Source: Bacteroidales bacterium
GTDB taxonomy: Bacteria; Bacteroidota; Bacteroidia; Bacteroidales; P3
Direction: 5' to 3'
NCBI GenBank assembly: GCA_017479385.1
Contig: JAFVCE010000002.1
Coordinates: 1-64,000 of the forward strand
DNA length: 64,000 nt
Shown here: piece by piece, positions 1 to 64,000 of the stretch
Numbering within the stretch: position 1 is the first letter of the stretch
Layout: every line of letters starts with the position of its first letter
The notes under the pieces: generated by a model
What the model was told of the DNA's origin: nothing
Databases searched by the model: none
The model's input: the letters and a program-made list of their open reading frames with translations, nothing else
Translations under genes and position numbers: made by a program

Positions 1-1
1 G

Positions 2-745
2 AAGGAAATCACCGACAAACTGGTGCCGATGATGGAGCAGTGCGGCTGCGACGTGTGCACGCAGCTGCTTGAACTGAAGAACTACATGGTGAAGAAGAGT
101 CAGTGGATATTCGGTGGCGACGGCTGGGGCTACGACATCGGATTTGGCGGCTTGGACCACGTGCTGGCCAGCCGCGAGGACGTGAACGTGGTGGTGGTAG
201 ACACCGAGGTGTACTCCAACACCGGCGGACAGAGTTCGAAAGCAACTCCGGCAGGTGCTGTGGCCAAGTTCGCCACCAGCGGCAAGAAGATACGTAAGAA
301 AGACCTCGGCATGATTGCCAAGAGCTACGGCTACGTCTATGTGGCACAGGTGGCTATGGGCGCAAGCCAGGCGCAGTACTTCAAGGTTATCAAAGAAGCC
401 GAGGCCTACCACGGCCCGTCTCTCATCATCTGCTATGCTCCCTGCATCAACCACGGCATCAAGATTGGTATGGGTCGCACGCAAAACGAGGAGAAGCTGG
501 CCGTCGAGTGCGGCTACTGGCACCTCTGGCACTTCAACCCCGCCGAAGAGGAAGAAGGCAAGAATGGCTTCCACCTCGACAGCAAGGAGCCAGACTGGAG
601 CAAATTCCGCGACTTCATCATGGGCGAGGTGAGCTACAACTCGCTGATGAAGACATTCCCCCAAGAGGCCGAAGAGCTCTTCGTCGCCACCGAAAGAAAT
701 GCAAAACTCCGTTATGAGGGTTATAAAAAACTTTCGGATCTCTAA
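2..745 (+). CDS. nifJ: Pyruvate:ferredoxin (flavodoxin) oxidoreductase, C-terminal part
   Basis: This is the 3' end of a gene that begins upstream of the window; the frame is open from base 2. The product oxidises pyruvate with CoA to acetyl-CoA and CO2 in the cytoplasm, passing electrons to ferredoxin or flavodoxin. The visible part is the thiamine-diphosphate domain: a GDGWGYDIG stretch (GDG motif) near base 117 is followed by DTEVYSNTGGQSSKATP, which is characteristic of this family. The cysteines in CGCDVC near the left edge fit the cluster-binding part of the protein. The reading frame ends in NAKLRYEGYKKLSDL. A second, diverged copy of that ending lies 118 bp further on (see findings), so the true 3' end may have been rearranged. 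A perfect 14-bp hairpin follows. Identification is firm; the partial gene cannot be assessed for length. Confidence 0.95.
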   Translation, partial: KEITDKLVPMMEQCGCDVCTQLLELKNYMVKKSQWIFGGDGWGYDIGFGGLDHVLASREDVNVVVVDTEVYSNTGGQSSKATPAGAVAKFATSGKKIRKKDLGMIAKSYGYVYVAQVAMGASQAQYFKVIKEAEAYHGPSLIICYAPCINHGIKIGMGRTQNEEKLAVECGYWHLWHFNPAEEEEGKNGFHLDSKEPDWSKFRDFIMGEVSYNSLMKTFPQEAEELFVATERNAKLRYEGYKKLSDL

Positions 746-809
746 TGGATTTGCATTTCTTCGAGCGCTGCCAAAGGCTGTGAACACCGCTGAAATAAAA
801 TTAAATGCA

Positions 810-863
810 GTGAACAATGCCAAGCGGCGCTACGAGGGATATAAGAAACTGAGTGAGATGTAA
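810..863 (+). pseudogene. Degenerate second copy of the oxidoreductase C-terminal tail
   Basis: Bases 816-863 read NAKRRYEGYKKLSEM followed by a stop, almost the same as the last residues of the upstream oxidoreductase (NAKLRYEGYKKLSDL, 698-745), but with different codons (CGGCGCTACGAGGGA against CTCCGTTATGAGGGT). The frame is open back through 747 yet has no start of its own and is shifted relative to the upstream gene. It looks like the original or a paralogous 3' end left behind after a rearrangement. Confidence 0.6.
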
Positions 864-888
864 TCTTGCATCGATACACTAAAACAGC

Positions 889-920
889 AACGGCTGCTGT
901 CCTTGTGGACAGCAGCCGTT
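889..920 (+). terminator. Perfect 14-bp hairpin after the oxidoreductase
   Basis: AACGGCTGCTGTCC (889-902) pairs perfectly with GGACAGCAGCCGTT (907-920) across a TTGT loop, followed by GGTTTATTTC. It sits between the oxidoreductase end and the convergent membrane-protein gene, so it probably terminates the former. Confidence 0.75.
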
Positions 921-951
921 GGTTTATTTCAGCCGCAGATAACGGAGATGT

Positions 952-1464
952 TTATTGTTTTTCTCTGCTTTGTTGCCTCCTTTGCAAAAACAAAGTGGTT
1001 ACAAAAATGACTAGAGCATAGATGACAGCAGGTATCACAGACATAAACCATATGCTATCCCAAATTATATTGTTATGTATAGAGGAATCGTATGAGAAAC
1101 AATTGAACAACGGAAAGCCCAACGGGATAATCAGGAACAAACCAATTGTAAAATCAAGAGGTTCGAAAGGGAATACGGCAAAACCTACGAGCATCACCAC
1201 CAAAGGGAAAAAGTAGAGTAATTTAACGTTGCCCCTGCGCTTGAACATCATGGCCGGACCGATGCCATGGATAAGTGCGGCGGCGATGCCAAAGACCATA
1301 AACCAAAAGCCTGCCCAAAATCCGTCGCCCTCGCAGTGGGCAAGCACGCTCCCTTCTGTCGTAAGCAGATTAATGAAGAACGCGGCAATGTTTAGAACTG
1401 CATAGATAATCGCAAATGTTCCATAGAATGACAGGCCTTTGCTATCAGATTTTTCTTTGTCCAT
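952..1464 (-). CDS. Hypothetical four-helix membrane protein
   Basis: I do not recognise this 170-residue protein. It starts with a short charged stretch (MDKEKSDSKG) and then shows four hydrophobic segments at roughly residues 14-33, 49-67, 80-98 or slightly beyond, and 135-160, with a basic tail (QRRQQSREK), which suggests a small polytopic inner-membrane protein. No catalytic motif is visible. It is convergent with the oxidoreductase and stands alone, with about 290 bp between its start and the next gene upstream on this strand. The ATG at 1464 is the only sensible start. Confidence 0.6.
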   Translation of the reverse strand: MDKEKSDSKGLSFYGTFAIIYAVLNIAAFFINLLTTEGSVLAHCEGDGFWAGFWFMVFGIAAALIHGIGPAMMFKRRGNVKLLYFFPLVVMLVGFAVFPFEPLDFTIGLFLIIPLGFPLFNCFSYDSSIHNNIIWDSIWFMSVIPAVIYALVIFVTTLFLQRRQQSREKQ

Positions 1465-1754
1465 TGTCTGTTTATGTTAATTGTTTCTGTTCAATCTGTT
1501 GTTTCATTTCGGCATTTTCACCACGGAAATCACACCACGCTATAATAACGCACAAACAATTAATTTTATTACCCTCTGAAACAACATTCTCTTTCTCCCT
1601 ATCACAATATTATTTCGCAGGTATCGTCAGCCTAACAAAATCAGATAATGAAATATTACATTCCACATATCTCCCATAAAGACCTTTGGTTTGGTGTGCG
1701 CTGGGCTGCGTGCCTGTCATTTCATTTTTTGTTCTCTGGCATATTAGTGGTTGG

Positions 1755-2690
1755 CTACAGCACACGGCTGAGGAAGTCTCGCATCAGGGCGGCAATCTCG
1801 GTGTGGTGGCTTTCGAGGGCGAAGTGTCCACTGGGGACGAAGTGTATCTCGGCGTTGGGTACGTCACGCCGGAAGGCTTCGGCTCCGGCGGGGATGAAGG
1901 ACGGGTCGTTCTCGCCCCACACGGCCAGCAGTGGCGGTTGGTGGTCGTGCAGATAGCGTTGGAACTCGGGGTAGAGCGCTACGTTCGTGCGGTAGTCGAG
2001 GATGAGGTCGTTCTGCACCTCTGCGCGACCGGGCAGACAGACATAGTAGTAGTCGAGCAGGTAACCGTCGGGACCCACCGTGCCTTCGGGCGTTCCGTAG
2101 GTGTACTGCCCTATGATGGTCTCCAACGCGTAGGCCGAGGCGAACTGCTGCCGTAGTTCATCAGTAGGTCGCTTCCAATACTGCTTGCGCGCCTCCCACT
2201 TCTTGCCTAAGCCCTCATCGTACATGTTGCCGTTCTGACTGATGATAGCGGTAATTCGTTCGGGGTGCCACATGGCAAGGCGGTAGCCGATGGGTGCGCC
2301 ATAGTCGAAGACGTACATCGCGTACTGCGTGAGCCCCATTTGCTCTGTGAAGCGGTCGATGATCTTTGCCAGGTGGTCGAACGTGTAGTCAAACTCCTCT
2401 CGGTCGGGACTTTCCGTCTGCCCAAAGCCAGGGAAGTCAGGCGCCACGAGGTGGTAGTCCGCTGCCAGTTCAGGCATCAACTCGCGAAACATGTGGCTAC
2501 TGCTTGGAAAACCGTGCAACAGCAGTAGGGTGGGTTTCTGCGGGTCGCCAGTCTCGCGATAGAATATTTTACAATCCTCCACTTGTATGGTCTTGTATTT
2601 TATCTGTGTCATGTCTTCTTTGTTTTTGTTTGTGCAACTGGAGAGTGCTATTGCAAACACTATCATTCCAAGCATAATCAGTTTCTTCAT
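1755..2690 (-). CDS. Alpha/beta-hydrolase fold lipoprotein with an Asp nucleophile (epoxide hydrolase / haloalkane dehalogenase type)
   Basis: The N-terminus carries a lipoprotein signal with lipobox LSSC (Cys19), so the enzyme should be anchored to a membrane on the periplasmic or outer side. The fold shows the oxyanion HGFPSSSHMF near residue 59 and a nucleophile elbow VFDYGAP in which Asp129 takes the place of the usual Ser. An acid in WGENDPSF and a histidine in SGHFALE complete the likely triad. An Asp nucleophile is known from epoxide hydrolases and haloalkane dehalogenases; substrate cannot be told from sequence. The 311-residue length fits the fold. A TATTTTTG -7 box lies just upstream at 2727-2734. 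The gene stands alone. Confidence 0.8.
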   Translation of the reverse strand: MKKLIMLGMIVFAIALSSCTNKNKEDMTQIKYKTIQVEDCKIFYRETGDPQKPTLLLLHGFPSSSHMFRELMPELAADYHLVAPDFPGFGQTESPDREEFDYTFDHLAKIIDRFTEQMGLTQYAMYVFDYGAPIGYRLAMWHPERITAIISQNGNMYDEGLGKKWEARKQYWKRPTDELRQQFASAYALETIIGQYTYGTPEGTVGPDGYLLDYYYVCLPGRAEVQNDLILDYRTNVALYPEFQRYLHDHQPPLLAVWGENDPSFIPAGAEAFRRDVPNAEIHFVPSGHFALESHHTEIAALMRDFLSRVL

Positions 2691-2726
2691 TGTCTGTGTT
2701 TATTTTAACTGTTCATTCAAATGTCG

Positions 2727-2734
2727 CAAAAATA
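2727..2734 (-). promoter_or_regulatory. -7 promoter box for the hydrolase lipoprotein
   Basis: TATTTTTG on the minus strand matches the Bacteroidota -7 consensus TAnnTTTG and lies 37 bp before the hydrolase start. No clear -33 TTTG is seen at the standard spacing. Confidence 0.55.
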
Positions 2735-2787
2735 CGATTTTTTTAGAAATTAGCGGGGAAAACCGTAACAAGCAACCATAACCTATT

Positions 2788-3385
2788 ATGAATAAGTATT
2801 ATAAAATGCTCGACAAAGTCCTAACAGAGGGACGTGAGCAACACAACAAGAAAGGCGACATCAGGTATTTGACCAACGAGGTGATGCACCTCGAACACGA
2901 CCGTAGGGAGTGAATGAATATTCAAGTTCGACCCTGCCGACCTGCTCGACATCTTCGTGAGCCACAACATCGCCCGAAAGAAACTCCGTAGCGAGTTAGA
3001 TTTGTTCCAACGTGGGGAGCGCAACACCGAGGCCTATCGCGAGGCAGGAATATAGTGGTGGGATAAAGAAGCCCCTGTGGGGCTTCGATAGCGAAGTGGA
3101 GAGCAAAAGGCGGCCCAATCTTGGTGAACTCCTACCCGACCTACTTCGAGCGTTTTCCCCAATTGGAGGAACACATCCTACCACATAGGGATACCGTGGT
3201 GTGCCGTCGGCTCGGCCGACAACCCCGACTGTTTGAGTAGCAAGTCCACCATCGTCGAACTGGCCGAGTGGATAACCAAAAACGACTTCCACGGTAACCC
3301 CTTCGAAGGTGCAAAAGTCTATCGGCAGTATGTTGGTGATGTCGTGCTAAATTACGAGGATATGATGCTTGTGAAAGCAGCATAG
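2788..3385 (+). pseudogene. Decayed coding sequence, possibly thymidylate-synthase-like at its start
   Basis: Several protein-like stretches lie in different frames: MNKYYKMLDKVLTEG with a stop at 2911, then DPADLLDIFVSHNIARKKLR from 2930 ending at a TAG at 3053 just before WWDKEAP, then a piece reading GPILVNSYPTYFERFPQL near 3110-3165, and finally IVELAEWITKNDFHGNPFEG leading to a stop at 3383. Stops and frame changes break it in at least three places. The opening and the RGERNTEAYREAGI-WWD piece are reminiscent of the N-terminal region of thymidylate-synthase-fold enzymes, but this is weak, and the last fragment may belong to a different gene. It directly precedes the truncated AraC copy, so the whole stretch looks like decaying accessory DNA. 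Confidence 0.45.
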
Positions 3386-3433
3386 AAAACAACCATAACA
3401 AAATAGGCGTATAGGTCAAATTGCAGGATGACC

Positions 3434-3684
3434 GTGCCCCTCCTGGAGTGTATAGTCGCTGTAGGAAACGTTTATGGTTGATGTTCCCCGCCGTGCAAGT
3501 ATGAGGCGGTGTTCGGGTGTGCGGCTGGGACGGCCGAGCACAACCCTGCTCACATACGGCTCGCAATTCATAATGGCGAGATTGCCTCGCCGAAGTAATT
3601 GTCGCCGTAGCGGTCGAGAAGTTGCATCTGTCCCCTAATGGAGTTGTCAATTACGTGGATGCCTTGATTATCGCTCTTTTGCAT
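3434..3684 (-). pseudogene. Truncated, frameshifted AraC-family regulator (N-terminal piece)
   Basis: This is a diverged copy of the first 80-odd codons of the intact regulator at 5766-6650, beginning MQKSDNQGIHVIDNSIRGQM and continuing through DRYGDNYFGEAIS. A missing base near 3575 (CATAATGGCGAG against CATAATGAGCGAG) and other small deletions break the frame, and homology stops at 3434, so the sugar-binding-like domain is incomplete and the DNA-binding domain is absent. Its promoter region is retained. It cannot make a functional regulator; the intact copy could act on both modules. Confidence 0.8.
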
Positions 3685-3744
3685 TGTATTATAGTTATTT
3701 GAATGATTTGCAAAAGTACGAAAAATATTTGAAATAGAGAAATC

Positions 3745-3761
3745 CTCGGAAAAGTTCCGAG
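3745..3761. promoter_or_regulatory. Palindrome in the divergent promoter region (copy 1)
   Basis: CTCGGAA-AAG-TTCCGAG is a perfect 7-bp inverted repeat between the two opposed promoters. The same palindrome with an AAA spacer is kept at 6711-6727, which suggests an operator. Confidence 0.5.
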
Positions 3762-3814
3762 CATAACACCATAATTCCCGATTCGTTGCCCTTGCGTATA
3801 TTATCGAAAGAGTG

Positions 3815-3822
3815 TACTTTTG
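3815..3822 (+). promoter_or_regulatory. -7 promoter box for the 3894 gene
   Basis: TACTTTTG matches TAnnTTTG, with a CTTG 20 bp upstream as a possible -33 element. The start codon follows at 3894, giving a leader of about 70 nt. The identical box occurs in copy 2 at 6781. Confidence 0.6.
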
Positions 3823-3893
3823 TATCAGAAAACATGGATAAAAAGTTTTCGCCAATATACTGAAAACAAGATAATTAACACAAAAAAAACAGC

Positions 3894-4385
3894 ATGATTA
3901 CAAAAAACGAATTGTTTACTCCAAATGATTTTGCCGAAAAAATCAAAATAATCGAGACAAAAGTTCTTTCTTATAATAAACATCATATTCCAGACTATTC
4001 AACGGGGAACACCATTATGAATCAGTATGACAATGTCTTATCATCCTTGGCCATTGCCCGATATAGTTATGCTTATTGGTACGATGTTGCAACAAATGTC
4101 GACAATCCATTGCATGGTGGCTTTGGAAACACGCCTACCTACAAATGTTTTCCGCCATTAAAAAAGCTGTGGAATGCCATTGTGGGTGTCGTAGAAGAGG
4201 TTACAAAAGAGGTCGCAGATGTGGCAGTGGCTGCTTGGGCAGATATTTCATCAGGAGAAGTTGCGACATATCATAATAATGACATCTTACTAGAATCTGG
4301 AGTTTCTATCACATGGAAGTTAGATGCAGCTGGCGATGCTTCATCAAAAGCCTATAACGACCGTAAGAATAATGACAATAAATAA
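3894..4385 (+). CDS. Hypothetical protein, first gene divergent from the truncated regulator
   Basis: I do not recognise this 163-residue protein. It has no signal peptide at its start (MITKNELFTPNDFAEKIK), a tyrosine-rich middle (SLAIARYSYAYWYD), a mildly hydrophobic alanine/valine stretch near residues 95-115 (NAIVGVVEEVTKEVADVAVAA), and a charged Asn/Lys/Asp-rich tail. The codon use is AT-rich, like the next two genes and unlike most of the window. It lies 41 bp upstream of the outer-membrane-associated protein at 4427 and is probably cotranscribed with it from the TACTTTTG promoter. The start coincides with the end of the duplicated block; in copy 2 the same ATG is followed at once by a stop. 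Confidence 0.65.
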   Translation: MITKNELFTPNDFAEKIKIIETKVLSYNKHHIPDYSTGNTIMNQYDNVLSSLAIARYSYAYWYDVATNVDNPLHGGFGNTPTYKCFPPLKKLWNAIVGVVEEVTKEVADVAVAAWADISSGEVATYHNNDILLESGVSITWKLDAAGDASSKAYNDRKNNDNK

Positions 4386-4426
4386 CAGGTGTGGGGATTT
4401 CCCACACCTATTAATGTTTTTAAATC

Positions 4427-5728
4427 ATGAAAAAGCTCGCACATATTCTCACGATACTAATTCTGCCGATGTGTGTCAATGGACAGAATTACACAATAAA
4501 GGGAAGAGTACTTGACAATAAGACTTATCTCCCATTAGAATATGCTCACATTTATTTGGTGAATAGTAATTGGGGAACCATTACAAATATTATGGGAGAC
4601 TTTTCAATTACTGTTCCTGCAGAAACCAGGAGTGACGAGATAATAAGGATATCTATGCTTGGCTACAAGACGACCGAACTATCCATAGAACAAATTATTA
4701 AAGACTCCTGTATTTTGATGGAATCTAATGCGATTACATTAACCCCCGTAGAAATAGTAGCCTACAGTACAGCTGAAAGTGTCGTCAAAGAATGTATTAG
4801 AAGAATGGAAAGCAATTATTGTATGGATAGCACCATCACATTGTTTTATTACAGAGACTGGAGATGTTTGAATGACAGTTTAATTGAGTTTCTTGAAGCA
4901 GAATATGAATTCCTCGACTGTGGATATGGAGAAAAACAGAATACCAAAATATCAAAAGATTTGTCGCATATTATAGATACCACATTCATAATGAAACATT
5001 ACAATGCCTCCATAGTAGACACCTCTTTGGCGAAACGAATGTTGCCAGACCCTTACTATAAGGAACTCTTTACATGGCGCGGAGGTCATATCTACTGTGA
5101 CATTGTCCGCTTCTATCAAAAATTTTATTTTGGAGACACAGTCGATTTCTATTTATCCAAAGAGAGTCTGACAGAAGTACAAGACGACAATGGCACAATG
5201 TACTACAAAGTCGAATATATTGATAATTTATGGTGTTCAGACCAATGTGTGGTGTCACTTATCATTAACCAGAATGATTTTGCGGTTGTGGAAGCCACAA
5301 TAAAATATTTAAAAAATAACCACAATAAAAATATAATGCCCAGAATAATTCGTGGAATGGTTTCAAAAGATGGTGGCAAAAGAACAATGGATGTCGTTCG
5401 TATGAAATACGAAAAGGTAAATGGGAAGTATAGGTTGACCTGTTGTCAGAAAGATATTGAGGTAAAGCTTACAACGAAAAATGCTTACGTAAGAAAGGGA
5501 GTTAATCGAACAAATATTGTCAGGCAAAACGTAATATTTCATTTTGTAGGATACGGCAATAAGGATGAGTATAACAACGATTTGGAGCAGCGTTACAGTT
5601 CTCCTCTGTTTCGGACGGGCATATACAAGCATCAACAATATGATGGAACTTGGAAGCGAGATTTTGAAACACCACAATTGGAACTTAACATCATTGACCA
5701 GTTACACAATAGAGGAATCGACTATTAA
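4427..5728 (+). CDS. Secreted protein with carboxypeptidase-like regulatory domain
   Basis: This 433-residue protein starts with a signal peptide (MKKLAHILTILILPMCVNGQ). It continues with a carboxypeptidase-D regulatory-like beta-sandwich, YTIKGRVLDNKTYLPLEYAH through GDFSITVP and ISMLGYKTTEL (about residues 23-85), the domain that opens many Bacteroidota outer-membrane proteins. The rest, about residues 100-433, is a mixed region rich in Tyr, Asp and Asn that I do not recognise. It is too short for a TonB-type barrel. Proteins of this layout are usually exported to the periplasm or surface. It follows the 3894 gene closely and converges with the intact AraC regulator at 5766. Function is unknown. 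Confidence 0.7.
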   Translation: MKKLAHILTILILPMCVNGQNYTIKGRVLDNKTYLPLEYAHIYLVNSNWGTITNIMGDFSITVPAETRSDEIIRISMLGYKTTELSIEQIIKDSCILMESNAITLTPVEIVAYSTAESVVKECIRRMESNYCMDSTITLFYYRDWRCLNDSLIEFLEAEYEFLDCGYGEKQNTKISKDLSHIIDTTFIMKHYNASIVDTSLAKRMLPDPYYKELFTWRGGHIYCDIVRFYQKFYFGDTVDFYLSKESLTEVQDDNGTMYYKVEYIDNLWCSDQCVVSLIINQNDFAVVEATIKYLKNNHNKNIMPRIIRGMVSKDGGKRTMDVVRMKYEKVNGKYRLTCCQKDIEVKLTTKNAYVRKGVNRTNIVRQNVIFHFVGYGNKDEYNNDLEQRYSSPLFRTGIYKHQQYDGTWKRDFETPQLELNIIDQLHNRGIDY

Positions 5729-5765
5729 ATGCAACGTGCTGGAGATTACTCGGTGTGAGTGTATA

Positions 5766-6650
5766 CTACTTCATTCGTTTACGATACTCATTGGGGGTCT
5801 CGCCGGTGTGTTTTTTGAAGAACTTGACGAATTGCGAGGCGTCTACGATGAAAAGTTTCTTCCCTATCGCCTCTATCATCTCGTCTGACGATGCCAGCAT
5901 TGCCTGTGCCAAAAGAATTGTACGCTCGTTAATCCAATCCATAGTTGTCTTGCCCGATTTCTCTTTGACAATATCGGCCAAATGACCTTTGGTGATATTC
6001 AACTTGTTGGCATAGTATTCTGGCTTGCGGACTGGATAGTCCTGCTCGGACAGCAGACGGGTAAAGCCATTCATTATTTCCTGAGAACGGTCTGGACGCA
6101 CAGGAGCGACAGGTCGGCTGATTTCCTGATACAGCGTGTATACTCCGTAAAGCAGAGAAATAACAAGGTGGTTCACGCTTTGCTGATTGCTGGATTTGGA
6201 CTTGATGAGTTGTTCCAACAGTCGGAAGTAACTCTCCGCCAAGCGACGGTCGTTGTCGGAAAGCACAATATGACTCTCTTTGTAGTCAATCAGGTCGAGG
6301 TGTTCGACTTCGGGAATACGAAATGCGACGCAGAATACATTGTAGTCGTCCGATTGCGCTTTCTTTATCAGCACGCTGTTTGCCGGGACGATAAACAGGT
6401 GCCCCTCCTTGAGTGTATAGTCGTTGTAGGAAACGTTTATGGTTGATGTTCCCCGCCGTACAAGTATGATGAGGTGTTCATGAGTGCGGCTGGGAAGGCC
6501 GAGCACAACCCTGTTCACATACGGCTCAAGATTCATAATGAGCGAGATTGCCTCGCTGAAGTAATTGTCGCCGTAGCGGTCGAGATGTTGCATCTGTTTC
6601 CTAATGGAGTTGTCAATTACGCGGATACCTTGACTATCGTTCTTTTGCAT
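5766..6650 (-). CDS. AraC-family transcriptional regulator
   Basis: The 294-residue protein has an N-terminal cupin-like sensing region (TINVSYNDYTLKEGHLFIVPAN, about residues 85-110) and a C-terminal double helix-turn-helix domain. The first helix-turn-helix lies around YYANKLNITKGHLADIVKEK; the second, followed by the family signature, around FIVDASQFVKFFKKHTGETPNEYRKRMK. It should bind DNA and regulate neighbouring genes in response to a small ligand. I chose the ATG at 6650 because the -7 box TACTTTTG at 6676-6683 rules out the longer reading frame and leaves the ATG at 6665 almost leaderless. It is divergent from the lipoprotein gene at 6912, and the intergenic region is duplicated at 3434-3898. 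That makes both modules candidate targets. Confidence 0.88.
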   Translation of the reverse strand: MQKNDSQGIRVIDNSIRKQMQHLDRYGDNYFSEAISLIMNLEPYVNRVVLGLPSRTHEHLIILVRRGTSTINVSYNDYTLKEGHLFIVPANSVLIKKAQSDDYNVFCVAFRIPEVEHLDLIDYKESHIVLSDNDRRLAESYFRLLEQLIKSKSSNQQSVNHLVISLLYGVYTLYQEISRPVAPVRPDRSQEIMNGFTRLLSEQDYPVRKPEYYANKLNITKGHLADIVKEKSGKTTMDWINERTILLAQAMLASSDEMIEAIGKKLFIVDASQFVKFFKKHTGETPNEYRKRMK

Positions 6651-6675
6651 TGTCTTATAATTCATTAATTGTTTG

Positions 6676-6683
6676 CAAAAGTA
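6676..6683 (-). promoter_or_regulatory. -7 promoter box for the AraC regulator
   Basis: TACTTTTG on the minus strand lies 26 bp before the chosen ATG. The equivalent box in the truncated copy is at 3711-3718. Confidence 0.6.
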
Positions 6684-6710
6684 CGAAAAAATATTTAAAA
6701 TAGAGAGATC

Positions 6711-6727
6711 CTCGGAAAAATTCCGAG
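6711..6727. promoter_or_regulatory. Palindrome in the divergent promoter region (copy 2)
   Basis: CTCGGAA-AAA-TTCCGAG is a perfect 7-bp inverted repeat between the regulator promoter and the divergent promoter. It is conserved in the duplicate at 3745-3761 and may be an operator. Confidence 0.5.
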
Positions 6728-6756
6728 CATAACACCATAATTCCCGATTCGTTGCC

Positions 6757-6788
6757 ATTGCGTATATTATTGAAAGAGTGTACTTTTG
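6757..6788 (+). promoter_or_regulatory. Divergent promoter for the 6912 lipoprotein gene
   Basis: TACTTTTG at 6781-6788 matches the -7 consensus and ATTG at 6757-6760 may serve as the -33 element with 20-bp spacing. The transcript would have a leader of about 120 nt holding two tiny open frames (ATGATATAA at 6857 and MMKKLIN from 6873). Confidence 0.55.
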
Positions 6789-6911
6789 TATCAGAAAACA
6801 TGGATAAAAAATTTCGCTAAGAGACTAAAACAAAGATAGTTAACGCAAAAAACAGCATGATATAAAGGACTCAATGATGAAAAAATTAATTAATTAAAAC
6901 ATAAAAATTAA

Positions 6912-8138
6912 ATGACCATGAAAAGTAACTTCAAATCATTAACAATGGTTTTTACCGCACTTGCCATAATCGGCACGACAACATTAGTTTCATGCGAAAA
7001 GGATGCAACACTCACGGGAAAATCATCCGCACAAAATGACACTGCTATTGCTCAAGCAAACAACGTAGAAATTAACCTAAATCAGAATGACCGCGAGTTA
7101 TTCGCAAAAAGTTTAGCCAAAAGATTCGCCAATGAATCGCTATCGTTTAGCGAATTAAACAATGCAATTCATGTTGTTGCTGGATATGGATTGGATGAAA
7201 ATTTGAAATTTTATGACATACTCAATACCGACAATTCAGTTTTTCTTCTCCCATCACAGCAAGTAAATAAACTTCGCTCAGCACTTGAAAAGGGTATTGA
7301 CCTCTCTGTATATGGCCTTACAGAAAATAATTACTACGGCGACCTACAGTTCTACTGGCCATATCACGATGATTGGGATAAACAAACTACGCCTGTAATC
7401 TGTTTTGCTCCAGAAGATAAGGATGCCCCAAGTGTAACAGGATATTACTATGAGAATGGAAACCTTGTTTCCTTCACCGTGACTGAAAAATCCATTGACG
7501 AAGAACATATTCCAGTAATTATCATAAACAAAAGTGAAACAAACTATGGTGCTTATCCCAATTTCAAAATAGGCGAATTGGAAAAAAACGGTACTATTTG
7601 GGGAAGCCCTATGCCCTCTCTTCCATTTAATCCAACCAACGATAATTCCTCCTCGGATAACAAGGTTTATGATGCACGCTCTGTATCCATAACAAGTTCT
7701 GGAACTCAATATGATAACATTTGGTATGGCGGAAGTGAATTCGAACTGCAATCCATTTATGCAACCGATGCAAATAGCGCGCAGGTTTCATCAAAAGCAC
7801 GCGCTGAGTTCAGCAGAAAACAAATAAGAAACCACGAAACCAAAAACTTCCGTACTCAACTTCACGAAAACTTCCAACCGGGGTTGGGAGGCCTCGTCCT
7901 CTGTTTAACAGAAGTTAATGAGGGGGGAGGAACCACATCGGTAGTTATCAATTTGAATGTGGCAGGTAGTACTCTCTCCACAACAATCAACTTCAATTCT
8001 AAGGATAAAATCCTTTATCAGGGCCATTTCTCGCGCAGCATTTTTTTCCACGACTGTTATGACCTGAATGGTGCCTTCATGCTTGGAACAGAAACAGTGA
8101 ACTGTATGCTGAACATCTATGACAGTATCGAAGACTAA
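6912..8138 (+). CDS. Hypothetical lipoprotein divergent from the AraC regulator
   Basis: The N-terminus is a typical lipoprotein signal ending in TTLVSCEKD, so the mature protein should be lipid-anchored. The start may be this ATG or the one two codons later (MKSNFKS). The 408-residue body shows no domain I recognise: an Asn/Gln-rich linker, an FANESLSFSELNNAIHVVAGYG stretch resembling an oligomeric helical segment, then beta-rich sequence with many Asn, Tyr and Ser. Composition is AT-rich like the 3894 and 4427 genes. Its divergent placement beside the regulator and the conserved intergenic region suggest that the AraC protein controls it. A hairpin at 8151-8189 follows. Confidence 0.7.
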   Translation: MTMKSNFKSLTMVFTALAIIGTTTLVSCEKDATLTGKSSAQNDTAIAQANNVEINLNQNDRELFAKSLAKRFANESLSFSELNNAIHVVAGYGLDENLKFYDILNTDNSVFLLPSQQVNKLRSALEKGIDLSVYGLTENNYYGDLQFYWPYHDDWDKQTTPVICFAPEDKDAPSVTGYYYENGNLVSFTVTEKSIDEEHIPVIIINKSETNYGAYPNFKIGELEKNGTIWGSPMPSLPFNPTNDNSSSDNKVYDARSVSITSSGTQYDNIWYGGSEFELQSIYATDANSAQVSSKARAEFSRKQIRNHETKNFRTQLHENFQPGLGGLVLCLTEVNEGGGTTSVVINLNVAGSTLSTTINFNSKDKILYQGHFSRSIFFHDCYDLNGAFMLGTETVNCMLNIYDSIED

Positions 8139-8150
8139 CCAATATTCAAA

Positions 8151-8189
8151 TGTGGTTGATAAGGACATTCCAGGAGCTTACCAACCACA
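8151..8189. terminator. Hairpin between the lipoprotein gene and clpP
   Basis: TGTGGTTGATAAG (8151-8163) pairs with CTTACCAACCACA (8177-8189) with one mismatch. No U-run follows, but the position between convergent genes suits a terminator. Confidence 0.5.
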
Positions 8190-8263
8190 CTAAACAACAC
8201 AATAGGTTTAAGTCGCCTCTGCTAATTAGAGCGCGGCCTCACTGCGCAGTTTTAAGGAAAGAG

Positions 8264-8926
8264 TTATTTCTTGGTCAGCACCTCGTCTATCATGCCGTAG
8301 GCTTTGGCTTCTTCGGCGGTGAACCAGTGGTCGCGGTCGCTGTCGCGCTCCACCTGTTCATAACTTTGTCCGCTGTGGTGGGCAATAATTTCGTAGAGTT
8401 CGCGTTTTAGTTTCAGGATTTCGCGCACGGTGATTTCCATGTCGGTGGCCTGACCGTCGGCGCCGCCCATGGGTTGATGAATCATGACGCGGGCGTGAGG
8501 TAGGGCGCAGCGCATACCTTTCTCGCCGGCGCAGAGCAGCACGCTGGCCATCGAGGCGGCCAAGCCGGTGCAGATGGTGGCAATCTTGGGTTGGATGTAC
8601 TGCATGGTGTCGTATATGCCCAAGCCGGCGTAGACCGAGCCACCAGGCGAGTTGAGGTAGATGGAAATGTCTTTTTGCGAGTCGACGCTCTCGAGGAAGA
8701 GCAACTGGGCCTGGATGACGTTGGCGGTATAGTCGTCGATGGCGGTGCCGAGGAAGATGATGCGGTCCATCATCAGGCGGCTGAAAACATCCATTTGGGC
8801 CACATTGAGTTGGCGCTCTTCGACTATGTAGGGGGTGAGCGAGGCGTTGATGGCCGAGGTGTATTTGGCCATGGTGGTGCTGCTTATGCCGCGGTGGAGG
8901 GTTGCATATTTTTCGAATTCTGTCAT
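8264..8926 (-). CDS. clpP: ATP-dependent Clp protease proteolytic subunit
   Basis: ClpP forms the cytoplasmic tetradecameric serine protease chamber that degrades proteins fed by ClpX or ClpC-type ATPases. The catalytic triad is visible as Ser125 in GLAASMASVLL, His150 in VMIHQPMGG and Asp199 in DRDHWF, with the same spacing as the E. coli enzyme. The 220-residue length is somewhat longer than E. coli at the N-terminus. A longer frame begins at a TTG (8938), but the ATG at 8926 giving MTEFEKYATLHRG is preferred. It is the last gene of the M23-peptidase/trmD/clpP unit, 59 bp after trmD. ClpX is not in the window. Confidence 0.96.
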   Translation of the reverse strand: MTEFEKYATLHRGISSTTMAKYTSAINASLTPYIVEERQLNVAQMDVFSRLMMDRIIFLGTAIDDYTANVIQAQLLFLESVDSQKDISIYLNSPGGSVYAGLGIYDTMQYIQPKIATICTGLAASMASVLLCAGEKGMRCALPHARVMIHQPMGGADGQATDMEITVREILKLKRELYEIIAHHSGQSYEQVERDSDRDHWFTAEEAKAYGMIDEVLTKK

Positions 8927-8985
8927 GGTTGGGTACAATATTTTTTGGGGTTTTACGTTATTGGTTTATGAATAGTTCTTTGACA

Positions 8986-9663
8986 CTATTGTTTTAACAG
9001 GTTAGGGCGACGCTCGCGGGTGCGTTCGATGGCTTGTTCGAGGCGCCACTGCTCGATTTTGGCGTGGTTGCCGCTGAGCAGCACGTCGGGCACACGCCAG
9101 CCGCGGAACTCGGGCGGACGTGTATATTCGGGCGGAGCCACGAGGCCATCTTGGAACGAGTCGGCCAAGGCCGACTGCTCGTCGCCTATGGCGCCAGGCA
9201 GGAGCCGCACTACGGCGTCGGCAATAACGGCCGCCGCCAGTTCGCCGCCGGTGAGCACATAGTCGCCAATGCTTATTTCGCGCGTGATGAAGTGCTCGCG
9301 CAGCCGCTCGTCGACCCCCTTGTAGTGGCCGCAAAGAATGATGAGGTTACCCTTGAGCGAGAGCTCGTTGGCCATGGGTTGCGAGAACAGCTCGCCGTCG
9401 GGTGCGGTGTATATCACCTCGTCGTAGGCACGTTCACGCTGCAGGGCCTCGATGCAGTTGGCCAGAGGTTCCACGGCCATCACCATGCCGGCCGAACCGC
9501 CGTAGGGGTAGTCGTCGACCGAGCCGTAGCGCGTGAGCGAATAGTCGTGCAGGTTGTGGAAACAAACCTCCACCAAGCCCTTCTTGCGAGCCCGGCTGAT
9601 GATGGACTCTTCGAAGAACATCTGCATCATGTTGGGAAAAAGGGTAAGAATGTCGAGTCTCAT
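8986..9663 (-). CDS. trmD: tRNA (guanine37-N1)-methyltransferase
   Basis: TrmD methylates G37 next to the anticodon of several tRNAs with S-adenosylmethionine, preventing frameshifts. The sequence opens with the family start [13 protein letters not shown] and keeps the knotted SPOUT cofactor site ([15 protein letters not shown] and [14 protein letters not shown]), followed by the conserved [24 protein letters not shown] block. At 225 residues it is full length. Its ATG overlaps the stop of the upstream M23 peptidase gene by 4 bp (ATGA), so the two are cotranscribed and probably translationally coupled. Confidence 0.97.
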
Positions 9664-10694
9664 CTTATGCGAAGATTGCGTCCGATTTGCAAAATGGTGG
9701 TTTCTTTAATGCCGTTGAGTTGGCAGAGACGCTTGACCGTGGTGCCGTTGCGCTTGGCAATGCGCGACAATGTGTCGCCGCTTCTCACACGGTAGTATTT
9801 AGCCCCGTTGGCGCCGGTGGTTACACCGCTGCCTTGAGAGCTGCCGCTCGTTTTGCGGAACGAACTCGGAGTGAGCGTAATTTGCTTATTGACAAGGTCG
9901 TGGGTCGATGTCGAGACCACATGCTCGGGGTTGATGGCGTTGCCCTCGTAGCGCACCTCGAAATGCAGGTGGCTACCATACGAGCGGCCTGTGTTGCCCG
10001 TGAGGCCTATCACTTGGCCAGCCGTGACGTGGTCGCCAGCGCTCACCTTGCGTTTCGACATATGGGCATAGTAGGTCTCTAAGCCGTTGGCGTGGCGCAG
10101 GATGACGAGGTTGCCATACGAGTGGTTGAAGAGCGATATGCGCACAACGCCGTCGAAGGCGGCATAGATGGGTTCGCCTGTGGGCTGGGCCAGGTCGAGC
10201 CCGTAGTGGAACCGGCGGCGGCGCGGCCCGAAGTGGCTCGTGGGCCTCGACGAATAGGGCGTGGGGTAAACAAAGCGGCCCAAATCGAGCGTCAGCGGCT
10301 GCATATGCGCCACATCGGCCTTGGGCACGTGGATGGTTGTCGAGTCGAGCCCAGCCATCAATATCTCGTCCTCGCTCTCGGCGGCCTCGTCGTCTATGGA
10401 GTTGTAGGCGCGGAGCGTCTCCTCATCGTCCTCCTCCTCAACGGGGTCGCTCACCACAAAGGGCGCTTGGTATATGTAGTTCTGGTCGTCGAAGTCGCTC
10501 TCTTTCTGCTCTATAACCACTCCCTTATACTCCTCCTCCTCGTATATGATGTCGAGTTTGTTGACCTTCACCACCGACTTGTTTCCTTTTTCCGACGCTG
10601 GGCTTTGGGCCCACATCGGAGAGACGCAGAGCAACGCCACTGCCGTCGCCGCAAGACGCAAAATGAAGGGGTTTATCGGGTTCTTACAATTCAT
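9660..10694 (-). CDS. M23-family metallopeptidase with C-terminal LysM domain
   Basis: This secreted cell-wall protein has a signal peptide (ending near SPMWAQ), an acidic linker rich in Asp/Glu (about residues 50-115), and an M23 (LytM/NlpD-type) domain. That domain has zinc ligands in HYGLDLA (His163 region) and HLHFEV (about residues 242-244). A LysM peptidoglycan-binding domain ([16 protein letters not shown]) occupies about residues 301-344. It should cleave or regulate cleavage of peptidoglycan peptides during growth or division. The first metal ligand is not obvious to me, so an inactive activator role is possible. The frame extends upstream to a TTG, but the ATG at 10694 is 35 bp past the TAACTTTG promoter box and is chosen. 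Confidence 0.92.
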
Positions 10695-10728
10695 TGGCAA
10701 TATCGTATGGTTCAAAAATTTGAAACTG

Positions 10729-10736
10729 CAAAGTTA
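10729..10736 (-). promoter_or_regulatory. -7 promoter box for the M23-trmD-clpP unit
   Basis: TAACTTTG on the minus strand matches TAnnTTTG and lies about 35 bp before the M23 peptidase ATG, preceded by an A/T-rich run. Confidence 0.6.
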
Positions 10737-10834
10737 CGAAAAAAAAACGAAATAACCAACATTAATTTTCAACCACGTGGCAATCAGCGCCATAACCTGT
10801 GTTTGGGTGCGGTGCAATTAATCATAGAGAGGGG

Positions 10835-12676
10835 CTATAACTCCTCGTCGAGGGCATACATATAGCGTCCGGCAGGGCGCAAATCGAGGCTGTAGCCGAG
10901 TGGCCGCGCGCCGGCTTCTGCCCCATCTGGGCAGAACAGAACCACACGCAGGCGGTAGCGTTTCAGGGCGCTACGTCGCTTGACGTTGAGCTGCAGCAGG
11001 TGGGCAACCTCGACAATGGCCGTGCTGTCCGACGTGGCAAAACTTTGTTCGGCGGCCGAAGACTCGCGCCAATCGACGGTTTTGTCGCCCCGCAACAGCT
11101 GCAAGGCCAGCCTCACATCGTTCGAAGCCTCGCTAACGGTGGCCACCTGGAGGGCAGCATGCAACTCTACAAAACGGCTGGTGGTCAGGCTGTCGAGCCT
11201 CGCCTCGAACAACGGCAGCCACGGGCAACCATCCTCCCAACCGCTCACCTCGCCACGAGTCAGCAGGCGAGTACCCCAGCTCGCGGTGTCGGGCCTCGGG
11301 TCGCGGCTAAGGGTCAGGATGTCGGTCGTCGTACACTCCCGTCGCTCCAAGAGGTAGGGGTAGTGTTTGCGCACCGCGCGTAACTGCCTCTCGTCCAGAC
11401 CAGAACAGACAACGAGAGGGTATAGAGAGGGGTTAAGGTCGTATTGAGGTCGAATAAAGTCTGATAATGAGCTACCTACAACATCGCCATAATAGGCCAA
11501 ATGGTCGGGTCTGAGGGCTATGAGGCTCAAGGTTTGCTCGCTGCCGGCAGCAACAACAGCCTCGACCGAGCGCTGAAGGTAGCTTTCGCGGCTCACCTTA
11601 TAGTGTTCGCGGTTCCAAATCAGTGTGGCGGTCATGGCCACTGCCACCGTGGCTAACGCCAGCGCAGCACGTGGCCAGCGGCTCTCGGCCCCCACCATAC
11701 CGCCAATGGCGAGCGGCACAAAGGGCAAGGCAAAGAGCGTTACCGAGGTCTGCAACGTGGGGCTGACCAGTGTAGAATAGGCGTAGCCCACGGCGATGGG
11801 GAGCAACCATAGCGAGGCTGCCAGCGCCATACGCCTGCCCGAGCGTGGCCCGAGGCCCCACATCAGCGCCACGGCGGCGACCAGCGCCGCCGGCACAGCC
11901 CACGAGAAGTGGCACAGGTAGCGCACATATTGCAGCAACCACTCGGGCGTGGGTTTACCGAGCCATTCCAAGCCTTGCAGGTCGAACATCTGGTGCAAGG
12001 TCGACGGCAGGTGTGGCACAAAGGTGACAACAGCGGCCAGGCAGGCAGCGAGGTAGCGCCACAAGGTCTTCGGCTCGCCCTCTACGGCAATTATTATCAA
12101 CCCCGCTATGGCCGTCAGCGCGGCCACGAGGGCGCAGTAGTAGTGGCTGTAGGCACACAGGGCAAGGCCGAGGGCGAGCAGAGCGTAGTGATGCCACGAC
12201 TGTTGCCGCCTCATCACTATGCGGCTCCAAGCTGCGAGGGTGAGCGTTAGGGCAAAGAGGCCGGCAGCATAGGGGCGCGCAAGGCAGGAGTAGTATACGG
12301 CTTGTTGGCTGGTGGCCACGAGCAGGGCGGCCAAGAGGGCGGCTCTGTGGTTCCACCAACTGCGCCCAGCGTCGTAGACCAAGGCCACGGCCGCGGTGCC
12401 CATCACGACGAAGGGCAGGCGCACAACTACCGAGCCGGTGCCCACCAAACGGCACCATAGCCACAAGAAGAGTTGCACGCCGGCTGGGTGTCCATCGTTG
12501 CGCACACCGCCTGCAATGAGGTCGGGCAACGAATCGTAGCCAACGCGGTTCAGGGCACTCAGCTCGTCGAAGGTGAGGGGCGAGGCTGGGAGTGCGGCCG
12601 CGCGCAGCGCGGCCGCAAGCACCACCACAGCCAGCAGTGCCCATCCCTCGTAACAAACTGGCCCTTTCGGTTTCAT
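10835..12676 (-). CDS. GT-C fold membrane glycosyltransferase-like protein
   Basis: This 613-residue protein has about ten hydrophobic segments in its first 360 residues and a soluble C-terminal domain of about 250 residues. The first loop carries LTFDELSALNRVG, with the acidic residues (DE) where polyprenol-phosphate-sugar-dependent GT-C enzymes have their catalytic acid. ALPASPLTFDE and the later DGHPAGVQL block fit the ArnT/PMT (GT39-like) superfamily. It should move a sugar from a lipid carrier on the periplasmic face; the acceptor is unknown. It overlaps the thioesterase gene upstream by 4 bp (ATGA). Bases 11421-11459, encoding RPQYDLNPSLYP, consist of an 11-bp dispersed repeat found elsewhere in intergenic DNA. 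Confidence 0.75.
   Translation of the reverse strand: MKPKGPVCYEGWALLAVVVLAAALRAAALPASPLTFDELSALNRVGYDSLPDLIAGGVRNDGHPAGVQLFLWLWCRLVGTGSVVVRLPFVVMGTAAVALVYDAGRSWWNHRAALLAALLVATSQQAVYYSCLARPYAAGLFALTLTLAAWSRIVMRRQQSWHHYALLALGLALCAYSHYYCALVAALTAIAGLIIIAVEGEPKTLWRYLAACLAAVVTFVPHLPSTLHQMFDLQGLEWLGKPTPEWLLQYVRYLCHFSWAVPAALVAAVALMWGLGPRSGRRMALAASLWLLPIAVGYAYSTLVSPTLQTSVTLFALPFVPLAIGGMVGAESRWPRAALALATVAVAMTATLIWNREHYKVSRESYLQRSVEAVVAAGSEQTLSLIALRPDHLAYYGDVVGSSLSDFIRPQYDLNPSLYPLVVCSGLDERQLRAVRKHYPYLLERRECTTTDILTLSRDPRPDTASWGTRLLTRGEVSGWEDGCPWLPLFEARLDSLTTSRFVELHAALQVATVSEASNDVRLALQLLRGDKTVDWRESSAAEQSFATSDSTAIVEVAHLLQLNVKRRSALKRYRLRVVLFCPDGAEAGARPLGYSLDLRPAGRYMYALDEEL
11421..11459 (+). repeat. 11-bp repeat array inside the glycosyltransferase gene
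   Basis: The plus strand reads AGAGGGGTTAA, GGTCGTATTGA, GGTCGAATAAA in succession, matching the intergenic arrays at 23481 and 30521 almost exactly. It is in frame within the coding sequence and translates on the minus strand as part of QYDLNPSL. Confidence 0.75.
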
Positions 12677-13062
12677 TGGGCGCGCTTGGATTCGGCTTTC
12701 TGTTGAAACTTATCCTTATTCACCACAAAACGCTCGTGGCGGCCCTCACCAATGAGGCCACACTCGTCGTGCGCACTCACGGCAAAAACCAGCCGGCGGC
12801 CATCCACCTCGGTCAGCTCCGACTCGCACCACACCTTCATCCCTTTCGGAGTAGCAGCCGTGTGGCTCATCGCTACAAGCGTTCCGACGGTGGTCTGCCC
12901 CTCGTCCAAAAACGGGGCAACACTCGTGTGGCAAGTACGCTCCATCAGCGCCACCATCATCGGGGTGGCAAACACTTCGACCAGGCCGCTGCCCACGGCA
13001 GCGGCCGTAGTGCGCTCATCGACTATCGTCTCGAGGCGACCTCTTATGCCTGCTTCAATCAT
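12673..13062 (-). CDS. Hotdog-fold thioesterase family protein
   Basis: The 129-residue protein resembles small hotdog thioesterases of the fluoroacetyl-CoA thioesterase type. It has SGLVEVFATPMMVALMERTCHTSVAPFL with a central helix carrying an acidic residue, then GTLVAMSHTAATPKGMKVWCESELTEVDGRRLVFAV. These enzymes hydrolyse acyl-CoA thioesters in the cytoplasm; the substrate here is unknown. It begins at the ATG at 13062, has a TAACTTTG promoter box 38 bp upstream within the end of the preceding gene, and overlaps the following glycosyltransferase by 4 bp, so the two form a short unit. Confidence 0.8.
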   Translation of the reverse strand: MIEAGIRGRLETIVDERTTAAAVGSGLVEVFATPMMVALMERTCHTSVAPFLDEGQTTVGTLVAMSHTAATPKGMKVWCESELTEVDGRRLVFAVSAHDECGLIGEGRHERFVVNKDKFQQKAESKRAQ

Positions 13063-13099
13063 AGCACTTTATATTTTTAGTCCTTACAAAAACTTTTTG

Positions 13100-13107
13100 C
13101 AAAGTTA
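13100..13107 (-). promoter_or_regulatory. -7 promoter box for the thioesterase-glycosyltransferase unit
   Basis: TAACTTTG on the minus strand overlaps the stop of the upstream glycosyltransferase gene and is preceded by an A/T-rich run. It suggests that the thioesterase unit has its own promoter. Confidence 0.55.
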
Positions 13108-14853
13108 CATATTTTTTTCGACATCGTAGCGCAATAAAACAACTTCTTTGTCGTTTTTTTCGAACCTCACTTTGAGCGGCTTGCTGCAGGCCGACGGCAT
13201 ATAGGTCTTATATCCAATACTTATCACCCCCTCGTACTGCCCAGGCTGCAACTTGGCCGGAACAGCCATGTGGCAACTAATCAAGGTCGTGTCGTGGGCC
13301 ACAAGTGTATCGGTCAGCACGCACCGCAGCGATGGCCACGAGCGCTCCGCCCCTTTAACCGAGAGTTGGACCCTAATCGTGTCGCGCTCGGTGCTATAAA
13401 TGTCGTATGGGTAAGGATTTACCACCGCGATTGTGAGGTCAAGGTGGTTCAAACCACTATCTGCCACTTGAGAGCTAACCTCGGCCGGTCCCACCCAGGC
13501 AGCGCGCAGTTCGCGCATAGGCTTGTAATTCTCTATAACGCAGTATCGCAGCGTCTGCCCGTTGGCCAACTCGGCCTTTTGGCACATGGTGTTGGTGAAG
13601 TTGGCCACCAACACCTCGCGCCCTGCAAAGGTGTGGTCGGTGGTGTCGTACTGCCACTGGCTGCCTCGACCAAAGAAGAATGGCGCCGAATAGGCTTCGC
13701 CACCGGTGTATATCATATACTTGGCCGGAGCCGTATAGCTGGCCATGAAGACCACAGGACGGCCGTCGGCCAGGTCGCTTATCTCCTTATAGGCCTTCTC
13801 GTTGTTCCAAATCTGCCCCTTGAGTCCAAACGGGTTGGTAACAGCCAGTACCCTCACGGCAACAAACAAGATGGCACTCGCCACCACAACAACCCTAAAG
13901 TAGCGCCTACTACCTTGCCAGGCCTCGGCATCGGTAACAGCACAAAGTGCTGGCAACACCGCTGGCAATAGCCACTGGGGTTGAGCGTGTCCTCGCAAGG
14001 TCGAGAAGAGAAAGAACACCGGGAACCCCACTCCCACAAACGCCAGGGCGCGACGCAGTGGGTCGGCTGTGGCCATGGGCTTAACGCCACGCCAGTAGTG
14101 CCACAGCCACAGCGGGTTGAAAACCAACAGCAGGTTGAGCAGATACTCCGTAGTGAAACTGAGGTGCCACTCGCGGTTGCGCCCCACAAGGTGGTATGAG
14201 AACGAAACCCAATCGTGGCGCCACTGCCACAACAAGTGTGGCACAAACGCAACGAGAGCCACCGCGCCTGCAACGTAGAGCTGTGGTTTGCGCAGCAGTT
14301 GCAGACGCGACGCCACAGCCAGCACAACCACGAGCAAACCGTGATATTTGCTGTATCCCAACAAGGCTGCCGACAGTCCAAGCAGTATGGTGTTGGCGAC
14401 CGACTGGCGCTGAGCAAACGACTTGAAGGCTGCAAAAAAGAGCACCGACCCGAAGAGCAACGGCGCGTCGGGCGTAGCTATGAATCCGTAGAGCTGCAGC
14501 AGCGGCATCGAGAACGCTGCTGCCACATAGGCCAACGCTGCCCCATAACGAGGCCTTTCGGGCTTTATCAGCAACCAAAAAATATAGAGGTAGGCTGGTT
14601 GCAACAGCGTTGTGAAGAGCCTGACACACAATCCGCTAATTGGCACCCAAAGCGAAAGGCGCACCAGCAGCGCCACCACTGGCGGATGGTCGAAGTAGCC
14701 CCAGTCGAGGTGGTGTGCAAAATACCAGTAGTAGGCCTCGTCGTCGGCCAAACCGGTGAGGGCGGCCTGCAACAGGTTGAGCAACCACCAGGCTGCCAAC
14801 AGCAGTCCAACTGTGGCGTTAGGACTTAAGTTTTTGCTCCAGCTTCTTGACAC
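13105..14853 (-). CDS. ArnT/GT39-like membrane glycosyltransferase
   Basis: This multi-spanning protein carries the GT39/ArnT hallmark in its first loop, [24 protein letters not shown], with the catalytic acidic pair in DDEAYYW. About ten hydrophobic segments follow, then a soluble beta-rich C-terminal domain. It should transfer a sugar from an undecaprenyl-phosphate carrier to an envelope glycan or lipid on the periplasmic side; its position after lpxD suggests lipid A or another surface glycan. No ATG precedes the first membrane segment except one far inside lpxD at 14946. I choose the GTG at 14853 ([18 protein letters not shown] follows), overlapping lpxD by 35 bp, giving 582 residues. The start is an inference. 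Confidence 0.8.
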
Positions 14854-15841
14854 GGTCGACGAGGTTTTCGATGTTGCGCAGATATACCTCGATTTTGCGG
14901 CGACGACGAGCGTCTTCGGCAGGACTGCCGAAGATGGTGGCGCCACTCTCGACCGAATGGGTTACGCCGCTTTGGGCGCCTATGGTAACGTGGTCGCCCA
15001 CCGTGATGTGGCCCACAATGCCGGCTTGGCCAGCCACAATGCAGTGCTCGCCCACCTTGGCGCTGCCGGCAACACCGGCTTGCGAAGCCATGGCGGTATA
15101 TTGTCCCACAACTACGTTGTGGGCAATCTGGCAGAGGTTGTCGAGTTTGACTCCGCGGTGGATGATTGTAGAGCCCATGGTGGCGCGGTCGATGCAGGTG
15201 TTGGCACCTATTTCGACATCGTCTTCGAGCACTACGTTGCCAATTTGGTCAATCTTGTTCCAACCACCCTCCTCGGTGGGTGCAAAGCCGAAGCCATCGG
15301 CTCCAAGCACGGCACCAGAGTGGATAATGCAGCGAGCGCCGACAATGGTATCGCGATAGAGGTTGGCACCGGCATAGACAATGGTGTCGTCGCCAATGCG
15401 ACAACCGTCGCCAATGGTGACGTTGGGGTGTATCTGAACGTTATTGCCAATGTGGCAGCCTCGGCCTATCGAGGCAAAGGGGCCTACATAGCAACCACGA
15501 CCCAATTTGGTGCCACGACCCACATGGCTGCGAAGCGAGCGGCCACGGGGCGGACGGGTCATGTTGTTGTAGAGATGGAGGAGGGTGGCTACCGCCATGT
15601 AGGGGTTATCGACTCGTATTAAGGTCGTATTGAGGTCGTCTTCGGGCTGAAAATCACGGCCTACGATGATGGCCGACGAGCGGTGCTCGTAGATGTAGTG
15701 TGTGTACTTGGGGTTGCCGAGGAAGGTTATGCCGCCCTCGCAACCCTCTTCTATCTTGCAGGGACGGGAGATGATGACATTTTCGTCGCCCTCGACGGTG
15801 CCATGTATCTTTTGTGCTATTTCTTTGACAGTTAGTTGCAT
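14819..15841 (-). CDS. lpxD: UDP-3-O-(3-hydroxyacyl)glucosamine N-acyltransferase
   Basis: LpxD adds the N-linked hydroxyacyl chain during lipid A synthesis in the cytoplasm. The 340-residue protein has the N-terminal uridine-binding domain (through about residue 100, with [13 protein letters not shown]) and a left-handed beta-helix of hexapeptide repeats (for example [20 protein letters not shown]). The catalytic histidine block is [27 protein letters not shown] followed by IAHNVVVG. It ends with a short coiled coil. It follows lptC by 12 bp and overlaps the glycosyltransferase. Bases 15611-15645 encode [10 protein letters not shown] with the 11-bp dispersed repeat sequence, although the RVDNPY motif next to it is normal for the family. 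Confidence 0.96.
15611..15645 (+). repeat. 11-bp repeat-like sequence inside lpxD
   Basis: The plus strand reads ACTCGTATTAA, GGTCGTATTGA, GGTCGTCTTCG. The 20 bp TTAAGGTCGTATTGAGGTCG equals the core of the intergenic arrays. It lies in frame in the N-terminal domain of lpxD. Confidence 0.6.
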
Positions 15842-15853
15842 AGTTTGGTTGGT

Positions 15854-16429
15854 TCAGTCGTTTATTTCGATTGTGCCACGCTGATGGGTGATGTGTAGGT
15901 TTTCGAGGCGGTCGTCGCTCTCGAAACCATCGCCGTAGGTGACGCGGCGACCGTTGACGGAGCGCACGGTGGTGTCTGACCATAGGCGGCCGTCGGCGGT
16001 GTTCCAGGCAATGCGGTGGAGGTAGGTGGTGTCGCCCGTGTGGCGGTCTTCTACAACCACGTTGCCGAATGCTTCCATGAGGTTGCGGTCGTCTTTAGAT
16101 ATGGCCGAGTCGGCCTTGATGGAGGCTTTGACCTCGTGGCTATCGTCGTAGAAGGTCATCTTCACCCCGCGTGGGTAGACGGTGTAGTGTTCTGGCGAGT
16201 CGTAGACTTTGATTATTGGTGCCTGGAGTGTGAGTTGGAGGTTGCCGTAACTGGTTCGCGTCACGGTGGCACCCTGCAGTTGCTGGCTGGGCATATCGTG
16301 CCGGTCGATGGCTACGGGCGGTGTGGCGTTGTGTGTGCAAGCCGTGGCGAGGCACAACGTAGCGACCAGGGGCAGGGTTTTGAACCTGCTCCTGGCCGAT
16401 GGGGTTGAATTGTGGCCACGGGTGGTCAC
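15854..16429 (-). CDS. lptC: LPS export protein LptC-like lipoprotein
   Basis: The protein belongs to the LptC/YrbK type: a short membrane-anchoring N-terminus and an OstA-like beta-jellyroll that hands lipopolysaccharide from the LptBFG transporter to the periplasmic bridge. Visible features are a lipobox-like LCLATAC and the repeating pattern PSQQLQGATVTRTSYGNLQL ... KADSAISKDDRNLMEAFGNVVVED. It ends with QRGTIEIND. No ATG precedes the signal sequence; the GTG at 16429 (TTRGHNSTPSARSRFK follows), 4 bp after the TPR gene stop, is the natural start and gives 191 residues. A lipidated rather than membrane-spanning anchor differs from E. coli. lpxD follows 12 bp later. Confidence 0.8.
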   Translation of the reverse strand: MTTRGHNSTPSARSRFKTLPLVATLCLATACTHNATPPVAIDRHDMPSQQLQGATVTRTSYGNLQLTLQAPIIKVYDSPEHYTVYPRGVKMTFYDDSHEVKASIKADSAISKDDRNLMEAFGNVVVEDRHTGDTTYLHRIAWNTADGRLWSDTTVRSVNGRRVTYGDGFESDDRLENLHITHQRGTIEIND

Positions 16430-16433
16430 GGCG

Positions 16434-17780
16434 TTACTTGGTGCGAACAACGGTGCTCTCGCCAATCCATCCCGGCACGGTGAAGCGTTGGCCGTTTTCG
16501 AGGCCAGCCATGAAAGCGTCGGCCTGGGCGGGGAAGTAGGCGCGATAGCGAGCAATCTGGGCGTCGGCAGCCTCGACGTTGGCCGGCGAGGGGTCTACCT
16601 GTTTGGCCTTGGTGGCTTTGTCGACGGCGGCCCAATAGGCGCTGCGGCCGTGGATGTTATCTTCCGAAGCGGTGCTCGACGACTGGGCATAGAGCTGTGC
16701 AATCTGGCGGTAGGGTTCGCCCTTGGTGGGGTCGATTTCGGCAGCGCGGTTGAAGGCAGAACGAGCAGCCGAGTAGCTGTTGGTGGCGCCATAGGCTATG
16801 CCGAGCAGGAGGTAGGCGTTGTAGCGGTCTTTGGTCTCGGTGAGTTTATCGACGGCGTCGTTTAGGTACTTGGCAGCGTCAGAATAGCGTTGCTTGCTGA
16901 TGCACATCTTACCCATACGAACCGCGATGGCGGGCGAGGGTTCGAGACTGTAGAGCTTCTCGGTGGTGGAGAAGAAGAGGGGCACGTCGGTGCAACCTTT
17001 TTTCATAAGTATGCCAGAAATCTTCTTGAGGAGGTCGATGTTGGTGGGGTCGGCTTCGAACTTCTTGGCATAGATTTCGACCAGCTGGCCGCAGTCGGCA
17101 AAGGGTGCGAAAGCAGCCTCGACACCTCCAATGTAGCCACGAATGAGGTTGGTCTTGGCCGTGTCGGCGGCGTTGGCAATGAGCTGGGCCTCGAGCACTT
17201 CGCTCACCACGTCGTAGTTGTCGACCACCAGGGTAGGTTCGGCAAAGCCAGCTTTGACATATTTGATAGTGGCTTCCATATACTTCACGGCATAGGCAGC
17301 TTCGAGGTCTTTGCCACCAGCAGCGATGGCCTGCGAGTAGATTTCGTAGTAGCCTTTAATGTCGTCGGGTTTCAGGGCCTGATAGTCCATAGCTTTGCGA
17401 GCCAGCACCTCGGGGCGTTCGCCAAAGTTGGCAATACGGGTGTCGTACATGGCCATCAACTCGGCAATAAGGCTGTCGCGCACGTCGGCCTCTTTGGTTT
17501 TGTTGATGAGGTACTTGATAATGGTGGCGCCGTTGAGGTAGAGGTTCTTGCTCTGTTGGGGGCAAGTAGCCACAATGGTTTGCCAACGAGGATAGGTCTC
17601 TTCAAGGTAGCGACCGTCTTTGGTGGCTTTGTATTGCTTCATCGCGTCTTGATAGAGCGAGACCGGTTCCATCATCGATTCCTGTTGTTCGGGAGTGCAT
17701 CCCCAGTTGCGCTGAGCCGATGCGCCGAAGCTCATTGCGAGCAGTCCGAGGCCCAAGGCCAATGTTTTGATGTTCTTCAT
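16434..17780 (-). CDS. Secreted tetratricopeptide-repeat protein
   Basis: The 448-residue protein has a signal peptide (MKNIKTLALGLGLLAMSFGASAQ) and helical repeats throughout. The clearest TPR-like units are in the second half (RYSDAAKYLNDAVDKLTETKDRYNAYLLLGIAYGATNSYSAARSAFNRAAEIDPTKGEPYRQIAQLYAQ, about residues 310-375). Several cysteines are spaced along the protein (GCTPEQQ, VATCPQQ, FADCGQL, KKGCTDV). It should act as a periplasmic scaffold. It lies between an outer-membrane barrel gene and lptC, an arrangement that suggests an envelope-assembly role, but this is inference. It ends only 4 bp before the lptC GTG. Confidence 0.78.
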   Translation of the reverse strand: MKNIKTLALGLGLLAMSFGASAQRNWGCTPEQQESMMEPVSLYQDAMKQYKATKDGRYLEETYPRWQTIVATCPQQSKNLYLNGATIIKYLINKTKEADVRDSLIAELMAMYDTRIANFGERPEVLARKAMDYQALKPDDIKGYYEIYSQAIAAGGKDLEAAYAVKYMEATIKYVKAGFAEPTLVVDNYDVVSEVLEAQLIANAADTAKTNLIRGYIGGVEAAFAPFADCGQLVEIYAKKFEADPTNIDLLKKISGILMKKGCTDVPLFFSTTEKLYSLEPSPAIAVRMGKMCISKQRYSDAAKYLNDAVDKLTETKDRYNAYLLLGIAYGATNSYSAARSAFNRAAEIDPTKGEPYRQIAQLYAQSSSTASEDNIHGRSAYWAAVDKATKAKQVDPSPANVEAADAQIARYRAYFPAQADAFMAGLENGQRFTVPGWIGESTVVRTK

Positions 17781-17831
17781 AATTATAACGATTTCTTTTT
17801 TAGTTCGTTTTTTTGATGATTTATTGCACTA

Positions 17832-19193
17832 TTAGTTATATTTTCTTTTCATAAACCAGGTTTCGCAGCTGCTGATGGCAATGCCAAAAGTGAGGCGTTC
17901 CTGCAGCAGGAGGTCTTTTTGACCGAAGTGAGAGTAGGCCACGCTGAAGGATAGTAGCGAGCGGCCCTTGCGCATGGGGAGCGAAGCTCCGGCCCCGAGC
18001 CCCCACTCGGCGAGAGGCTGCTTGTTAGCGGCCTCGCCAAGCACCAGACGGTTGTTCTCGTAGTGTCCGCCAGCACTCCAAGTTATGCGTCGCCAGTACG
18101 ACGAAGCGTCGCGGTCGCCCTTAAACTCGAGGGCCATCGCCAAGCGACTGCTGGGCTCGTATTGCACCATACTTTGGCCAAAGATTTCGATTGGCGAACC
18201 TTCTGTGTACTTGGTGCCACTCCATGGGGCAAAAGTGTAGTCGAGAGATATGGCCCACATACCATCGCGCTCGAGCGAGAGCCCGAGCCCAAAGGTGCTG
18301 GCGGTTTGGGCTCGGCTGACGAAGGTTCCCTCCTCGCCACGCAGGGGGTAGATGGTGTCGGTTAGGGCGGTAGAGGTGCGGAAGAAGGTGTAGACCAGGC
18401 CCTCTTCGTTCAAACTATAGTCCATGCCTGGGGCGAAGGTGAAGCCGGTCCCGAGGGTATACTTTGAGCCAAGGGGAATATAGAACTGCAAACCGGCGTC
18501 GAAAGCAAAGTTGCGCACGTAGGTGTCCTTCATCTTGCGCGAGTTCATAAAATAAGAGGTGTCGTTGCCCTGGTGTTCGTAGGCTATGGTGCGCTGTATT
18601 GAGCCGGTGAGCAGTTTGGCATTGAAGCCGGCCTGCAGTCGCACATCGCGCTTGTCCGGACGCCCCACAATGTTGAAAGCCGAGCCGATAAACACCTGAC
18701 TCACGCTGCCGTAGCCATCGTAGCGGGTCTTGATGTTGCCGCTAATGGGGTCGGTTGTGGAACTGACCGACTCGTAGTCGGCTGTGCTGTAGGGCATAAG
18801 GCCGCCGCCAATCTTCCACCACTTGGTGATGGGCATGGCAAAGGTTATGCTACCCAGGTGCGACTGGAAGTCGTTGGCTCTCTTTGCAGAATTGCTCAAG
18901 GTGCTCATTTGGAGGGTGAAACCCATGTCGAACACAAAGCTCTGGGGTTCGATAGAGGCGTAGCTGGCGGGGTTGAAGGGATTGACAAAGTTGTTGCCCG
19001 AACGGCTGATGACGGCGCCACCGTTGCGGGCAGCCATGGGCATATTGAATGGTTGCTCTTCGAGGCCTATGCCAAATTGCGAGAAAGGGGCGTTGCTACC
19101 ACTCTGAGCCGCAGCCGGCAGGGCGGCCGAGAGGGCTGCAAAAGCAACCAACAGTGCCGCTGTGTTGAATATTTTATTTATTTTGCTGTTCAT
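17832..19193 (-). CDS. Outer-membrane beta-barrel protein, FadL/OmpP1-like
   Basis: The 453-residue protein has a signal peptide ending near LPAAAQSG. Its body is made of alternating polar/aromatic strands (for example FVFDMGFTLQMSTLSNSAKR and WAISLDYTFAPWSG), ending in the aromatic-rich LTFGIAISSCETWFMKRKYN. The start SNAPFSQFGIG with AARNGGAVISRSGNNFVNPFNPASYA resembles barrel proteins of the OmpP1/FadL type, common in Bacteroidota and often of unknown substrate. The ATG at 19193 overlaps the coaX stop by 4 bp (ATGA); a TTG two codons earlier is less likely. Confidence 0.75.
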   Translation of the reverse strand: MNSKINKIFNTAALLVAFAALSAALPAAAQSGSNAPFSQFGIGLEEQPFNMPMAARNGGAVISRSGNNFVNPFNPASYASIEPQSFVFDMGFTLQMSTLSNSAKRANDFQSHLGSITFAMPITKWWKIGGGLMPYSTADYESVSSTTDPISGNIKTRYDGYGSVSQVFIGSAFNIVGRPDKRDVRLQAGFNAKLLTGSIQRTIAYEHQGNDTSYFMNSRKMKDTYVRNFAFDAGLQFYIPLGSKYTLGTGFTFAPGMDYSLNEEGLVYTFFRTSTALTDTIYPLRGEEGTFVSRAQTASTFGLGLSLERDGMWAISLDYTFAPWSGTKYTEGSPIEIFGQSMVQYEPSSRLAMALEFKGDRDASSYWRRITWSAGGHYENNRLVLGEAANKQPLAEWGLGAGASLPMRKGRSLLSFSVAYSHFGQKDLLLQERLTFGIAISSCETWFMKRKYN

Positions 19194-19882
19194 ATACAAT
19201 ATTCTTCGTTAAATTTCGTTATCTCATATAGGCCGTGGAAGACCAAGTTGTCTACAATGCGAAAGGGGTGCCAGCCGTCGTTTAGCCACTCTGCAAGGCG
19301 CAGAGCGTCGCCACCCGTGAGCCACAACTGGCAGGGGCCGCACCCTTGCTCGTAGCGCTGCACCAGCGCGCGCACCGCACCTGCAGTGCTGGCCACAACG
19401 CCCAGCGTTATCGAGGCTTCGGTGGTGGTGCCGGCTGTGGCAGAAAGGTCTACGCCCTCGGGCGAGACCAGTGGCAACCGAGCGGTTAAGTTGTGTAGAG
19501 CCGCGAGGCTCATATCGATGCCAGGCAGTATGGCGCCGCCCACGTAGGTAGAGTTCTGAACGAGGTCTGCGGTTATGCAGGTGCCGGCGTCGACCACAAT
19601 ACAGTTCTGCCTCTCGGCCAAAGCCCAAGCCCCACAGGCTGCAGCCAAGCGGTCGGGCCCGAGAGTAGAACGCCGATAGCTGACTCCTATCGGAACCCGT
19701 GTGTCGGGTCCGAGCACGAGTGCCCCTTGGGGCAACCCCTCTGGCAACGGGCCGCTGGCGCAAACAATGGCGCGGTCGTAGCAGGCCTGCTGCCAACGGT
19801 CGACGAGGCTCATCTGCCCCTCGTCGTCGAAGAGGGCCGCCTTGGTGCGAGTGTTGCCAATGTCGAGTGCCAGGGTCTTCAT
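19190..19882 (-). CDS. coaX: Type III pantothenate kinase
   Basis: CoaX phosphorylates pantothenate, the first step of coenzyme A synthesis, in the cytoplasm. The ATP-binding fold is shown by the opening LALDIGNTRTKAALFDD and by the central CIVVDAGTCITADLV. The substrate-side loop GGAILPGIDMSLAALHNLTARLP and the LWLTGGDA motif are also present. Its 230 residues are a little short of typical family members. It overlaps pth upstream and the barrel gene downstream by 4 bp each, so all three are in one transcript. Confidence 0.93.
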   Translation of the reverse strand: MKTLALDIGNTRTKAALFDDEGQMSLVDRWQQACYDRAIVCASGPLPEGLPQGALVLGPDTRVPIGVSYRRSTLGPDRLAAACGAWALAERQNCIVVDAGTCITADLVQNSTYVGGAILPGIDMSLAALHNLTARLPLVSPEGVDLSATAGTTTEASITLGVVASTAGAVRALVQRYEQGCGPCQLWLTGGDALRLAEWLNDGWHPFRIVDNLVFHGLYEITKFNEEYCI

Positions 19883-20460
19883 TCGGTTGTGGGTTGGGGT
19901 TTGGTGTTGACGGAGTTCATAGCGCGAGCCGGCCCTTGGGTGACAAACATCTTTATGCCGTCGGCTGCGCGGTCGAGGGCCGGTTCGAGCAGCGCGAGTT
20001 CTTCGGCCGTGAAGCGGCCAAGCACATAGTCAATCTGCCGGCCGCGAGCAAAATTGTCGCCCACCCCTACCCGCAGCCGCGCGTAGGCTGCCGAGCCGAG
20101 GCTGCGTTCGATGTCGGTCAGGCCGTTGTGACCACCAGCCGAACCGTTCTGCTTCATGCGGAGGGTGCCAACCGGTAGCGCTATGTCGTCGACCACCACC
20201 AGCAACTGCTCGGTGGGCAACTTCTCGGCCTGGAGCCAATACTTGACGGCCTTGCCACTGAGGTTCATATAGGTTGTGGGTTTGATGAGGACCAGCGTGC
20301 GCCCTTTGTGGCGCAACTCGGCACGATAGGCATGGCGCTCGAGGCTCCAGCGCTCGCCGGCTTCGGCCACCATTCGGTCGAGGACCATAAAACCGCTGTT
20401 GTGGCGGGTCCCTTCATACTCCTCGCCAACATTACCCAATCCGACTATGAGGTATTTCAT
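19879..20460 (-). CDS. pth: Peptidyl-tRNA hydrolase
   Basis: Pth releases peptides from peptidyl-tRNAs that drop off the ribosome. The sequence begins MKYLIVGLGNVGEEYEGTRHNSGF, which includes the substrate-binding Asn and catalytic His of the family. It continues with LIKPTTYMNLSGKAV, VVVDDIALPVG and GSAGGHNGLTDIERSLG. At 193 residues it is full length. An in-frame ATG upstream (20535, MNFIEKLLML) lies only 6 bp after the TAACTTTG promoter box, so the ATG at 20460 is preferred. It is the first gene of the pth-coaX-barrel-TPR-lptC-lpxD-glycosyltransferase unit. Confidence 0.95.
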   Translation of the reverse strand: MKYLIVGLGNVGEEYEGTRHNSGFMVLDRMVAEAGERWSLERHAYRAELRHKGRTLVLIKPTTYMNLSGKAVKYWLQAEKLPTEQLLVVVDDIALPVGTLRMKQNGSAGGHNGLTDIERSLGSAAYARLRVGVGDNFARGRQIDYVLGRFTAEELALLEPALDRAADGIKMFVTQGPARAMNSVNTKPQPTTE

Positions 20461-20541
20461 TGTCTGCCGTGGTTTTTCATTATCAGCGCTATGCTTTGGT
20501 TTACAAAGCATTAACAACTTTTCGATAAAATTCATCACCTG

Positions 20542-20549
20542 CAAAGTTA
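20542..20549 (-). promoter_or_regulatory. -7 promoter box for the pth unit
   Basis: TAACTTTG on the minus strand is followed by GCAGG and a leader of about 75 nt to the pth ATG. An A/T-rich run lies upstream. A 14-bp palindrome AAAAGGGCCCTTTT lies nearby at about 20596-20609 in the divergent intergenic region. Confidence 0.6.
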
Positions 20550-20647
20550 CACATTTTTTTTTAATCGACAATTTTTTTGTTGCCCGAGCGCAATAAAAGG
20601 GCCCTTTTTGCGTTATTATTCTGTACGAAAAAAACCGACAATTTTTT

Positions 20648-22804
20648 ATGAAACGAACTTTTATCACTTTTGCAATTCTGATAACCACCCTCGTGGCTTG
20701 GGCCGACGAGGGTATGTGGATACCTATGTTGCTGCAACGCAACGAAGCCGCTATGCAACGTGCCGGAATGCACATCTCGGCCAGCGACATCTACGACGTG
20801 AACAACGCCTCGCTCAAGGACGCCGTGGTGCTCTTTGGCGGCGGCTGCTCGGGCGAGTTTGTGAGCGCCGAAGGCCTGCTGCTAACCAACCACCACTGTG
20901 GCTACAGCTACATTGTGAGCCACAGCACCGTCGAACACGACTACCTTACCCACGGTTTTTGGGCCGCCGACCGCAGCCAAGAACTGCCCTGCCCAGGCCT
21001 GACAGCCACCCGCTTGGTGCGCATGGAGGATGTGACCGCGCAGGTGCTCGATGGCGTTAGCCAAACCATGACCGAGGCCGAGCGCCAGGCCCTGGTGGCC
21101 AAAAACATAGAGCAACTCTCGAAGTCGCTCACCCAAGGCACCCACTACCGCTGTGTGATTAAACCTTTCTACTACGGCAACCAGTATTTTGCCTACATCA
21201 ACGAGGTGTTTACCGACGTGCGCTTGGTGGGCACCCCTCCCTCGAATATCGGCAAGTTTGGTGGCGACACCGACAACTGGATGTGGCCCCGCCACACGGG
21301 CGACTTCAGCGTTTTTCGCGTCTATACCAACGCCAACAACGAGCCGGCCGACTACAGCCGCGACAACCGCCCCTACCGTCCGCTCAAACACCTCGAAGTT
21401 AGCCTCAAAGGGGTCAACGAGGGCGACTTCACCTTCGTCTTTGGCTACCCCGGCACCACGCGCCGCTACGTTACGCACGACGCCGTTGACCTCGCCGCCA
21501 ACGTCGAGAACCCCATCCGCATTGCCATGCGCGACATACGCCTGAGCCACTACAAACGTGCCCAAGAGCTCTCGCCGGCCCTACGCCTGCGCTATGCCAC
21601 CCCAGTGGCCAACATTGCCAACGGTTGGAAGAAATGGCAGGGCGAAAGCCTCGGCATCGAGCGCCTGCACGGGGTGGAGCAGAAGCAGGAACAGGAGCGC
21701 GACTTTAGCCGCTGGGCCAGCAGCCGCCCCGAATACTCAACCGTGCTCGGCAACCTCGAAAAACTCTACGCCCGCCTGCGCCCGCTCGACGTGAAGCGCA
21801 CCTGGTATAGCGAAGCCATCCTGGCCTCGGACCTCATGCAGCGCGCCAATCTGCTCGACCTGCTCGGCCAGGCCACGCCCGAGTCGGACCGCTGGACGCA
21901 AATCCTATCAGCCATAGACCGCAGCAATTCGCGCCTGTTCGACGAAGACACAATCTGGCAGTCGCACCTCGAGGTAGACCGCGCCATCTTTGTCGAGACC
22001 TTCATCGCCGCCTGGCGCGTCGGTCAAGCCCCCTATATGGACAAGAAGTACCGCTCCGAAGCCGAGCTGCGCAAAGGCCTCGACCGCGTGTTCGACAAAT
22101 CGCTGATTAACAAACCCGAACGCTTTGCTGCCTTTATAGACCAATACAGCGGCTCCAAAGACGACCTCGCAAAGATAGCCAAAGACCCAGCCGTAGACCT
22201 GCTGCGGGTGGCCAAGTCGTTTGCCCTCGCCTCCTACCTCGGCTCTGCCAACCAAACAGAGCTCTACAACCAAATTTCTGACAGCATTAACCTCCTCATG
22301 CGCACCTACATCCGCGGCATGATGGAGCAATATCCCGACAGCAACTTCTTTCCCGACGCCAACCTCACCCTGCGCGTAGCCTACGGCCACGTCGAAGGTT
22401 TCCGCCCACGCGACGCTGTGCGCTACACCCACTACTCGACCCTCGACGGCATTATCGAGAAAGAGAACCCCAACATCTACGACTACGTGGTCGAACCACG
22501 CCTCAAAGAGCTGTGGCGCACCAAAAATTATGGCCCCTACGCCAACGCCCAGGGCGAAATGCCAGTGGCCTTCATTGCCACCAACCACACCACGGGTGGC
22601 AACAGCGGTAGCCCTGTGCTCGACGCCGACGGCCGCCTCATTGGCATAAACTTCGACCGCTGCTGGGAGGGTACCATGAGCGACCTCCTTTTCGACCCCG
22701 CCTACTGCCGCAACATCTCGCTCGATGTGCGCTACTGCCTCTTTATCATCGACCGCTACGCCGGCGCCCATCATCTGATTGAAGAGATGGACATCGTGCG
22801 CTAA
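20648..22804 (+). CDS. S46-family dipeptidyl-peptidase, DPP11 type (Asp/Glu-specific)
   Basis: This secreted peptidase removes dipeptides from the N-termini of peptides in the periplasm, feeding amino-acid metabolism in asaccharolytic Bacteroidales. It has a signal peptide (ending LVAWA) and S46 catalytic blocks: His83 in TNHHCGY, an Asp in NWMWPRHTGDF (about residue 219) and Ser653 in TTGGNSGSPV. Arg671 in INFDRCWEGTMSD stands 18 residues after the catalytic Ser. This is the spacing of Arg673, which gives Porphyromonas DPP11 its acidic P1 preference, whereas DPP7-type enzymes have Gly there. The 718-residue length is normal. It is divergent from pth and 14 bp upstream of the thiamine pyrophosphokinase gene. 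Confidence 0.93.
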   Translation: MKRTFITFAILITTLVAWADEGMWIPMLLQRNEAAMQRAGMHISASDIYDVNNASLKDAVVLFGGGCSGEFVSAEGLLLTNHHCGYSYIVSHSTVEHDYLTHGFWAADRSQELPCPGLTATRLVRMEDVTAQVLDGVSQTMTEAERQALVAKNIEQLSKSLTQGTHYRCVIKPFYYGNQYFAYINEVFTDVRLVGTPPSNIGKFGGDTDNWMWPRHTGDFSVFRVYTNANNEPADYSRDNRPYRPLKHLEVSLKGVNEGDFTFVFGYPGTTRRYVTHDAVDLAANVENPIRIAMRDIRLSHYKRAQELSPALRLRYATPVANIANGWKKWQGESLGIERLHGVEQKQEQERDFSRWASSRPEYSTVLGNLEKLYARLRPLDVKRTWYSEAILASDLMQRANLLDLLGQATPESDRWTQILSAIDRSNSRLFDEDTIWQSHLEVDRAIFVETFIAAWRVGQAPYMDKKYRSEAELRKGLDRVFDKSLINKPERFAAFIDQYSGSKDDLAKIAKDPAVDLLRVAKSFALASYLGSANQTELYNQISDSINLLMRTYIRGMMEQYPDSNFFPDANLTLRVAYGHVEGFRPRDAVRYTHYSTLDGIIEKENPNIYDYVVEPRLKELWRTKNYGPYANAQGEMPVAFIATNHTTGGNSGSPVLDADGRLIGINFDRCWEGTMSDLLFDPAYCRNISLDVRYCLFIIDRYAGAHHLIEEMDIVR

Positions 22805-22818
22805 ATAGCCCCCAAGCC

Positions 22819-23472
22819 ATGGCCCGAATAGCAATACTCGCCGCAGGCGACTACCCCACCCACCCCACCCCTCTCGCCGCGTTGCGCGAGGCCGACCACA
22901 TTGTGTGCTGCGACAGCGCCTACGCCACCCTCGAAGCCCACGGCCTGCCGCAGGGCTCGGTGGTAGTGGTGGGCGACGGCGACTCGCTGCCACTCGCCCT
23001 GCGCCAGCGCCTCGGCGAGCGCTTTGTGCACATAACAGAGCAGGACTTTAACGACCTGCACAAAGCCGTGGGGTGGGCCGCGGAGCACTATGGCGTGGCT
23101 AACAACACCTACACCATTGTCGGAGCCACCGGTCGCCGCGAAGACCACACCATTGGCAACATAGCCTACCTCGCCACCTTTGCCGACGAGCACACGGGGC
23201 TCGACGTCGCTATGCTGACCAATTACGGGCAATTCAGCCTTGTGCGCGGCAGCCGCACCTTCGCCAGCCAACCAGGACAACAGGTGTCGCTCTTTGCCCT
23301 CGACCCCGAGCAGCCAGTCAGCGCCAGCGGCCTGCAATGGCCCCTATGCCGGCGACGCCTCGGCACCCTCTGGCAGGGCACCCTCAACGCCGCCCTCGGG
23401 CCCCAGTTCACCGTCGAGGGCTACAACCTCTTGGTCTACCAAACCCACGACACAAAAGAGGCTGCTAAATAG
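22819..23472 (+). CDS. thiN: Thiamine pyrophosphokinase
   Basis: The enzyme transfers pyrophosphate from ATP to thiamine, making thiamine diphosphate, the cofactor used for example by the pyruvate oxidoreductase at the left edge. Family motifs are IVCCDSAYATLEAHGLPQ, VVGDGDSL (metal binding), EQDFNDLHKAV and VGATGRREDHTIGNIAYL. The C-terminal domain ends in FTVEGYNLLVYQTH. At 217 residues it is the usual size. It lies 14 bp after the DPP11 gene and is probably cotranscribed. An 11-bp repeat array follows within 10 bp of its stop. Confidence 0.9.
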   Translation: MARIAILAAGDYPTHPTPLAALREADHIVCCDSAYATLEAHGLPQGSVVVVGDGDSLPLALRQRLGERFVHITEQDFNDLHKAVGWAAEHYGVANNTYTIVGATGRREDHTIGNIAYLATFADEHTGLDVAMLTNYGQFSLVRGSRTFASQPGQQVSLFALDPEQPVSASGLQWPLCRRRLGTLWQGTLNAALGPQFTVEGYNLLVYQTHDTKEAAK

Positions 23473-23480
23473 CTCAAAAA

Positions 23481-23557
23481 CAGGGTCAAAGAGGGGTTAA
23501 AGAGGGGTTAAGGTCGTATTGAGGTCGAACAAGCCTTGATAGTCAAGCATTTAGCAG
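23481..23557 (+). repeat. 11-bp repeat array downstream of thiN
   Basis: The plus strand reads AGAGGGGTTAA, AGAGGGGTTAA, GGTCGTATTGA, GGTCGAACAAG, then CCTTGATAGTCAAGCATTTA. The last three blocks recur almost unchanged at 30521-30579. It fills most of the convergent gap between thiN and the ABC transporter gene. Confidence 0.85.
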
Positions 23558-23642
23558 TGCCAAAAAAGCCTACTCGGGGCGGCCTTCCAGGCAGCCCAAT
23601 ACCGTCCATAAAGGCTCGAAAGTCCGGCCGTGCCGGCACCTC

Positions 23643-24386
23643 TCAATGCAAAAACCTGATATATCCCCCGTCGACGCTGGCGCTCACCCCAAACACGCGC
23701 TCTATGTTCTCGGGCGTCAACCCCTCGCACGTAGGCCCGTGGTAGACCACCCCACCCTGGCCTATCAGTATCAGGCTGGGGCAATAGCGGAGCGCCAAAT
23801 TCAGGTCGTGAAGAACGATGAGTATGGTCTTCCCCTCTACCCCACCCAAGAGGTCCATAATGCCAAACTGGTGCTGCACGTCGAGGTTCGAGACAGGTTC
23901 GTCGAGCAACATGACGGGCGTTTGCTGTGCAATGGCACGGGCCAGCATGACGCGTTGCAGCTCGCCGCCGCTAATCTCGTCGAGCTTGGCCAAACGCAGG
24001 TGCCATGTGCCGGTTTGGCGCATGGCCTGCTCGACTATGTCCCAGTCGGCCTGCGACTCGTTTTCGAGCCTGCGTTGGTAGGGGTTGCGGCCCATGAGCA
24101 CGGTTTCGAAAGCCGAGAACTCGAAGTCGGTTTGCGGGTGCTGCTGAACGTAGGCCACCAATTGCGCCATAGGACGAGCAGCGAGCGTGGCCACATCGTG
24201 GCCACCAACCAGCACCTGGCCGCCCAGAGGCCTCATCAGCCCACCCACACAGCGCAGCAGCGTGGTCTTGCCGCAGCCGTTGGCACCCATCACAGCGCAG
24301 AACGAGCCGCGCTCGAGGGCGAGGCTTATGTGGCTGAGCACGGTGCGGTGGCCGTAGCCGAGTGTGAGGTCGCAAAGCTTAATCAT
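23643..24386 (-). CDS. ABC transporter ATP-binding protein, iron-chelate/cobalamin type
   Basis: This cytoplasmic ATPase powers the neighbouring FecCD-type permease. It shows Walker A GANGCGKTT, the signature ISGGELQRVMLARAIA, Walker B VMLLDEPVSNLD and the switch LHDLN. The ATG at 24386 (MIKLCDLTLGYGHRTVL) gives 247 residues, normal for FecE/BtuD proteins; the longer open frame upstream overlaps the permease gene and is not used. It starts 13 bp after the permease stop. The substrate (ferric siderophore, haem or cobalamin) cannot be told. Confidence 0.92.
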   Translation of the reverse strand: MIKLCDLTLGYGHRTVLSHISLALERGSFCAVMGANGCGKTTLLRCVGGLMRPLGGQVLVGGHDVATLAARPMAQLVAYVQQHPQTDFEFSAFETVLMGRNPYQRRLENESQADWDIVEQAMRQTGTWHLRLAKLDEISGGELQRVMLARAIAQQTPVMLLDEPVSNLDVQHQFGIMDLLGGVEGKTILIVLHDLNLALRYCPSLILIGQGGVVYHGPTCEGLTPENIERVFGVSASVDGGYIRFLH

Positions 24387-24399
24387 GGGCAGGCGTGGG

Positions 24400-25377
24400 T
24401 TAATAGGATTTCTTGTTACGATAAAGCAGGTAGATAAACAGCGGTGCGCCGACGATGGCGGTAATGCTACCCACGGGCAACTCGGCCGGTTGGAGGAGGG
24501 TGCGCGAGGCGGTGTCGCACAGCAGCATGAAGAGCGCGCCGCCAATGAGCGAGCAGGGCACCACGCGGCGGTTGTCGGGTCCGCACACCAGCCTCATGCA
24601 GTGGGGCACAATGAGGCCCACAAAGCCTATCACGCCGCACGAGCTGACGGCAAAAGCCACCATCAGCGTGGTAGCCAACAGCAGCAAACGCTTTACGCGC
24701 TCGACCTCGACGCCGAGGCTGCGAGCCGTCTCGCTGCCAGCCAGCAGCAGGTTGAGGTCTTTGGCCAGATAGATAACCACAAACGAGCCCGCCAACACCA
24801 CCGGCAGCAGCAGCGCCACGTCGAACCACGACGATGAGGAGAAGCTGCCCATGGTCCAGAACACGATGCGCTCCATCTTGTCTTGGTGCAACACCATGAG
24901 GAAGGTAACCACGGCGCTGAGCAGCAGCGTGAGGCACACGCCGGTGAGGAGCAGGGTCGAGGTGTGGAGGCGGTTGCCGATGGCGGCCACGCGGTAGATG
25001 AGCCACACGGTGGCCAAAGCCGAGAGCAAGGCGGCGGCACCAATGCCCCAAGTGCTGTTTTCGAGCCCGGCCACGATGGCCACAGCGGCACCGAGCGAGG
25101 CACCACTCGAAACACCCAGCACGTAGGGGTCGGTCAGCGGATTGCGAAACACCGACTGGTAGGCCGCGCCACTCACCGAGAGGGCTGCGCCGACGAGTAT
25201 GGCCGTCACTATGCGCGGCAAGCGCAGGTTGACGAAGATGTCGCTCGACAGCAGGTCGGCAGGGGCAATCTTCACCACCCCAGCCAGCGAACTCCACACC
25301 ACGGCAGCCACCAGCAGCACCGAGAGCAGTGCTGGCAACCAAGCGTAGGGGCGCGATGTGCGAGTTGTTGGGGTCAT
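24400..25377 (-). CDS. FecCD/BtuC-type ABC transporter permease
   Basis: The 325-residue inner-membrane protein has about nine hydrophobic segments and FecCD family blocks: RLPRIVTAILVGAALSVSGAAYQSVFRNPLTDPYVLGVSSGASLG and, towards the end, SCGVIGFVGLIVPHCMRLVCGPDNRRVVP. It forms the homodimeric channel for import of iron chelates or cobalamin. Only the ATPase follows; no periplasmic binding protein or TonB receptor for this system is seen in the window, so those parts must be elsewhere. It lies 26 bp after dapB on the same strand. Confidence 0.93.
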   Translation of the reverse strand: MTPTTRTSRPYAWLPALLSVLLVAAVVWSSLAGVVKIAPADLLSSDIFVNLRLPRIVTAILVGAALSVSGAAYQSVFRNPLTDPYVLGVSSGASLGAAVAIVAGLENSTWGIGAAALLSALATVWLIYRVAAIGNRLHTSTLLLTGVCLTLLLSAVVTFLMVLHQDKMERIVFWTMGSFSSSSWFDVALLLPVVLAGSFVVIYLAKDLNLLLAGSETARSLGVEVERVKRLLLLATTLMVAFAVSSCGVIGFVGLIVPHCMRLVCGPDNRRVVPCSLIGGALFMLLCDTASRTLLQPAELPVGSITAIVGAPLFIYLLYRNKKSY

Positions 25378-25403
25378 GACGAGCGGGGTTGTTTATTCGT
25401 TAT

Positions 25404-26126
25404 CTAAGATTGAAGCATATCGTGCATAGTGAAGAAACCCTTGCGCGGCAGCAGGAATTCGGCGGCCAGTATGGCGCCGGCCGCCAGGCCGGCGCGCGAG
25501 TGGGCCTCGTGGCGCAGGGTGATGGTATCGGCCGGCGAGGTATAGGTAACCTCGTGTATTCCAGCCACTTCGCCCTCGCGAATGGAGCGAATGCGCAACA
25601 CGTCGGGCGACAGGGGCGAGCCGTCGTCGAGCGCCCACGACGACTTGGCGCCCGAGCGGTTCAAGATGTCGCTGGCCAAGCTGATGGCCGTGCCGCTCGG
25701 AGCATCGAGTTTATGGATGTGGTGGGTCTCGCTAATAGCCACGTCGTAGCCACCAATGCGCTCCATGAGCTCGGCCAAGCGGCGGTTGAGCTCGAACACC
25801 ACATTCATACCCATACTGAAATTCGAAGCCACAAAAAGCGACTTGCCATGTTCGCGGCAGCGCGAAGCCACTTCGGGCAGGTGGTCGTACCAACCCGTGG
25901 TGCCCACCACAGCCGGTAGGTCGAGGGCGAAACACTCGTCTATGTTGGCCAGCACCTCGTTGGGGAGCGAAAAGTCGATGGCTACGTCGCACTCGGCCAC
26001 CTCGTTGCGCAGGGCGGCCCAGTCGTCGCGACAGTCGACCACGGCGGCCACCTTGTGGCCTCGAGCCTCGGCGGCGGCAGCCACCTCGTGGCCCATACGC
26101 CCGTATCCAAGCAATGCTATCTTCAT
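25404..26126 (-). CDS. dapB: 4-hydroxy-tetrahydrodipicolinate reductase
   Basis: DapB reduces hydroxy-tetrahydrodipicolinate with NAD(P)H in the lysine and diaminopimelate pathway, which also supplies peptidoglycan precursors. The sequence has the nucleotide-binding start MKIALLGYGRMGHEVAA, VVGTTGWYDHL, the catalytic ETHHIHKLDAPSGTA and a GxxG-containing C-terminal domain with SRAGLAAGAILAAEFL. At 240 residues it is slightly shorter than E. coli DapB. The ATG at 26126 is used. A TACCTTTG box lies 40 bp upstream. Confidence 0.95.
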   Translation of the reverse strand: MKIALLGYGRMGHEVAAAAEARGHKVAAVVDCRDDWAALRNEVAECDVAIDFSLPNEVLANIDECFALDLPAVVGTTGWYDHLPEVASRCREHGKSLFVASNFSMGMNVVFELNRRLAELMERIGGYDVAISETHHIHKLDAPSGTAISLASDILNRSGAKSSWALDDGSPLSPDVLRIRSIREGEVAGIHEVTYTSPADTITLRHEAHSRAGLAAGAILAAEFLLPRKGFFTMHDMLQS

Positions 26127-26165
26127 AATATATTCAACTTCCAAAAAAGTTCAAAAAACAAAATG

Positions 26166-26173
26166 CAAAGGTA
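26166..26173 (-). promoter_or_regulatory. -7 promoter box for dapB and the ABC genes
   Basis: TACCTTTG on the minus strand matches TAnnTTTG, about 40 bp before the dapB ATG, with an A-rich run upstream. Confidence 0.55.
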
Positions 26174-26323
26174 CGAAAAAAAATCCAAACCTCAAAAAAA
26201 ACAAATAAACACCCCCTTCTGGGGCAGAAATGTATCGGGCGCAACAAACAAACAATCAAACTGTTAAACCATGAGACACACTTTTTCGTCAAAAAACTTT
26301 TTCCATAATTGAGAATAATTTAT

Positions 26324-26331
26324 TATCTTTG
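26324..26331 (+). promoter_or_regulatory. -7 promoter box for the zapA operon
   Basis: TATCTTTG followed by GCAG is a good Bacteroidota -7 element 35 bp before the coiled-coil gene. A -33 TTTG is not clear. Confidence 0.6.
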
Positions 26332-26365
26332 CAGACGCTTTTTATAATGTAATGCAGCAAAACCG

Positions 26366-26659
26366 ATGCTCGACCACGAAAGCACACTGGCCTCAATCGA
26401 AGCCAAACTACGCCAACTTGGCGACCAAGCCGCCCTCGACGGCAACACCGCAGCCGAAGCCCGCGACGCTCGCATTGCGCTCGAAAATACAATAAACGAA
26501 CAAAACATAACAATAAACAACCTAAAAGAAGAAAACAAATTATTAAAACAACAATGTGACGAATCGGCCCGCAGGGGCGACACCGCAGATATAAAACTCA
26601 GGATCAACCAGTTGATACGTATTATAGACAACAGTTTGAACGAGCTGGAACAAGACTAA
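26366..26659 (+). CDS. Small coiled-coil protein upstream of zapA (ZapB-like)
   Basis: The 97-residue protein is almost entirely helical with a heptad-like pattern (ALENTINEQNITINNLKEENKLLKQQCDE) and ends with a second short helix, IKLRINQLIRIIDNSLNELEQD. There is no signal peptide or enzymatic motif. It lies 45 bp upstream of zapA. Its size, coiled coil and position suggest a division-associated partner of ZapA, as ZapB is in Enterobacteria, but I see no direct sequence evidence for homology to ZapB. Confidence 0.7.
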   Translation: MLDHESTLASIEAKLRQLGDQAALDGNTAAEARDARIALENTINEQNITINNLKEENKLLKQQCDESARRGDTADIKLRINQLIRIIDNSLNELEQD

Positions 26660-26704
26660 AACACCAAAAATACGCACCCACACCAAAACCACCACAACAG
26701 AACC

Positions 26705-26998
26705 ATGGCAGAAGTCTCGACAACGGTAGGCATACTTGGCCGGAACTATAAGCTCCGCATAAGCGACGAAGAGCAGGAGAACCTGCTCCAGGCGGCAGAA
26801 CTCATAGACTCGCAGGCTCGCAGTTACGGCAAGCTCTACTCATACCAAGACCATCAAGACCTGCTGGCAATGGTGGCACTGACGCAGATAACCCAATTGG
26901 TCAAGATGCAAAACACGCTCAAAAACCGCGACGCCGAACTCGGCGCACGGCTCAAAGCCATCGACGACACACTGGACACTATCCTGCACCGAACCTGA
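26705..26998 (+). CDS. zapA: Cell division protein ZapA
   Basis: ZapA binds and bundles FtsZ at the division ring. The 97-residue protein shows the family's N-terminal domain (STTVGILGRNYKLRISDEEQENLLQAAELIDSQARS) and a C-terminal coiled coil (LAMVALTQITQLVKMQNTLKNRDAELGARLKAIDDTL). It follows the coiled-coil gene and is followed by a hairpin and a structured intergenic region before rny. Confidence 0.88.
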   Translation: MAEVSTTVGILGRNYKLRISDEEQENLLQAAELIDSQARSYGKLYSYQDHQDLLAMVALTQITQLVKMQNTLKNRDAELGARLKAIDDTLDTILHRT

Positions 26999-27002
26999 AA
27001 CA

Positions 27003-27030
27003 GTTTGTAAACTCAACACCATTTACAAAC
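27003..27030 (+). terminator. Hairpin directly after zapA
   Basis: GTTTGTAAA (27003-27011) pairs perfectly with TTTACAAAC (27022-27030) across a 10-nt loop, five bases after the zapA stop. There is no U-run behind it, so it could equally be the 5' hairpin of the RNA candidate that follows. Confidence 0.45.
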
Positions 27031-27143
27031 CGAGTCTGCTCATGGGTGGGTAAGCTGTATGGCCCAGACGCCCGGCGCTCAAATCCTACCTCATCAGAGT
27101 TTACCATAACTCCCGGAGGGTCGCGGTGCAGGATTAATTTTTG
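27031..27143 (+). ncRNA. Candidate structured RNA between zapA and rny (6S-like by position only)
   Basis: The 220-bp gap between zapA and rny has no convincing coding frame but several paired segments. GTCTG (27034-27038) can pair with CAGAC (27065-27069). AATCCT (27082-27087) can pair with AGGATT (27130-27135), enclosing GAGTT/AACTC (a 5-bp hairpin near 27098-27113) and a GC-rich stretch. A TTTTT run ends the segment at 27142. In many proteobacteria 6S RNA lies just downstream of zapA, which prompts the suggestion, but I cannot confirm a 6S fold. It could also be an attenuator or leader of rny. Confidence 0.4.
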
Positions 27144-27222
27144 AAGGATAAGCCTTATACCATCGGCCAACCCCGCAGCGACACCCCGACCTCCGTCACC
27201 CAACAACCAAACACCCAACACT

Positions 27223-28764
27223 ATGGTAATTGTATATATCCTTATCGGAATCATTGTCGGAGCAGGCGTAGCAGTTTGGCTCTCGACCTCTGTGATGCGC
27301 AACAAACTACTTGCCAAAAGCCAACAAGTACTCAAAGACGCCGAAGAGAAAGGCGAAGTCATCAAGAAAGAAAAAATACTCCAGGCCAAAGAGAAATACC
27401 TGCAAATGAAGAGCGAACACGACAAGCAGGTTAACGAACAAAACAACCGCTTGCGCGACGCCGAGCAGAAACTGAAACAGCGCGAAAACACCCTCAACCA
27501 GAAGGTTGGCGAACTGCAGAAGAAGAATGAAGAACTGAAAGGGGTGAGCGAAAAACTCAACGGCGAGATAGAGTCGCTCCACCGCCGCCAAGCCGAGGTC
27601 GAAAAGGTCTATAAAGACAGCGTGGCCAAACTCGAACACATTGCCGGCATGACCGCCGACGAGGCCAAGCAGCAACTCATCGAGTCGATGAAAGACGAAG
27701 CCCGCGCCGAAGCCAGCAACAGCATTATGGACATCGTCGAAGAGGCCAAAATAACAGCCAACGAACAGGCTCGCAAAATAGTAATCCAAAGCATACAACG
27801 CACCGCCACCGAGGCCGCCATCGAGAACACGGTGAGCGTCTTCAACCTCGAAAACGAAGAGGTAAAAGGCCGCATTATCGGCCGCGAAGGGCGCAACATA
27901 CGCACCCTCGAAAGCCTCACCGGCGTCGAAATCATCATCGACGACTCGCCCGATGCCATCATCATCAGCGGCTTCGACCCCGTGCGCCGCGAAATTGCAC
28001 GCCTCTCGCTCCACAAACTGGTCACCGACGGCCGCATACACCCCGCCCGCATCGAAGAGGTGGTGGCCAAAACACGCCGCCAAATCGAACAGGAAATCAA
28101 CGAGGTTGGCAAGCGCACATGCATCGACCTCGGCATTGTTAACATGAACCACGAGCTTATGCGCATGGTGGGCCGCATGAAATACCGCTCCAGCTACGGC
28201 CAAAACCTGCTGCAACACAGCCGCGAAGTGGCCAACTTGGCCGCCACCATGGCAGCCGAACTCGGCCTCAACCCCAAGCTGGCCAAACGCGCCGGCCTGC
28301 TTCACGACATTGGCAAGGTGCCCGAAACCGACCCCGAAACCCCACACGCAATCTTCGGTATGCACCTGGCCGAGAAATATAAGGAACACCCCGACGTTTG
28401 CAACGCCATTGGCTCTCACCACGACGAGATAGAGATGACCAACCTCATTTCGCCCATCATCCAGGTGTGCGACGCCATCAGCGGTGCCCGCCCCGGTGCC
28501 CGTCGCGAAGTGGTCGAGGCCTACATCAACCGCCTCAACAAGCTCGAAGAGATGGCCATGACCTACCCCGGAGTTGTCAAAACCTACGCCATCCAGGCCG
28601 GCCGCGAACTGCGCGTTATTGTGGGTGCCGACAAGATTGGCGACGTCGAGGCCACAAAGCTCAGCTACGACCTCTCGCGCCAAATCCAGAACGAGATGAC
28701 CTACCCCGGCCAAATCAAGGTCACCGTCATACGCGAAACACGTGCCATCAACTACGCCAAATAA
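27223..28764 (+). CDS. rny: Ribonuclease Y
   Basis: RNase Y is a membrane-anchored endoribonuclease that starts mRNA decay. The 513-residue protein has an N-terminal membrane helix ([19 protein letters not shown]), a long coiled coil (about residues 30-190), a KH RNA-binding domain ([26 protein letters not shown]) and an HD domain with [10 protein letters not shown] and the later SHHDE metal ligands. It ends in the conserved [20 protein letters not shown]. Length and layout are normal. lgt follows after 12 bp, so the two are likely cotranscribed. Confidence 0.97.
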
Positions 28765-28776
28765 AACAACGCCGCC

Positions 28777-29640
28777 ATGCTACCGTTAGCAATCCATTGG
28801 AATGTAGACCCCATCATCTTCCATATCGGCTCGTTCGGGCTGCGATGGTACTCGCTCGGGTTCTTGCTGGCCTTCCTGCTGGGCTACTACCTACTGGGTA
28901 CCATGTTCCGACACGACAAGGTCGACACCAAGCTGCTCGACAGCCTGGTGGTATACCTCTTTCTGGCCATCCTCGTCGGCGCACGCTTGGGCCACTGCCT
29001 GTTCTACGAACCCGACTACTTCTGCACCTCCGCCCACTGGCCCGAGATTTTCTTGCCCTTCAACATCCAGACCGGCCAATTCACCGGCTACCAAGGACTG
29101 GCCAGCCACGGCGCTGCCATTGCCATCATCATTGCCCTGTGGCTCTACAACCGGCACTACCACCTCAACATACTGTGGATACTCGACCGCCTGGTTATCG
29201 TTGTAGCACTCGGCGGAGCCTTTATTAGGCTGGGCAACCTCTTTAACAGCGAAATCTACGGCTACGAGACCTCGCTCCCCTGGGGCTTCGTCTTCGAACG
29301 CAACGGCGAAACGGTGCCCAAACACCCGACACAACTATACGAGTCGCTGAGCTACTTCATTATCTTCGTTGTGAGCTACATAGCCTACCGCCGCCACGAC
29401 GGCAAGTTGCACAACGGCCGCCTCTTCGGGTGGTGGCTCGTGGCACTGTTCGGAATGCGCTTCCTCATCGAGTTCGTCAAAGAAGACCAAGTGGCATTCG
29501 AAGACGGCATGCTCTTCAACATGGGCCAACTGCTTAGCATTCCGTTCATTATAGGCGGACTGGCAATAGTTTGGCTATCGAAACACAATAAATTGCCCGA
29601 AACCACGTTTACTAATAATAAAAAGCAAGACAAAAAATGA
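28777..29640 (+). CDS. lgt: Prolipoprotein diacylglyceryl transferase
   Basis: Lgt adds diacylglycerol from phosphatidylglycerol to the lipobox cysteine of prolipoproteins in the inner membrane, serving the several lipoproteins in this window. The 287-residue protein has about seven membrane segments. Family blocks are FGLRWYSLGFLLAF near the start, ILVGARLGHCLFYEP, YQGLASHGAAIAII, and GAFIRLGNLFNSEIYG with the conserved Arg. HPTQLYESLSYF follows towards the end. Its stop overlaps the gpmA start by 4 bp (ATGA). Confidence 0.95.
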   Translation: MLPLAIHWNVDPIIFHIGSFGLRWYSLGFLLAFLLGYYLLGTMFRHDKVDTKLLDSLVVYLFLAILVGARLGHCLFYEPDYFCTSAHWPEIFLPFNIQTGQFTGYQGLASHGAAIAIIIALWLYNRHYHLNILWILDRLVIVVALGGAFIRLGNLFNSEIYGYETSLPWGFVFERNGETVPKHPTQLYESLSYFIIFVVSYIAYRRHDGKLHNGRLFGWWLVALFGMRFLIEFVKEDQVAFEDGMLFNMGQLLSIPFIIGGLAIVWLSKHNKLPETTFTNNKKQDKK

Positions 29641-30383
29641 AGACCCTCATCCTGATACGCCACGGCGAAAGCGAATGGAACAAACTGAACCTCTTTACGG
29701 GCTGGACCGACGTCGACCTGACCGAGGCCGGCGTAAAGGAGGCCTACGAGGCCGGCCTGCTGCTCAAAGCCGAAGGCTTCTGCCCCGAAATGTGCTTCAC
29801 GTCGTACCTCAAACGCGCCGTGAAAACCCTCAACCAGGTGCTCGACGCCATGAATATGGACTGGCTGCCGGTGCAAAAAAGCTGGCGCCTGAACGAGAAG
29901 AGCTACGGCGCTATTCAGGGACTGAACAAGGCCGACACGGCCGCCAAATATGGCGACGAGCAGGTGCTGCTTTGGCGCCGCTCGTTCGACGTGCAGCCGC
30001 CCGCGCTGGCTATGGACGACCCCCGCAGCCCACGCCAAGACCCACGCTACAACGAGATTGACGACTCGCACATACCCCTCACCGAAAGCCTGAAAGACAC
30101 CATCGAGCGCCTCCTGCCCTACTATCGCGGCACCATCCTGCCAGCTTTCGAAAAACACGACACACTGCTCGTCGTGGCCCACGGCAACTCGCTGCGCGGC
30201 ATTGTCAAGGAACTGAAAGGCATGAGCAACGACGAGATCATCAAGTTCAACCTGCCCACCGCCGTGCCCTACATCTTCACTTTCGACGACCAGATGAAGC
30301 TCGTCGGCGACCGCTTCCTCGGCGACCCCGACGCCATTGCCGCCAAAATGCAGAGCGTGGCCAACCAGGCCAAAAGGTCCTGA
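29637..30383 (+). CDS. gpmA: 2,3-bisphosphoglycerate-dependent phosphoglycerate mutase
   Basis: GpmA interconverts 3- and 2-phosphoglycerate in glycolysis and gluconeogenesis. The phosphohistidine motif is LILIRHGESEWNKLNLFTGW at the start. SYLKRAVKTLNQVLDAM, SWRLNEKSYGAIQGLNKADTA and the second histidine block VVAHGNSLRGIVKELKGMS follow. At 248 residues it is full length for the cofactor-dependent family. It overlaps lgt by 4 bp and is followed by a strong terminator at 30419, so it closes the operon. Confidence 0.97.
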   Translation: MKTLILIRHGESEWNKLNLFTGWTDVDLTEAGVKEAYEAGLLLKAEGFCPEMCFTSYLKRAVKTLNQVLDAMNMDWLPVQKSWRLNEKSYGAIQGLNKADTAAKYGDEQVLLWRRSFDVQPPALAMDDPRSPRQDPRYNEIDDSHIPLTESLKDTIERLLPYYRGTILPAFEKHDTLLVVAHGNSLRGIVKELKGMSNDEIIKFNLPTAVPYIFTFDDQMKLVGDRFLGDPDAIAAKMQSVANQAKRS

Positions 30384-30418
30384 TTTTTTCGGACAAAGAA
30401 CCACAAAGTATTTTTGCC

Positions 30419-30458
30419 AGGGTCTGCAAGACACGAGTCTTACAGACCCTACTTTTAT
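30419..30458 (+). terminator. Strong terminator after gpmA
   Basis: AGGGTCTG (30419-30426) pairs with CAGACCCT (30443-30450) and AAGAC with GTCTT inside it, separated by one C/A mismatch, with an ACGA loop. ACTTTTATTA follows. Confidence 0.85.
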
Positions 30459-30520
30459 TATAATAATTAGCTATCGCGAGGCCTCCTGGTGTGGGGGCCT
30501 GTCGGCACACGCTTCGTGTT

Positions 30521-30579
30521 AGGGAGGGGTTAGGGTCGTATTGAGGTCGAACAAGCATTGATATTCAAGCAGTTAGCAT
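30521..30579 (+). repeat. 11-bp repeat array between gpmA and the tRNA cluster
   Basis: The plus strand reads GGAGGGGTTAG, GGTCGTATTGA, GGTCGAACAAG, CATTGATATTC, then AAGCAGTTAGCA. It is a near copy of the array after thiN (23506-23556), 7 kb away. The rest of the 30384-30680 gap holds the gpmA terminator and no gene. Confidence 0.85.
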
Positions 30580-30679
30580 CCGAGCCAAAGGCGACACCTT
30601 GTGCTGCGCTTGCAGATGGTTGGTAATCAACGACTTGGATTGTTGCGCGTTGTGGTCCGAGAGCTGTTGGTTTGGGTAG

Positions 30680-30753
30680 TGACCCTGCTGCGATTCGAAC
30701 GCAGGACCTACTGCTTAGAAGGCAGTTGCTCTATCCAGCTGAGCTACGGGGCC
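30680..30753 (-). tRNA. tRNA-Arg (anticodon TCT)
   Basis: The minus strand folds into a full cloverleaf: acceptor GGCCCCG with CAGGGTC (one C/A mismatch), D-arm AGCTCAGCTGGATAGAGC, anticodon stem CTGCC..AGCAG around TCT, and T-arm CTGCG-TTCGAAT-CGCAG. CCA is not encoded. Confidence 0.95.
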
Positions 30754-30778
30754 GCGCACGGTTGTTTCTTTCCGTTTG

Positions 30779-30853
30779 TCGGGACACCCAGATTCGAACT
30801 GGGGATCTCCTGCTCCCAAAGCAGGCGCGATAACCGGACTTCGCTATATCCCG
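30779..30853 (-). tRNA. tRNA-Pro (anticodon TGG)
   Basis: The minus strand shows acceptor CGGGATA with a TGTCCCG 3' side, D-arm AGCGAAGTCCGGTTATCGC, anticodon stem-loop CCTGC-TTTGGGA-GCAGG and T-arm CCCAG-TTCGAAT-CTGGG. It is 25 bp from the tRNA-Arg gene. CCA is not encoded. Confidence 0.95.
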
Positions 30854-30873
30854 TGTGTTTGGTTCAAAAAAAA

Positions 30874-30910
30874 GCTGAAAATTGAGTACATTTGCGGAGT
30901 TCAATTTTCA
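30874..30910. other. AT-rich inverted repeat between tRNA-Pro and tRNA-Ser
   Basis: TGAAAATTGA (30874-30883) is the exact inverse complement of TCAATTTTCA (30901-30910). It may mark processing or be a remnant of a short mobile repeat; related ATTGA/TCAAT-rich inverted repeats occur at 46502-46579. Confidence 0.4.
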
Positions 30911-30920
30911 ACTTTAGTTT

Positions 30921-31011
30921 TGGCGGAGAAGGGGGGATTCGAACCCCCGGTACCCTAATCGAGTACGACAGTTTAGCAAACTGTTGGTTTCAGCCACTCA
31001 CCCACCTCTCC
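30921..31011 (-). tRNA. tRNA-Ser (anticodon GCT)
   Basis: The minus strand shows acceptor GGAGAGG pairing with CTTCTCC, a class II long variable arm (GTACTCGATTAGGGTAC), anticodon stem-loop CAGTT-TGCTAAA-CTG with GCT, and T-arm GGGGG-TTCGAAT-CCCCC. Unlike its neighbours it encodes CCA, at 30921-30923. It is first in the three-tRNA cluster. Confidence 0.95.
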
Positions 31012-31071
31012 GTGAATTTAGCTCTGCGATTTCTCGGAGCGCCTGCGCGCCCCTGCGAGCGAAATCGGGTG

Positions 31072-31102
31072 CAAAGATACTAACTTTTTCCGACATGGCA
31101 AA
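31072..31102 (-). promoter_or_regulatory. Promoter of the Ser-Pro-Arg tRNA cluster
   Basis: On the minus strand TTTG (31099-31102) is followed after exactly 19 bp by TATCTTTG (31072-31079), a textbook Bacteroidota -33/-7 pair, about 60 bp before tRNA-Ser. Confidence 0.8.
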
Positions 31103-31300
31103 ATTTTTTTTCTTTTTCGTGGCCTACAAACCTCGTTACCGTCCGGCCCCGATGTCCACAAATTGCTATTTATCAACGGTTTGCGCACACCTCCAAGTCT
31201 GCGATATTTTGAAATTTTTCGTTGCCCATGGGCAACGAAAAGCCATGTTGGGGATTGAAAATCGAGCGCTAAAAAACTAAAATTGAGGCTTGTTAATAAT

Positions 31301-31333
31301 CCGCGGCGGGCGGCCAAAGGCCGCCCGCCGCGG
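31301..31333. terminator. Perfect 15-bp all-GC hairpin
   Basis: CCGCGGCGGGCGGCC pairs perfectly with its inverse complement across an AAA loop. It lies 38 bp past the C69 peptidase stop on the minus strand, where ATTATTAAC follows, so a terminator is likely. The rest of the 31012-31371 gap holds the tRNA promoter and no gene. Confidence 0.6.
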
Positions 31334-31370
31334 GTGGTGTTTGCGGACCCGAAAGAATGGCCTGCCGCGG

Positions 31371-33140
31371 TTAGCGGACCTGGATTACGTTGCCGTGGTC
31401 GCGCACTATCATGCGGAGCCATTCATCGCGGTAGTCGGGTTGGGCGGGCATTACGGCCATGCCAGTGGGGGTGCGCTCGAACTGGCCGTTCTGCTCTTTC
31501 TTGATGTTGCCATCCATATACTTGACGAGGAGGTAGCGGTCGAGGTTGGTCCACTCCTTCATCATCTTTTCGGCCTGGCGGTTCGAGAAGTCGTTTAGGA
31601 GCTCGGTCAGTTCGTCGTCGGAGCGGGCACCTTTGGCGCGCTCGTCGTATCTGAGCACGTCGGCGAGGAAGTTGGTCTCGAGGTTGCCCTGCACGCGCTG
31701 GAGGTCGACAATCATGTCGCTGTAGCGGCTATAGACGAAGTTGCTCACGCGGTTGAAGAGCCAGAAAGCGGAGGTTTCGCTATAGGTAAGCATATCGCCG
31801 TTGCCTTCGCGGAAGCAGAGGGGGATGTTGGTTATGCCACAATACATGGGGCAGTAGACGGTAGAATAGGTGTCGTCGACGCCAAACCAGAGCACGCCGC
31901 CAATGCGCGACGGCAGCCAACCGCGGCACTGTGCCACGAAGCTGAAGCCGGTTTGTTGGGTCGAGGTGGCACGTTCGTGGACGTAGGTCTTGCCGTCGAC
32001 CTCAAAGTCCATTGGGCGCCAACGGTAGGGACAACGGAAGGGGCCGGCGCCGAGGTCGTTGGTCATATCCATCGAGGTACCCTCGTAGTGGTCGCGCATG
32101 AGGTTCATCACCTCGGGCAGGGTCACCTTGTGGTCGGGTTTAATCCATAGAGGGAGGCGCTCGGCTTTGGCGTCGCCCATGGCATAGGGCTCGTAGCGCT
32201 CCATGCCTCGAGCCACGCGGTGGAACATGGCATAGACGCGGGCGTCGCAGCCGCGCAGACCGCTAAAGGTGAGGGGTGCGTAGGTGTCGCAGAACGAGAA
32301 GTCGGCGTCGTTCTGACCGTCGAACCAGCCACAGGCGCGGGCAAAGGTCACCACGTCGGCAGCATAGACGCACTCCACTTCGGGCTCGAAAATATAGTCA
32401 ATGTGGAGGCTGCTGATGGTGGTGTGCAGACCTTTACCTTTGGCTTTTTGGAACTTTTTGGCCTCTTGGGGGAAGGTGGTAATGCGAGCCTGGTTGGCGT
32501 GGCCGCTAACGTAGCCTTCGGGTATGCGGCGGGCCACCCACACTGCGCCATCGGCGTAGTTGTATTTCAGTTTCTTGGCGAGGTCGGCCTTGACTGGCTC
32601 GGCGCGCTTGCCAATGAGTTCGAGAATCCACACCTCGTTGGGGTCGGCAATCGAGAAGCTCTCGCCCTCCGAGCAGTAGCCATATTCGGCCACGAGCGAA
32701 GTCATCACCTTGATGGCTTCGCGAGCGTTCTTGGCGCGCTGCAGGGTGACGTAGATAAGCGAGCCGTAGTCAATGCCCTTAACCTCCGATTTCCAGCACT
32801 CTTCGCGACCGCCATAGGTGGTTTCGCCAATGGCCAGCTGGTGCTCGTTCATGTTGCCCACCACGCTGTAGGTGTGGGCGGCTTGGGGAATTTTGAAGAG
32901 GGGTTTGCCGGTATCCCACTCCACGAGCATAAACTCGGTGCCGGCGGGGTAATCGGCCGCGCGGCGATAGTAGAGCTCGCCATAGAGGGTGTGGCTGTCG
33001 GCAGCATAGGTAATCATGGTGCTGCCGTCGGCGGTGGCCCCTTTCGTGAAGAGGAAGTTGGTGCAAGCCTCGGCAGCCTGGTTGGCCAGCAGGGCGGCGC
33101 TGAGCAGCCCCGCGGCGAGAATTTTACTAAATGCTCTCAT
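31371..33140 (-). CDS. C69-family peptidase (dipeptidase/acylase fold)
   Basis: The protein is an N-terminal nucleophile hydrolase. After a signal peptide (MRAFSKILAAGLLSAALLANQAAEA) the mature chain would start at Cys26 in CTNFLFTKGATADGSTM, the typical C69 active-site start. Further family blocks are YSVVGNMNEHQLAIGETTYGG, IDYGSLIYVTLQRAKNAREAI and SFSIADPNEVWILELIGK. Its 589 residues match C69 dipeptidases. It should work in the periplasm or outside on peptides. The ATG at 33140 is used; a TATCTTTG promoter box lies 145 bp upstream, and the open frame beyond the ATG is probably untranslated leader. Confidence 0.88.
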   Translation of the reverse strand: MRAFSKILAAGLLSAALLANQAAEACTNFLFTKGATADGSTMITYAADSHTLYGELYYRRAADYPAGTEFMLVEWDTGKPLFKIPQAAHTYSVVGNMNEHQLAIGETTYGGREECWKSEVKGIDYGSLIYVTLQRAKNAREAIKVMTSLVAEYGYCSEGESFSIADPNEVWILELIGKRAEPVKADLAKKLKYNYADGAVWVARRIPEGYVSGHANQARITTFPQEAKKFQKAKGKGLHTTISSLHIDYIFEPEVECVYAADVVTFARACGWFDGQNDADFSFCDTYAPLTFSGLRGCDARVYAMFHRVARGMERYEPYAMGDAKAERLPLWIKPDHKVTLPEVMNLMRDHYEGTSMDMTNDLGAGPFRCPYRWRPMDFEVDGKTYVHERATSTQQTGFSFVAQCRGWLPSRIGGVLWFGVDDTYSTVYCPMYCGITNIPLCFREGNGDMLTYSETSAFWLFNRVSNFVYSRYSDMIVDLQRVQGNLETNFLADVLRYDERAKGARSDDELTELLNDFSNRQAEKMMKEWTNLDRYLLVKYMDGNIKKEQNGQFERTPTGMAVMPAQPDYRDEWLRMIVRDHGNVIQVR

Positions 33141-33285
33141 TTTGGTTGTGATGTTTTTATTTTTTAGTTTCGTTTTATCGTCCTTTCGGTGCGCGACCGC
33201 TACACGGTGAGGCCACAGCGAATGCTGAAAAATCAGCGCCCTTACCGGCCGCGAGGCACTCCTTTTCCGACACGGTTTCGCGCTG

Positions 33286-33293
33286 CAAAGATA
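33286..33293 (-). promoter_or_regulatory. -7 promoter box for the C69 peptidase
   Basis: TATCTTTG on the minus strand is followed by GCAG, giving a leader of about 140 nt before the peptidase ATG. Confidence 0.6.
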
Positions 33294-33546
33294 CATATTT
33301 TTTTTGGATTTTCCACCAAAATATAAATAATCTCCTCCAAAAGAGAAATCAGGTTTTGGCGGATATTGTGTGCCAGAGGGTTTGTCGAACTTGTAGCACA
33401 CTGCTCAAATGCTGCACTCTGCGACAATACTATTTTTTTTCTCAATCATTGCCAAATTTTATTGTTGGATGCACTTTTTTTTACACATGAGCGTTATTTT
33501 TATGCAGGTTGTTGCACCTAACACAACAAAGCGACTAAAACCAACT

Positions 33547-34032
33547 ATGCCACCACTGCAACAATGTAACACCAAATTCGCTGACCTCGTGATGCGCCAC
33601 CGCGACCTCATTTGGCACATCTGCTCTGACTATAGCCTCAGCGCCGCTTGGGAAACCGAAGACGCCTTCCAAGAGGTGCTGTGCGCGCTGTGGCGCGACA
33701 TGAACCAATTCGAGGGACGCAGCTCGGAGCGCACCTGGATATACCGCGTGGCATCGAACACCATGCTCATGCTCAAACGCCGACAAAGCAATCGACCCGC
33801 ACCTAACGGCACCGCCCTGCCCCAAACCGCAGAAACCAACGACAACTACAACCTGCTGCTGCAACTAATAGACCAATTGCCCGACGCCGACTGCCGCATT
33901 GTGCGCGCACACCTCGACGGATTTTCTAACGCCGAAATTGCCACCATCTGCGGCTCGACCACAGCAGCCATTGCCATGAAACTTTCGCGAATAAAGAAAA
34001 AACTGAAACACAAATATGAAGCAGAACGATAA
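33547..34032 (+). CDS. ECF-type RNA polymerase sigma factor (cassette 1)
   Basis: The 161-residue protein has sigma region 2 (LVMRHRDLIWHICSDYSLSAAWETEDAFQEVLCALWRDM with the family's DAFQEV helix) and region 4 with its helix-turn-helix (LPDADCRIVRAHLDGFSNAEIATICGSTTAAIAMKLSRIKKKLKH). It should direct RNA polymerase to a small regulon. The ATG at 33547 (MPPLQQCNTKF) fits the start of region 2 well; in-frame ATGs upstream, such as 33502, are possible. It overlaps the next gene, a candidate anti-sigma factor, by 17 bp. This cassette heads an operon running through a GLPGLI protein and an outer-membrane barrel. Confidence 0.9.
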   Translation: MPPLQQCNTKFADLVMRHRDLIWHICSDYSLSAAWETEDAFQEVLCALWRDMNQFEGRSSERTWIYRVASNTMLMLKRRQSNRPAPNGTALPQTAETNDNYNLLLQLIDQLPDADCRIVRAHLDGFSNAEIATICGSTTAAIAMKLSRIKKKLKHKYEAER

Positions 34033-34369
34033 CAAGACAACCAGCGAGTTCGACCAACTGTGGCAACAACGCCTGCAAAGCGCTGCCCAAAGCCGCTGCC
34101 CAATAGACGGCCTCGCTTTGCAACACCACATCGCCACAGCCCAACAGGCCCCTCTGAAGGCAAAAACAGGGGGCCGACGCACCCTGTGGTGGGCCGTGGC
34201 CGCAGCAGCCTGCTTGGCCGCAGTGCTGCTACCTCTACGACACATATTGTTCGGCCACAGCGGCATTCGCACTGTTGAAATCGACGGCCAAGAAATTCAG
34301 TTTGCCTGCAACAACGACTGCTCGCCCGAAGGCACCATTTCAATGCTCAACCAAATAGTGAACAAATGA
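34016..34369 (+). CDS. Candidate membrane anti-sigma factor (cassette 1)
   Basis: The 117-residue protein has a cytoplasmic-looking N-terminal half (MKQNDNKTTSEFDQLWQQRLQSAAQ), one membrane segment (LWWAVAAAACLAAVLLPLRHILF, about residues 57-79) and a short outer domain ending in FACNNDCSPEGTISMLNQIVNK with a CNNDC cysteine pair. I do not recognise a named family. Overlap with the sigma gene and the single membrane span fit an anti-sigma role. The C-terminal Cys-x3-Cys segment is shared with the equivalent protein at 52214, which has CNTQC in the same place. The next gene overlaps it by 4 bp. Confidence 0.7.
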   Translation: MKQNDNKTTSEFDQLWQQRLQSAAQSRCPIDGLALQHHIATAQQAPLKAKTGGRRTLWWAVAAAACLAAVLLPLRHILFGHSGIRTVEIDGQEIQFACNNDCSPEGTISMLNQIVNK

Positions 34370-35067
34370 TGAAAAAAATACTCGCCATACTACTGCCCAC
34401 CCTGCTGCTTGCCTCGTGCCAGCCCAAAAAGTCGGCCTTGCAGCAAGTCTATGACCAATATGCCGACAGCGTCGACCGCGTAACGGTGGCCCTGGTGGGC
34501 AATTATCGGGTCGAGGACAACATCTTCAATGTCATCATGTTGCAAGCACTGAGCGACGACGACTGGCAATGGCTAAAAGAGGAGTTTGGGGTGATACAAA
34601 CCAACAATATGCCCATGCCCTTTGCCAACGAACTGATAGACTACCCAAAGATGCAACTACAATTCATTTCTAACTATGTCGATAGCACAGGCCGGACAGA
34701 AGACCCACTGGCCAACACCGACGAGGGCACCATCGTAACACAATTCCTCAACACGCTGCTGCAAAACATTATTGACATAGACAGCGCCGAGGCTCGGCTG
34801 AACTTCGATAGCATTGTCTGCACCACAGACAGCATCGAGGCAACCATCGACACCACACTCACTCGTCGCTTCTCGCAAATGGCAGCCCAGGAGGGCAAAT
34901 ATGGCTATCTGATTGTAACCCAAGAGCAATACCAGACATTGTGGCTGCTGTTTTTCGACTCGCTCGAAGAGATGCTGGCCATTGCCCGACACCTAATGCG
35001 AAACGACCAGACCCAGTTCATGCTCGCCCCGCAAACCATAGCAGACAGCACCCAAAGCAGACCTTAA
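34366..35067 (+). CDS. Lipoprotein of the sigma cassette (DUF4252-like)
   Basis: The 233-residue protein has a lipoprotein signal with lipobox LLASC. The mature part reads DSVDRVTVALVGNYRVEDNIFNVIMLQALSDDDWQWLKEEFGVI, and the C-terminal half contains YGYLIVTQEQYQTLWLLFFDSLEEM. The pattern is similar to the secreted protein at 52777 and reminds me of DUF4252 proteins, which often accompany ECF sigma genes in Bacteroidota; that assignment is tentative. The end of the gene (ADSTQSRP) and the bases after it consist of an 11-bp repeat array. It overlaps the anti-sigma gene by 4 bp. Confidence 0.65.
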   Translation: MMKKILAILLPTLLLASCQPKKSALQQVYDQYADSVDRVTVALVGNYRVEDNIFNVIMLQALSDDDWQWLKEEFGVIQTNNMPMPFANELIDYPKMQLQFISNYVDSTGRTEDPLANTDEGTIVTQFLNTLLQNIIDIDSAEARLNFDSIVCTTDSIEATIDTTLTRRFSQMAAQEGKYGYLIVTQEQYQTLWLLFFDSLEEMLAIARHLMRNDQTQFMLAPQTIADSTQSRP

Positions 35068-35099
35068 GCAGACCTCAACACGACCCTAACTACCCTAAC
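35041..35099 (-). repeat. 11-bp repeat array across the end of the lipoprotein gene
   Basis: Read on the minus strand the units are GGTCGTGTTGA, GGTCTGCTTAA, GGTCTGCTTTG, GGTGCTGTCTG. The array covers the last 27 bases of the lipoprotein gene and the intergenic space, so the C-terminal residues are repeat-encoded. Confidence 0.7.
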
Positions 35100-35128
35100 A
35101 CACAAACAATCAATAAAATAAAAACAAA

Positions 35129-35857
35129 ATGAAAGCAAACAAACTGTTAATCACCGTTTTGCTGCAAATTGTGGCAAGCTGCGCAATGGGGCAGGTTCAA
35201 AGCTACCGTTGCACCTACGAATCGAAAATCAATCTGCCGGAAGATGTGTCGAACAGCGTCGGTAACGACATTGGCCAAATGCTCATGCAAGCACTCTCTC
35301 AGAACAGAACCTACTATGTGCTGACCTACAGCGACGGCAAGTCGTTGTTCGAGCGCGACGAAAAGCTGTCTGACGAAAGCATGATTACCAGCAACAGCAC
35401 GGTCTATGTAGACTACAAAGCTGGCCAGCAAGTAACGCAAGAAGAATTCATGAGCCGCAAGTTCCTCATCAGCGAGCCTCTGCAAGCGTCCCAATGGCAC
35501 TTGCAAAACGAACAGCGCAACATTGCCGGACGCAAATGTAGCAAGGCCATAATCGTTTCCGAAACCAACAAAACCGACAGCATCGTGGCGTGGTACTCGC
35601 CCGAAACCCCAATTCCAGCTGGGCCTATGGGATACTGCGGACTGCCCGGACTGATTGTCGAACTCAACATGGGGGGCATATTGTTCACCCTGACCGAAAT
35701 CAAAGTCATCGACACCCCAGTCGAAATCAAAGCCCCAACCAAAGGCAAAAAGGTCTCGCGCGAAGAATATGTGAAACTAATGGACCAAAAAATGAAAGAA
35801 TATGGCGTCGACAACAACAGCGAGGGCGGAATCAAAGTAATACAATTAGGCAACTGA
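35129..35857 (+). CDS. GLPGLI family protein
   Basis: The 242-residue secreted protein has a signal peptide (MKANKLLITVLLQIVASCAMGQ). It carries the family's namesake motif in GYCGLPGLIVELNMGG, preceded by the typical WYSPETPIPAGP. GLPGLI proteins are periplasmic or outer-membrane-linked, of unknown function, and are usually encoded beside a TonB-type barrel, as here. It starts 61 bp after the lipoprotein gene and ends 3 bp before the barrel gene. Confidence 0.9.
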   Translation: MKANKLLITVLLQIVASCAMGQVQSYRCTYESKINLPEDVSNSVGNDIGQMLMQALSQNRTYYVLTYSDGKSLFERDEKLSDESMITSNSTVYVDYKAGQQVTQEEFMSRKFLISEPLQASQWHLQNEQRNIAGRKCSKAIIVSETNKTDSIVAWYSPETPIPAGPMGYCGLPGLIVELNMGGILFTLTEIKVIDTPVEIKAPTKGKKVSREEYVKLMDQKMKEYGVDNNSEGGIKVIQLGN

Positions 35858-35860
35858 ACC

Positions 35861-38497
35861 ATGACAGCACTCAAACAAAAACTGGCACTACTCGCATTGC
35901 TACTCCCTGTACTGACGCTGCAAGCACAGATACAAGGCACCGCCTACACGGCCGACAGCCCTGCCGCCTTCGCCACGGTGGCCCTCTATGCCGACAGCAA
36001 CACCAACGCCACGCCGCAAGCTTTCGCCTACACCGACGGCGACGGCCACTTTAAGCTCGATGCCCAACCACAAAACGGGCAATGGCTCACGGTGCGTTAC
36101 CTCGGCTGCAAAGAATGGCGCCACCCTCTGCCCACACCTGCCAGCAACATAACCATTCGCCTCGAAACCGATGCCAAAACATTGAACGAAGTGATAGTTA
36201 AATCGAACTACAAAACCATCGAGGTGCGAGGCGACACCATATCCATCAACACCGAATACTTCAAAACCGGAGCAGAAGAGACGGCCAGCGAAGTTCTGCA
36301 AAAAATTCCCGGCATGGAAGTGTCGGACAACGGCCAGGTGAAATACGGCGGCAAAGACATCGACAAGATACTCGTCGATGGCAAAGACATCTTTACCCAA
36401 GGCAGCGATGCCGCCCTCAACACACTGCCTGCCGACGCCATGAAAGGTGCCGAAATTATCAGAAACTACCACTCGGGCAGCTTGGTCGACGAATTTTCAA
36501 GCCGCGAACTGGTGGCTATGAACATTAAAACCGATGGGCGAACCCGCGTCAACGGCGTTATAGGCCTGCTCGGCGGACTGACAGACAAGGCCAAACTCGA
36601 CGGCTCTCTGCTCTCCATAGCCAATAAACTCTCTATCACTGCTACACTGGCAGGCAACAACACCGGCGAAGCTGTGTTCTCCATAAGCGACTACATAAAA
36701 AACGTCATCGGCCTCGACGACATTATCTCGGCCGCCATTGGCAGCGGCACCGCCGCCCTGCCAATATCTGCCGATGAGATGTCGATGCTCATTCCACGCA
36801 GCAACATCTACCGCTCTTTCAACGGATTTACCAACATCAGCGGAACCTGGAACCACTCCGAGAAACTACGGGTCAAAGGTAATGTCATGCTCAATGGCCA
36901 GGACGTAGACGCGCTGAGCCTTTCCGAACGCAAATACCTATCGCTTGACCAAACCCAACAACATCGCTCGCAAAATGGCAACAGCAACCTCTTCGTTTCG
37001 GGCAACCTGCAAGAAAGGTGGAAACCAACCAAAAACATCGAGATAAGCAACCTCACCCACTTCAGCAACACCTCTCTGCAAACCAACGACAGCATCGACG
37101 AAAGTGGCGCAACCGAAATGTTTGCCAGCGAGGACGACCAATTGCGCAAGCAAAACATCAGAGAGGAGCTTGTGGCCAACATCAAGATGGGGCGCAACCT
37201 GCTGTCGGCACACCTGACCATGGACAACAGTCACCGCAATTTTAGTTATGGCTTGATGACCGACAATGTTTTGTTGCCCGCTTACCTGTATGACAGCACC
37301 GCAACGGGCTACTCGATAATGACCAACCGCAGCATAGGCAACACCATTGTAGCCCCTGAGGTGAGCTATGCGCTGAAACTTTCGAGTATGATGACGCTCA
37401 CCTCCACAGCCTCTTTCGAACACAACGCCAACAGTTTTGCCTACTCCCACAACGAAGGGGCGAACGAAAAGTCGGTGCTCGATTGGGAGAAACTTTCGGC
37501 AGCCTTGCAGTTGGCCAAGACCAAGGGGTTGTTTCAATTTGCCATCGGTGCCACGGCCCGACGTACGGCGTGGCGCAGCAACATTGGCGGCTTGCCCGAC
37601 GACCACCGCAACGACATTCTGCCACAGGGCTCGTTGCACCTCGTGTTCAGCAGCGCTCACAGGCTCACTCTTTCGGCACAAATGGAGCGCAACCCTATAG
37701 AGATGGAATATCTGTTGCGCACTCCCATGGTTGACGGCAGCAGCAGCCTGCGCGCCGGCTCTAACATTGTGAACCCCTTTGCCAAAACGGCGTCGACCAA
37801 TTTGCACTATCAACTGTACGACCAGTTCTCGAACACGATGTTTTTTGTCATGGGCAGCATCAGCGACAACCGGTTTAGCGCCCGCTCGCACACTTTGCAG
37901 GACAGTTCTATTGCCACATCGACGGTTTATGAGAACGATGGCTATATGCAAAATCGCAGCCTCGGCGCACAACTCTCGAAAGGACTTGGCAGGTGGCCGG
38001 TCGATTTGAAGTTGGCTGGCAGTTTAACAAGTTCTGTTAGCCAGACGTCGCTCAATGGCACCGACGACGAGATTAATTCTCTGTCGAGGTCGGCCTCGAT
38101 AGATTTTGTGTCGCGCAGGAGAGGCGTTTTCAACTTCGAGGTCGGCGCCTCGTACAGCCTTTCGACCAGCGATTACAGCACTGCCGACATTGGAAGCAGC
38201 CTTTTGAACACCGACGCTCATGTGGTGATGACTGCCGCTTGGACAAAGTTCAGTGCCGTCGTCAGATTTGCTTTCTCGCACTTGGAGAATGGCAACTACA
38301 ATCGTGATTACTATGACCTGGGCTTCAAATTCGAGTATAAGCTCAAGCACTGGCGGCTTTCGTTGCGAGGTGGGAATGTGCTGAATTTGAAAAACATAGA
38401 GTGGCGCGAAATCGAAACCACCCCTCTTTACATAGCTCAAACCACCTATAGACGTATGCCTGGTTATGTTCTTCTGGGTGCAAAATACAGGTTTTGA
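35861..38497 (+). CDS. TonB-dependent-receptor-like outer-membrane beta-barrel protein
   Basis: The 878-residue protein has a signal peptide, a carboxypeptidase-regulatory-like domain (IQGTAYTADSPAAFATVALY through VRYLGCKEWRHPL, about residues 25-105) and a plug-like region (TASEVLQKIPGMEVSDNGQVKYGGKDIDKILVDGKDIF, about 140-185). The remainder is a long barrel of alternating strands ending in YVLLGAKYRF with the terminal Phe required for outer-membrane insertion. It should work with the GLPGLI protein. Substrate is unknown. It is the last gene of the sigma operon and is followed by a perfect 13-bp hairpin. Confidence 0.85.
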   Translation: MTALKQKLALLALLLPVLTLQAQIQGTAYTADSPAAFATVALYADSNTNATPQAFAYTDGDGHFKLDAQPQNGQWLTVRYLGCKEWRHPLPTPASNITIRLETDAKTLNEVIVKSNYKTIEVRGDTISINTEYFKTGAEETASEVLQKIPGMEVSDNGQVKYGGKDIDKILVDGKDIFTQGSDAALNTLPADAMKGAEIIRNYHSGSLVDEFSSRELVAMNIKTDGRTRVNGVIGLLGGLTDKAKLDGSLLSIANKLSITATLAGNNTGEAVFSISDYIKNVIGLDDIISAAIGSGTAALPISADEMSMLIPRSNIYRSFNGFTNISGTWNHSEKLRVKGNVMLNGQDVDALSLSERKYLSLDQTQQHRSQNGNSNLFVSGNLQERWKPTKNIEISNLTHFSNTSLQTNDSIDESGATEMFASEDDQLRKQNIREELVANIKMGRNLLSAHLTMDNSHRNFSYGLMTDNVLLPAYLYDSTATGYSIMTNRSIGNTIVAPEVSYALKLSSMMTLTSTASFEHNANSFAYSHNEGANEKSVLDWEKLSAALQLAKTKGLFQFAIGATARRTAWRSNIGGLPDDHRNDILPQGSLHLVFSSAHRLTLSAQMERNPIEMEYLLRTPMVDGSSSLRAGSNIVNPFAKTASTNLHYQLYDQFSNTMFFVMGSISDNRFSARSHTLQDSSIATSTVYENDGYMQNRSLGAQLSKGLGRWPVDLKLAGSLTSSVSQTSLNGTDDEINSLSRSASIDFVSRRRGVFNFEVGASYSLSTSDYSTADIGSSLLNTDAHVVMTAAWTKFSAVVRFAFSHLENGNYNRDYYDLGFKFEYKLKHWRLSLRGGNVLNLKNIEWREIETTPLYIAQTTYRRMPGYVLLGAKYRF

Positions 38498-38558
38498 ATA
38501 ATCCGCCAATCGAATTGGGCAAGCTATGGCAAATATCCGAATATTTACCATAGAGGAA

Positions 38559-38606
38559 ACGCGAGGCGCTGCTATGCAATATCAGCGCCTCGCGTCGTTA
38601 TAATTT
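38559..38606 (+). terminator. Terminator of the sigma/GLPGLI/barrel operon
   Basis: ACGCGAGGCGCTG (38559-38571) pairs perfectly with CAGCGCCTCGCGT (38583-38595) across an 11-nt loop, followed by CGTTATAATTTTCC. Confidence 0.8.
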
Positions 38607-38725
38607 TCCGACCGAAGTTCAGCTCACGTTACTATCGCCAACCTCTTGGCTGGTAGATTGCCTACCGCTTTCATATAGGCATCAAGGCTGGGACGGGCAG
38701 CGTGAATATGCAATGTGAGCCGTCG

Positions 38726-38811
38726 GTCAGGTCGGGTTAAGGTGCTGTTAACATCGGGTTGAGGTCGGGTTAAGGTGCTGCTAACATCGAGTTGAGGTCG
38801 GTTCAAGGGGA
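38726..38811 (+). repeat. 11-bp repeat array downstream of the first BspA-like gene
   Basis: The plus strand reads GGTCGGGTTAA, GGTGCTGTTAA, CATCGGGTTGA, then GGTCGGGTTAA, GGTGCTGCTAA, CATCGAGTTGA, then GGTCGGTTCAA. Three 11-mers make a 33-bp higher-order unit, the same one as in the coding array at 52502. Confidence 0.9.
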
Positions 38812-38814
38812 ACC

Positions 38815-38852
38815 AGAAAAAATCCCCACCATAGGGCATACGGTGGGGATTT
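38815..38852 (-). terminator. Terminator of the first BspA-like gene
   Basis: On the minus strand AATCCCCACC and GGTGGGGATT pair as a 10-bp stem across an 11-nt loop, followed by a T-run. It is 25 bp past the stop and is repeated at 41258-41293. Confidence 0.85.
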
Positions 38853-38876
38853 ATGGGCGTTATATGTTAATCTGCG

Positions 38877-40826
38877 CTACTTAACCACCACAATGCGGCG
38901 GGCTGGGGCGTTGCCGACCTTGACGAGGTAGGCGCCTGTGGTTGGGATGTCGAAGCGCATGGTGGAATACTCGTCGCGCTTCACAGCCATACGGCGACCC
39001 ACGGCGTCGTATAGAACCACGCTGTTGCCGTCGGCGCCATCGACAACAATCTGACCGTTGTTGCTGTATATCTTGGCATTTATCGCCTCAACTTCGTCCA
39101 CACCAACAACAATGGTGTCGTGCACATATATGGTATCATACAGAGTGATGTAGATGGTATCGGTCTGAGTAAGCCACAGAGTATCGGTGTTGTAAACGAC
39201 TGTGGTGTCGTAGATGGTATTTGTGACGGTGTCGTGAATTTGGGTCGTATCGTGAATTTGGACCGTGTCATGCACAGCAATGCCACCAGCCGAGAAAAGG
39301 GCAGTAATGGTGGTGTCGGAGGTGACGGTAATGGTAAGCGGATTGTCCATGCTGCCGTTGCTCCAGCCGTCGAAGGTGCTGCCGCCGTGAGGTAGTGCAC
39401 TTATCGTAGTCTCGACGCCAAGGAGGTAAATTCCCCCACCAGACACATTGCCGAGTGTAGTATCAGAAGACAAAACGGTCACCTGCCCAATATCTTCAAA
39501 AACCGCTTCTATGACATGGGAAGGTGGAACTGTAATTGTGTCCACATATTCTATATATCCGTATGCCATATAATACCATCTTGTGAGCGAATCAATGTAG
39601 TCCACGTTATCCATATAGAGGTGAGTCAACATCTTCGGCGGAAAGCCAAACTCCAAGTAATTGTTGATAGAAGAGAAAATATAGATGACTGCTCCTTGAC
39701 TTATTAGTACTGCTGTGTCGTTCACTTCATTATAATCATAATGCCCGTTATCAATATCATATATGATATAACCGCCACCGTTGTTGATAATAGTCAAAGT
39801 TGCACAAGTGTCAATAATGTTGTTATATCTCCAGTACTCCGATTCGATGTATGCCGATCCCGAATTGCATGGGACGATTGTCGGTAGGCGGTAGGCAAAG
39901 TCAGGATTGCCAGCTGGAGGAACGCTGCCAAGCATGAAAATGGTGTCCAGCGAAGACCCCCACATACCCCAAGGAGAATCCATATAACTGACAGATGCAG
40001 GAATGATGATGGAAGACAATGGACAATCACTGAATGCATAGAAATCTATGGTGTCGACAGATGCCGGCAGAGTTATATTTGTCAGGCTTGTACAGTCGTC
40101 AAAGGTATACTTTCCAATCACTGTGACAGAGTCGCCAAGAAGCACCGAACTCAAGTTGCTGCAATCCGAGAATGTATTATAACCAGTGTTAGGGCATCTG
40201 ATTATGGCTGAGGTAAGGTCGGTGCAACTAGAAAAAGCGGAAACCATGTGTTTGACAGAATGCGGTATCTCAATTGACTGTATTCCACATTCACCGAATG
40301 CATTTGCTAATATTGAGTCGACTCCGTTTTCAATAGAAACCGATGTGAGTCCACTGCACAATGCAAAAGCACGTTCCCCGATTGAGCTAACGCTACCAGG
40401 AATATTAACTGACTCAAGTTGGTCACATCTTTCGAAAGCCGATAATCCTATGGTGTTGACTCCATCACCTATAGTGACGTTCGTTAACCCCGAACGCGAA
40501 AATGCGTATTGTCCGATGGATAGTATACTGCCTGGAATAACAACAGAACGGAGCTCTGTACACCCATCCAATGCAAAACCTTCTATTGCTGTTACATTGT
40601 AGACAATACCCTCATGAACAACCGTACTGGGTATGACTAAATCCCCTGTGGGACGTTGAGAACTCATCCATCGGTCGTCGGGCCAAGCGACGACTGCATC
40701 AGAACCAGAGATTCTGTAGTACAACGTCTGACCATTGTAAGTGTATGGGAAATCATCTGCAACGGCTTTGTAATTAATTGCCATTGCCAGCAGCATGAGG
40801 GCTGCAAATAATAAATTTTTCTTCAT
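38877..40826 (-). CDS. BspA-like leucine-rich-repeat surface protein with type IX sorting domain (1)
   Basis: The 649-residue protein has a signal peptide (MKKNLLFAALMLLAMAINYKAVA) and about ten BspA-type leucine-rich repeats (for example GCTELRSVVIPGSILSIGQYAFSRSGLTNVTIGDGVNTIGLSAFERC, about residues 75-300). A repeat-like domain of the divergent InlB B kind follows (GSTFDGWSNGSMDNPLTITVTSDTTITALF), then a linker with five HDT/YDT units (QIHDTTQIHDTV...VHDTIVV). It ends with a type IX secretion sorting domain ending VLYDAVGRRMAVKR...GAYLVKVGNAPARRIVVVK. It should be exported to the cell surface and may bind host or food polymers. It is the downstream member of a tandem pair with near-identical flanks. 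Confidence 0.9.
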   Translation of the reverse strand: MKKNLLFAALMLLAMAINYKAVADDFPYTYNGQTLYYRISGSDAVVAWPDDRWMSSQRPTGDLVIPSTVVHEGIVYNVTAIEGFALDGCTELRSVVIPGSILSIGQYAFSRSGLTNVTIGDGVNTIGLSAFERCDQLESVNIPGSVSSIGERAFALCSGLTSVSIENGVDSILANAFGECGIQSIEIPHSVKHMVSAFSSCTDLTSAIIRCPNTGYNTFSDCSNLSSVLLGDSVTVIGKYTFDDCTSLTNITLPASVDTIDFYAFSDCPLSSIIIPASVSYMDSPWGMWGSSLDTIFMLGSVPPAGNPDFAYRLPTIVPCNSGSAYIESEYWRYNNIIDTCATLTIINNGGGYIIYDIDNGHYDYNEVNDTAVLISQGAVIYIFSSINNYLEFGFPPKMLTHLYMDNVDYIDSLTRWYYMAYGYIEYVDTITVPPSHVIEAVFEDIGQVTVLSSDTTLGNVSGGGIYLLGVETTISALPHGGSTFDGWSNGSMDNPLTITVTSDTTITALFSAGGIAVHDTVQIHDTTQIHDTVTNTIYDTTVVYNTDTLWLTQTDTIYITLYDTIYVHDTIVVGVDEVEAINAKIYSNNGQIVVDGADGNSVVLYDAVGRRMAVKRDEYSTMRFDIPTTGAYLVKVGNAPARRIVVVK

Positions 40827-40938
40827 GTTGTTTGTTGTTATTTGTTGAATAATAGGTTCTTTTGCAAAAATCCTGTTTTGTGAGTCTGCTGGTGTTATTT
40901 TTCGAATTTGTTCCACAGCCATATATACTATCTTGTTG

Positions 40939-40969
40939 CAAAAATACGGCATTTTTTTTAAAACCCAAA
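40939..40969 (-). promoter_or_regulatory. Promoter of the first BspA-like gene
   Basis: On the minus strand TTTG (40966-40969) and TATTTTTG (40939-40946) are separated by exactly 19 bp. The leader is about 105 nt. The same promoter stands at 43362-43392. Confidence 0.8.
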
Positions 40970-41082
40970 GCTTTTCGCAACTTTTCTGAATGGGGGGGGT
41001 ATTTTATTTATTTACAACCAATTAGGAAATGTTAATTTTTCTTAACTACCGTGCCTTATCCCCTCCAAAACGCTGAAAAGGG

Positions 41083-41108
41083 GGCCCGAATTTCGCAAAA
41101 TTCGGGCC
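41083..41108. terminator. Hairpin upstream of the first BspA-like promoter
   Basis: GGCCCGAATTT pairs perfectly with AAATTCGGGCC across CGCA. Read on the minus strand it is followed by CCCCTTTTC; read on the plus strand by a T-run at 41119. It may insulate the two transcripts. Confidence 0.6.
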
Positions 41109-41175
41109 TTGACCAATCTTTTTTTCAATGAATATGTTATGATAACCGCCCTCCGCCTACACTCGGGTTTGGAAC

Positions 41176-41253
41176 CAGTCAAGGTCGGGTTAAGGTGCTG
41201 TTAAGGTCGGGTTAAGGTGCTATTAACATCGAGTCAAGGTCGGGACAAGGGGA
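41176..41253 (+). repeat. 11-bp repeat array downstream of the second BspA-like gene
   Basis: The plus strand reads GGTCGGGTTAA, GGTGCTGTTAA, GGTCGGGTTAA, GGTGCTATTAA, CATCGAGTCAA, GGTCGGGACAA. One 33-bp unit has lost its third 11-mer, so copy number changes in 11-bp steps. Confidence 0.9.
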
Positions 41254-41257
41254 AGCA

Positions 41258-41293
41258 GAAAAAATCCCCACCACAGGGCATACGGTGGGGATA
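41258..41293 (-). terminator. Terminator of the second BspA-like gene
   Basis: ATCCCCACC (41264-41272) pairs with GGTGGGGAT (41284-41292), with a T-run following on the minus strand. It is the duplicate of the terminator at 38815. Confidence 0.85.
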
Positions 41294-41317
41294 TGTGGGC
41301 CTATATGTTAATCTGCG

Positions 41318-43249
41318 CTACTTAACCACCACAATGCGGCGGGCGGGAGCGTTGCCGACCTTGACGAGGTAGGCGCCTGTGGCGGGGACATCGAGGGCAA
41401 TTGCTTGGCTGTTTGACTGTTTGATGGCCAAAATACGGCCTGCGGCATCGTAGAGGGTAACAACGTTACCTTCGGCATTCTCGACCACAACACGACCAGA
41501 TTCGGCGTATATCACGGCGCTCGCGAGGTCCACGAGGCCGATACCTGCTGTGGTGTCGTTAACCTCGAAGTAGGCGGTGAAGGTTGTGTCGGAGGTGACG
41601 ACCACCGTGCGCTCGGCATTGGTGTCGTTGTCGTTCCAACGCAGGAAGTGGTAGCCCTCGTTGGCAATGGCACGTATGGTGACCGTGTCACCCTCTTCCA
41701 CTATGGCCGAGGCTACTCCGTTGACGACGACTCTACCCATTGCCGGGTCGGCGCTTTCGAGCGTAATGGTGTAATAAACCACCTCGCCACCGCAGGGGTC
41801 GATGATGTTATGGCAGGCGCTCCAGCCAGCGGCATGACGGTAGGCGTAACCAGCATTGCAGGGAACCACTATGGGGACATCAACAAGCGATGTGTCGTGA
41901 ACCCAAAGCGTGTCGCCCGTGGTCTCATCTATATTAGTCCACCATCCTTCATTGGTTTCATACATTGGAGGCACACTGCCCAGCATTCGCAGAGTGTCGA
42001 GACCGCACTCTAAAAAAACTTGCGCACCTAAGTAAGCCAGCGAGGCAGGCAAGGCGACCTCTGTAAGTCCCGAACAATAGGCAAAAGCGCCCCCCAGAAT
42101 GGTGTCTAACGTCGATGGCAAGTCGATAGATGTAAGCCCAGTGCAGGAATTGAACGCATTGCCATATATCATTGCCAATCCTTCGGGCATGACTACTTGC
42201 GTGAGTCCTTCATGCCAAAGGAATGCACCGAAGCCGATAGTATCCACGCTGGCGGGCAGAGTGACACTGGTCTGTTCATAGTCGCACGCGGTGATTGTCC
42301 TTTTGCTTTGGTTGCGATACACAACATTGTTTTCAATATACCCATTCAGTGTTCTTGCGCCCCAGGCTCCAACACCGTATGTGTTGTTCGAATCAATCAA
42401 CGAACCTGTGTAGCTGATGTTTTTCACGAACTGGAACGTCGTGCTGGCTGGGAATTCTGTCCACCTATAAGAGTAATCCGTGAATTGCACCGTGGAAGGG
42501 ACGTTGATTGAAGTGGTTTTATAGCATCTCAAGAAAGCTCCACCCTCAATTGTGGTTACACTGCTCGGAATGGAGACTGTACCCTCCAGGTTAGTGCATA
42601 GTGCAAAGGCCAAACCGCCGATAGTGGTAACTGTTGACGGCCAAGTGATAGAGGAGATGCTCGTCCCGGCGAAAGCATGGTCTGAAATAGTGGTCACGCC
42701 CTCGGGAATCGTGATGTTCCCACTCAGTTGGGTGCAACCAGAGAATGTAAATGGAGCAATGGCGTTGTCAACAAATGTAATGCTTGTACCACCAAACGGA
42801 TATTCGAGATTGACTGTAGACAAGGTGTTGGGCATGGTCACAGAAGTGATACTACTGCAGTAATAGAACGCATATTCCCCGATTACCCTCACCGTGTTGG
42901 GAATAACCACAGAAGTCAAGCCAGTGCAGTTGTCAAAAGCATAGCTTTGGATACCTCTAACAGGGATGCTGTCGTCGTAACCGGATGGATTTAGAATACT
43001 GTCAGGAATAATCAAATCGCCTATCGGCATTTCATAGTCTCCCCAAGAACTACCTCCAGAGGAAACGTTCCCCGGATGAACCAGTATGGCCACAAGCTCA
43101 CGCTCACCACTTTGTTGGTCATAGACTACCCGATAATAGAGTGTCTGCCCACTGGGAGCCTCTGCCGAGCAGTCATAATTCTGCGCTCTGACGCCCTGGG
43201 TCAGGCCTGCCAGCAGCACGAGGGCTGCAAATAATAATTTTTTCTTCAT
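41318..43249 (-). CDS. BspA-like leucine-rich-repeat surface protein with type IX sorting domain (2)
   Basis: The 643-residue protein has a signal peptide (MKKKLLFAALVLLAGLTQGVRAQ) and BspA-type leucine-rich repeats (CTGLTSVVIPNTVRVIGEYAFYYCSSITSVTMPNTL and similar, about residues 95-450). A divergent InlB B-type repeat follows (YTITLESADPAMGRVVVNG...GYHFLRWNDNDTNAERTVVVTSDTTFTAYFE), then a type IX sorting domain ending AYLVKVGNAPARRIVVVK. The last 15 residues match those of the neighbour at 38877 exactly. It lacks that neighbour's HDT-repeat linker. It should be secreted and attached to the cell surface. Promoter and terminator are copies of the neighbour's, so the pair arose by tandem duplication with a diverging centre. 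Confidence 0.9.
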   Translation of the reverse strand: MKKKLLFAALVLLAGLTQGVRAQNYDCSAEAPSGQTLYYRVVYDQQSGERELVAILVHPGNVSSGGSSWGDYEMPIGDLIIPDSILNPSGYDDSIPVRGIQSYAFDNCTGLTSVVIPNTVRVIGEYAFYYCSSITSVTMPNTLSTVNLEYPFGGTSITFVDNAIAPFTFSGCTQLSGNITIPEGVTTISDHAFAGTSISSITWPSTVTTIGGLAFALCTNLEGTVSIPSSVTTIEGGAFLRCYKTTSINVPSTVQFTDYSYRWTEFPASTTFQFVKNISYTGSLIDSNNTYGVGAWGARTLNGYIENNVVYRNQSKRTITACDYEQTSVTLPASVDTIGFGAFLWHEGLTQVVMPEGLAMIYGNAFNSCTGLTSIDLPSTLDTILGGAFAYCSGLTEVALPASLAYLGAQVFLECGLDTLRMLGSVPPMYETNEGWWTNIDETTGDTLWVHDTSLVDVPIVVPCNAGYAYRHAAGWSACHNIIDPCGGEVVYYTITLESADPAMGRVVVNGVASAIVEEGDTVTIRAIANEGYHFLRWNDNDTNAERTVVVTSDTTFTAYFEVNDTTAGIGLVDLASAVIYAESGRVVVENAEGNVVTLYDAAGRILAIKQSNSQAIALDVPATGAYLVKVGNAPARRIVVVK

Positions 43250-43361
43250 GTTGTTTGTTGTTATTTGTTGAATAAGAGGTTCTTTTGCAAAAATCCTGTT
43301 TTGTGAGTCTGCTGGTGTTATTTTTCGAATTTGTTCCACAGCCATATATACTATCTTGTTG

Positions 43362-43392
43362 CAAAAATACGGCATTTTTTTTAAAACCCAAA
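43362..43392 (-). promoter_or_regulatory. Promoter of the second BspA-like gene
   Basis: On the minus strand TTTG (43389-43392) and TATTTTTG (43362-43369) are separated by exactly 19 bp, as in the duplicate upstream of the first gene. Confidence 0.8.
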
Positions 43393-43505
43393 GCTTTTCG
43401 CAACTTTTCTGAACGGGGGGGGTATTTTATTTATTTACAACCGATTAGGAAATGTTAAATTTTCTTAACTACCCTGCTTTATCCCCTCCAAAACGCCGAA
43501 AAGGG

Positions 43506-43531
43506 GGCCCGGATTTCGCAAAATTCGGGCC
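43506..43531. terminator. Hairpin upstream of the second BspA-like promoter
   Basis: GGCCCGGATTT pairs with AAATTCGGGCC across CGCA with one G-T wobble. A CTTTTT run follows on the plus strand. Confidence 0.55.
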
Positions 43532-43566
43532 TCGACCAATCTTTTTAATGAATATTTGATGAAGAG

Positions 43567-43600
43567 AAAAGCCACCTCGCTGCTGGGCGAGGTGGCTTTT
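43567..43600 (-). terminator. Terminator after the flavin-reductase gene
   Basis: GCCACCTCGC (43571-43580) pairs perfectly with GCGAGGTGGC (43587-43596), flanked by AAAA and TTTT, so it can work in either direction. It lies about 75 bp past the stop of the 43673 gene on the minus strand. Confidence 0.85.
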
Positions 43601-43672
43601 GGGTGGCAGACTTATTACATTAATTTAATGTGCTGCCAAAGAGGTCTGCTTCGTTAGGAGCGATGATTGGGG

Positions 43673-44383
43673 TTACTTTTCCATCACGGCGCGGCCGCTG
43701 TGCCAGGCTTGGCCCACGCTGTCGCCGAGGGTGAAGTAGTTGAGGCTTGCGGCGTCCCAGGCCACGGGGTTGAGCTTGCGGATGTCGATTTTGCCTTCGG
43801 GGGTGAGGATGGCGGGGTCGGCCACAGCTCCAACGATTTCGCCGACTACGAAAGCGCCGCCGTCAGCGTCGTTGCGCATCTCGACCACGCGGCACTCCAT
43901 GGCCAGCGGGTATTGGTCGATGATGGGGGCTTTGACGTTCTGGCTGGGGGTGGCGGTGAAGCCGGCTGCAGCCACTTTGTTGGTTTTGTTGCCGCTCTCG
44001 ATGCCGAAGTAGTCGCTCTCTGCAATGGTGCGAGCGTCGGCATAGCTGAGGGTGAAGGCCTGGTTGAGGCGCAGGTTGTCGGTGGTTTTGTGAGTGCTGA
44101 GGCAGAAGCATACTTTGTTGCCGTCGCACTGCCCGCCCCAGGCGGCCATCATGACGTTGGGGGTTCCCTCGGCGTCGTAGGTGGCAATCATGAGTGCGGG
44201 TTGGGGGGTGACGTAGGTTTTGGCGCCCATCTGGACGCGCTCGGTTACGGGTTTGAGTTCCATCGTTTGTTGGGTTTGAGTTTGGTTGCAGGAGGGGTCT
44301 TGCTGCTTGGCCCCGCCGCCGCAGGCGGCGAGGGCTAACGTGGCAAAGAGGGCTGCAACGGTTGTTATCAGATTGGGCTTCAT
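43673..44383 (-). CDS. Flavin-reductase-like domain lipoprotein
   Basis: The 236-residue protein carries a lipoprotein signal with lipobox LAAC (Cys20) and a Gln-rich linker. A flavin reductase-like FMN-binding barrel follows: QPALMIATYDAEGTPNVMMAAWGGQCDGNKVCFCLSTHKTTDNLRLNQAFTLSYA, then DYFGIESGNKTNKVAAAGFT and YPLAMECRVVEM. Related proteins are normally cytoplasmic flavoproteins, so a lipid-anchored exported version is unusual. Its partner and substrate are unknown. It lies 20 bp after the threonine dehydrogenase gene and is followed by a terminator, so the two form a unit. Confidence 0.82.
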   Translation of the reverse strand: MKPNLITTVAALFATLALAACGGGAKQQDPSCNQTQTQQTMELKPVTERVQMGAKTYVTPQPALMIATYDAEGTPNVMMAAWGGQCDGNKVCFCLSTHKTTDNLRLNQAFTLSYADARTIAESDYFGIESGNKTNKVAAAGFTATPSQNVKAPIIDQYPLAMECRVVEMRNDADGGAFVVGEIVGAVADPAILTPEGKIDIRKLNPVAWDAASLNYFTLGDSVGQAWHSGRAVMEK

Positions 44384-44402
44384 GGCTCTATGCTACAGCG
44401 GT

Positions 44403-45350
44403 TTAGAGGAGTTTTTTCTTGAGGTTGAGAATCATGTCGTCGGTCATGCGCTCGAGGTCGTATTGCGGGTTCCAACCCCATTCCTGGCGGGCGCAGCTAT
44501 CGTCCATCTTGTTGGGCCAGCTGTCGGCAATGGCCTGCTTGATGGGTTCGGGTTCGTAGACCATCTCGAACTGCGGGTAGCGCTTTTTGATGGCGGCATA
44601 GATGATTTCGGGGTCGAAACTCATGCTGGTGACGTTGAAGGAGTTGCGGTGGACGAGCTTGGTGGGGTCGGCCTCCATGATGTCTATCATGGCCTTCTGG
44701 GCGTCGGGCATATACATCATGTCCATATAGGTGCCTTTTTTCAGTGGGCAGACAAACTTCTCGCCTTTGACGGCGGCGTAGTATATCTCGACGGCATAGT
44801 CGGTCGTGCCGCCGCCAGGGAGGGTTTGGTAGCTGATGAGGCCGGGGAAGCGGACGCTGCGGGTATCGACGCCGAAGCGGGTGTAGTAGTAGTCGGAGAG
44901 CAGCTCGCCGGTGACTTTGGTGACGCCGTAGATGGTGTTGGGGCGCTGAATGGTGTCCTGCGGGGTCATGTCGTGCGGGGTGGAGGGGCCGAAGGCACCG
45001 ATGCTCGACGGGGTGAAGACGGCACAGCCGAAGAGGCGGGCCACTTCGAGGCAGTTGACGAGCGAGCCTATGCCCACGTTCCAGCCCAGCATGGGGTTAA
45101 GCTCGGCCGTGGCGCTGAGGATGGCGGCGAGGTTGTAGATGGTGTCGATGTTGTACTGCTTGACGGCGGCGGCAATCTGCATGATTTGGGTAGAGTCGAT
45201 GCGCTCCACTGGGCCGCGCTCGTAGGGGTCGCCTTTGAGGGGGCGAAGGTCGCTACACACCACGTTGGCGTCGCCATAGATGTCTCTCAAGTTGCGGGTG
45301 AGCTCGGAACCTATCTGTCCGCCAGCTCCGACGATAAGGATTTTTTTCAT
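44403..45350 (-). CDS. L-threonine 3-dehydrogenase, short-chain/epimerase type
   Basis: The 315-residue cytoplasmic enzyme is an extended short-chain dehydrogenase with a Rossmann motif (ILIVGAGGQIGSELT), DTIYNLAAILSATAE and a catalytic Ser/Tyr/Lys set (FTPSSIGAFG and IYGVTK). The sequence RFPGLISYQTLPGGGTTDYAVEIYYAAV is characteristic of the NAD-dependent threonine dehydrogenases of this fold, which oxidise L-threonine to 2-amino-3-ketobutyrate. A UDP-sugar epimerase is the alternative, but the GGGTTDYA motif favours the dehydrogenase. It is divergent from the phosphate butyryltransferase gene. Confidence 0.85.
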   Translation of the reverse strand: MKKILIVGAGGQIGSELTRNLRDIYGDANVVCSDLRPLKGDPYERGPVERIDSTQIMQIAAAVKQYNIDTIYNLAAILSATAELNPMLGWNVGIGSLVNCLEVARLFGCAVFTPSSIGAFGPSTPHDMTPQDTIQRPNTIYGVTKVTGELLSDYYYTRFGVDTRSVRFPGLISYQTLPGGGTTDYAVEIYYAAVKGEKFVCPLKKGTYMDMMYMPDAQKAMIDIMEADPTKLVHRNSFNVTSMSFDPEIIYAAIKKRYPQFEMVYEPEPIKQAIADSWPNKMDDSCARQEWGWNPQYDLERMTDDMILNLKKKLL

Positions 45351-45429
45351 GGGTTTATTAAATCTTTAAAACTTACTAACATTTTGTTTGTCAACACCTT
45401 GTAGCCGTCGGGCTCAAAGCGTGACGTTG

Positions 45430-45437
45430 CAAAAATA
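45430..45437 (-). promoter_or_regulatory. -7 promoter box for the threonine dehydrogenase gene
   Basis: TATTTTTG on the minus strand lies 80 bp before the dehydrogenase ATG, with an A/T-rich run upstream. Confidence 0.55.
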
Positions 45438-45513
45438 CATATTTTTTTTGAATTGCAACCCAGGTGGCAAAAAAAATATTTGCAACAGGCGCGTATATGT
45501 AAAAATTTTTGTG

Positions 45514-45521
45514 TAAATTTG
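45514..45521 (+). promoter_or_regulatory. -7 promoter box for the phosphate butyryltransferase gene
   Basis: TAAATTTG followed by GCAACTCC matches the -7 consensus about 55 bp before the ATG at 45576. Confidence 0.55.
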
Positions 45522-45575
45522 CAACTCCGAAGAACAATCGAACAATAAACACAAATATCTAACACACAAATATTT

Positions 45576-46484
45576 ATGATTACAAAACTGGAAGACCTGC
45601 TCGACCTGGTCAAATCGAAAGGCAAAAAACGCCTGGTTGCAGCCTACGCCAACGACAGCCACACCATTGGTGCTGTGAGCGCCGCCATAGACCGTGGTAT
45701 TATCGACGCCACCCTGGTGGGCGACATCGAGACCATCAAGAAAGTATGCGCCGAAGAGGGCATCGACCCCTCCAAGTTCGACCTGGTGCAGGAAGCCAAC
45801 GACAACAAAGCTGGTGCCCTGGCCGTGGCCCTTATCAACGAGGGTAAAGGCGACTTTTTGATGAAAGGTCTCCTCTCGACCGACAAATATATGCGCGCCA
45901 TCCTCAACAAAGAGAAAGGCCTCATGCCCGCCACCAAGAACCCCACCCTGACCCACATGGCTGTGATGGAAGTGCCGGCCTACCACAAACTGCTGGTCTG
46001 CTCAGACATGGCTATCATCCCCGCCCCCGACTTCAAGCAAAAGCAAGCCATCATGAACTACCTCATCGGCGTGGCCAAGAGCCTCGAGAACCCCAAACCC
46101 AAAGTGGCCGTCCTCGCCGCCACCGAGCAAGTATCGGTCGGAATGCCCGCCTGTGCCGAAGCTGCATGGCTCGGCATGATGAGCCAACGCGGCCAAATCC
46201 CCGGCGCCATTGTAGACGGCCCGCTGAGCCTCGACTGCGCCATCGACCGCGAAAGCGCACAAACCAAAAAGCTCACCAGCGAAGTGGCTGGCGACGCCGA
46301 CTGCCTGCTCTTCCCCAACATCGAGTCGGGCAACATCTTCTACAAAGCCTGCACCAAACTCGCCGGTGCCGAACTGGCCTGCATGGTTATGGGTGCCCGC
46401 GTGCCCTGCGTCCTCACCAGCCGTGGCGACAGCGCCAAGACCAAGCTCTACAGCATAGCCCTCGCCGCCCTGCAGTGCAAATAA
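45576..46484 (+). CDS. ptb: Phosphate butyryltransferase / phosphotransacylase
   Basis: The enzyme converts an acyl-CoA such as butyryl-CoA and phosphate into the acyl-phosphate, from which a kinase makes ATP. The 302 residues match the family: KKRLVAAYANDSHTIGAVSAAIDRGIIDATLVGD, EGKGDFLMKGLLSTDKYMRAILNKEKGL, and the C-terminal LLFPNIESGNIFYKACTKLAGAELACMVMGARVPCVLTSRGDSAKTKLYSIALAAL. The normally adjacent butyrate kinase gene is not present here; the next gene is a short PAS-like protein. It is divergent from threonine dehydrogenase. Confidence 0.88.
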   Translation: MITKLEDLLDLVKSKGKKRLVAAYANDSHTIGAVSAAIDRGIIDATLVGDIETIKKVCAEEGIDPSKFDLVQEANDNKAGALAVALINEGKGDFLMKGLLSTDKYMRAILNKEKGLMPATKNPTLTHMAVMEVPAYHKLLVCSDMAIIPAPDFKQKQAIMNYLIGVAKSLENPKPKVAVLAATEQVSVGMPACAEAAWLGMMSQRGQIPGAIVDGPLSLDCAIDRESAQTKKLTSEVAGDADCLLFPNIESGNIFYKACTKLAGAELACMVMGARVPCVLTSRGDSAKTKLYSIALAALQCK

Positions 46485-46501
46485 AAAATCAGGAACCAGA
46501 A

Positions 46502-46579
46502 AAAAATTGAGAATTGAAAATCGAGTCTCTTTTCGCGCCACACGCCTGAAAAAAGCCCCATCTTCAATTCTCAATTTTT
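46502..46579. other. Long inverted repeat after the ptb gene
   Basis: AAAAATTGAGAATTGAA (46502-46518) is the exact inverse complement of TTCAATTCTCAATTTTT (46563-46579), with a 44-bp loop. It could act as a terminator; the ATTGAAAATCGAG next to it recurs near 31253, hinting at a dispersed element. Confidence 0.5.
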
Positions 46580-46680
46580 CCCCTCCACTATCGGAACAGC
46601 GCAACCGCAACCAAAGAAAAACCCCAAGACAGCACCAACAAAATCCACAATCCCAAAACCTCTCAACCACCCACAAAAGT

Positions 46681-47046
46681 ATGGACCAATACTTCGAAGG
46701 CCTAAACAACATAGCCATCACCGTGTGCGACGCCGAAGGCAACGTCCTCGACATGAACCAACACAGCGCCGACGTCAACAGCCACGGCCACAAAATCATC
46801 GGCAACAACCTCATGGACTGCCACCCCGAGCCCGCCAAAACCAAACTCAAAGGCCTGCTCGCCAACCACGAACTCAACGCCTACACCATCGAGAAAACCC
46901 TCGCCGACGGCTCCAAAGTCAAAAAACTCATCTACCAAACCCCATGGTGGCAAGCCGACGGCCAATTTGGCGGCCTCATCGAATACTCGATAGAAATACC
47001 ATTCGAGATGCCCCACTTCGTCCGCCAACCCAAACCCCAAGCCTAA
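46681..47046 (+). CDS. Small PAS-like domain protein
   Basis: The 121-residue protein reads as a single PAS fold: MDQYFEGLNNIAITVCDAEGNVLDMNQHSADVN at the start, a middle helix region NNLMDCHPEPAKTKLKGLL, and the terminal strands IEKTLADGSKVKKLIYQTPWWQADGQFGGLIEYSIEIPFEMPHF. No output domain follows, so it probably senses a ligand or partners another protein. The ATG at 46681 is preferred over the long open frame upstream, which contains the inverted repeat. It is about 200 bp after the ptb gene. Confidence 0.7.
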   Translation: MDQYFEGLNNIAITVCDAEGNVLDMNQHSADVNSHGHKIIGNNLMDCHPEPAKTKLKGLLANHELNAYTIEKTLADGSKVKKLIYQTPWWQADGQFGGLIEYSIEIPFEMPHFVRQPKPQA

Positions 47047-47228
47047 CCACCAGGCAACCACCCGGCAGCACCTCCCCCACACCACCCCACAGTCCACCAC
47101 AATAGGCAGGACAAGAATAGCCCTTTGCACCGCCCAAGCACCACAAAACCAGCGGCCTAAGCACCATTGTAACCCCACTAGACGCCGCTCAAACACCGAA
47201 ACGTAACCGCCTCAACATCAAGGCCTAT

Positions 47229-47270
47229 TCGACCTCAACACGACCCTAACCCCTCCTTAACCCCTCCGAA
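47229..47270 (-). repeat. 11-bp repeat array between the PAS-like and barrel genes
   Basis: Read on the minus strand the units are GGAGGGGTTAA, GGAGGGGTTAG, GGTCGTGTTGA, GGTCGAAT. The rest of the 47047-47453 gap holds a promoter at 47427 and no gene. Confidence 0.8.
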
Positions 47271-47426
47271 GTGCGACCTGAGAGCTGAAAACCAGCAAGT
47301 TACGAAATCCGCAACTCGCGAGCCACGACTCGGACTCGGCAAACTCAAAATCGAGGCCCAAAACATCGCTGATGCAAAAAAATACGCATCACAGAAGAAA
47401 AAAGTGAAAAAATCAGTTTTTTTTCG

Positions 47427-47434
47427 TATCTTTG
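47427..47434 (+). promoter_or_regulatory. -7 promoter box for the 47454 barrel gene
   Basis: TATCTTTG preceded by a T-run lies only 19 bp before the ATG, so the leader must be very short. Confidence 0.6.
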
Positions 47435-47453
47435 CCACTTTATTTCATCAACC

Positions 47454-49991
47454 ATGAAACGCATAACCATACTGATATTCACACTATTAGCCCTCGGGTT
47501 GCAAGCCCAACAGGGCACCATTCGTGGCCGCGTGGTCGACTCACACAGCGGCGAAAACATCGAATACGCCACCGTAGCCCTGCTCAACCCAGCCGACAGC
47601 ACGCTGCGCAGCGGCACCGTAACCGAACAAAACGGCACCTTCAGCCTCAAAGCGCCCTACGGGCGCTACCTGCTGCGCATAACCTTCATCGGCTACCAAC
47701 CCCACTACCACACCTCGCCAGTGGAACTCTCGGCCGAACGCCAAACCCTCAACATCGGCAAAATAAAAATCGCCCCCTCGGCCACCATGATGGAAGCCGT
47801 GGAGGTGGTAGCCGAACGCTCGATGGTAGAATACCAACTCGATAAACGCGTGGTCAACGTCGACAAAAACATCGTGGCTGGCGGCGGCACCGCCAGCGAC
47901 GTGCTGGAACAAGTGCCCAGCGTGGCGGTCGACAACGACGGCAACGTCACCCTTCGCGGCTCGACCAACGTCAAGGTGCTCGTCAACGGTCGCCCAAGCG
48001 AGCTGTTAGCCAGCGATTTGGCCACACTCCTCGAGCAAATTCCGGCCTCGACCGTCGAAAACATTGAAGTCATCACCAACCCCTCGGCCAAATACGACCC
48101 CGAAGGCATGAGCGGCATCATCAACATCAAACTCAAAGACCGCACCACCGGCGCCCTGGGGCTGAACGGCGTGGTCAACGCCAACGTTGGCGCCCCGCTC
48201 CCCTTCCTCATCCCCGACGACCTGCCCAGCTTCATACCCACCGCCATGGGCAACATAAGCCTCAACTACACCACCGAAAAATATAACCTCACCCTCAACG
48301 CCGACGGCGGGCTGCGCCAATGGTCGTCGCGCAGCGTGAACGACATTGCCCGCAAGGCAGGCGGAGCCGAAACCTCGCACGACTCGCTCCTCACCAGCAG
48401 CCGCAACCCCAACCGCATGGGCAGCATAAAGGTGGGGTTCGAATATTTTATAGACACCACCAGCTCCATCCTAATGAGCTACCAACTGCGAGGCGGCACC
48501 CGCTCGCGCCGCGCCACAGTACACAGCCACGACCTGTACAGCGCTGGCCTCTACGACTATACCCAGCGCGACAGCAACGACAACAGCCACACCAACCAGG
48601 TGCTCAACCTGCACTACGACAAGCGTTTTGCCCGACCCGAGCAAGCCCTTTCGGTCGACGTTGCCTACAGCTGGCGCCACGGCGGTGGCGACGGATGGCA
48701 GCAGCAACTCTACCCCAACACCACGGCCAACCTCGAACGCTACTACCTGCGCGAAACCGAGCGCGACGACCACGGCCAAGACCTCAACCTGCAACTTAAC
48801 TACACCCACCCCTTCAGCGCATCGCTCAAAATGGAAGCCGGCTACGAAGGGCGCCTGCGCTGGAGCGACCAACGCTACAACTACTGGTACACACGCTATA
48901 ACAGCGCCGACAGCCTGGTGCGCACCCCCGAAGAGTCGTCGAACATGAACTACATCTACAACCAGCAAACCCACGCCATCTACGCCACCCTGGCATGGAA
49001 AGCCACCGACCGCTTGGCGCTCCAAGCCGGACTGCGTGGCGAATACTGGGCAGTTTATGGCATCGACAACCTTCACCCCGACCAAGCCCCCGTGGCGAAA
49101 AACCGCCCCGACCCCTACCCCACCCTCCACATGAGCTACCAGATAAACAAGGCGCAGAGCCTGCAACTGAGCTATAGCCGCCGCGTGCACCGCCCACATA
49201 TGTGGGACCTCAACCCCTACCTCGACGTGCGTCAAGGCATGGAAATGAGCTTCGGCAACCCAGGCCTCGACCCAGAGTTCACCAACGCCTTTGAACTGAG
49301 CTATAACCTCGGGTTCGAAAAGACCAACATCTTCGCTTCGGCCTACTTCCGCCAAACCAACAACATGATGACCCACTACGGCTTTGTGTGGGACGCTGCC
49401 TCGGCCGCCCACTACGCGCCGTGGATAATATACAACCCCGAATATGACGGCTACTGGGCCTCGACCGGGCAGAACCTCAACCGCGGCCTCAACTACGGCC
49501 TCGAACTCATCGTCGACCAACAAATCACCCCGTGGTGGAAAATCAACGTCAGCCTCAACGCCTTCGAAAGCCTCATCGAAGGCACCTCGCTGCTCGACAA
49601 CCAGGGCGACTCCCTCTTCCGCGTCGACGCCAAGCTCAACTCGTATATGAACCTTCCCCACGACTGGACCATACAGCTGAGCGCACAATATCGCTCTCCT
49701 TTCCACGACCTGCAAACCGAGATGCACGCCAGCTATTGGGTCGACCTCGCGGTGAAGAAAGACATACTCAACCACCGTGGTACCATCAACCTGCGTGTGA
49801 GCGACGTGTTCTGCACTGGCGGCTGGGGCCACACCACCCACACCGAGCAACTTGACCGCGTGTTCCAAGCCCGCCGCATATCGCCCACCGTCACCGTAGG
49901 CTTCTCGTGGAAGATAAACAACGGCCTCCGCCCGCAGCGCCGCCAAGGCATGGATATGGACGACGAGTCGGAGGGCATGGAAGAAGGTTGA
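47454..49991 (+). CDS. TonB-dependent-receptor-like outer-membrane beta-barrel protein
   Basis: The 845-residue protein has a signal peptide (MKRITILIFTLLALGLQAQ), a carboxypeptidase-regulatory-like domain (GTIRGRVVDSHSGENIEYATVAL...ITFIGYQPHYH, about residues 20-100) and a plug domain (GTASDVLEQVPSVAVDNDGNVTLRGSTNVKVLVNGRPSELLASDLATLLEQIPASTVENIEVITNPSAKYDPEGMSGIINI, about 145-225). The rest is a barrel. It belongs to the group of outer-membrane barrel proteins related to TonB-dependent receptors. Substrate is unknown; no lipoprotein or GLPGLI partner is adjacent. It ends in an acidic tail (MDMDDESEGMEEG) rather than the usual terminal Phe, which is unusual for a barrel. A C/G hairpin follows. 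Confidence 0.85.
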   Translation: MKRITILIFTLLALGLQAQQGTIRGRVVDSHSGENIEYATVALLNPADSTLRSGTVTEQNGTFSLKAPYGRYLLRITFIGYQPHYHTSPVELSAERQTLNIGKIKIAPSATMMEAVEVVAERSMVEYQLDKRVVNVDKNIVAGGGTASDVLEQVPSVAVDNDGNVTLRGSTNVKVLVNGRPSELLASDLATLLEQIPASTVENIEVITNPSAKYDPEGMSGIINIKLKDRTTGALGLNGVVNANVGAPLPFLIPDDLPSFIPTAMGNISLNYTTEKYNLTLNADGGLRQWSSRSVNDIARKAGGAETSHDSLLTSSRNPNRMGSIKVGFEYFIDTTSSILMSYQLRGGTRSRRATVHSHDLYSAGLYDYTQRDSNDNSHTNQVLNLHYDKRFARPEQALSVDVAYSWRHGGGDGWQQQLYPNTTANLERYYLRETERDDHGQDLNLQLNYTHPFSASLKMEAGYEGRLRWSDQRYNYWYTRYNSADSLVRTPEESSNMNYIYNQQTHAIYATLAWKATDRLALQAGLRGEYWAVYGIDNLHPDQAPVAKNRPDPYPTLHMSYQINKAQSLQLSYSRRVHRPHMWDLNPYLDVRQGMEMSFGNPGLDPEFTNAFELSYNLGFEKTNIFASAYFRQTNNMMTHYGFVWDAASAAHYAPWIIYNPEYDGYWASTGQNLNRGLNYGLELIVDQQITPWWKINVSLNAFESLIEGTSLLDNQGDSLFRVDAKLNSYMNLPHDWTIQLSAQYRSPFHDLQTEMHASYWVDLAVKKDILNHRGTINLRVSDVFCTGGWGHTTHTEQLDRVFQARRISPTVTVGFSWKINNGLRPQRRQGMDMDDESEGMEEG

Positions 49992-49994
49992 TTT

Positions 49995-50030
49995 CCCCCC
50001 TTTCCCCCCCTAACAGGGGGGGGGGAGGGG
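49995..50030 (+). terminator. C-run/G-run hairpin after the barrel gene
   Basis: A run of C (about 50004-50011) faces a run of ten G (about 50017-50026) across CTAACA. It can form a very stable hairpin followed by TAACAATAGTCTTTTTG. The runs are also prone to slippage. Confidence 0.65.
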
Positions 50031-50152
50031 TAACAATAGTCTTTTTGCATTAAGCCAATAAAACCACCTCTGCTCTAAAAAAGGCGAGAAACCACGCTGC
50101 GGCAAAAATTCAGCAAAAAAGCAACTCGCACAGACAATAAATTATAGAAAAT

Positions 50153-50176
50153 GACGTTATATGTTTGTAAAACGTC
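50153..50176 (+). promoter_or_regulatory. Promoter region of the Fic gene
   Basis: In an AT-rich stretch TATGTTTG (50160-50167) matches the -7 consensus and lies inside an inverted repeat GACGTT/AACGTC (50153-50158 and 50171-50176) that could be an operator. Nothing else is seen in the 49992-50295 gap apart from the terminator. Confidence 0.5.
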
Positions 50177-50295
50177 TATATAATTTATAATGTTCATTTA
50201 TATATAACAGCCACGCACAGCCCCCAGAGACACACCCGCCACGCAGCCACTCATCGCCTCACCAACGAACAAACCCATTAGCCAACCCTCTCGCC

Positions 50296-51252
50296 ATGTA
50301 TACCCCACCATTCACAGTAACCGAAGAAATAATGTCGTTTGTTGCCGACATAGCCGAAATGGTCGGACACCTCTCGGCCACAACCGACCAACTGCCAACT
50401 CCTCGCCTGCGAAAAGAGAACCGCATTAAAACCATACAATCTTCGCTGGCCATAGAGAACAATTCGCTGTCGATAGACCAAGTTACAGCCATCTTGGAAG
50501 GCAAACGGGTTCTTGGTGCCCCCAACGAAATTCAGGAGGTAAAAAACGCAATCGAAGCCTACGAACTACTGTTAGAACTGAACCCATACAAAGAAAAAGA
50601 CTTACTGAAAGCGCACCGCTTGATGATGACCGACCTCGTGAACGAAAACGGTCGCTACCGCAATGGCGGCGTTGGAGTGTTCGACGGGGAGAAGTGCGTA
50701 CACATGGCGCCTCCACCCATGCGTGTGCCAATGCTGATGGCCGACCTGCTCGGGTGGGTAAAACAAACCAAAACTCACCCTCTTATCAGCAGTTGTGTGT
50801 TCCACTACGAGTTCGAATTCATACATCCATTTGCCGACGGCAACGGGCGCATGGGGCGTATGTGGCAAACCCTCCTCCTAATGCAGTGGAAACCCATATT
50901 TGCTTGGATACCAGTCGAAACCATAGTCAAAGAGCACCAACATGAATACTATGCTGCCATAGCACGCAGCGACAGCGAAGCCTCGAGCACCGCCTTCATC
51001 ACATTCATGCTCCAATGCCTTAAGCAGGCGCTGGCAGAAATGGCAGAAAGTAACCAAAAAAGTAACCAAAAAAGTAACCAAAAAATCCTCTCTGCTATGA
51101 AGAAAAATCCAACCGTCACTATCCGCGAACTACAAGAAGAAACTGGACTTTCGGAGAGTGGTGTGAAGAAAATCATACGCCAACTCAAAGCCGAAGGCCA
51201 AATACAGCGCATAGGCGGCACCAAAGGTGGCCGCTGGGAATGCACAGAATAA
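50296..51252 (+). CDS. Fic family protein with C-terminal winged helix
   Basis: Fic enzymes usually transfer AMP (or a similar group) to a hydroxyl on a target protein. The active-site motif HPFADGNGRMGR is intact at residues 177-188. The self-inhibiting helix motif [S/T]xxxE[G/N] is present before it as SLAIEN (Ser50, Glu54), a class II arrangement that should keep the enzyme off until released. The C-terminus (about residues 260-318) is a winged helix (TIRELQEETGLSESGVKKIIRQLKAEGQIQRIG), suggesting DNA binding or self-regulation. Between them is a threefold SNQK repeat encoded by 12-bp units. It lies in front of a small nuclease-fold protein and the second sigma cassette. Confidence 0.92.
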   Translation: MYTPPFTVTEEIMSFVADIAEMVGHLSATTDQLPTPRLRKENRIKTIQSSLAIENNSLSIDQVTAILEGKRVLGAPNEIQEVKNAIEAYELLLELNPYKEKDLLKAHRLMMTDLVNENGRYRNGGVGVFDGEKCVHMAPPPMRVPMLMADLLGWVKQTKTHPLISSCVFHYEFEFIHPFADGNGRMGRMWQTLLLMQWKPIFAWIPVETIVKEHQHEYYAAIARSDSEASSTAFITFMLQCLKQALAEMAESNQKSNQKSNQKILSAMKKNPTVTIRELQEETGLSESGVKKIIRQLKAEGQIQRIGGTKGGRWECTE

Positions 51253-51306
51253 TAAAAAATACAACCCTCGACAGCCAATCACCGATTATCAATCATCCAC
51301 AAAGCC

Positions 51307-51750
51307 ATGCCCCAGATTCCAGACCCAGTGCGCCGACGCCGTGTGGCGCTCACCCCCGAGGAGGAGGTTCGCCAAGCCGTCATCGCCACCCTCCACAGCC
51401 GCTACGGCTACCCGCTGGAGCTGATGCAGGTCGAGGGGCAAATAGCCCTCAACGGCATGGCGCGGCGGTGCGACATAGTGGTCTATGCCCCAGGGCTGAG
51501 GCCGGCCATGATTGTGGAATGCAAACGCCCGCAAGTGACGCTCACACAGAGAGTTGCCGACCAAGCCTGCCGCTACAACCTCGCCCTCGGAGTGCCCTAC
51601 CTGCTACTCACCAACGGCCGCCAAACCCTCTGCCTCGCCACCGACCCCGTAGCAGCCACCCTCACCCCACTGGCCGCGCTCCCTTCGTGGGACGAACTGG
51701 TGGCACAAATGTTAAAAAATGAGCCGCCACGGCCCACCTCGCCGTCATAA
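51307..51750 (+). CDS. Small protein with HsdR N-terminal nuclease-like domain
   Basis: The 147-residue protein matches the type I restriction enzyme R N-terminal domain (HSDR_N_2 type) seen as a stand-alone protein in Bacteroidota. It has LTPEEEVRQAVIATLHSRYGYPLELMQVEGQI followed by the PD-(D/E)xK-like core RRCDIVVYAPGLRPAMIVECKRP, with Asp and the ExK pair in place. No helicase or specificity subunit is nearby, so it is not part of a complete restriction system. It lies 54 bp after the Fic gene and 8 bp before the sigma gene. Its role is unknown. Confidence 0.82.
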   Translation: MPQIPDPVRRRRVALTPEEEVRQAVIATLHSRYGYPLELMQVEGQIALNGMARRCDIVVYAPGLRPAMIVECKRPQVTLTQRVADQACRYNLALGVPYLLLTNGRQTLCLATDPVAATLTPLAALPSWDELVAQMLKNEPPRPTSPS

Positions 51751-51758
51751 ACACACCT

Positions 51759-52217
51759 ATGAGCGAGCAACAACGCCTCAAACCAATAACCGACAACTAC
51801 TTGGAACTCTACAGCCGAGCCATGGCCATAGTGCGCGACCACGACGACGCCTGCGACGCCCTCCAAGAAGCCATAGCCTCCACACTCACACGCCTCGGCC
51901 ACGTGCGCGACCCCTACCTCTACTGCCTCCGCTCGCTCCGCAACAACTGCATCAACACCCTGCGGCGACGCAAAAGGAACGCCCCTCTGGCCGAAATCCA
52001 GTCGCTCGCCGCCGACCTGCCCAACGAACAAGCCCGCGAGGCTTGGGCCGCCAAAGAACAACTGCCCGAAACCCAACGCGCGCTGATGATTCTGCACGAC
52101 ATAGACGGATACACACTGCCCGAACTCGCCGCCCTCACCGGCACCTCCATCTCCACCGTCAAACGCACCATAGCACAAGCCCACCAAACTCTCAAACAAA
52201 AACTCGAACAACCATGA
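51759..52217 (+). CDS. ECF-type RNA polymerase sigma factor (cassette 2)
   Basis: The 152-residue protein has sigma region 2 (YLELYSRAMAIVRDHDDACDALQEAIASTLTRLGHV) and region 4 (LPETQRALMILHDIDGYTLPELAALTGTSISTVKRTIAQAHQTLKQKL). It should guide RNA polymerase to a small gene set. Its stop overlaps the next start by 4 bp (ATGA). The order sigma, membrane protein, secreted protein repeats that of cassette 1 at 33547-35067. Confidence 0.9.
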   Translation: MSEQQRLKPITDNYLELYSRAMAIVRDHDDACDALQEAIASTLTRLGHVRDPYLYCLRSLRNNCINTLRRRKRNAPLAEIQSLAADLPNEQAREAWAAKEQLPETQRALMILHDIDGYTLPELAALTGTSISTVKRTIAQAHQTLKQKLEQP

Positions 52218-52798
52218 ACCGCGACAACCTACTCGAACACTACCGCAGCGGCCAGCTCGACGCCGACCAAGCCGAGCAACTGGCCCAAGCTGCCGGGCGC
52301 GACCAAGTGCTGGCCCGCGCTCGCCAAGTCGCCCACCGCCGCCAAACACGCCTCGGCCTCGGCGCCGGCCTTGCCGTAACCGCCATCGTGGCAGCCACGC
52401 TCCTCATACACCCCGCAGCCCAGGGCCCCACCCAACTCGCCCCATCGGCCGTAGGCCCACAGACAGCCATCAACCTCGGCCCCTCGCAACCCACCCAGCA
52501 GTCGGGTCAAGGTCGGGTTGAGGTGCTGTCAACATCGGGTCAAGGTCGGGTTGAGGTGCTATCAACATCGGGTCAAGGTCGGGTTAAGGTGCTATCAACA
52601 TCGGGTCAAGGTCGGGTCAAGGTGCTGTCAACATCGACTGCCGAAGCCCCCCAAGCCCAACCCAGCCTCGCCCCAACACCAGGCCAACCCCAACCCATAC
52701 CGCTCCACAATCCCGGTGTGGAGACCCGCGTAGTATGCAACACCCAATGCAATGCCGACTCTGTAATCAACGAAATATGGAACTTCCTCGACACCTAA
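52214..52798 (+). CDS. Candidate membrane anti-sigma factor with embedded 11-residue repeats (cassette 2)
   Basis: The 194-residue protein has a cytoplasmic N-terminus (MNRDNLLEHYRSGQLDADQAEQLAQAAGRD), one membrane segment (LGLGAGLAVTAIVAATLLIHPA, about residues 47-68), and a linker with four 11-residue repeats (SGQGRVEVLST and SGQGRVKVLST) encoded by the 33-bp form of the dispersed repeat. It ends in VETRVVCNTQCNADSVINEIWNFLDT. The C-terminal Cys-x3-Cys segment parallels the protein at 34016. I infer an anti-sigma role from position and topology. The end overlaps the next gene by 22 bp. Confidence 0.7.
   Translation: MNRDNLLEHYRSGQLDADQAEQLAQAAGRDQVLARARQVAHRRQTRLGLGAGLAVTAIVAATLLIHPAAQGPTQLAPSAVGPQTAINLGPSQPTQQSGQGRVEVLSTSGQGRVEVLSTSGQGRVKVLSTSGQGRVKVLSTSTAEAPQAQPSLAPTPGQPQPIPLHNPGVETRVVCNTQCNADSVINEIWNFLDT
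52502..52640 (+). repeat. Four 33-bp (3 x 11 bp) tandem repeats inside a coding sequence
   Basis: Units at 52502-52534, 52535-52567, 52568-52600 and 52601-52633 each consist of TCGGGTCAAGG, TCGGGTTGAGG and TGCTGTCAACA with small changes. They match the intergenic arrays at 38726 and 41176 and stay in frame. Confidence 0.95.
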
Positions 52799-53259
52799 CC
52801 CTCCTCATCGCACTCACAGTCAGCCTACTGCCCATCGGCGCCAAGGCCCAAGAGGGGCTCTATAGCCTCTTTGCCAACCAGCCCGAAGTGCGCGTGGCGC
52901 AGGTCGACAACTTCCAACTCGACTCTAACACCGCCGTTGGCGTGCTCCTGCTCGAAGCCACCTCCGACCACGGCTGGCGCCAACTGCGACGACAACTGGC
53001 CATTGGCGACCTCGCTCCCGAACAACAACGCGACCTCATGGCTGGCACCGACATCGTACTCTTTGCCCAACGCAACCGTCTCGACCCCAGCCAACCGCCA
53101 CCCCTCGACGGCGAGAACCTCGACCCGTCGGGAAGCTGCTACCTCGGCATATCCTACCTCAGCCGAACCATCCTCATCTTCACCCCCTCCACGCCCGAAC
53201 AAACCGAGGCCGTGGTCGCCACCCTCATGCGCAAAATGCTCCGTTCGCCCCGACCCTGA
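52777..53259 (+). CDS. Secreted protein of the second sigma cassette (DUF4252-like)
   Basis: The 160-residue protein has a signal peptide (MELPRHLTLLIALTVSLLPIGAKAQ) and no lipobox. Its body, VRVAQVDNFQLDSNTAVGVLLLEATSDHGWRQLRRQLAI followed by SGSCYLGISYLSRTILIFTPSTPEQTEAVVATLMRKML, parallels the lipoprotein at 34366 (DNIFNVIMLQALSDDDWQWL). I call it DUF4252-like tentatively. The ATG at 52777 overlaps the preceding gene. The last codons (RSPRP) lie in a decayed 11-bp repeat. Confidence 0.65.
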   Translation: MELPRHLTLLIALTVSLLPIGAKAQEGLYSLFANQPEVRVAQVDNFQLDSNTAVGVLLLEATSDHGWRQLRRQLAIGDLAPEQQRDLMAGTDIVLFAQRNRLDPSQPPPLDGENLDPSGSCYLGISYLSRTILIFTPSTPEQTEAVVATLMRKMLRSPRP

Positions 53260-53270
53260 CCCCTCCCCAA
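53246..53270 (-). repeat. Decayed 11-bp repeat at the end of the 52777 gene
   Basis: Read on the minus strand it gives GGAGGGGTCAG, GGTCGGGGCGA, close to the GGAGGGGTTAG, GGTCGTATTGA units elsewhere. As at 35041 it spans the stop codon of the cassette's third gene. Confidence 0.45.
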
Positions 53271-53324
53271 CAGGGCAAAAACAGCAAAGCAAAAAAAACT
53301 TTTCGCCAATTCAGAAAAAAAACG

Positions 53325-53332
53325 TAACTTTG
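53325..53332 (+). promoter_or_regulatory. -7 promoter box for the holB operon
   Basis: TAACTTTG preceded by an A-run, with TTTC near the -33 position at 53301, lies 21 bp before the holB ATG. Confidence 0.65.
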
Positions 53333-53352
53333 CTGATTAAACACAACGCGAA

Positions 53353-54381
53353 ATGCAGTTCAAAGCAATTGAAGGACAGACACTTGTGGCCAACCGGCTT
53401 ACCCTCTCGGTCGACGAAGGACGCGTGGCCCATGCCCAAATGCTCGTCGGCGCACCCCAAGCCACGGCCCTCGCCATAGCCTATGCCCAATACCTTTGCT
53501 GCACCAATCGCCGGCACTACGAAGGCGACGGCCAGCGAGCCGACTCGTGTGGCGAATGCCCCTCGTGTCGCAAATTTGCCAGCCTCTCGCACCCCGACCT
53601 CGGCTTCGTATTCCCCGCCACAAAAGAGGGCCACGACGACGTCTCGCCCTCGCAAGAGCACCAAGCCGACTTTGTCAAATTCCTCGAAGAGAGCCACCAA
53701 TGCGGCACCTACGACGACTGGCTTGCCGCCCTCAACATAGAGAAAAAACAGGCCAAAATCTACGTGGCCGACGCCAACTTCATCGTAGACCGGCTCTCGC
53801 TCAAATCCTACGAGGGTGGCTACAAAATGATGCTCATCTGGCTGCCCGAAAAAATGATGAACGACGCAGCCAACAAGCTCCTCAAAACCCTCGAAGAGCC
53901 TATCGGACAGACACTTATAATGCTCGTCTCGGCCGACTCGAGCAACCTCCTGCCCACCGTCATCTCGCGCGTGCAGACCATCAACATCGGCACTGGCGCC
54001 GAGGCCGAGCCCTCAGACGAGACCAAGGCCCTCTTCGTTAGCTGGATGCGCCTGCTCTTCAAACTCAATATGCGAGCCCTCTCCGACACAGTCGACACCA
54101 TGGCCGCCATGAGCCGCGACCAGCTCAAGAGGTTCCTCGTCTATGTGCTCGACCAATTCCAGCGCAGCCTCATGACTCACCTTGCCGGCGACAACCAGCC
54201 CCTCGGCACTGGCGACGCCAAATTCGACCAATCGTTCCCCACCATGGTCACCACCAACAACGCCGAGGCCATACTCAACGCAATCAACAACACAATATAT
54301 GCCATCGAGCAAAACGCACACGCCAAAATAGCGCTCATGGCCCTTTCGTTCACACTTAGCAAACACATCAAGAACCGCTGA
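53353..54381 (+). CDS. holB: DNA polymerase III delta-prime subunit
   Basis: The clamp-loader subunit delta-prime of the replicative polymerase. The 342-residue protein starts with the AAA+-like fold (IEGQTLVANRLTLSVDEGRVAHAQMLVG), in which the ATP site is degenerate, as in the family. It has a zinc module (CC...SCGECPSCRKFASLSHPDLGFV) and the DANFIVDRLSLKSYEGGYKMMLIWLPEKMMNDAANKLLKTLEEP sensor region followed by SADSSNLLPTVISRVQ. It shares one base with the ricT start (TGATG). holB-ricT-gldH is a typical Bacteroidota order. Confidence 0.93.
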   Translation: MQFKAIEGQTLVANRLTLSVDEGRVAHAQMLVGAPQATALAIAYAQYLCCTNRRHYEGDGQRADSCGECPSCRKFASLSHPDLGFVFPATKEGHDDVSPSQEHQADFVKFLEESHQCGTYDDWLAALNIEKKQAKIYVADANFIVDRLSLKSYEGGYKMMLIWLPEKMMNDAANKLLKTLEEPIGQTLIMLVSADSSNLLPTVISRVQTINIGTGAEAEPSDETKALFVSWMRLLFKLNMRALSDTVDTMAAMSRDQLKRFLVYVLDQFQRSLMTHLAGDNQPLGTGDAKFDQSFPTMVTTNNAEAILNAINNTIYAIEQNAHAKIALMALSFTLSKHIKNR

Positions 54382-56009
54382 TGAAAAACAACAACCGCAA
54401 ACCCGACAATAGAGAGCGCCGGCCCCGTCCCACCCCGGCCGAACCCGAGCCCGAACAACGCCCGGTGCCCGAGCCCGTCACCGAGCCCATACTCGACGAG
54501 GGGCCAGACGACAACGTGGCTACCGCCGAAGAGATGGAGCAATTTATACGCTCGCGGCGCGAAGCCCAGCGCGAAAAACACGCCACCAAGCAGGCCGAGA
54601 GCGAAGACACCCTCCCGACCGACGCCGGCGAGGCCCTGCCCGACCCCTGGCTCGAACCCGACCCATCCATACCCTGGACAAACTTCAAAGAGACCGAATT
54701 CCTCTCGCGCGGCTGCAACCATTGCCCCACAAGCTACATACCCGTGTGCCGTCGCGAAACCAACAGCTGCTGCAAGTCGACCTCATGCAACTGGCTGCGC
54801 GGCGTCCATCAGCCTGGTGGCGAGCACTTTGGCATTGTCGAAGTGCGCTTCAAAAACAATCGCAAAGACTTCTTCCGCCTGCCCGACGGCCTCGACGTGA
54901 CCGAGGGCGACGTGGTGGCCGTCGAAGGTATGCCAGGCCACGACATAGGCATAGTGAGCCTCACCGGCGAAGTGTGCCGCCTGCAAATGCAAAAACGCCA
55001 CATCAGCCCCGATTCCGAAAACCTGCGCCGCCTCTTTCGCCGCGCAAAACCGGCCGACATCGAGCGGTGGGTCGAGTCGTTCCGCGAAGAACACAGCGCC
55101 ATGCTCAAAACGCGCCGCATAGCCGCCGACCTCGGACTTGACATGAAGGTGAACGACGTAGAATTTCAGGGCGACCACTCCAAAGCCATCTTCTACTACA
55201 CCGCCGACGACCGCGTCGACTTCCGTGCACTGATTAAAATCCTGGCCGAAGAGTTCCACGTCCGTATCGAGATGAAGCAAATCGGCGTGCGCCAAGAAGC
55301 CGGCCGCGTGGGTGGCCTCGGCACCTGTGGCCGCGAACTGTGTTGCAGCACTTGGCTCACAAACTTCAAATCGGTGACAACCGCTGCCGCCAAAACCCAA
55401 CAAATACTCCCCAACCCTCAGAAACTGGCTGGCCAGTGCGGCAAACTCAAGTGCTGCCTCAACTTCGAATACGAAGTCTATGCCGACGCACTGAAGCAGT
55501 TCCCACCTGCCGGAGTACCCATAAGGTTCAAAAAAGGGTTGGCAATGTACAAGAAGACCGACGTTTTCCGCGGCATAATGTGGTACGCATACGAGGGCGA
55601 AAACGAGCTCATAGCCATCAAGGCACAAGATGTCAAAGACATCATAGCCATGAACCAAAACCAACAATACCCCGAAAAGTTGGAGGACTATCAGGTTGAG
55701 CTCATGTCAACATCGGGTTTAGCCCAAGAATCGTCGAGTGCCGAATTCGAACAGGAACTGGCTCGCCTGGCCTCGGGTGGCGACGGCGTAGTGAACGACG
55801 ACAAGCCCACCCAACGCGAACGCCAACCGCGCGAGCGCGACCAACGTCAGCCTCGCGACAACGACCAACGCCAACGCCGCAACAACTCAGACCACAATCG
55901 CCAACCGGCCGACCGCCAACAGCGTCGCAACGACCGTGGCAACGACCGTCCGCAACGCCGCCACAACGACCACCCATCGAACCGCAACCATAATCCTCGC
56001 CAACAATGA
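54381..56009 (+). CDS. ricT: PSP1/RicT-domain regulatory iron-sulfur protein
   Basis: RicT (PSP1 domain) proteins take part in regulatory complexes linked to RNA processing. The 542-residue protein has a charged N-terminal extension, a cysteine-rich region (LSRGCNHCPTSYIPVCRRETNSCCKSTSC, about residues 110-140) and the PSP1 core (HFGIVEVRFKNNRKDFFRLP...). The family's cysteine motifs are LGTCGRELCCSTWL and LAGQCGKLKCCLNFEYEVY. A low-complexity Arg/Asn/Gln/Asp-rich tail occupies about residues 465-542. Bacillus RicT lacks such long tails, but Bacteroidota versions commonly have them. Bases around 55690-55722 (ELMSTSGLA) look like a faint 11-bp repeat remnant. gldH overlaps its stop by 4 bp. 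Confidence 0.88.
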   Translation: MKNNNRKPDNRERRPRPTPAEPEPEQRPVPEPVTEPILDEGPDDNVATAEEMEQFIRSRREAQREKHATKQAESEDTLPTDAGEALPDPWLEPDPSIPWTNFKETEFLSRGCNHCPTSYIPVCRRETNSCCKSTSCNWLRGVHQPGGEHFGIVEVRFKNNRKDFFRLPDGLDVTEGDVVAVEGMPGHDIGIVSLTGEVCRLQMQKRHISPDSENLRRLFRRAKPADIERWVESFREEHSAMLKTRRIAADLGLDMKVNDVEFQGDHSKAIFYYTADDRVDFRALIKILAEEFHVRIEMKQIGVRQEAGRVGGLGTCGRELCCSTWLTNFKSVTTAAAKTQQILPNPQKLAGQCGKLKCCLNFEYEVYADALKQFPPAGVPIRFKKGLAMYKKTDVFRGIMWYAYEGENELIAIKAQDVKDIIAMNQNQQYPEKLEDYQVELMSTSGLAQESSSAEFEQELARLASGGDGVVNDDKPTQRERQPRERDQRQPRDNDQRQRRNNSDHNRQPADRQQRRNDRGNDRPQRRHNDHPSNRNHNPRQQ

Positions 56010-56479
56010 AACGCACACTTGCCATAGCCACCGTCGCCATAGCGCTGGCCACCATCGTAGCCGCCTGCGACCACCGTCAACTCTACGCCGAAAGCCACCG
56101 CGTTGAGGAACACGGCTGGCCCAGCTCTGAGTGGCTGGAATTTGGCACCGACATAGACGACACATTGGCCGTGTGCAACTTCCTTGTCGACCTCCGCGTA
56201 AGCCAGACCTACCCCTACTCCAACTCATTCCTCTTCATAACCACCACTTTCCCCGACGGCAGCGTGGCGGCCGACACCATGGAGTGCCCACTGGCCGCAC
56301 CAGACGGGCAGTGGCTGGGCCGACGCACAGGCCGCTATGTCGACAATCGCTACTATTTTCGCAAAAATATGCGCTTCCCCATGGCGGGACACTATCGTTT
56401 CAGCGTGGGCCACGGTATGCGCGACACCGCCATCAAGGGCATTAAAGACGTAGGACTCAGAATCGAACTCGCCAAATGA
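56006..56479 (+). CDS. gldH: Gliding-motility lipoprotein GldH
   Basis: GldH is an outer-envelope lipoprotein tied to gliding and type IX secretion in Bacteroidota. The 157-residue protein has a lipobox at IVAAC and the family pattern WPSSEWLEFGTDIDDTLAVCNFLVDLRVSQTYPYSNSFLFITTTFPDG, with PMAGHYRFSVGHGMRDTAIKGIKDVGLRIEL at the end. It lies between ricT and the penicillin-binding protein gene, overlapping each by 4 bp. Its presence agrees with the type IX sorting domains at 38877 and 41318. Confidence 0.9.
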   Translation: MKRTLAIATVAIALATIVAACDHRQLYAESHRVEEHGWPSSEWLEFGTDIDDTLAVCNFLVDLRVSQTYPYSNSFLFITTTFPDGSVAADTMECPLAAPDGQWLGRRTGRYVDNRYYFRKNMRFPMAGHYRFSVGHGMRDTAIKGIKDVGLRIELAK

Positions 56480-58731
56480 AAAAGAACCAGAAAAAACAAC
56501 AGCCCAAAATCATACCCCTGCTGTGGAAGATATTCGCCGGCCTGTGGGTAGCCATAATACTGTTCTTCACCATGCTCTCGCTCGGATGGCTGGGCTTTAT
56601 GCCCTCTTTCGAGGAGCTCGAAAATCCGCGCTCTAACCAAGCCTCAGAGGTACTATCCGACGAGGGCGAGATACTCGGTTTTATTGGCATCGAGAACCGT
56701 TCTAACGTCACCTACGACGAAATATCGCAAAACCTGGTCAACGCACTCATCGCCACCGAAGACGCCCGCTTCTACCACCACTCTGGCATCGACCCCCGCA
56801 GCCTCGGCCGAGTGCTCTTCAAAACCCTAATCGGACGCCACTCCAGTTCGGGCGGCGGTTCCACCATCACCCAGCAGCTGGCCAAAAACCTCTTCCCACG
56901 CGAGAGCAAACGCGGACTCGGCGTGGTCTACTCCAAATTCAAAGAGTGGGTCGTGGCAGTCAAGCTCGAACACAACTACTCGAAGCAAGAAATACTGGCC
57001 ATGTACTTCAACACCGTCGACTTTGGCAGCAATGCCTTCGGCATAAAGACGGCGGCTAAAACCTTCTTCGACAAAAGTCCGGCCGAACTCACCGTCCCCG
57101 AGGCGGCCGTGCTCGTAGGTCTGCTCAAAGCCCCAACAACCTACAACCCCGTGCGCAACCCCGACCGCGCACTGCAACGTCGCAACACCGTGCTCTCGCA
57201 GATGAACCACTACGGCTACCTTTCCGACGAAGAGCTCGAACAACTCAAAGACGAGCCTATCGACGTGTCGCGCTACTCGCCTCAAAGCCACAACGACGGC
57301 CTGGCTACCTACCTGCGCGAATACATACGCTCCTACATGAAAGAATGGTGCCGCCACCACCGCAACGCCGAAGGCGAGCACTACGATGTGCACAAAGACG
57401 GCCTGAAAATCTATACCACCATCAACGCCCGAATGCAACGCTACGCCGAAGAGGCTGTGCGCCAATATTTTAGCAAAGAGATACAGCCCGCTTTCTTCCG
57501 CGAACTGAAGAACCGCAAAGGCAACCCCTTCTGCGACATTAGCGAGGAGCAGCAAACCAAACTCCTCACTCAAGCCATGCGCCAAAGCGACCGCTACCGT
57601 GCCCTCAAAGCCGACGGCATGGCCGAAAAGGAAATCAGGCGCAACTTCGACGAGAAGGTCAATATGCGCGTCTTTACATGGAACGGCACGCGCGATACCA
57701 CACTCTCGCCGTGGGACTCGCTGCTATACTACAAAAAATTCCTCAACGTGGGCCTAATGTCGGTCGAGCCCGGCACCGGCCACGTCAAAGCCTACGTGGG
57801 CGGCATAAACTACCGTTACTTTAAATACGACAACGTGCAAAGCCACCGCCAGGTGGGGTCTACATTCAAACCCTTTGTCTACACCATGGCCCTGCAAGAC
57901 CTCGGCCTCTACCCCTGCACCGAGGTGCCCAATTCGGAGGTATGCTTCGAGGTGTGGGGACAGCCCGACTGGTGCCCCAAAAACTCTACCCACGAGCGCG
58001 AAGACGAGATGGTGACCCTCAAATGGGCCTTGGCACACTCGGTTAACTGGGTGTCGGCCTACCTCATGAAGCAGGGCTCGCCCGAACAGGTAATCAACAT
58101 TGCCCGCAAAATGGGCGTCAAGAGCGACATCGATGCCGTGCCAGCCATCTGCGTGGGCACGCCCGAAATAACCGTCTACGAAATGGCCGGAGCCATGGCT
58201 ACCTTTGCCAACAAAGGCGAATATGTAGAACCCATCTTCATTACCCGCATCGAAGACAAGAAGGGGATGGTGCTCGAGCGCTTCACCCCCGACCGCCACG
58301 AAGCCCTCGACGAACAAACAGCCTACCTCATGCTCGACCTGATGAAGGGCGTGGTACAAAGTGGCACCGGCGTGAGGCTGAACTACAAATACCACCTCAA
58401 CCAATACTCTACCAACATTGCTGGCAAAACCGGCACCACGCAGAACAACTCCGACTGCTGGTTTGTGGGCATAACCCCCACGCTGGCCACCGCCGTGTGG
58501 ACCGGCGGCGAGGTGCGCTCCATCCACTTCCGCAATATGACCTACGGCCAGGGTGCCGCCATGGCTCTGCCCATATTCGGAATCTATATGCAGAAAGTCT
58601 ACGCCGACCAGAAGTTACACTTCTTCCGCGGCGACTTTGAACGCCCCTCGGTGCCGCTCGAGACCGAACTCGACTGCTCGCAATTCCAGCAGGAAATTCA
58701 GAACGAGACCGACTGGGAGTGGGACTTCTAA
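56476..58731 (+). CDS. mrcA: Penicillin-binding protein 1A (bifunctional peptidoglycan synthase)
   Basis: The 751-residue inner-membrane protein polymerises glycan strands and cross-links peptides. It has a short cytoplasmic start, one membrane helix (LLWKIFAGLWVAIILFFTMLSLGW) and a GT51 transglycosylase domain (ALIATEDARFYHHSGIDPRSLGR with the catalytic Glu, GGSTITQQLAKNLF). A transpeptidase domain follows with the active site GSTFKPFVY, the SVN motif in AHSVNWVSAYLMKQG and the KTGTT box. Length and order are normal. It begins 4 bp inside gldH. A TTATAC/GTATAA hairpin near 58809-58828 may terminate it. Confidence 0.96.
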   Translation: MKKNQKKQQPKIIPLLWKIFAGLWVAIILFFTMLSLGWLGFMPSFEELENPRSNQASEVLSDEGEILGFIGIENRSNVTYDEISQNLVNALIATEDARFYHHSGIDPRSLGRVLFKTLIGRHSSSGGGSTITQQLAKNLFPRESKRGLGVVYSKFKEWVVAVKLEHNYSKQEILAMYFNTVDFGSNAFGIKTAAKTFFDKSPAELTVPEAAVLVGLLKAPTTYNPVRNPDRALQRRNTVLSQMNHYGYLSDEELEQLKDEPIDVSRYSPQSHNDGLATYLREYIRSYMKEWCRHHRNAEGEHYDVHKDGLKIYTTINARMQRYAEEAVRQYFSKEIQPAFFRELKNRKGNPFCDISEEQQTKLLTQAMRQSDRYRALKADGMAEKEIRRNFDEKVNMRVFTWNGTRDTTLSPWDSLLYYKKFLNVGLMSVEPGTGHVKAYVGGINYRYFKYDNVQSHRQVGSTFKPFVYTMALQDLGLYPCTEVPNSEVCFEVWGQPDWCPKNSTHEREDEMVTLKWALAHSVNWVSAYLMKQGSPEQVINIARKMGVKSDIDAVPAICVGTPEITVYEMAGAMATFANKGEYVEPIFITRIEDKKGMVLERFTPDRHEALDEQTAYLMLDLMKGVVQSGTGVRLNYKYHLNQYSTNIAGKTGTTQNNSDCWFVGITPTLATAVWTGGEVRSIHFRNMTYGQGAAMALPIFGIYMQKVYADQKLHFFRGDFERPSVPLETELDCSQFQQEIQNETDWEWDF

Positions 58732-58843
58732 CGCCCCCCCTCGCCACAACAGCCGCTACCGCCGCCAACCACACAGAAACGCTGCCTATCAAGGCTGTGC
58801 AAAAAATGTTATACAAAAAAATGTATAATCAATATTTTTTGCG

Positions 58844-58851
58844 TAACTTTG
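58844..58851 (+). promoter_or_regulatory. -7 promoter box for the 58881 gene
   Basis: TAACTTTG followed by GCAGCC, with a T-run upstream, lies 30 bp before the ATG at 58881. Confidence 0.6.
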
Positions 58852-58880
58852 CAGCCTGAACCGATAAGCACAGGCCAACC

Positions 58881-60362
58881 ATGAACACACAAATCCGAAA
58901 AACACAACGCGCCATAGCCCTCCTGCTCTGCCTTGTAGCGGCAGGAGCCCAAGCCCAAGTGAGCGTGGCCACCTACCTCGACAGCGCCAGCAGCGACGCC
59001 AACCGCTACCGCGCACTGCTCGCCGCCCACCGCCACGCCCGAGAAACCCACACCACGGTGAACTACGCCGGGGTCGACACCCTCTACCTCGAAATACCGG
59101 CCGACGCCGAACCCATACCCCTGGCAGACACCACCGACTTTGGTGGGCTGACCATCTATGTGCGCAACAACGCCAAACACATAAGCCTCTTTGCCATGAG
59201 CGCGCAGTTCGCCACAATCGAATTGACAAAAATCATGGTCGACAGCGGCCAATTCGGCACCGTGCCGCAACTTGCCACTGGCCTGAAACTGCTGCTCCTG
59301 ACCGACGCCCACCCCTGGACCTACCGCAACATGGGCAGCAAAGGTGGCTACACCTGCTACCGCAAAGACATACTGCTGCTGAGCGACGGCCAAGCCGCGA
59401 ACAGCCCCATATCGCCCTACAACACCGACTCGACCCAACTACAATGCTCGTGGACAGCCGTCACCGCCACCCCCAAACTCGTGGCCAACCTCACCATGCA
59501 CCGCCTGCCAGGCTCGCAATACCGCACCAACTGCGTGGCACTCAATGGGCAGAACAACGTGACGCTGCGCAACATAACCGTAACCACACCCAAAAGTAAA
59601 CTCATTGCAGACGGCATATTCTCTATCAGCAACTGCACCAACATCACCGTCGAGGATGTTACCGTAGACGGCACCTACTCTGGCTACGGCCGCTACCGCC
59701 ACTATGGTTACGCTTTCTCGATGAACAACGACTGGAACACCCTCTTCCGCAACGTGGTGGCCGACGGCAACTGGGGCGTTTTTGGCACCAACAACCTGAG
59801 CCTCACCACCCTCGACAGCTGCGACGTGAACCGGTTCGACATTCACTGCTACGGCCGCGACGCCCGCATGGTGCGCTGCACCCTGCGCAACAAGCAAACC
59901 CAATTCAGCTCTATGTTCGGCACCGTCGTCTACGACTCGTGCAACTTCGTAGACTGCATACCGCTGCGCATTCGCTCCTCCTACAACGCCTACACCCCGT
60001 TCGACGTCGTTATGCGCCACTGCACCTTCGAAACCACCCTCCGCTACCACTCGCTCATCAACTTCATGATGCTCGACACCGCCGAAAACATCCGCCCCGA
60101 ACTGGCCGAGAAATGCTACCCCAACGTCGACATCGACGACCTCACCATCACCGTGCCAGCCGTGGTGCGCAAGGTCAACATCTTCGACCCCACCGGCACC
60201 ATGAGCGAACTGGTGCGCCCCTACGGCCACATCAGCCACGTGCGCGCCAACAGCGTGCGCCTCGTCACCCCATCGGGCAAACCCAGCAAAGCCCGCCTCA
60301 ACATGAGCTCGAAACCCGTGGTAACAAAAAAATATATCACCATCGACATCCAAACACAATAA
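58881..60362 (+). CDS. Secreted protein with right-handed beta-helix
   Basis: The 493-residue protein has a signal peptide (RAIALLLCLVAAGAQA). A pectate-lyase-like right-handed beta-helix follows, shown by successive coils with Asn/Thr ladders such as NCVALNGQNNVTLRNITVTTPKSKLIADGIFSISNCTNITVEDVTVDGTYSG and NNDWNTLFRNVVADGNWGVFGTNNLSL, spanning about residues 210-380. Such helices often bind or cleave polysaccharides, but I see no clear catalytic set. No type IX sorting tail is visible at the end. It has its own promoter and is followed after 27 bp by rlmN. Confidence 0.72.
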   Translation: MNTQIRKTQRAIALLLCLVAAGAQAQVSVATYLDSASSDANRYRALLAAHRHARETHTTVNYAGVDTLYLEIPADAEPIPLADTTDFGGLTIYVRNNAKHISLFAMSAQFATIELTKIMVDSGQFGTVPQLATGLKLLLLTDAHPWTYRNMGSKGGYTCYRKDILLLSDGQAANSPISPYNTDSTQLQCSWTAVTATPKLVANLTMHRLPGSQYRTNCVALNGQNNVTLRNITVTTPKSKLIADGIFSISNCTNITVEDVTVDGTYSGYGRYRHYGYAFSMNNDWNTLFRNVVADGNWGVFGTNNLSLTTLDSCDVNRFDIHCYGRDARMVRCTLRNKQTQFSSMFGTVVYDSCNFVDCIPLRIRSSYNAYTPFDVVMRHCTFETTLRYHSLINFMMLDTAENIRPELAEKCYPNVDIDDLTITVPAVVRKVNIFDPTGTMSELVRPYGHISHVRANSVRLVTPSGKPSKARLNMSSKPVVTKKYITIDIQTQ

Positions 60363-60389
60363 AAACGGCGCGCGCGCGTTATCCCTAAC

Positions 60390-61415
60390 ATGAAGCCGAA
60401 CCTCTTTGGAATGACCCTGGCCCAACTCCAGGACCTCTGCAACGCCCACGGCTGGCCACGCTACACAGCGGGCCAAATTGCCGACTGGCTATACCGCAAA
60501 CGCGTGTGGGACATTGAGCGCATGACCAACCTCTCGCTCGCCACCCGCGCCACACTGGCCAGCGAAACCACCGTCAGCGTAACCCAGCCCCACAACTGCG
60601 CCATCTCGACCGACGGCACACGCAAATACCTCTTCGCAACCCTCGCCGGCCACCCCGTCGAGGCCGTCACCATTCCCGACGACGACCGCACAACCCTCTG
60701 CCTCTCCAGCCAAGCCGGATGCAAAATGAACTGCCGCTTCTGCGCCACCGGCCAAGGCGGATACCACGGCCAACTAACCACCGCCGAAATACTCTCGCAA
60801 GCCTACGCCCTGCCCCAGTTCGACGAACTAACCAACATCGTCTTCATGGGCATGGGCGAACCGATGGACAACCTCGACACCGTGCTCGCCGCCACCGAAG
60901 TGCTCACCGCACCCTGGGGCCTGGGGTGGAGCCCACGACGCATAACCGTATCCACCATCGGCCTCGTGCCACAAATGCGCCGCTTCGTCGAACAAAGCCA
61001 ATGCCACCTCGCCATCTCGCTCCACAACCCCGTGGCCAGCGAACGCCTCGCCCTCATGCCGGCCCAAAAAGCATGGCCCATTGCCGAAGTGGTCAAAACC
61101 CTCAAAGACTACTCGTGGACTGGCCAACGCCGCCTCTCGTTCGAATACACCCTCTTCCGCAACATCAACGACGACGCGCGCCACGCCGACCTGCTGGCCG
61201 ACCTCGTGGGCGACCTGCCCTGCCTCGTCAACCTCATACGCTGCCACCCCACACCCGGCACCACCTACCGCCCACCCACCACCACAGCCATCGACAACTT
61301 TCGCAACCACCTGCTGCGACGCGGCGTGAACTGCACCCTCCGCGCCTCGCGCGGACAAGACATCGAAGCCGCCTGCGGCCTACTCGCCACCCACGCCAAC
61401 AACCCCAAACAATAA
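60390..61415 (+). CDS. rlmN: Dual-specificity 23S rRNA/tRNA adenine-C2 methyltransferase
   Basis: RlmN is a radical-SAM enzyme that methylates A2503 of 23S rRNA and A37 of some tRNAs. The cluster motif CKMNCRFCATGQGG is intact, and LCLSSQAGC and NIVFMGMGEPMDNLD are typical. RRITVSTIGLVPQMRRF and the C-terminal catalytic cysteine region (NCTLRASRGQDIEAACGLLA) are also typical. At 341 residues it has normal length. It follows the beta-helix gene by 27 bp and precedes the conserved unknown at 61441. Confidence 0.96.
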   Translation: MKPNLFGMTLAQLQDLCNAHGWPRYTAGQIADWLYRKRVWDIERMTNLSLATRATLASETTVSVTQPHNCAISTDGTRKYLFATLAGHPVEAVTIPDDDRTTLCLSSQAGCKMNCRFCATGQGGYHGQLTTAEILSQAYALPQFDELTNIVFMGMGEPMDNLDTVLAATEVLTAPWGLGWSPRRITVSTIGLVPQMRRFVEQSQCHLAISLHNPVASERLALMPAQKAWPIAEVVKTLKDYSWTGQRRLSFEYTLFRNINDDARHADLLADLVGDLPCLVNLIRCHPTPGTTYRPPTTTAIDNFRNHLLRRGVNCTLRASRGQDIEAACGLLATHANNPKQ

Positions 61416-61440
61416 CCCACACCAAAAAAACAACACCACC

Positions 61441-62115
61441 ATGCCCCTCAACCCCAAACTAACCAACCTCGTGTTCGAAAAAAACGACCTCAAACACCAA
61501 GTCTACGACGCCACACGCGCAGCCTTCGCCCTCTTTCGCAACACCGCCCGCCAAACCATCGACGACCTGCGCGCCGAGCGCGACGCCACTGGCCGCAACA
61601 CCAACCTCGCCTACACCGACCGCGGCGACTTCGAATTCGAAATAGACTTCGCCTCCGACGTGCTCATCTTCCTCATGCACACCAACGTCTTCGAATTCTC
61701 GCGCGACCACCAAGTAATGAAATCGCAATACATACGCGACGACAACAGCCGCTCCTACTGCGGCGTGATACACATCTACAACTTCCTGGCCGACTCCTTC
61801 ACCTACCAACGCGACAACGACCTCGGCTACCTCATCGGCCGCATCTTCATCAACCGCGAAGGCCACTACTTCATCGAAGGCAAACGCGAACTCGGCATGC
61901 TCTACAACAACTTCGGCACCTCGCAAGTAGCCCCCGAATCGGTACGCCAAATCATCGAATCGGCCATCGAATACACCACCAATTTCGACCTACTCACCCC
62001 CCCTTACGACGAAATAAAAGTGGTCTCGGTGGGCGAAATGCGCTCCACATTCGACAAAAAATCAATCATCACCGCCAAGCGCTTAGGCTTTCGTTTTCAG
62101 TCAGATACGGACTAA
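61441..62115 (+). CDS. Conserved hypothetical protein
   Basis: I do not recognise a domain in this 224-residue protein, though its even composition and strong codon bias suggest a well-kept gene. It has no signal peptide or membrane segment. Notable stretches are DRGDFEFEIDFASDVLIFLMHTNVFEF, IHIYNFLADSFTYQRDNDLGYLIGRIFINREGHYFIEGKRELG and a C-terminal VVSVGEMRSTFDKKSIITAKRLGFRFQSD. It lies between rlmN (25 bp gap) and tRNA-Glu. A cytoplasmic role is likely; nothing more can be said. Confidence 0.7.
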   Translation: MPLNPKLTNLVFEKNDLKHQVYDATRAAFALFRNTARQTIDDLRAERDATGRNTNLAYTDRGDFEFEIDFASDVLIFLMHTNVFEFSRDHQVMKSQYIRDDNSRSYCGVIHIYNFLADSFTYQRDNDLGYLIGRIFINREGHYFIEGKRELGMLYNNFGTSQVAPESVRQIIESAIEYTTNFDLLTPPYDEIKVVSVGEMRSTFDKKSIITAKRLGFRFQSDTD

Positions 62116-62152
62116 ACGGCGAAACAAATCAACAACCATTGTTAAAAAAAAT

Positions 62153-62183
62153 TTTGCCATATCAAAAAAAGTTCGTAATTTTG
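62153..62183 (+). promoter_or_regulatory. Promoter of tRNA-Glu
   Basis: TTTG (62153-62156) and TAATTTTG (62176-62183) are separated by exactly 19 bp, a full Bacteroidota promoter 20 bp before the tRNA. Confidence 0.85.
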
Positions 62184-62203
62184 CACTCGCTTTTAAGGCA
62201 GAT

Positions 62204-62278
62204 GCTCCGTTCGTCTAGCTGGCCCAGGACGTGAGATTTTCATTCTCAAAATCGCGGGTTCGAATCCCGCACGGAGTA
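62204..62278 (+). tRNA. tRNA-Glu (anticodon TTC)
   Basis: A full cloverleaf: acceptor GCTCCGT with ACGGAGT (one G-T pair at the end), D-arm GTCTAGCTGGCCCAGGAC, anticodon stem-loop TGAGA-TTTTCAT-TCTCA, and T-arm GCGGG-TTCGAAT-CCCGC. CCA is not encoded. It may be cotranscribed with rpsT. Confidence 0.96.
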
Positions 62279-62326
62279 CAAAAGAGAAAACAATAAAAAA
62301 GAAAGAAAGAACATTCACAAAAAACC

Positions 62327-62578
62327 ATGGCACACCACCTTTCAGCAAAAAAAAGAATCCGCTCCAGCGAAACCAGAAGAGTCCAGAACCGCTACTATGC
62401 TAAAACCATGCGCAACGCCCTGCGCGACTTCAGAGCCCTCGAGGACAAAGCCGTGGCCACCGAACGCCTGCCCAAAATGATTTCCATCATCGACAAACTG
62501 GCCAAGCGCTCCATCATCCACAAAAACAAAGCCGCCAACCTCAAATCGAAACTGACGCGCAAAGTCAACGCCATGTAA
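62327..62578 (+). CDS. rpsT: 30S ribosomal protein S20
   Basis: S20 binds 16S rRNA and helps assemble the small subunit. The 83-residue basic helical protein has the family start MAHHLSAKKRIRSSETRRVQNRYYAKTMRNALRDF and the conserved SIIDKLAKRSIIHKNKAANLKSKLTRKVNAM ending. It follows tRNA-Glu by 48 bp, so one promoter may serve both. A hairpin with a T-run follows at 62633. Confidence 0.96.
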   Translation: MAHHLSAKKRIRSSETRRVQNRYYAKTMRNALRDFRALEDKAVATERLPKMISIIDKLAKRSIIHKNKAANLKSKLTRKVNAM

Positions 62579-62632
62579 GACCCAACTACCAACCGACAAG
62601 ACTACTAACAACACTTAAAGACTAAAAAAACA

Positions 62633-62668
62633 ACGCCGCCCTCACACCAGAAGGCAGCGTATTTTTTT
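62633..62668 (+). terminator. Terminator after rpsT
   Basis: ACGCCGCC (62633-62640) pairs with GGCAGCGT (62653-62660) with one mismatch, and a run of seven T follows. Confidence 0.75.
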
Positions 62669-62755
62669 AATCCCCCCACCCCCGGTTTATCGATAACAAA
62701 AGAACCAAACCCTAACCCAAACCGTCCCAACCCACAAAACGCTGAAAACAAGCAC

Positions 62756-62803
62756 CGAGGTCGGGTCAACATCGGGTTAACGTCGTATCAACATCGAACA
62801 CCC
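62756..62803 (+). repeat. 11-bp repeat array between rpsT and mrdA
   Basis: The plus strand reads GGTCGGGTCAA, CATCGGGTTAA, CGTCGTATCAA, CATCGAACACC. The rest of the 62669-62977 gap is C/A-rich and holds no gene that I can see. Confidence 0.8.
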
Positions 62804-62977
62804 CTTGAGCCACAGCCCCTTAGCCCCCCGCAAACACACCACCCAAAACCCGAAACCAAAGCCCCATATCGATAAAAAACCAAACCCCACCCCCATCAAC
62901 CAACAACCAAAACACAACTAAAATTTTTTTCACCCCCGACGCACTAAAAACCACAATTCGCCGTTATATAAAACAGT

Positions 62978-64000
62978 ATGTCCAACAAATACGCCGACCG
63001 CAACCGAGTGGTCAAAACCATCTTCATCGTCACCGGCGCACTCTTCATAGTGCGGTTGGCCATGCTACAATTGTTCGACCCCAAATACCGCGAACTTGCC
63101 GAACAGCAATCGCTCCGCCCCGTAACCCAATACCCGGCACGCGGCTTCATCTACGACCGACACGGCGAACTCCTCGTCCACAACGAAGCCATCTACGACC
63201 TCATGGTCATCCCCCGAATGGTTAAAGGGCTCGACACCAACTACTTCTGCGACGCAGTCGGCATAACGCGCGACGACTTCGACGCCCGCATGAAGAAAGC
63301 CCGAACCTACTCGCCCTACTCCCCCTCCATCTTCATGAAGCAAATCTCGAAAGAAGAATATGCCCGCTGGCAAAACAAAGCCTTCCGCTTCAAAGGCTTC
63401 TACATCTCGCAACGCACACTGCGCATCTACGACCGCCCCATCGCCGCCCAAGTGCTCGGCTACGTGGGCGAAGTGGACCAAGCCGACCTCGACCGCGACC
63501 CATACTATCGTATGGGCGACTACATTGGCAAGAGCGGCCTCGAAAAAAGCTACGAAGAGGTGTTGCGCGGCGTGAAAGGCAAAAAAATAATGCACGTCGA
63601 CGCCCTCAACCGCGAAATAGGCCCCTACCAGAACGGCGCCCTCGACACCCTTCCCATCGAAGGCTGCAACCTCTACACCACACTCGACGCCGACCTGCAA
63701 CAATACGCCGAAGAACTCATGGCCAACAAGCGCGGCTGCGTGGTGGCCATCGAACCCTCCTCGGGCGAAGTGCTGGCCATGGTCTCGGCCCCATGCTACG
63801 ACCCCAACCTGCTGGTGGGCCGCATTCGCGGCGACAACTACCGCGCCCTCAACGCCAACATAGCCAAACCCATGCAGAACCGCGCACTGATGGAACAATA
63901 CCCGCCGGGCTCCATATTCAAAGTGGCCCAAGCCGTAGTGGCCCTCGACCTGGGAGTGATACAACCCAACACAGGCTTCGTGTGCGACAAATCGCTCGTG
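62978..64000 (+). CDS. mrdA: Penicillin-binding protein 2, partial
   Basis: PBP2 is the elongation-specific transpeptidase that works with RodA. The gene runs off the right edge; 341 residues are visible. They show a membrane anchor (VVKTIFIVTGALFIVRLAMLQLF), the dimerisation domain (RPVTQYPARGFIYDRHGELL, then GYVGEVDQADLDRDPYYRMGDYIGKSGLEKSYE) and the start of the transpeptidase domain. The SxxK active site is in QYPPGSIFKVAQA (Ser312, Lys315). The ATG at 62978 gives the usual short cytoplasmic start. The genes around it (mreCD, rodA) would lie outside the window. Confidence 0.96.
   Translation, partial: MSNKYADRNRVVKTIFIVTGALFIVRLAMLQLFDPKYRELAEQQSLRPVTQYPARGFIYDRHGELLVHNEAIYDLMVIPRMVKGLDTNYFCDAVGITRDDFDARMKKARTYSPYSPSIFMKQISKEEYARWQNKAFRFKGFYISQRTLRIYDRPIAAQVLGYVGEVDQADLDRDPYYRMGDYIGKSGLEKSYEEVLRGVKGKKIMHVDALNREIGPYQNGALDTLPIEGCNLYTTLDADLQQYAEELMANKRGCVVAIEPSSGEVLAMVSAPCYDPNLLVGRIRGDNYRALNANIAKPMQNRALMEQYPPGSIFKVAQAVVALDLGVIQPNTGFVCDKSLV

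Follow-up and report, generated by a model that had tools for sequence, protein, structure and literature searches.

Several described repeat systems resemble, each in part, the arrays of tandem 11-bp units analyzed here in a Bacteroidales genome (2.28 Mb, 24 contigs), a number of which lie in the window, i.e., the whole stretch of DNA presented above (the initial 64 kb of contig C16). BrickBuilt, a minisatellite MITE of Porphyromonas gingivalis, is similar, as described in PMC4596501, in being an intergenic feature of Bacteroidales, namely a small repeat element that contains tandem units and whose leader and tail have inverted ends, but differs in its 23-nt unit (AGAYCATARTATCCTCTCRTRTG) and its 19 copies in one strain; an assignment to BrickBuilt was rejected because the unit here is 11 bp and, as compared by eye, of different sequence. 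REP/REPIN elements, as portrayed in PMC3116915, share hundreds of extragenic copies, genome-specific words and the inverted hairpin pairs seen in congeners, whereas tandem 11-bp units, even spacing and, in this genome, direct arrays set our repeats apart. Membership in the REPIN/RAYT system was likewise rejected, as no Y1_Tnp was found in this genome, the Y1 genes of congeners are not flanked by the arrays and hairpins accompany just 2 of 93 arrays. The TAACTGA heptamer repeats (169 sets per genome, also in five Bacteroidetes, according to PMC4679880) are short intergenic direct repeats as well, but with a 7-bp unit, a single word across distant lineages and, in the main genome studied there, a location mostly just upstream of start codons; the period of 11 in our arrays rules out their inclusion in this group. 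The parC locus of plasmid R1, in the account of PMC9426499, also consists of 11-bp direct repeats, with repeat sequence and ParR specificity varying by family, but it is one plasmid centromere as opposed to a dispersed chromosomal set. ParR of R1 requires at least two 11-bp repeats (PMC9426499), which means that reading of DNA in 11-bp repeats exists in nature. Direct repeats of 11 bp, as in ParR/parC-type systems, are present here, and a Pfam search of 16 window proteins revealed neither ParM nor ParR. The AA/TT periodicity of E. coli, as reported in PMC516772, has a period near 11 bp and is intergenic, but is a bias in the dinucleotide statistics of numerous intergenic regions rather than exact words at discrete sites. 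A search of mostly open literature yielded no description of 11-bp arrays with a genome-specific word at even spacing. DNA uptake sequence dialects reportedly also consist of repeated words that vary between related species, as the arrays do; these dialects are single short words, unlike the 11-bp arrays analyzed here.

Arrays were detected by a phased two-unit score with a cut-off of 23 or 25, chosen against a reversed-sequence control (a looser initial scan was discarded, as reversed sequence yielded as many arrays as the real one). Application of this score to 798 kb, or 35% of the genome (the window, contigs C5 and C1, and C3 from 100 kb onward), yielded 98 arrays vs. 2 in reversed sequence at a score of at least 23 and 93 vs. 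0 at a score of at least 25; the five arrays scoring 23–25, all on C5, did not enter the counts of junctions, codons and hairpins. All ten strong arrays of the original prediction were recovered at a score of at least 25, at which reversed sequence gave none. Its two weak loci were not supported: that at 53246 matched (centre 53255) at a threshold of 21 only, where the control is also high (115 real vs. 26 reversed matches over the 798 kb), and that at 55690 gave no match even at this threshold. The suggestion that the 11-mer should exceed expectation across the genome was borne out for tandem-phased units and failed for single 11-mers in the window, of which 89 were counted at up to 2 mismatches vs. 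80 ± 9.4 in shuffled sequence (18 of 100 shuffles reach 89). The signal lies in the tandem phasing. Across the whole genome, two consecutive copies of GGTCGGGTTRA (up to 3 mismatches) gave 126 overlapping matches, and GGTCGTATTRANNTCG (up to 1 mismatch) gave 290, vs. 0 in both cases for the pattern read backwards.

The window arrays occupy diverse positions. Two three-unit arrays lie inside genes, at 11426..11458 (plus strand, score 30.0) in the gene 10835-12676 (minus strand; PMT_2 (glycosyltransferase-like) domain, Pfam PF13231) and at 15612..15644 (plus, 28.3) in lpxD (14819-15841, minus; LpxD by Pfam). The main family of elements, family I, is represented at 23466..23557 (plus; scored array from 23490), in the convergent junction between the thiamin pyrophosphokinase and ABC transporter genes (assigned by Pfam), where a degenerate left end is followed by two copies of AGAGGGGTTAA, then GGTCGTATTGA, GGTCGAACAAG and the right palindrome CTTGATAGTCAAG. 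It is also present at 30512..30580 (plus), with a histidine phosphatase gene (plus) on one side and tRNA genes (minus) on the other; the flank that these two elements were predicted to have in common is indeed shared. A short array (35064..35085, minus, 27.0) marks the 3' end of ORF 34366-35067, for which Pfam gave no match. The array at 38730..38806 (plus), built of a 33-bp higher-order unit, and its kin at 41172..41248 (plus), from which one 11-mer is missing as originally noticed, lie 3' of the BspA-type LRR genes 38877-40952 (minus) and 41318-43375 (minus), respectively; given their common downstream flank, they are not independent. A family I-like array (47224..47267, minus, 29.7) and a three-unit array (62759..62791, plus, ~0.5 kb downstream of tRNA-Glu) occupy tandem junctions according to our own gene caller. 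The same caller places twelve units, or four 33-bp repeats, at 52500..52639 (plus) in intergenic DNA; these repeats can be read in frame within ORF 51719-52798 (~360 aa; no Pfam match). At the gathering threshold, Rfam detected four tRNAs and nothing else in the window.

The general form of the unit is GGTCGKRTTRA, with variants GGAGGGGTTAA, GGTGCTGTTAA and CATCGGGTTGA, and copy number varies among arrays in 11-bp steps. An alignment of 50 copies of family I has a left end resembling GTAACTGCCTGAAAATCAGGG, then 3–4 units and, on the right, an end resembling CCTTGATATTCAAGCAGTTAGC; left and right are approximate inverted copies of each other, each with a palindrome in its consensus, and conservation peaks in the core and declines gradually outward. 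Other families have the common core with different flanks and lack the right end. Higher-order units of 33 bp are found at 38730, 41172 and 52500; outside the window, several matches lie at C1:115633 (33 bp) and at C3:98146 (44 bp), and C14 contributes one single higher-order match. The anticipated 11-bp autocorrelation is present, with a best period of 11.0, and reaches weakly into the flanks: averaged over 86 arrays, A+T content is phased at 11.0 bp from 60 to 200 bp to the left and right of the core (on each side, none of 500 shifted placements was as strong), a pattern to which the units of longer arrays may contribute. With arrays omitted, noncoding flanks still display lag-11 self-similarity in this genome (z 4.5) and in congener G087 (z 3.4), and hardly in congener G083 (z 1.1), as opposed to other intergenic DNA of the same three genomes, which has no lag-11 excess (z 0.4, −1.0 and −1.4, respectively). 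If B-DNA makes a turn in 10.5 bp, a fixed step of 11.0 bp would drift off one helical face over 200 bp, so that head-to-tail protein footprints are a better match than the original proposal of sites presented on a single face of the DNA.

Placement of the arrays relative to genes is strongly biased in this genome. With junctions defined by our own gene-calling script, the 93 arrays occupy 44 of 58 convergent junctions over the 798 kb, as opposed to 29 of 443 tandem ones and 5 of 60 divergent ones, and 12 arrays overlap called genes; where both neighbours have a protein match, the respective fractions are 7/7, 2/99 and 0/8. The expected location at gene 3' ends or in convergent gaps holds in this genome as a strong convergent bias, with two window arrays (11426 and 15612) inside genes, and it does not extend to two congeners, in which the arrays occupy divergent or tandem junctions: 10/22 divergent, 15/205 tandem and 0/22 convergent in G087, and 9/16, 12/153 and 2/17 in G083 (convergent gaps of at least 150 bp: 0/5 and 2/8). 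Among junctions with a protein match on both sides, pooled over these two genomes, 1 of 6 convergent, 10 of 123 tandem and 4 of 7 divergent ones carry an array.

Spacing of the arrays is more even than this placement would give. Its mean is 8.5 kb on both C5 and C3 and 8.6 kb on C1; the window averages 5.7 kb. On C5, the longest contig, the coefficient of variation is 0.36 vs. 0.84 ± 0.11 under a null matched for junction type, and there are no array pairs closer than 3 kb where 7.3 are expected. Matched-null placements as even as the observed one numbered 0 of 3000 on C5; for C1, C3 and the window, the corresponding fractions were 0.042, 0.017 and 0.019. The shortage of pairs under 3 kb does not reach significance on C3 (2 vs. 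4.3) or in the window (1 vs. 2.5). Among junctions of at least 150 bp, only 0–7% of those that carry an array have a further one less than 4 kb away, compared with 62–73% of those that carry none. Operon layout may account for part of this evenness. The two congeners, in stretches picked on contigs with word matches, have mean spacings of 11.7 kb (G087) and 10.7 kb (G083), again even when compared with uniform placement (coefficients of variation 0.52 vs. 0.84, p 0.002, and 0.56 vs. 0.86, p 0.004). As for strand bias, which the original prediction had suggested examining, 33 arrays agree with the sign of local GC skew and 60 oppose it (binomial p 0.007), a count on which we do not rely because the skew flips sign along contigs.

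Comparison with relatives showed that words differ between genomes while the period is shared. The named relatives retrieved by LpxD are uncultured Bacteroidales, largely from rumen and gut; LpxD identity is 70–72% for the nearest genomes, which are thus too distant for an empty-site comparison, and 58% for Candidatus Colimorpha merdihippi. Two copies of GGTCGGGTTRA gave 1–2 matches in 3 of 60 relatives, similar to the backwards control, and matches to the family I core number 143 in this genome vs. 4 in total across 3 of 119 congeners. Different 11-bp words are found in three congeners, where overlapping matches number 152, 298 and 310. The pattern of G083, GTTCTTCAATN, accounts for 152 in G083 itself and 298 in G087, as well as 17 in G086, 9 in this genome (all within a foreign part of C3) and none in G084 or G085; the G087 word, GTTCTTCAGTA, differs from it by a single base. 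Two copies of ATCAACGATAT give 310 overlapping matches in G084, 2 in G087 and none in the four remaining genomes. Words are thus near-identical between some congeners and unrelated between others, and the period stays 11 across the unrelated words of this genome, G084 and G083/G087. By eye, G087 and G083 contain about three word families each. In the DNA around LpxD, near relatives have 24 period-11 arrays over 442 kb (at 17 of 22 loci), more distant relatives have 8 over 545 kb (at 7 of 29 loci) and other taxa have 1 over 482 kb (at 1 of 29 loci). The junction upstream of the lpxD operon carries an array, mostly with a differing word, in 9 of the 17 near relatives that have this junction (of 22 loci), compared with 11 of 53 other gaps of at least 150 bp (Fisher p 0.015), which supports conservation of array position at this site. 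Such conservation is not general, as any period-11 array is in reach of the thiamin pyrophosphokinase gene at just 4 of 29 congener loci, counted irrespective of the genes on either side.

Additional evidence was provided by arrays inside genes, with the comparison to homologs covering the three for which usable homologs are available. The lpxD array is ungapped relative to all 36 aligned relatives' loci and retains TLIRVDNPY, and the codons used there include rare ones, TTA making up 3% of Leu codons and CGA 8% of Arg codons; the coding array at C5:223061 is likewise ungapped relative to 2 homologs. The array at C1:115638 represents an insertion of ~20 residues relative to 11 homologs.

Taken together, a step that stays the same where words differ, the evenness of spacing, the phasing of flanks and the insertion-free genic arrays point to a functional site read by a protein. 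We tentatively favor, without regarding it as probable, the interpretation of these arrays as chromosome-wide landing sites for a putative DNA-binding protein that would contact DNA in 11-bp steps; in this respect, the original idea of repeated protein sites remains the best reading, apart from its one-face geometry. One array per ~8–12 kb, usually at a transcription-unit border, would then perhaps partition the chromosome into topological or nucleoid domains, and the specificity of the putative protein, and hence the word, would shift between species or species groups at a constant 11-bp step. What we infer from these patterns is that such a protein exists and binds the arrays, that these play a role in domains and that word and protein co-evolve. 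Several observations argue against this interpretation: the junction types in congeners differ from those of this genome, so that one shared function is not obvious; the perfect or near-perfect congener hairpins look more like mobile palindromes; flank phasing in G083 is weak; array position is not generally conserved; and the C1:115638 array is an insertion.

The main rival, which we consider possible but rather unlikely, holds that the arrays originated as REPIN- or MITE-like, non-autonomous mobile elements that spread by self-copying within each genome and survive mainly between operons, with purging or target immunity generating the even spacing. Their intergenic location, and words with hundreds of matches limited to a few genomes, are compatible with mobility, as are the near-identical palindromic array copies of G087 and the insertion at C1:115638. 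An inverted 12-mer is present in 16 of 29 arrays of G087 and 8 of 32 of G083, and an inverted 14-mer within 60 bp of the array in 11 of 24 cases among near relatives, vs. 2 of 93 in this genome. The inverted ends of family I, of the TAACTGCYTGAWWWTCARG type, would also suit a mobile element; this motif has 68 matches near arrays and 12 away from them vs. 2 in reversed sequence (798 kb), so that some lone ends may exist. On the other hand, a source of mobility is not apparent from Y1_Tnp (PF01797), which has no match in this genome and 3, 4, 4, 1 and 1 in five congeners (RAYT or other Y1); of these 12 congener loci a period-11 array is in reach of 2, in both cases ~1.1 kb away and, by our own estimate, no more often than array density gives. 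Furthermore, REP doublets of Pseudomonas fluorescens are described in PMC3116915 as random in extragenic space, whereas the arrays here are even, and the lpxD and C5:223061 arrays entail no insertion. Overall, the congener hairpins, near-identical copies, the C1:115638 insertion, possible lone ends and junction differences fit a mobile origin, and a mixed history, in which elements of mobile origin were later used as sites, is possible.

An alternative at the RNA level, according to which transcribed arrays or hairpins end or insulate transcription at the borders of transcription units, appears improbable. It would agree with the occupancy of convergent junctions in this genome, with the arrays upstream of the lpxD operon as compared with just 1 of 140 junctions inside it, and with the very stable single-strand folds of the four congener hairpins that were folded (z −9 to −20). 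However, window arrays fold with z values of only 0.2 to −2.7 (−3.6 for one that includes a separate terminator-like hairpin), congener arrays are often in divergent junctions and some arrays overlap genes. Even less credible are neutral minisatellites arising by slippage in unconstrained intergenic DNA, with conversion spreading the words: copy changes in 11-bp steps, the intergenic preference and the abundance of heptad arrays in the genus are in their favor, but slippage alone fails to account for one word at ~90 sites in 798 kb, for even spacing and for a shared period, and the genic arrays run counter to codon bias (in 11 of 12 coding arrays, codon use is poorer than the average of the gene). 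Self-recognition signals for DNA uptake, comparable to the uptake sequences of Neisseria and Haemophilus, are very unlikely, since, despite genome-specific words with hundreds of matches and frequent inverted pairs in congeners, about one array per 8–12 kb is sparse for such signals, whose words are single short motifs.

Returning to the landing-site interpretation, its boldest extension would be a clade of rumen Bacteroidales with a chromosome-organising code, i.e., a dedicated putative protein, 11-bp steps, one site per 8–12 kb and words rewritten between genomes, a scenario that we regard as doubtful. If true, it would constitute a bacterial parallel to fast-evolving centromere repeats, with step length and spacing kept. 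The usual explanations for repeats dispersed through bacterial genomes are selfish DNA and local signals; as unit length and spacing (~8–12 kb in three genomes) are kept while the word differs, the two views can be separated by comparison. If the arrays do bind a protein, chromosome domains of uncultured bacteria could be read directly from their sequence.

A few minor observations concern individual loci. The pair of BspA-type LRR genes (window 38730-43375) is accompanied by similar downstream arrays and a AATCCCCACC...GGTGGGGAT hairpin, and the sequence downstream of an array near C3:98146 resembles that of these two arrays. The 33-bp repeats at 52500 read as an 11-residue repeat that resembles the peptide inserted at C1:115638. 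A perfect 12-bp tandem repeat, AAAGTAACCAAA (3.2 copies), is located at 51047-51085 of the window, within ORF 50296-51252. Tandem arrays of 7 bp (GAATTAG, TTTCAAC, etc.) are common across the genus, some of them inside thiamin pyrophosphokinase genes (one example, L311, is read in frame); noncoding arrays of this genome include 3 of period 7 vs. 40 of period 11. One exact copy of the family I core was found in a congener (G101:C34:1298), perhaps on a misbinned contig.

The arrays also have a bearing on assembly. Several contigs of G084 (C44, C51, C61, etc.) begin within hairpin arrays, suggesting that arrays may break assemblies. In the genome under study, the portion of C3 from 1 to ~98000 has 48% G+C and other 11-bp words in place of GGTCG arrays, and a comparison of 1500 bases, C3:41001-42500, gave 100% identity with genome G102. 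Judging from its sequence, C3 is probably a chimera of two species, and C3:1-99999 was excluded from genome statistics as DNA of another species. The 11-bp word thus serves as a barcode, the change of which along a contig flagged a chimeric assembly.
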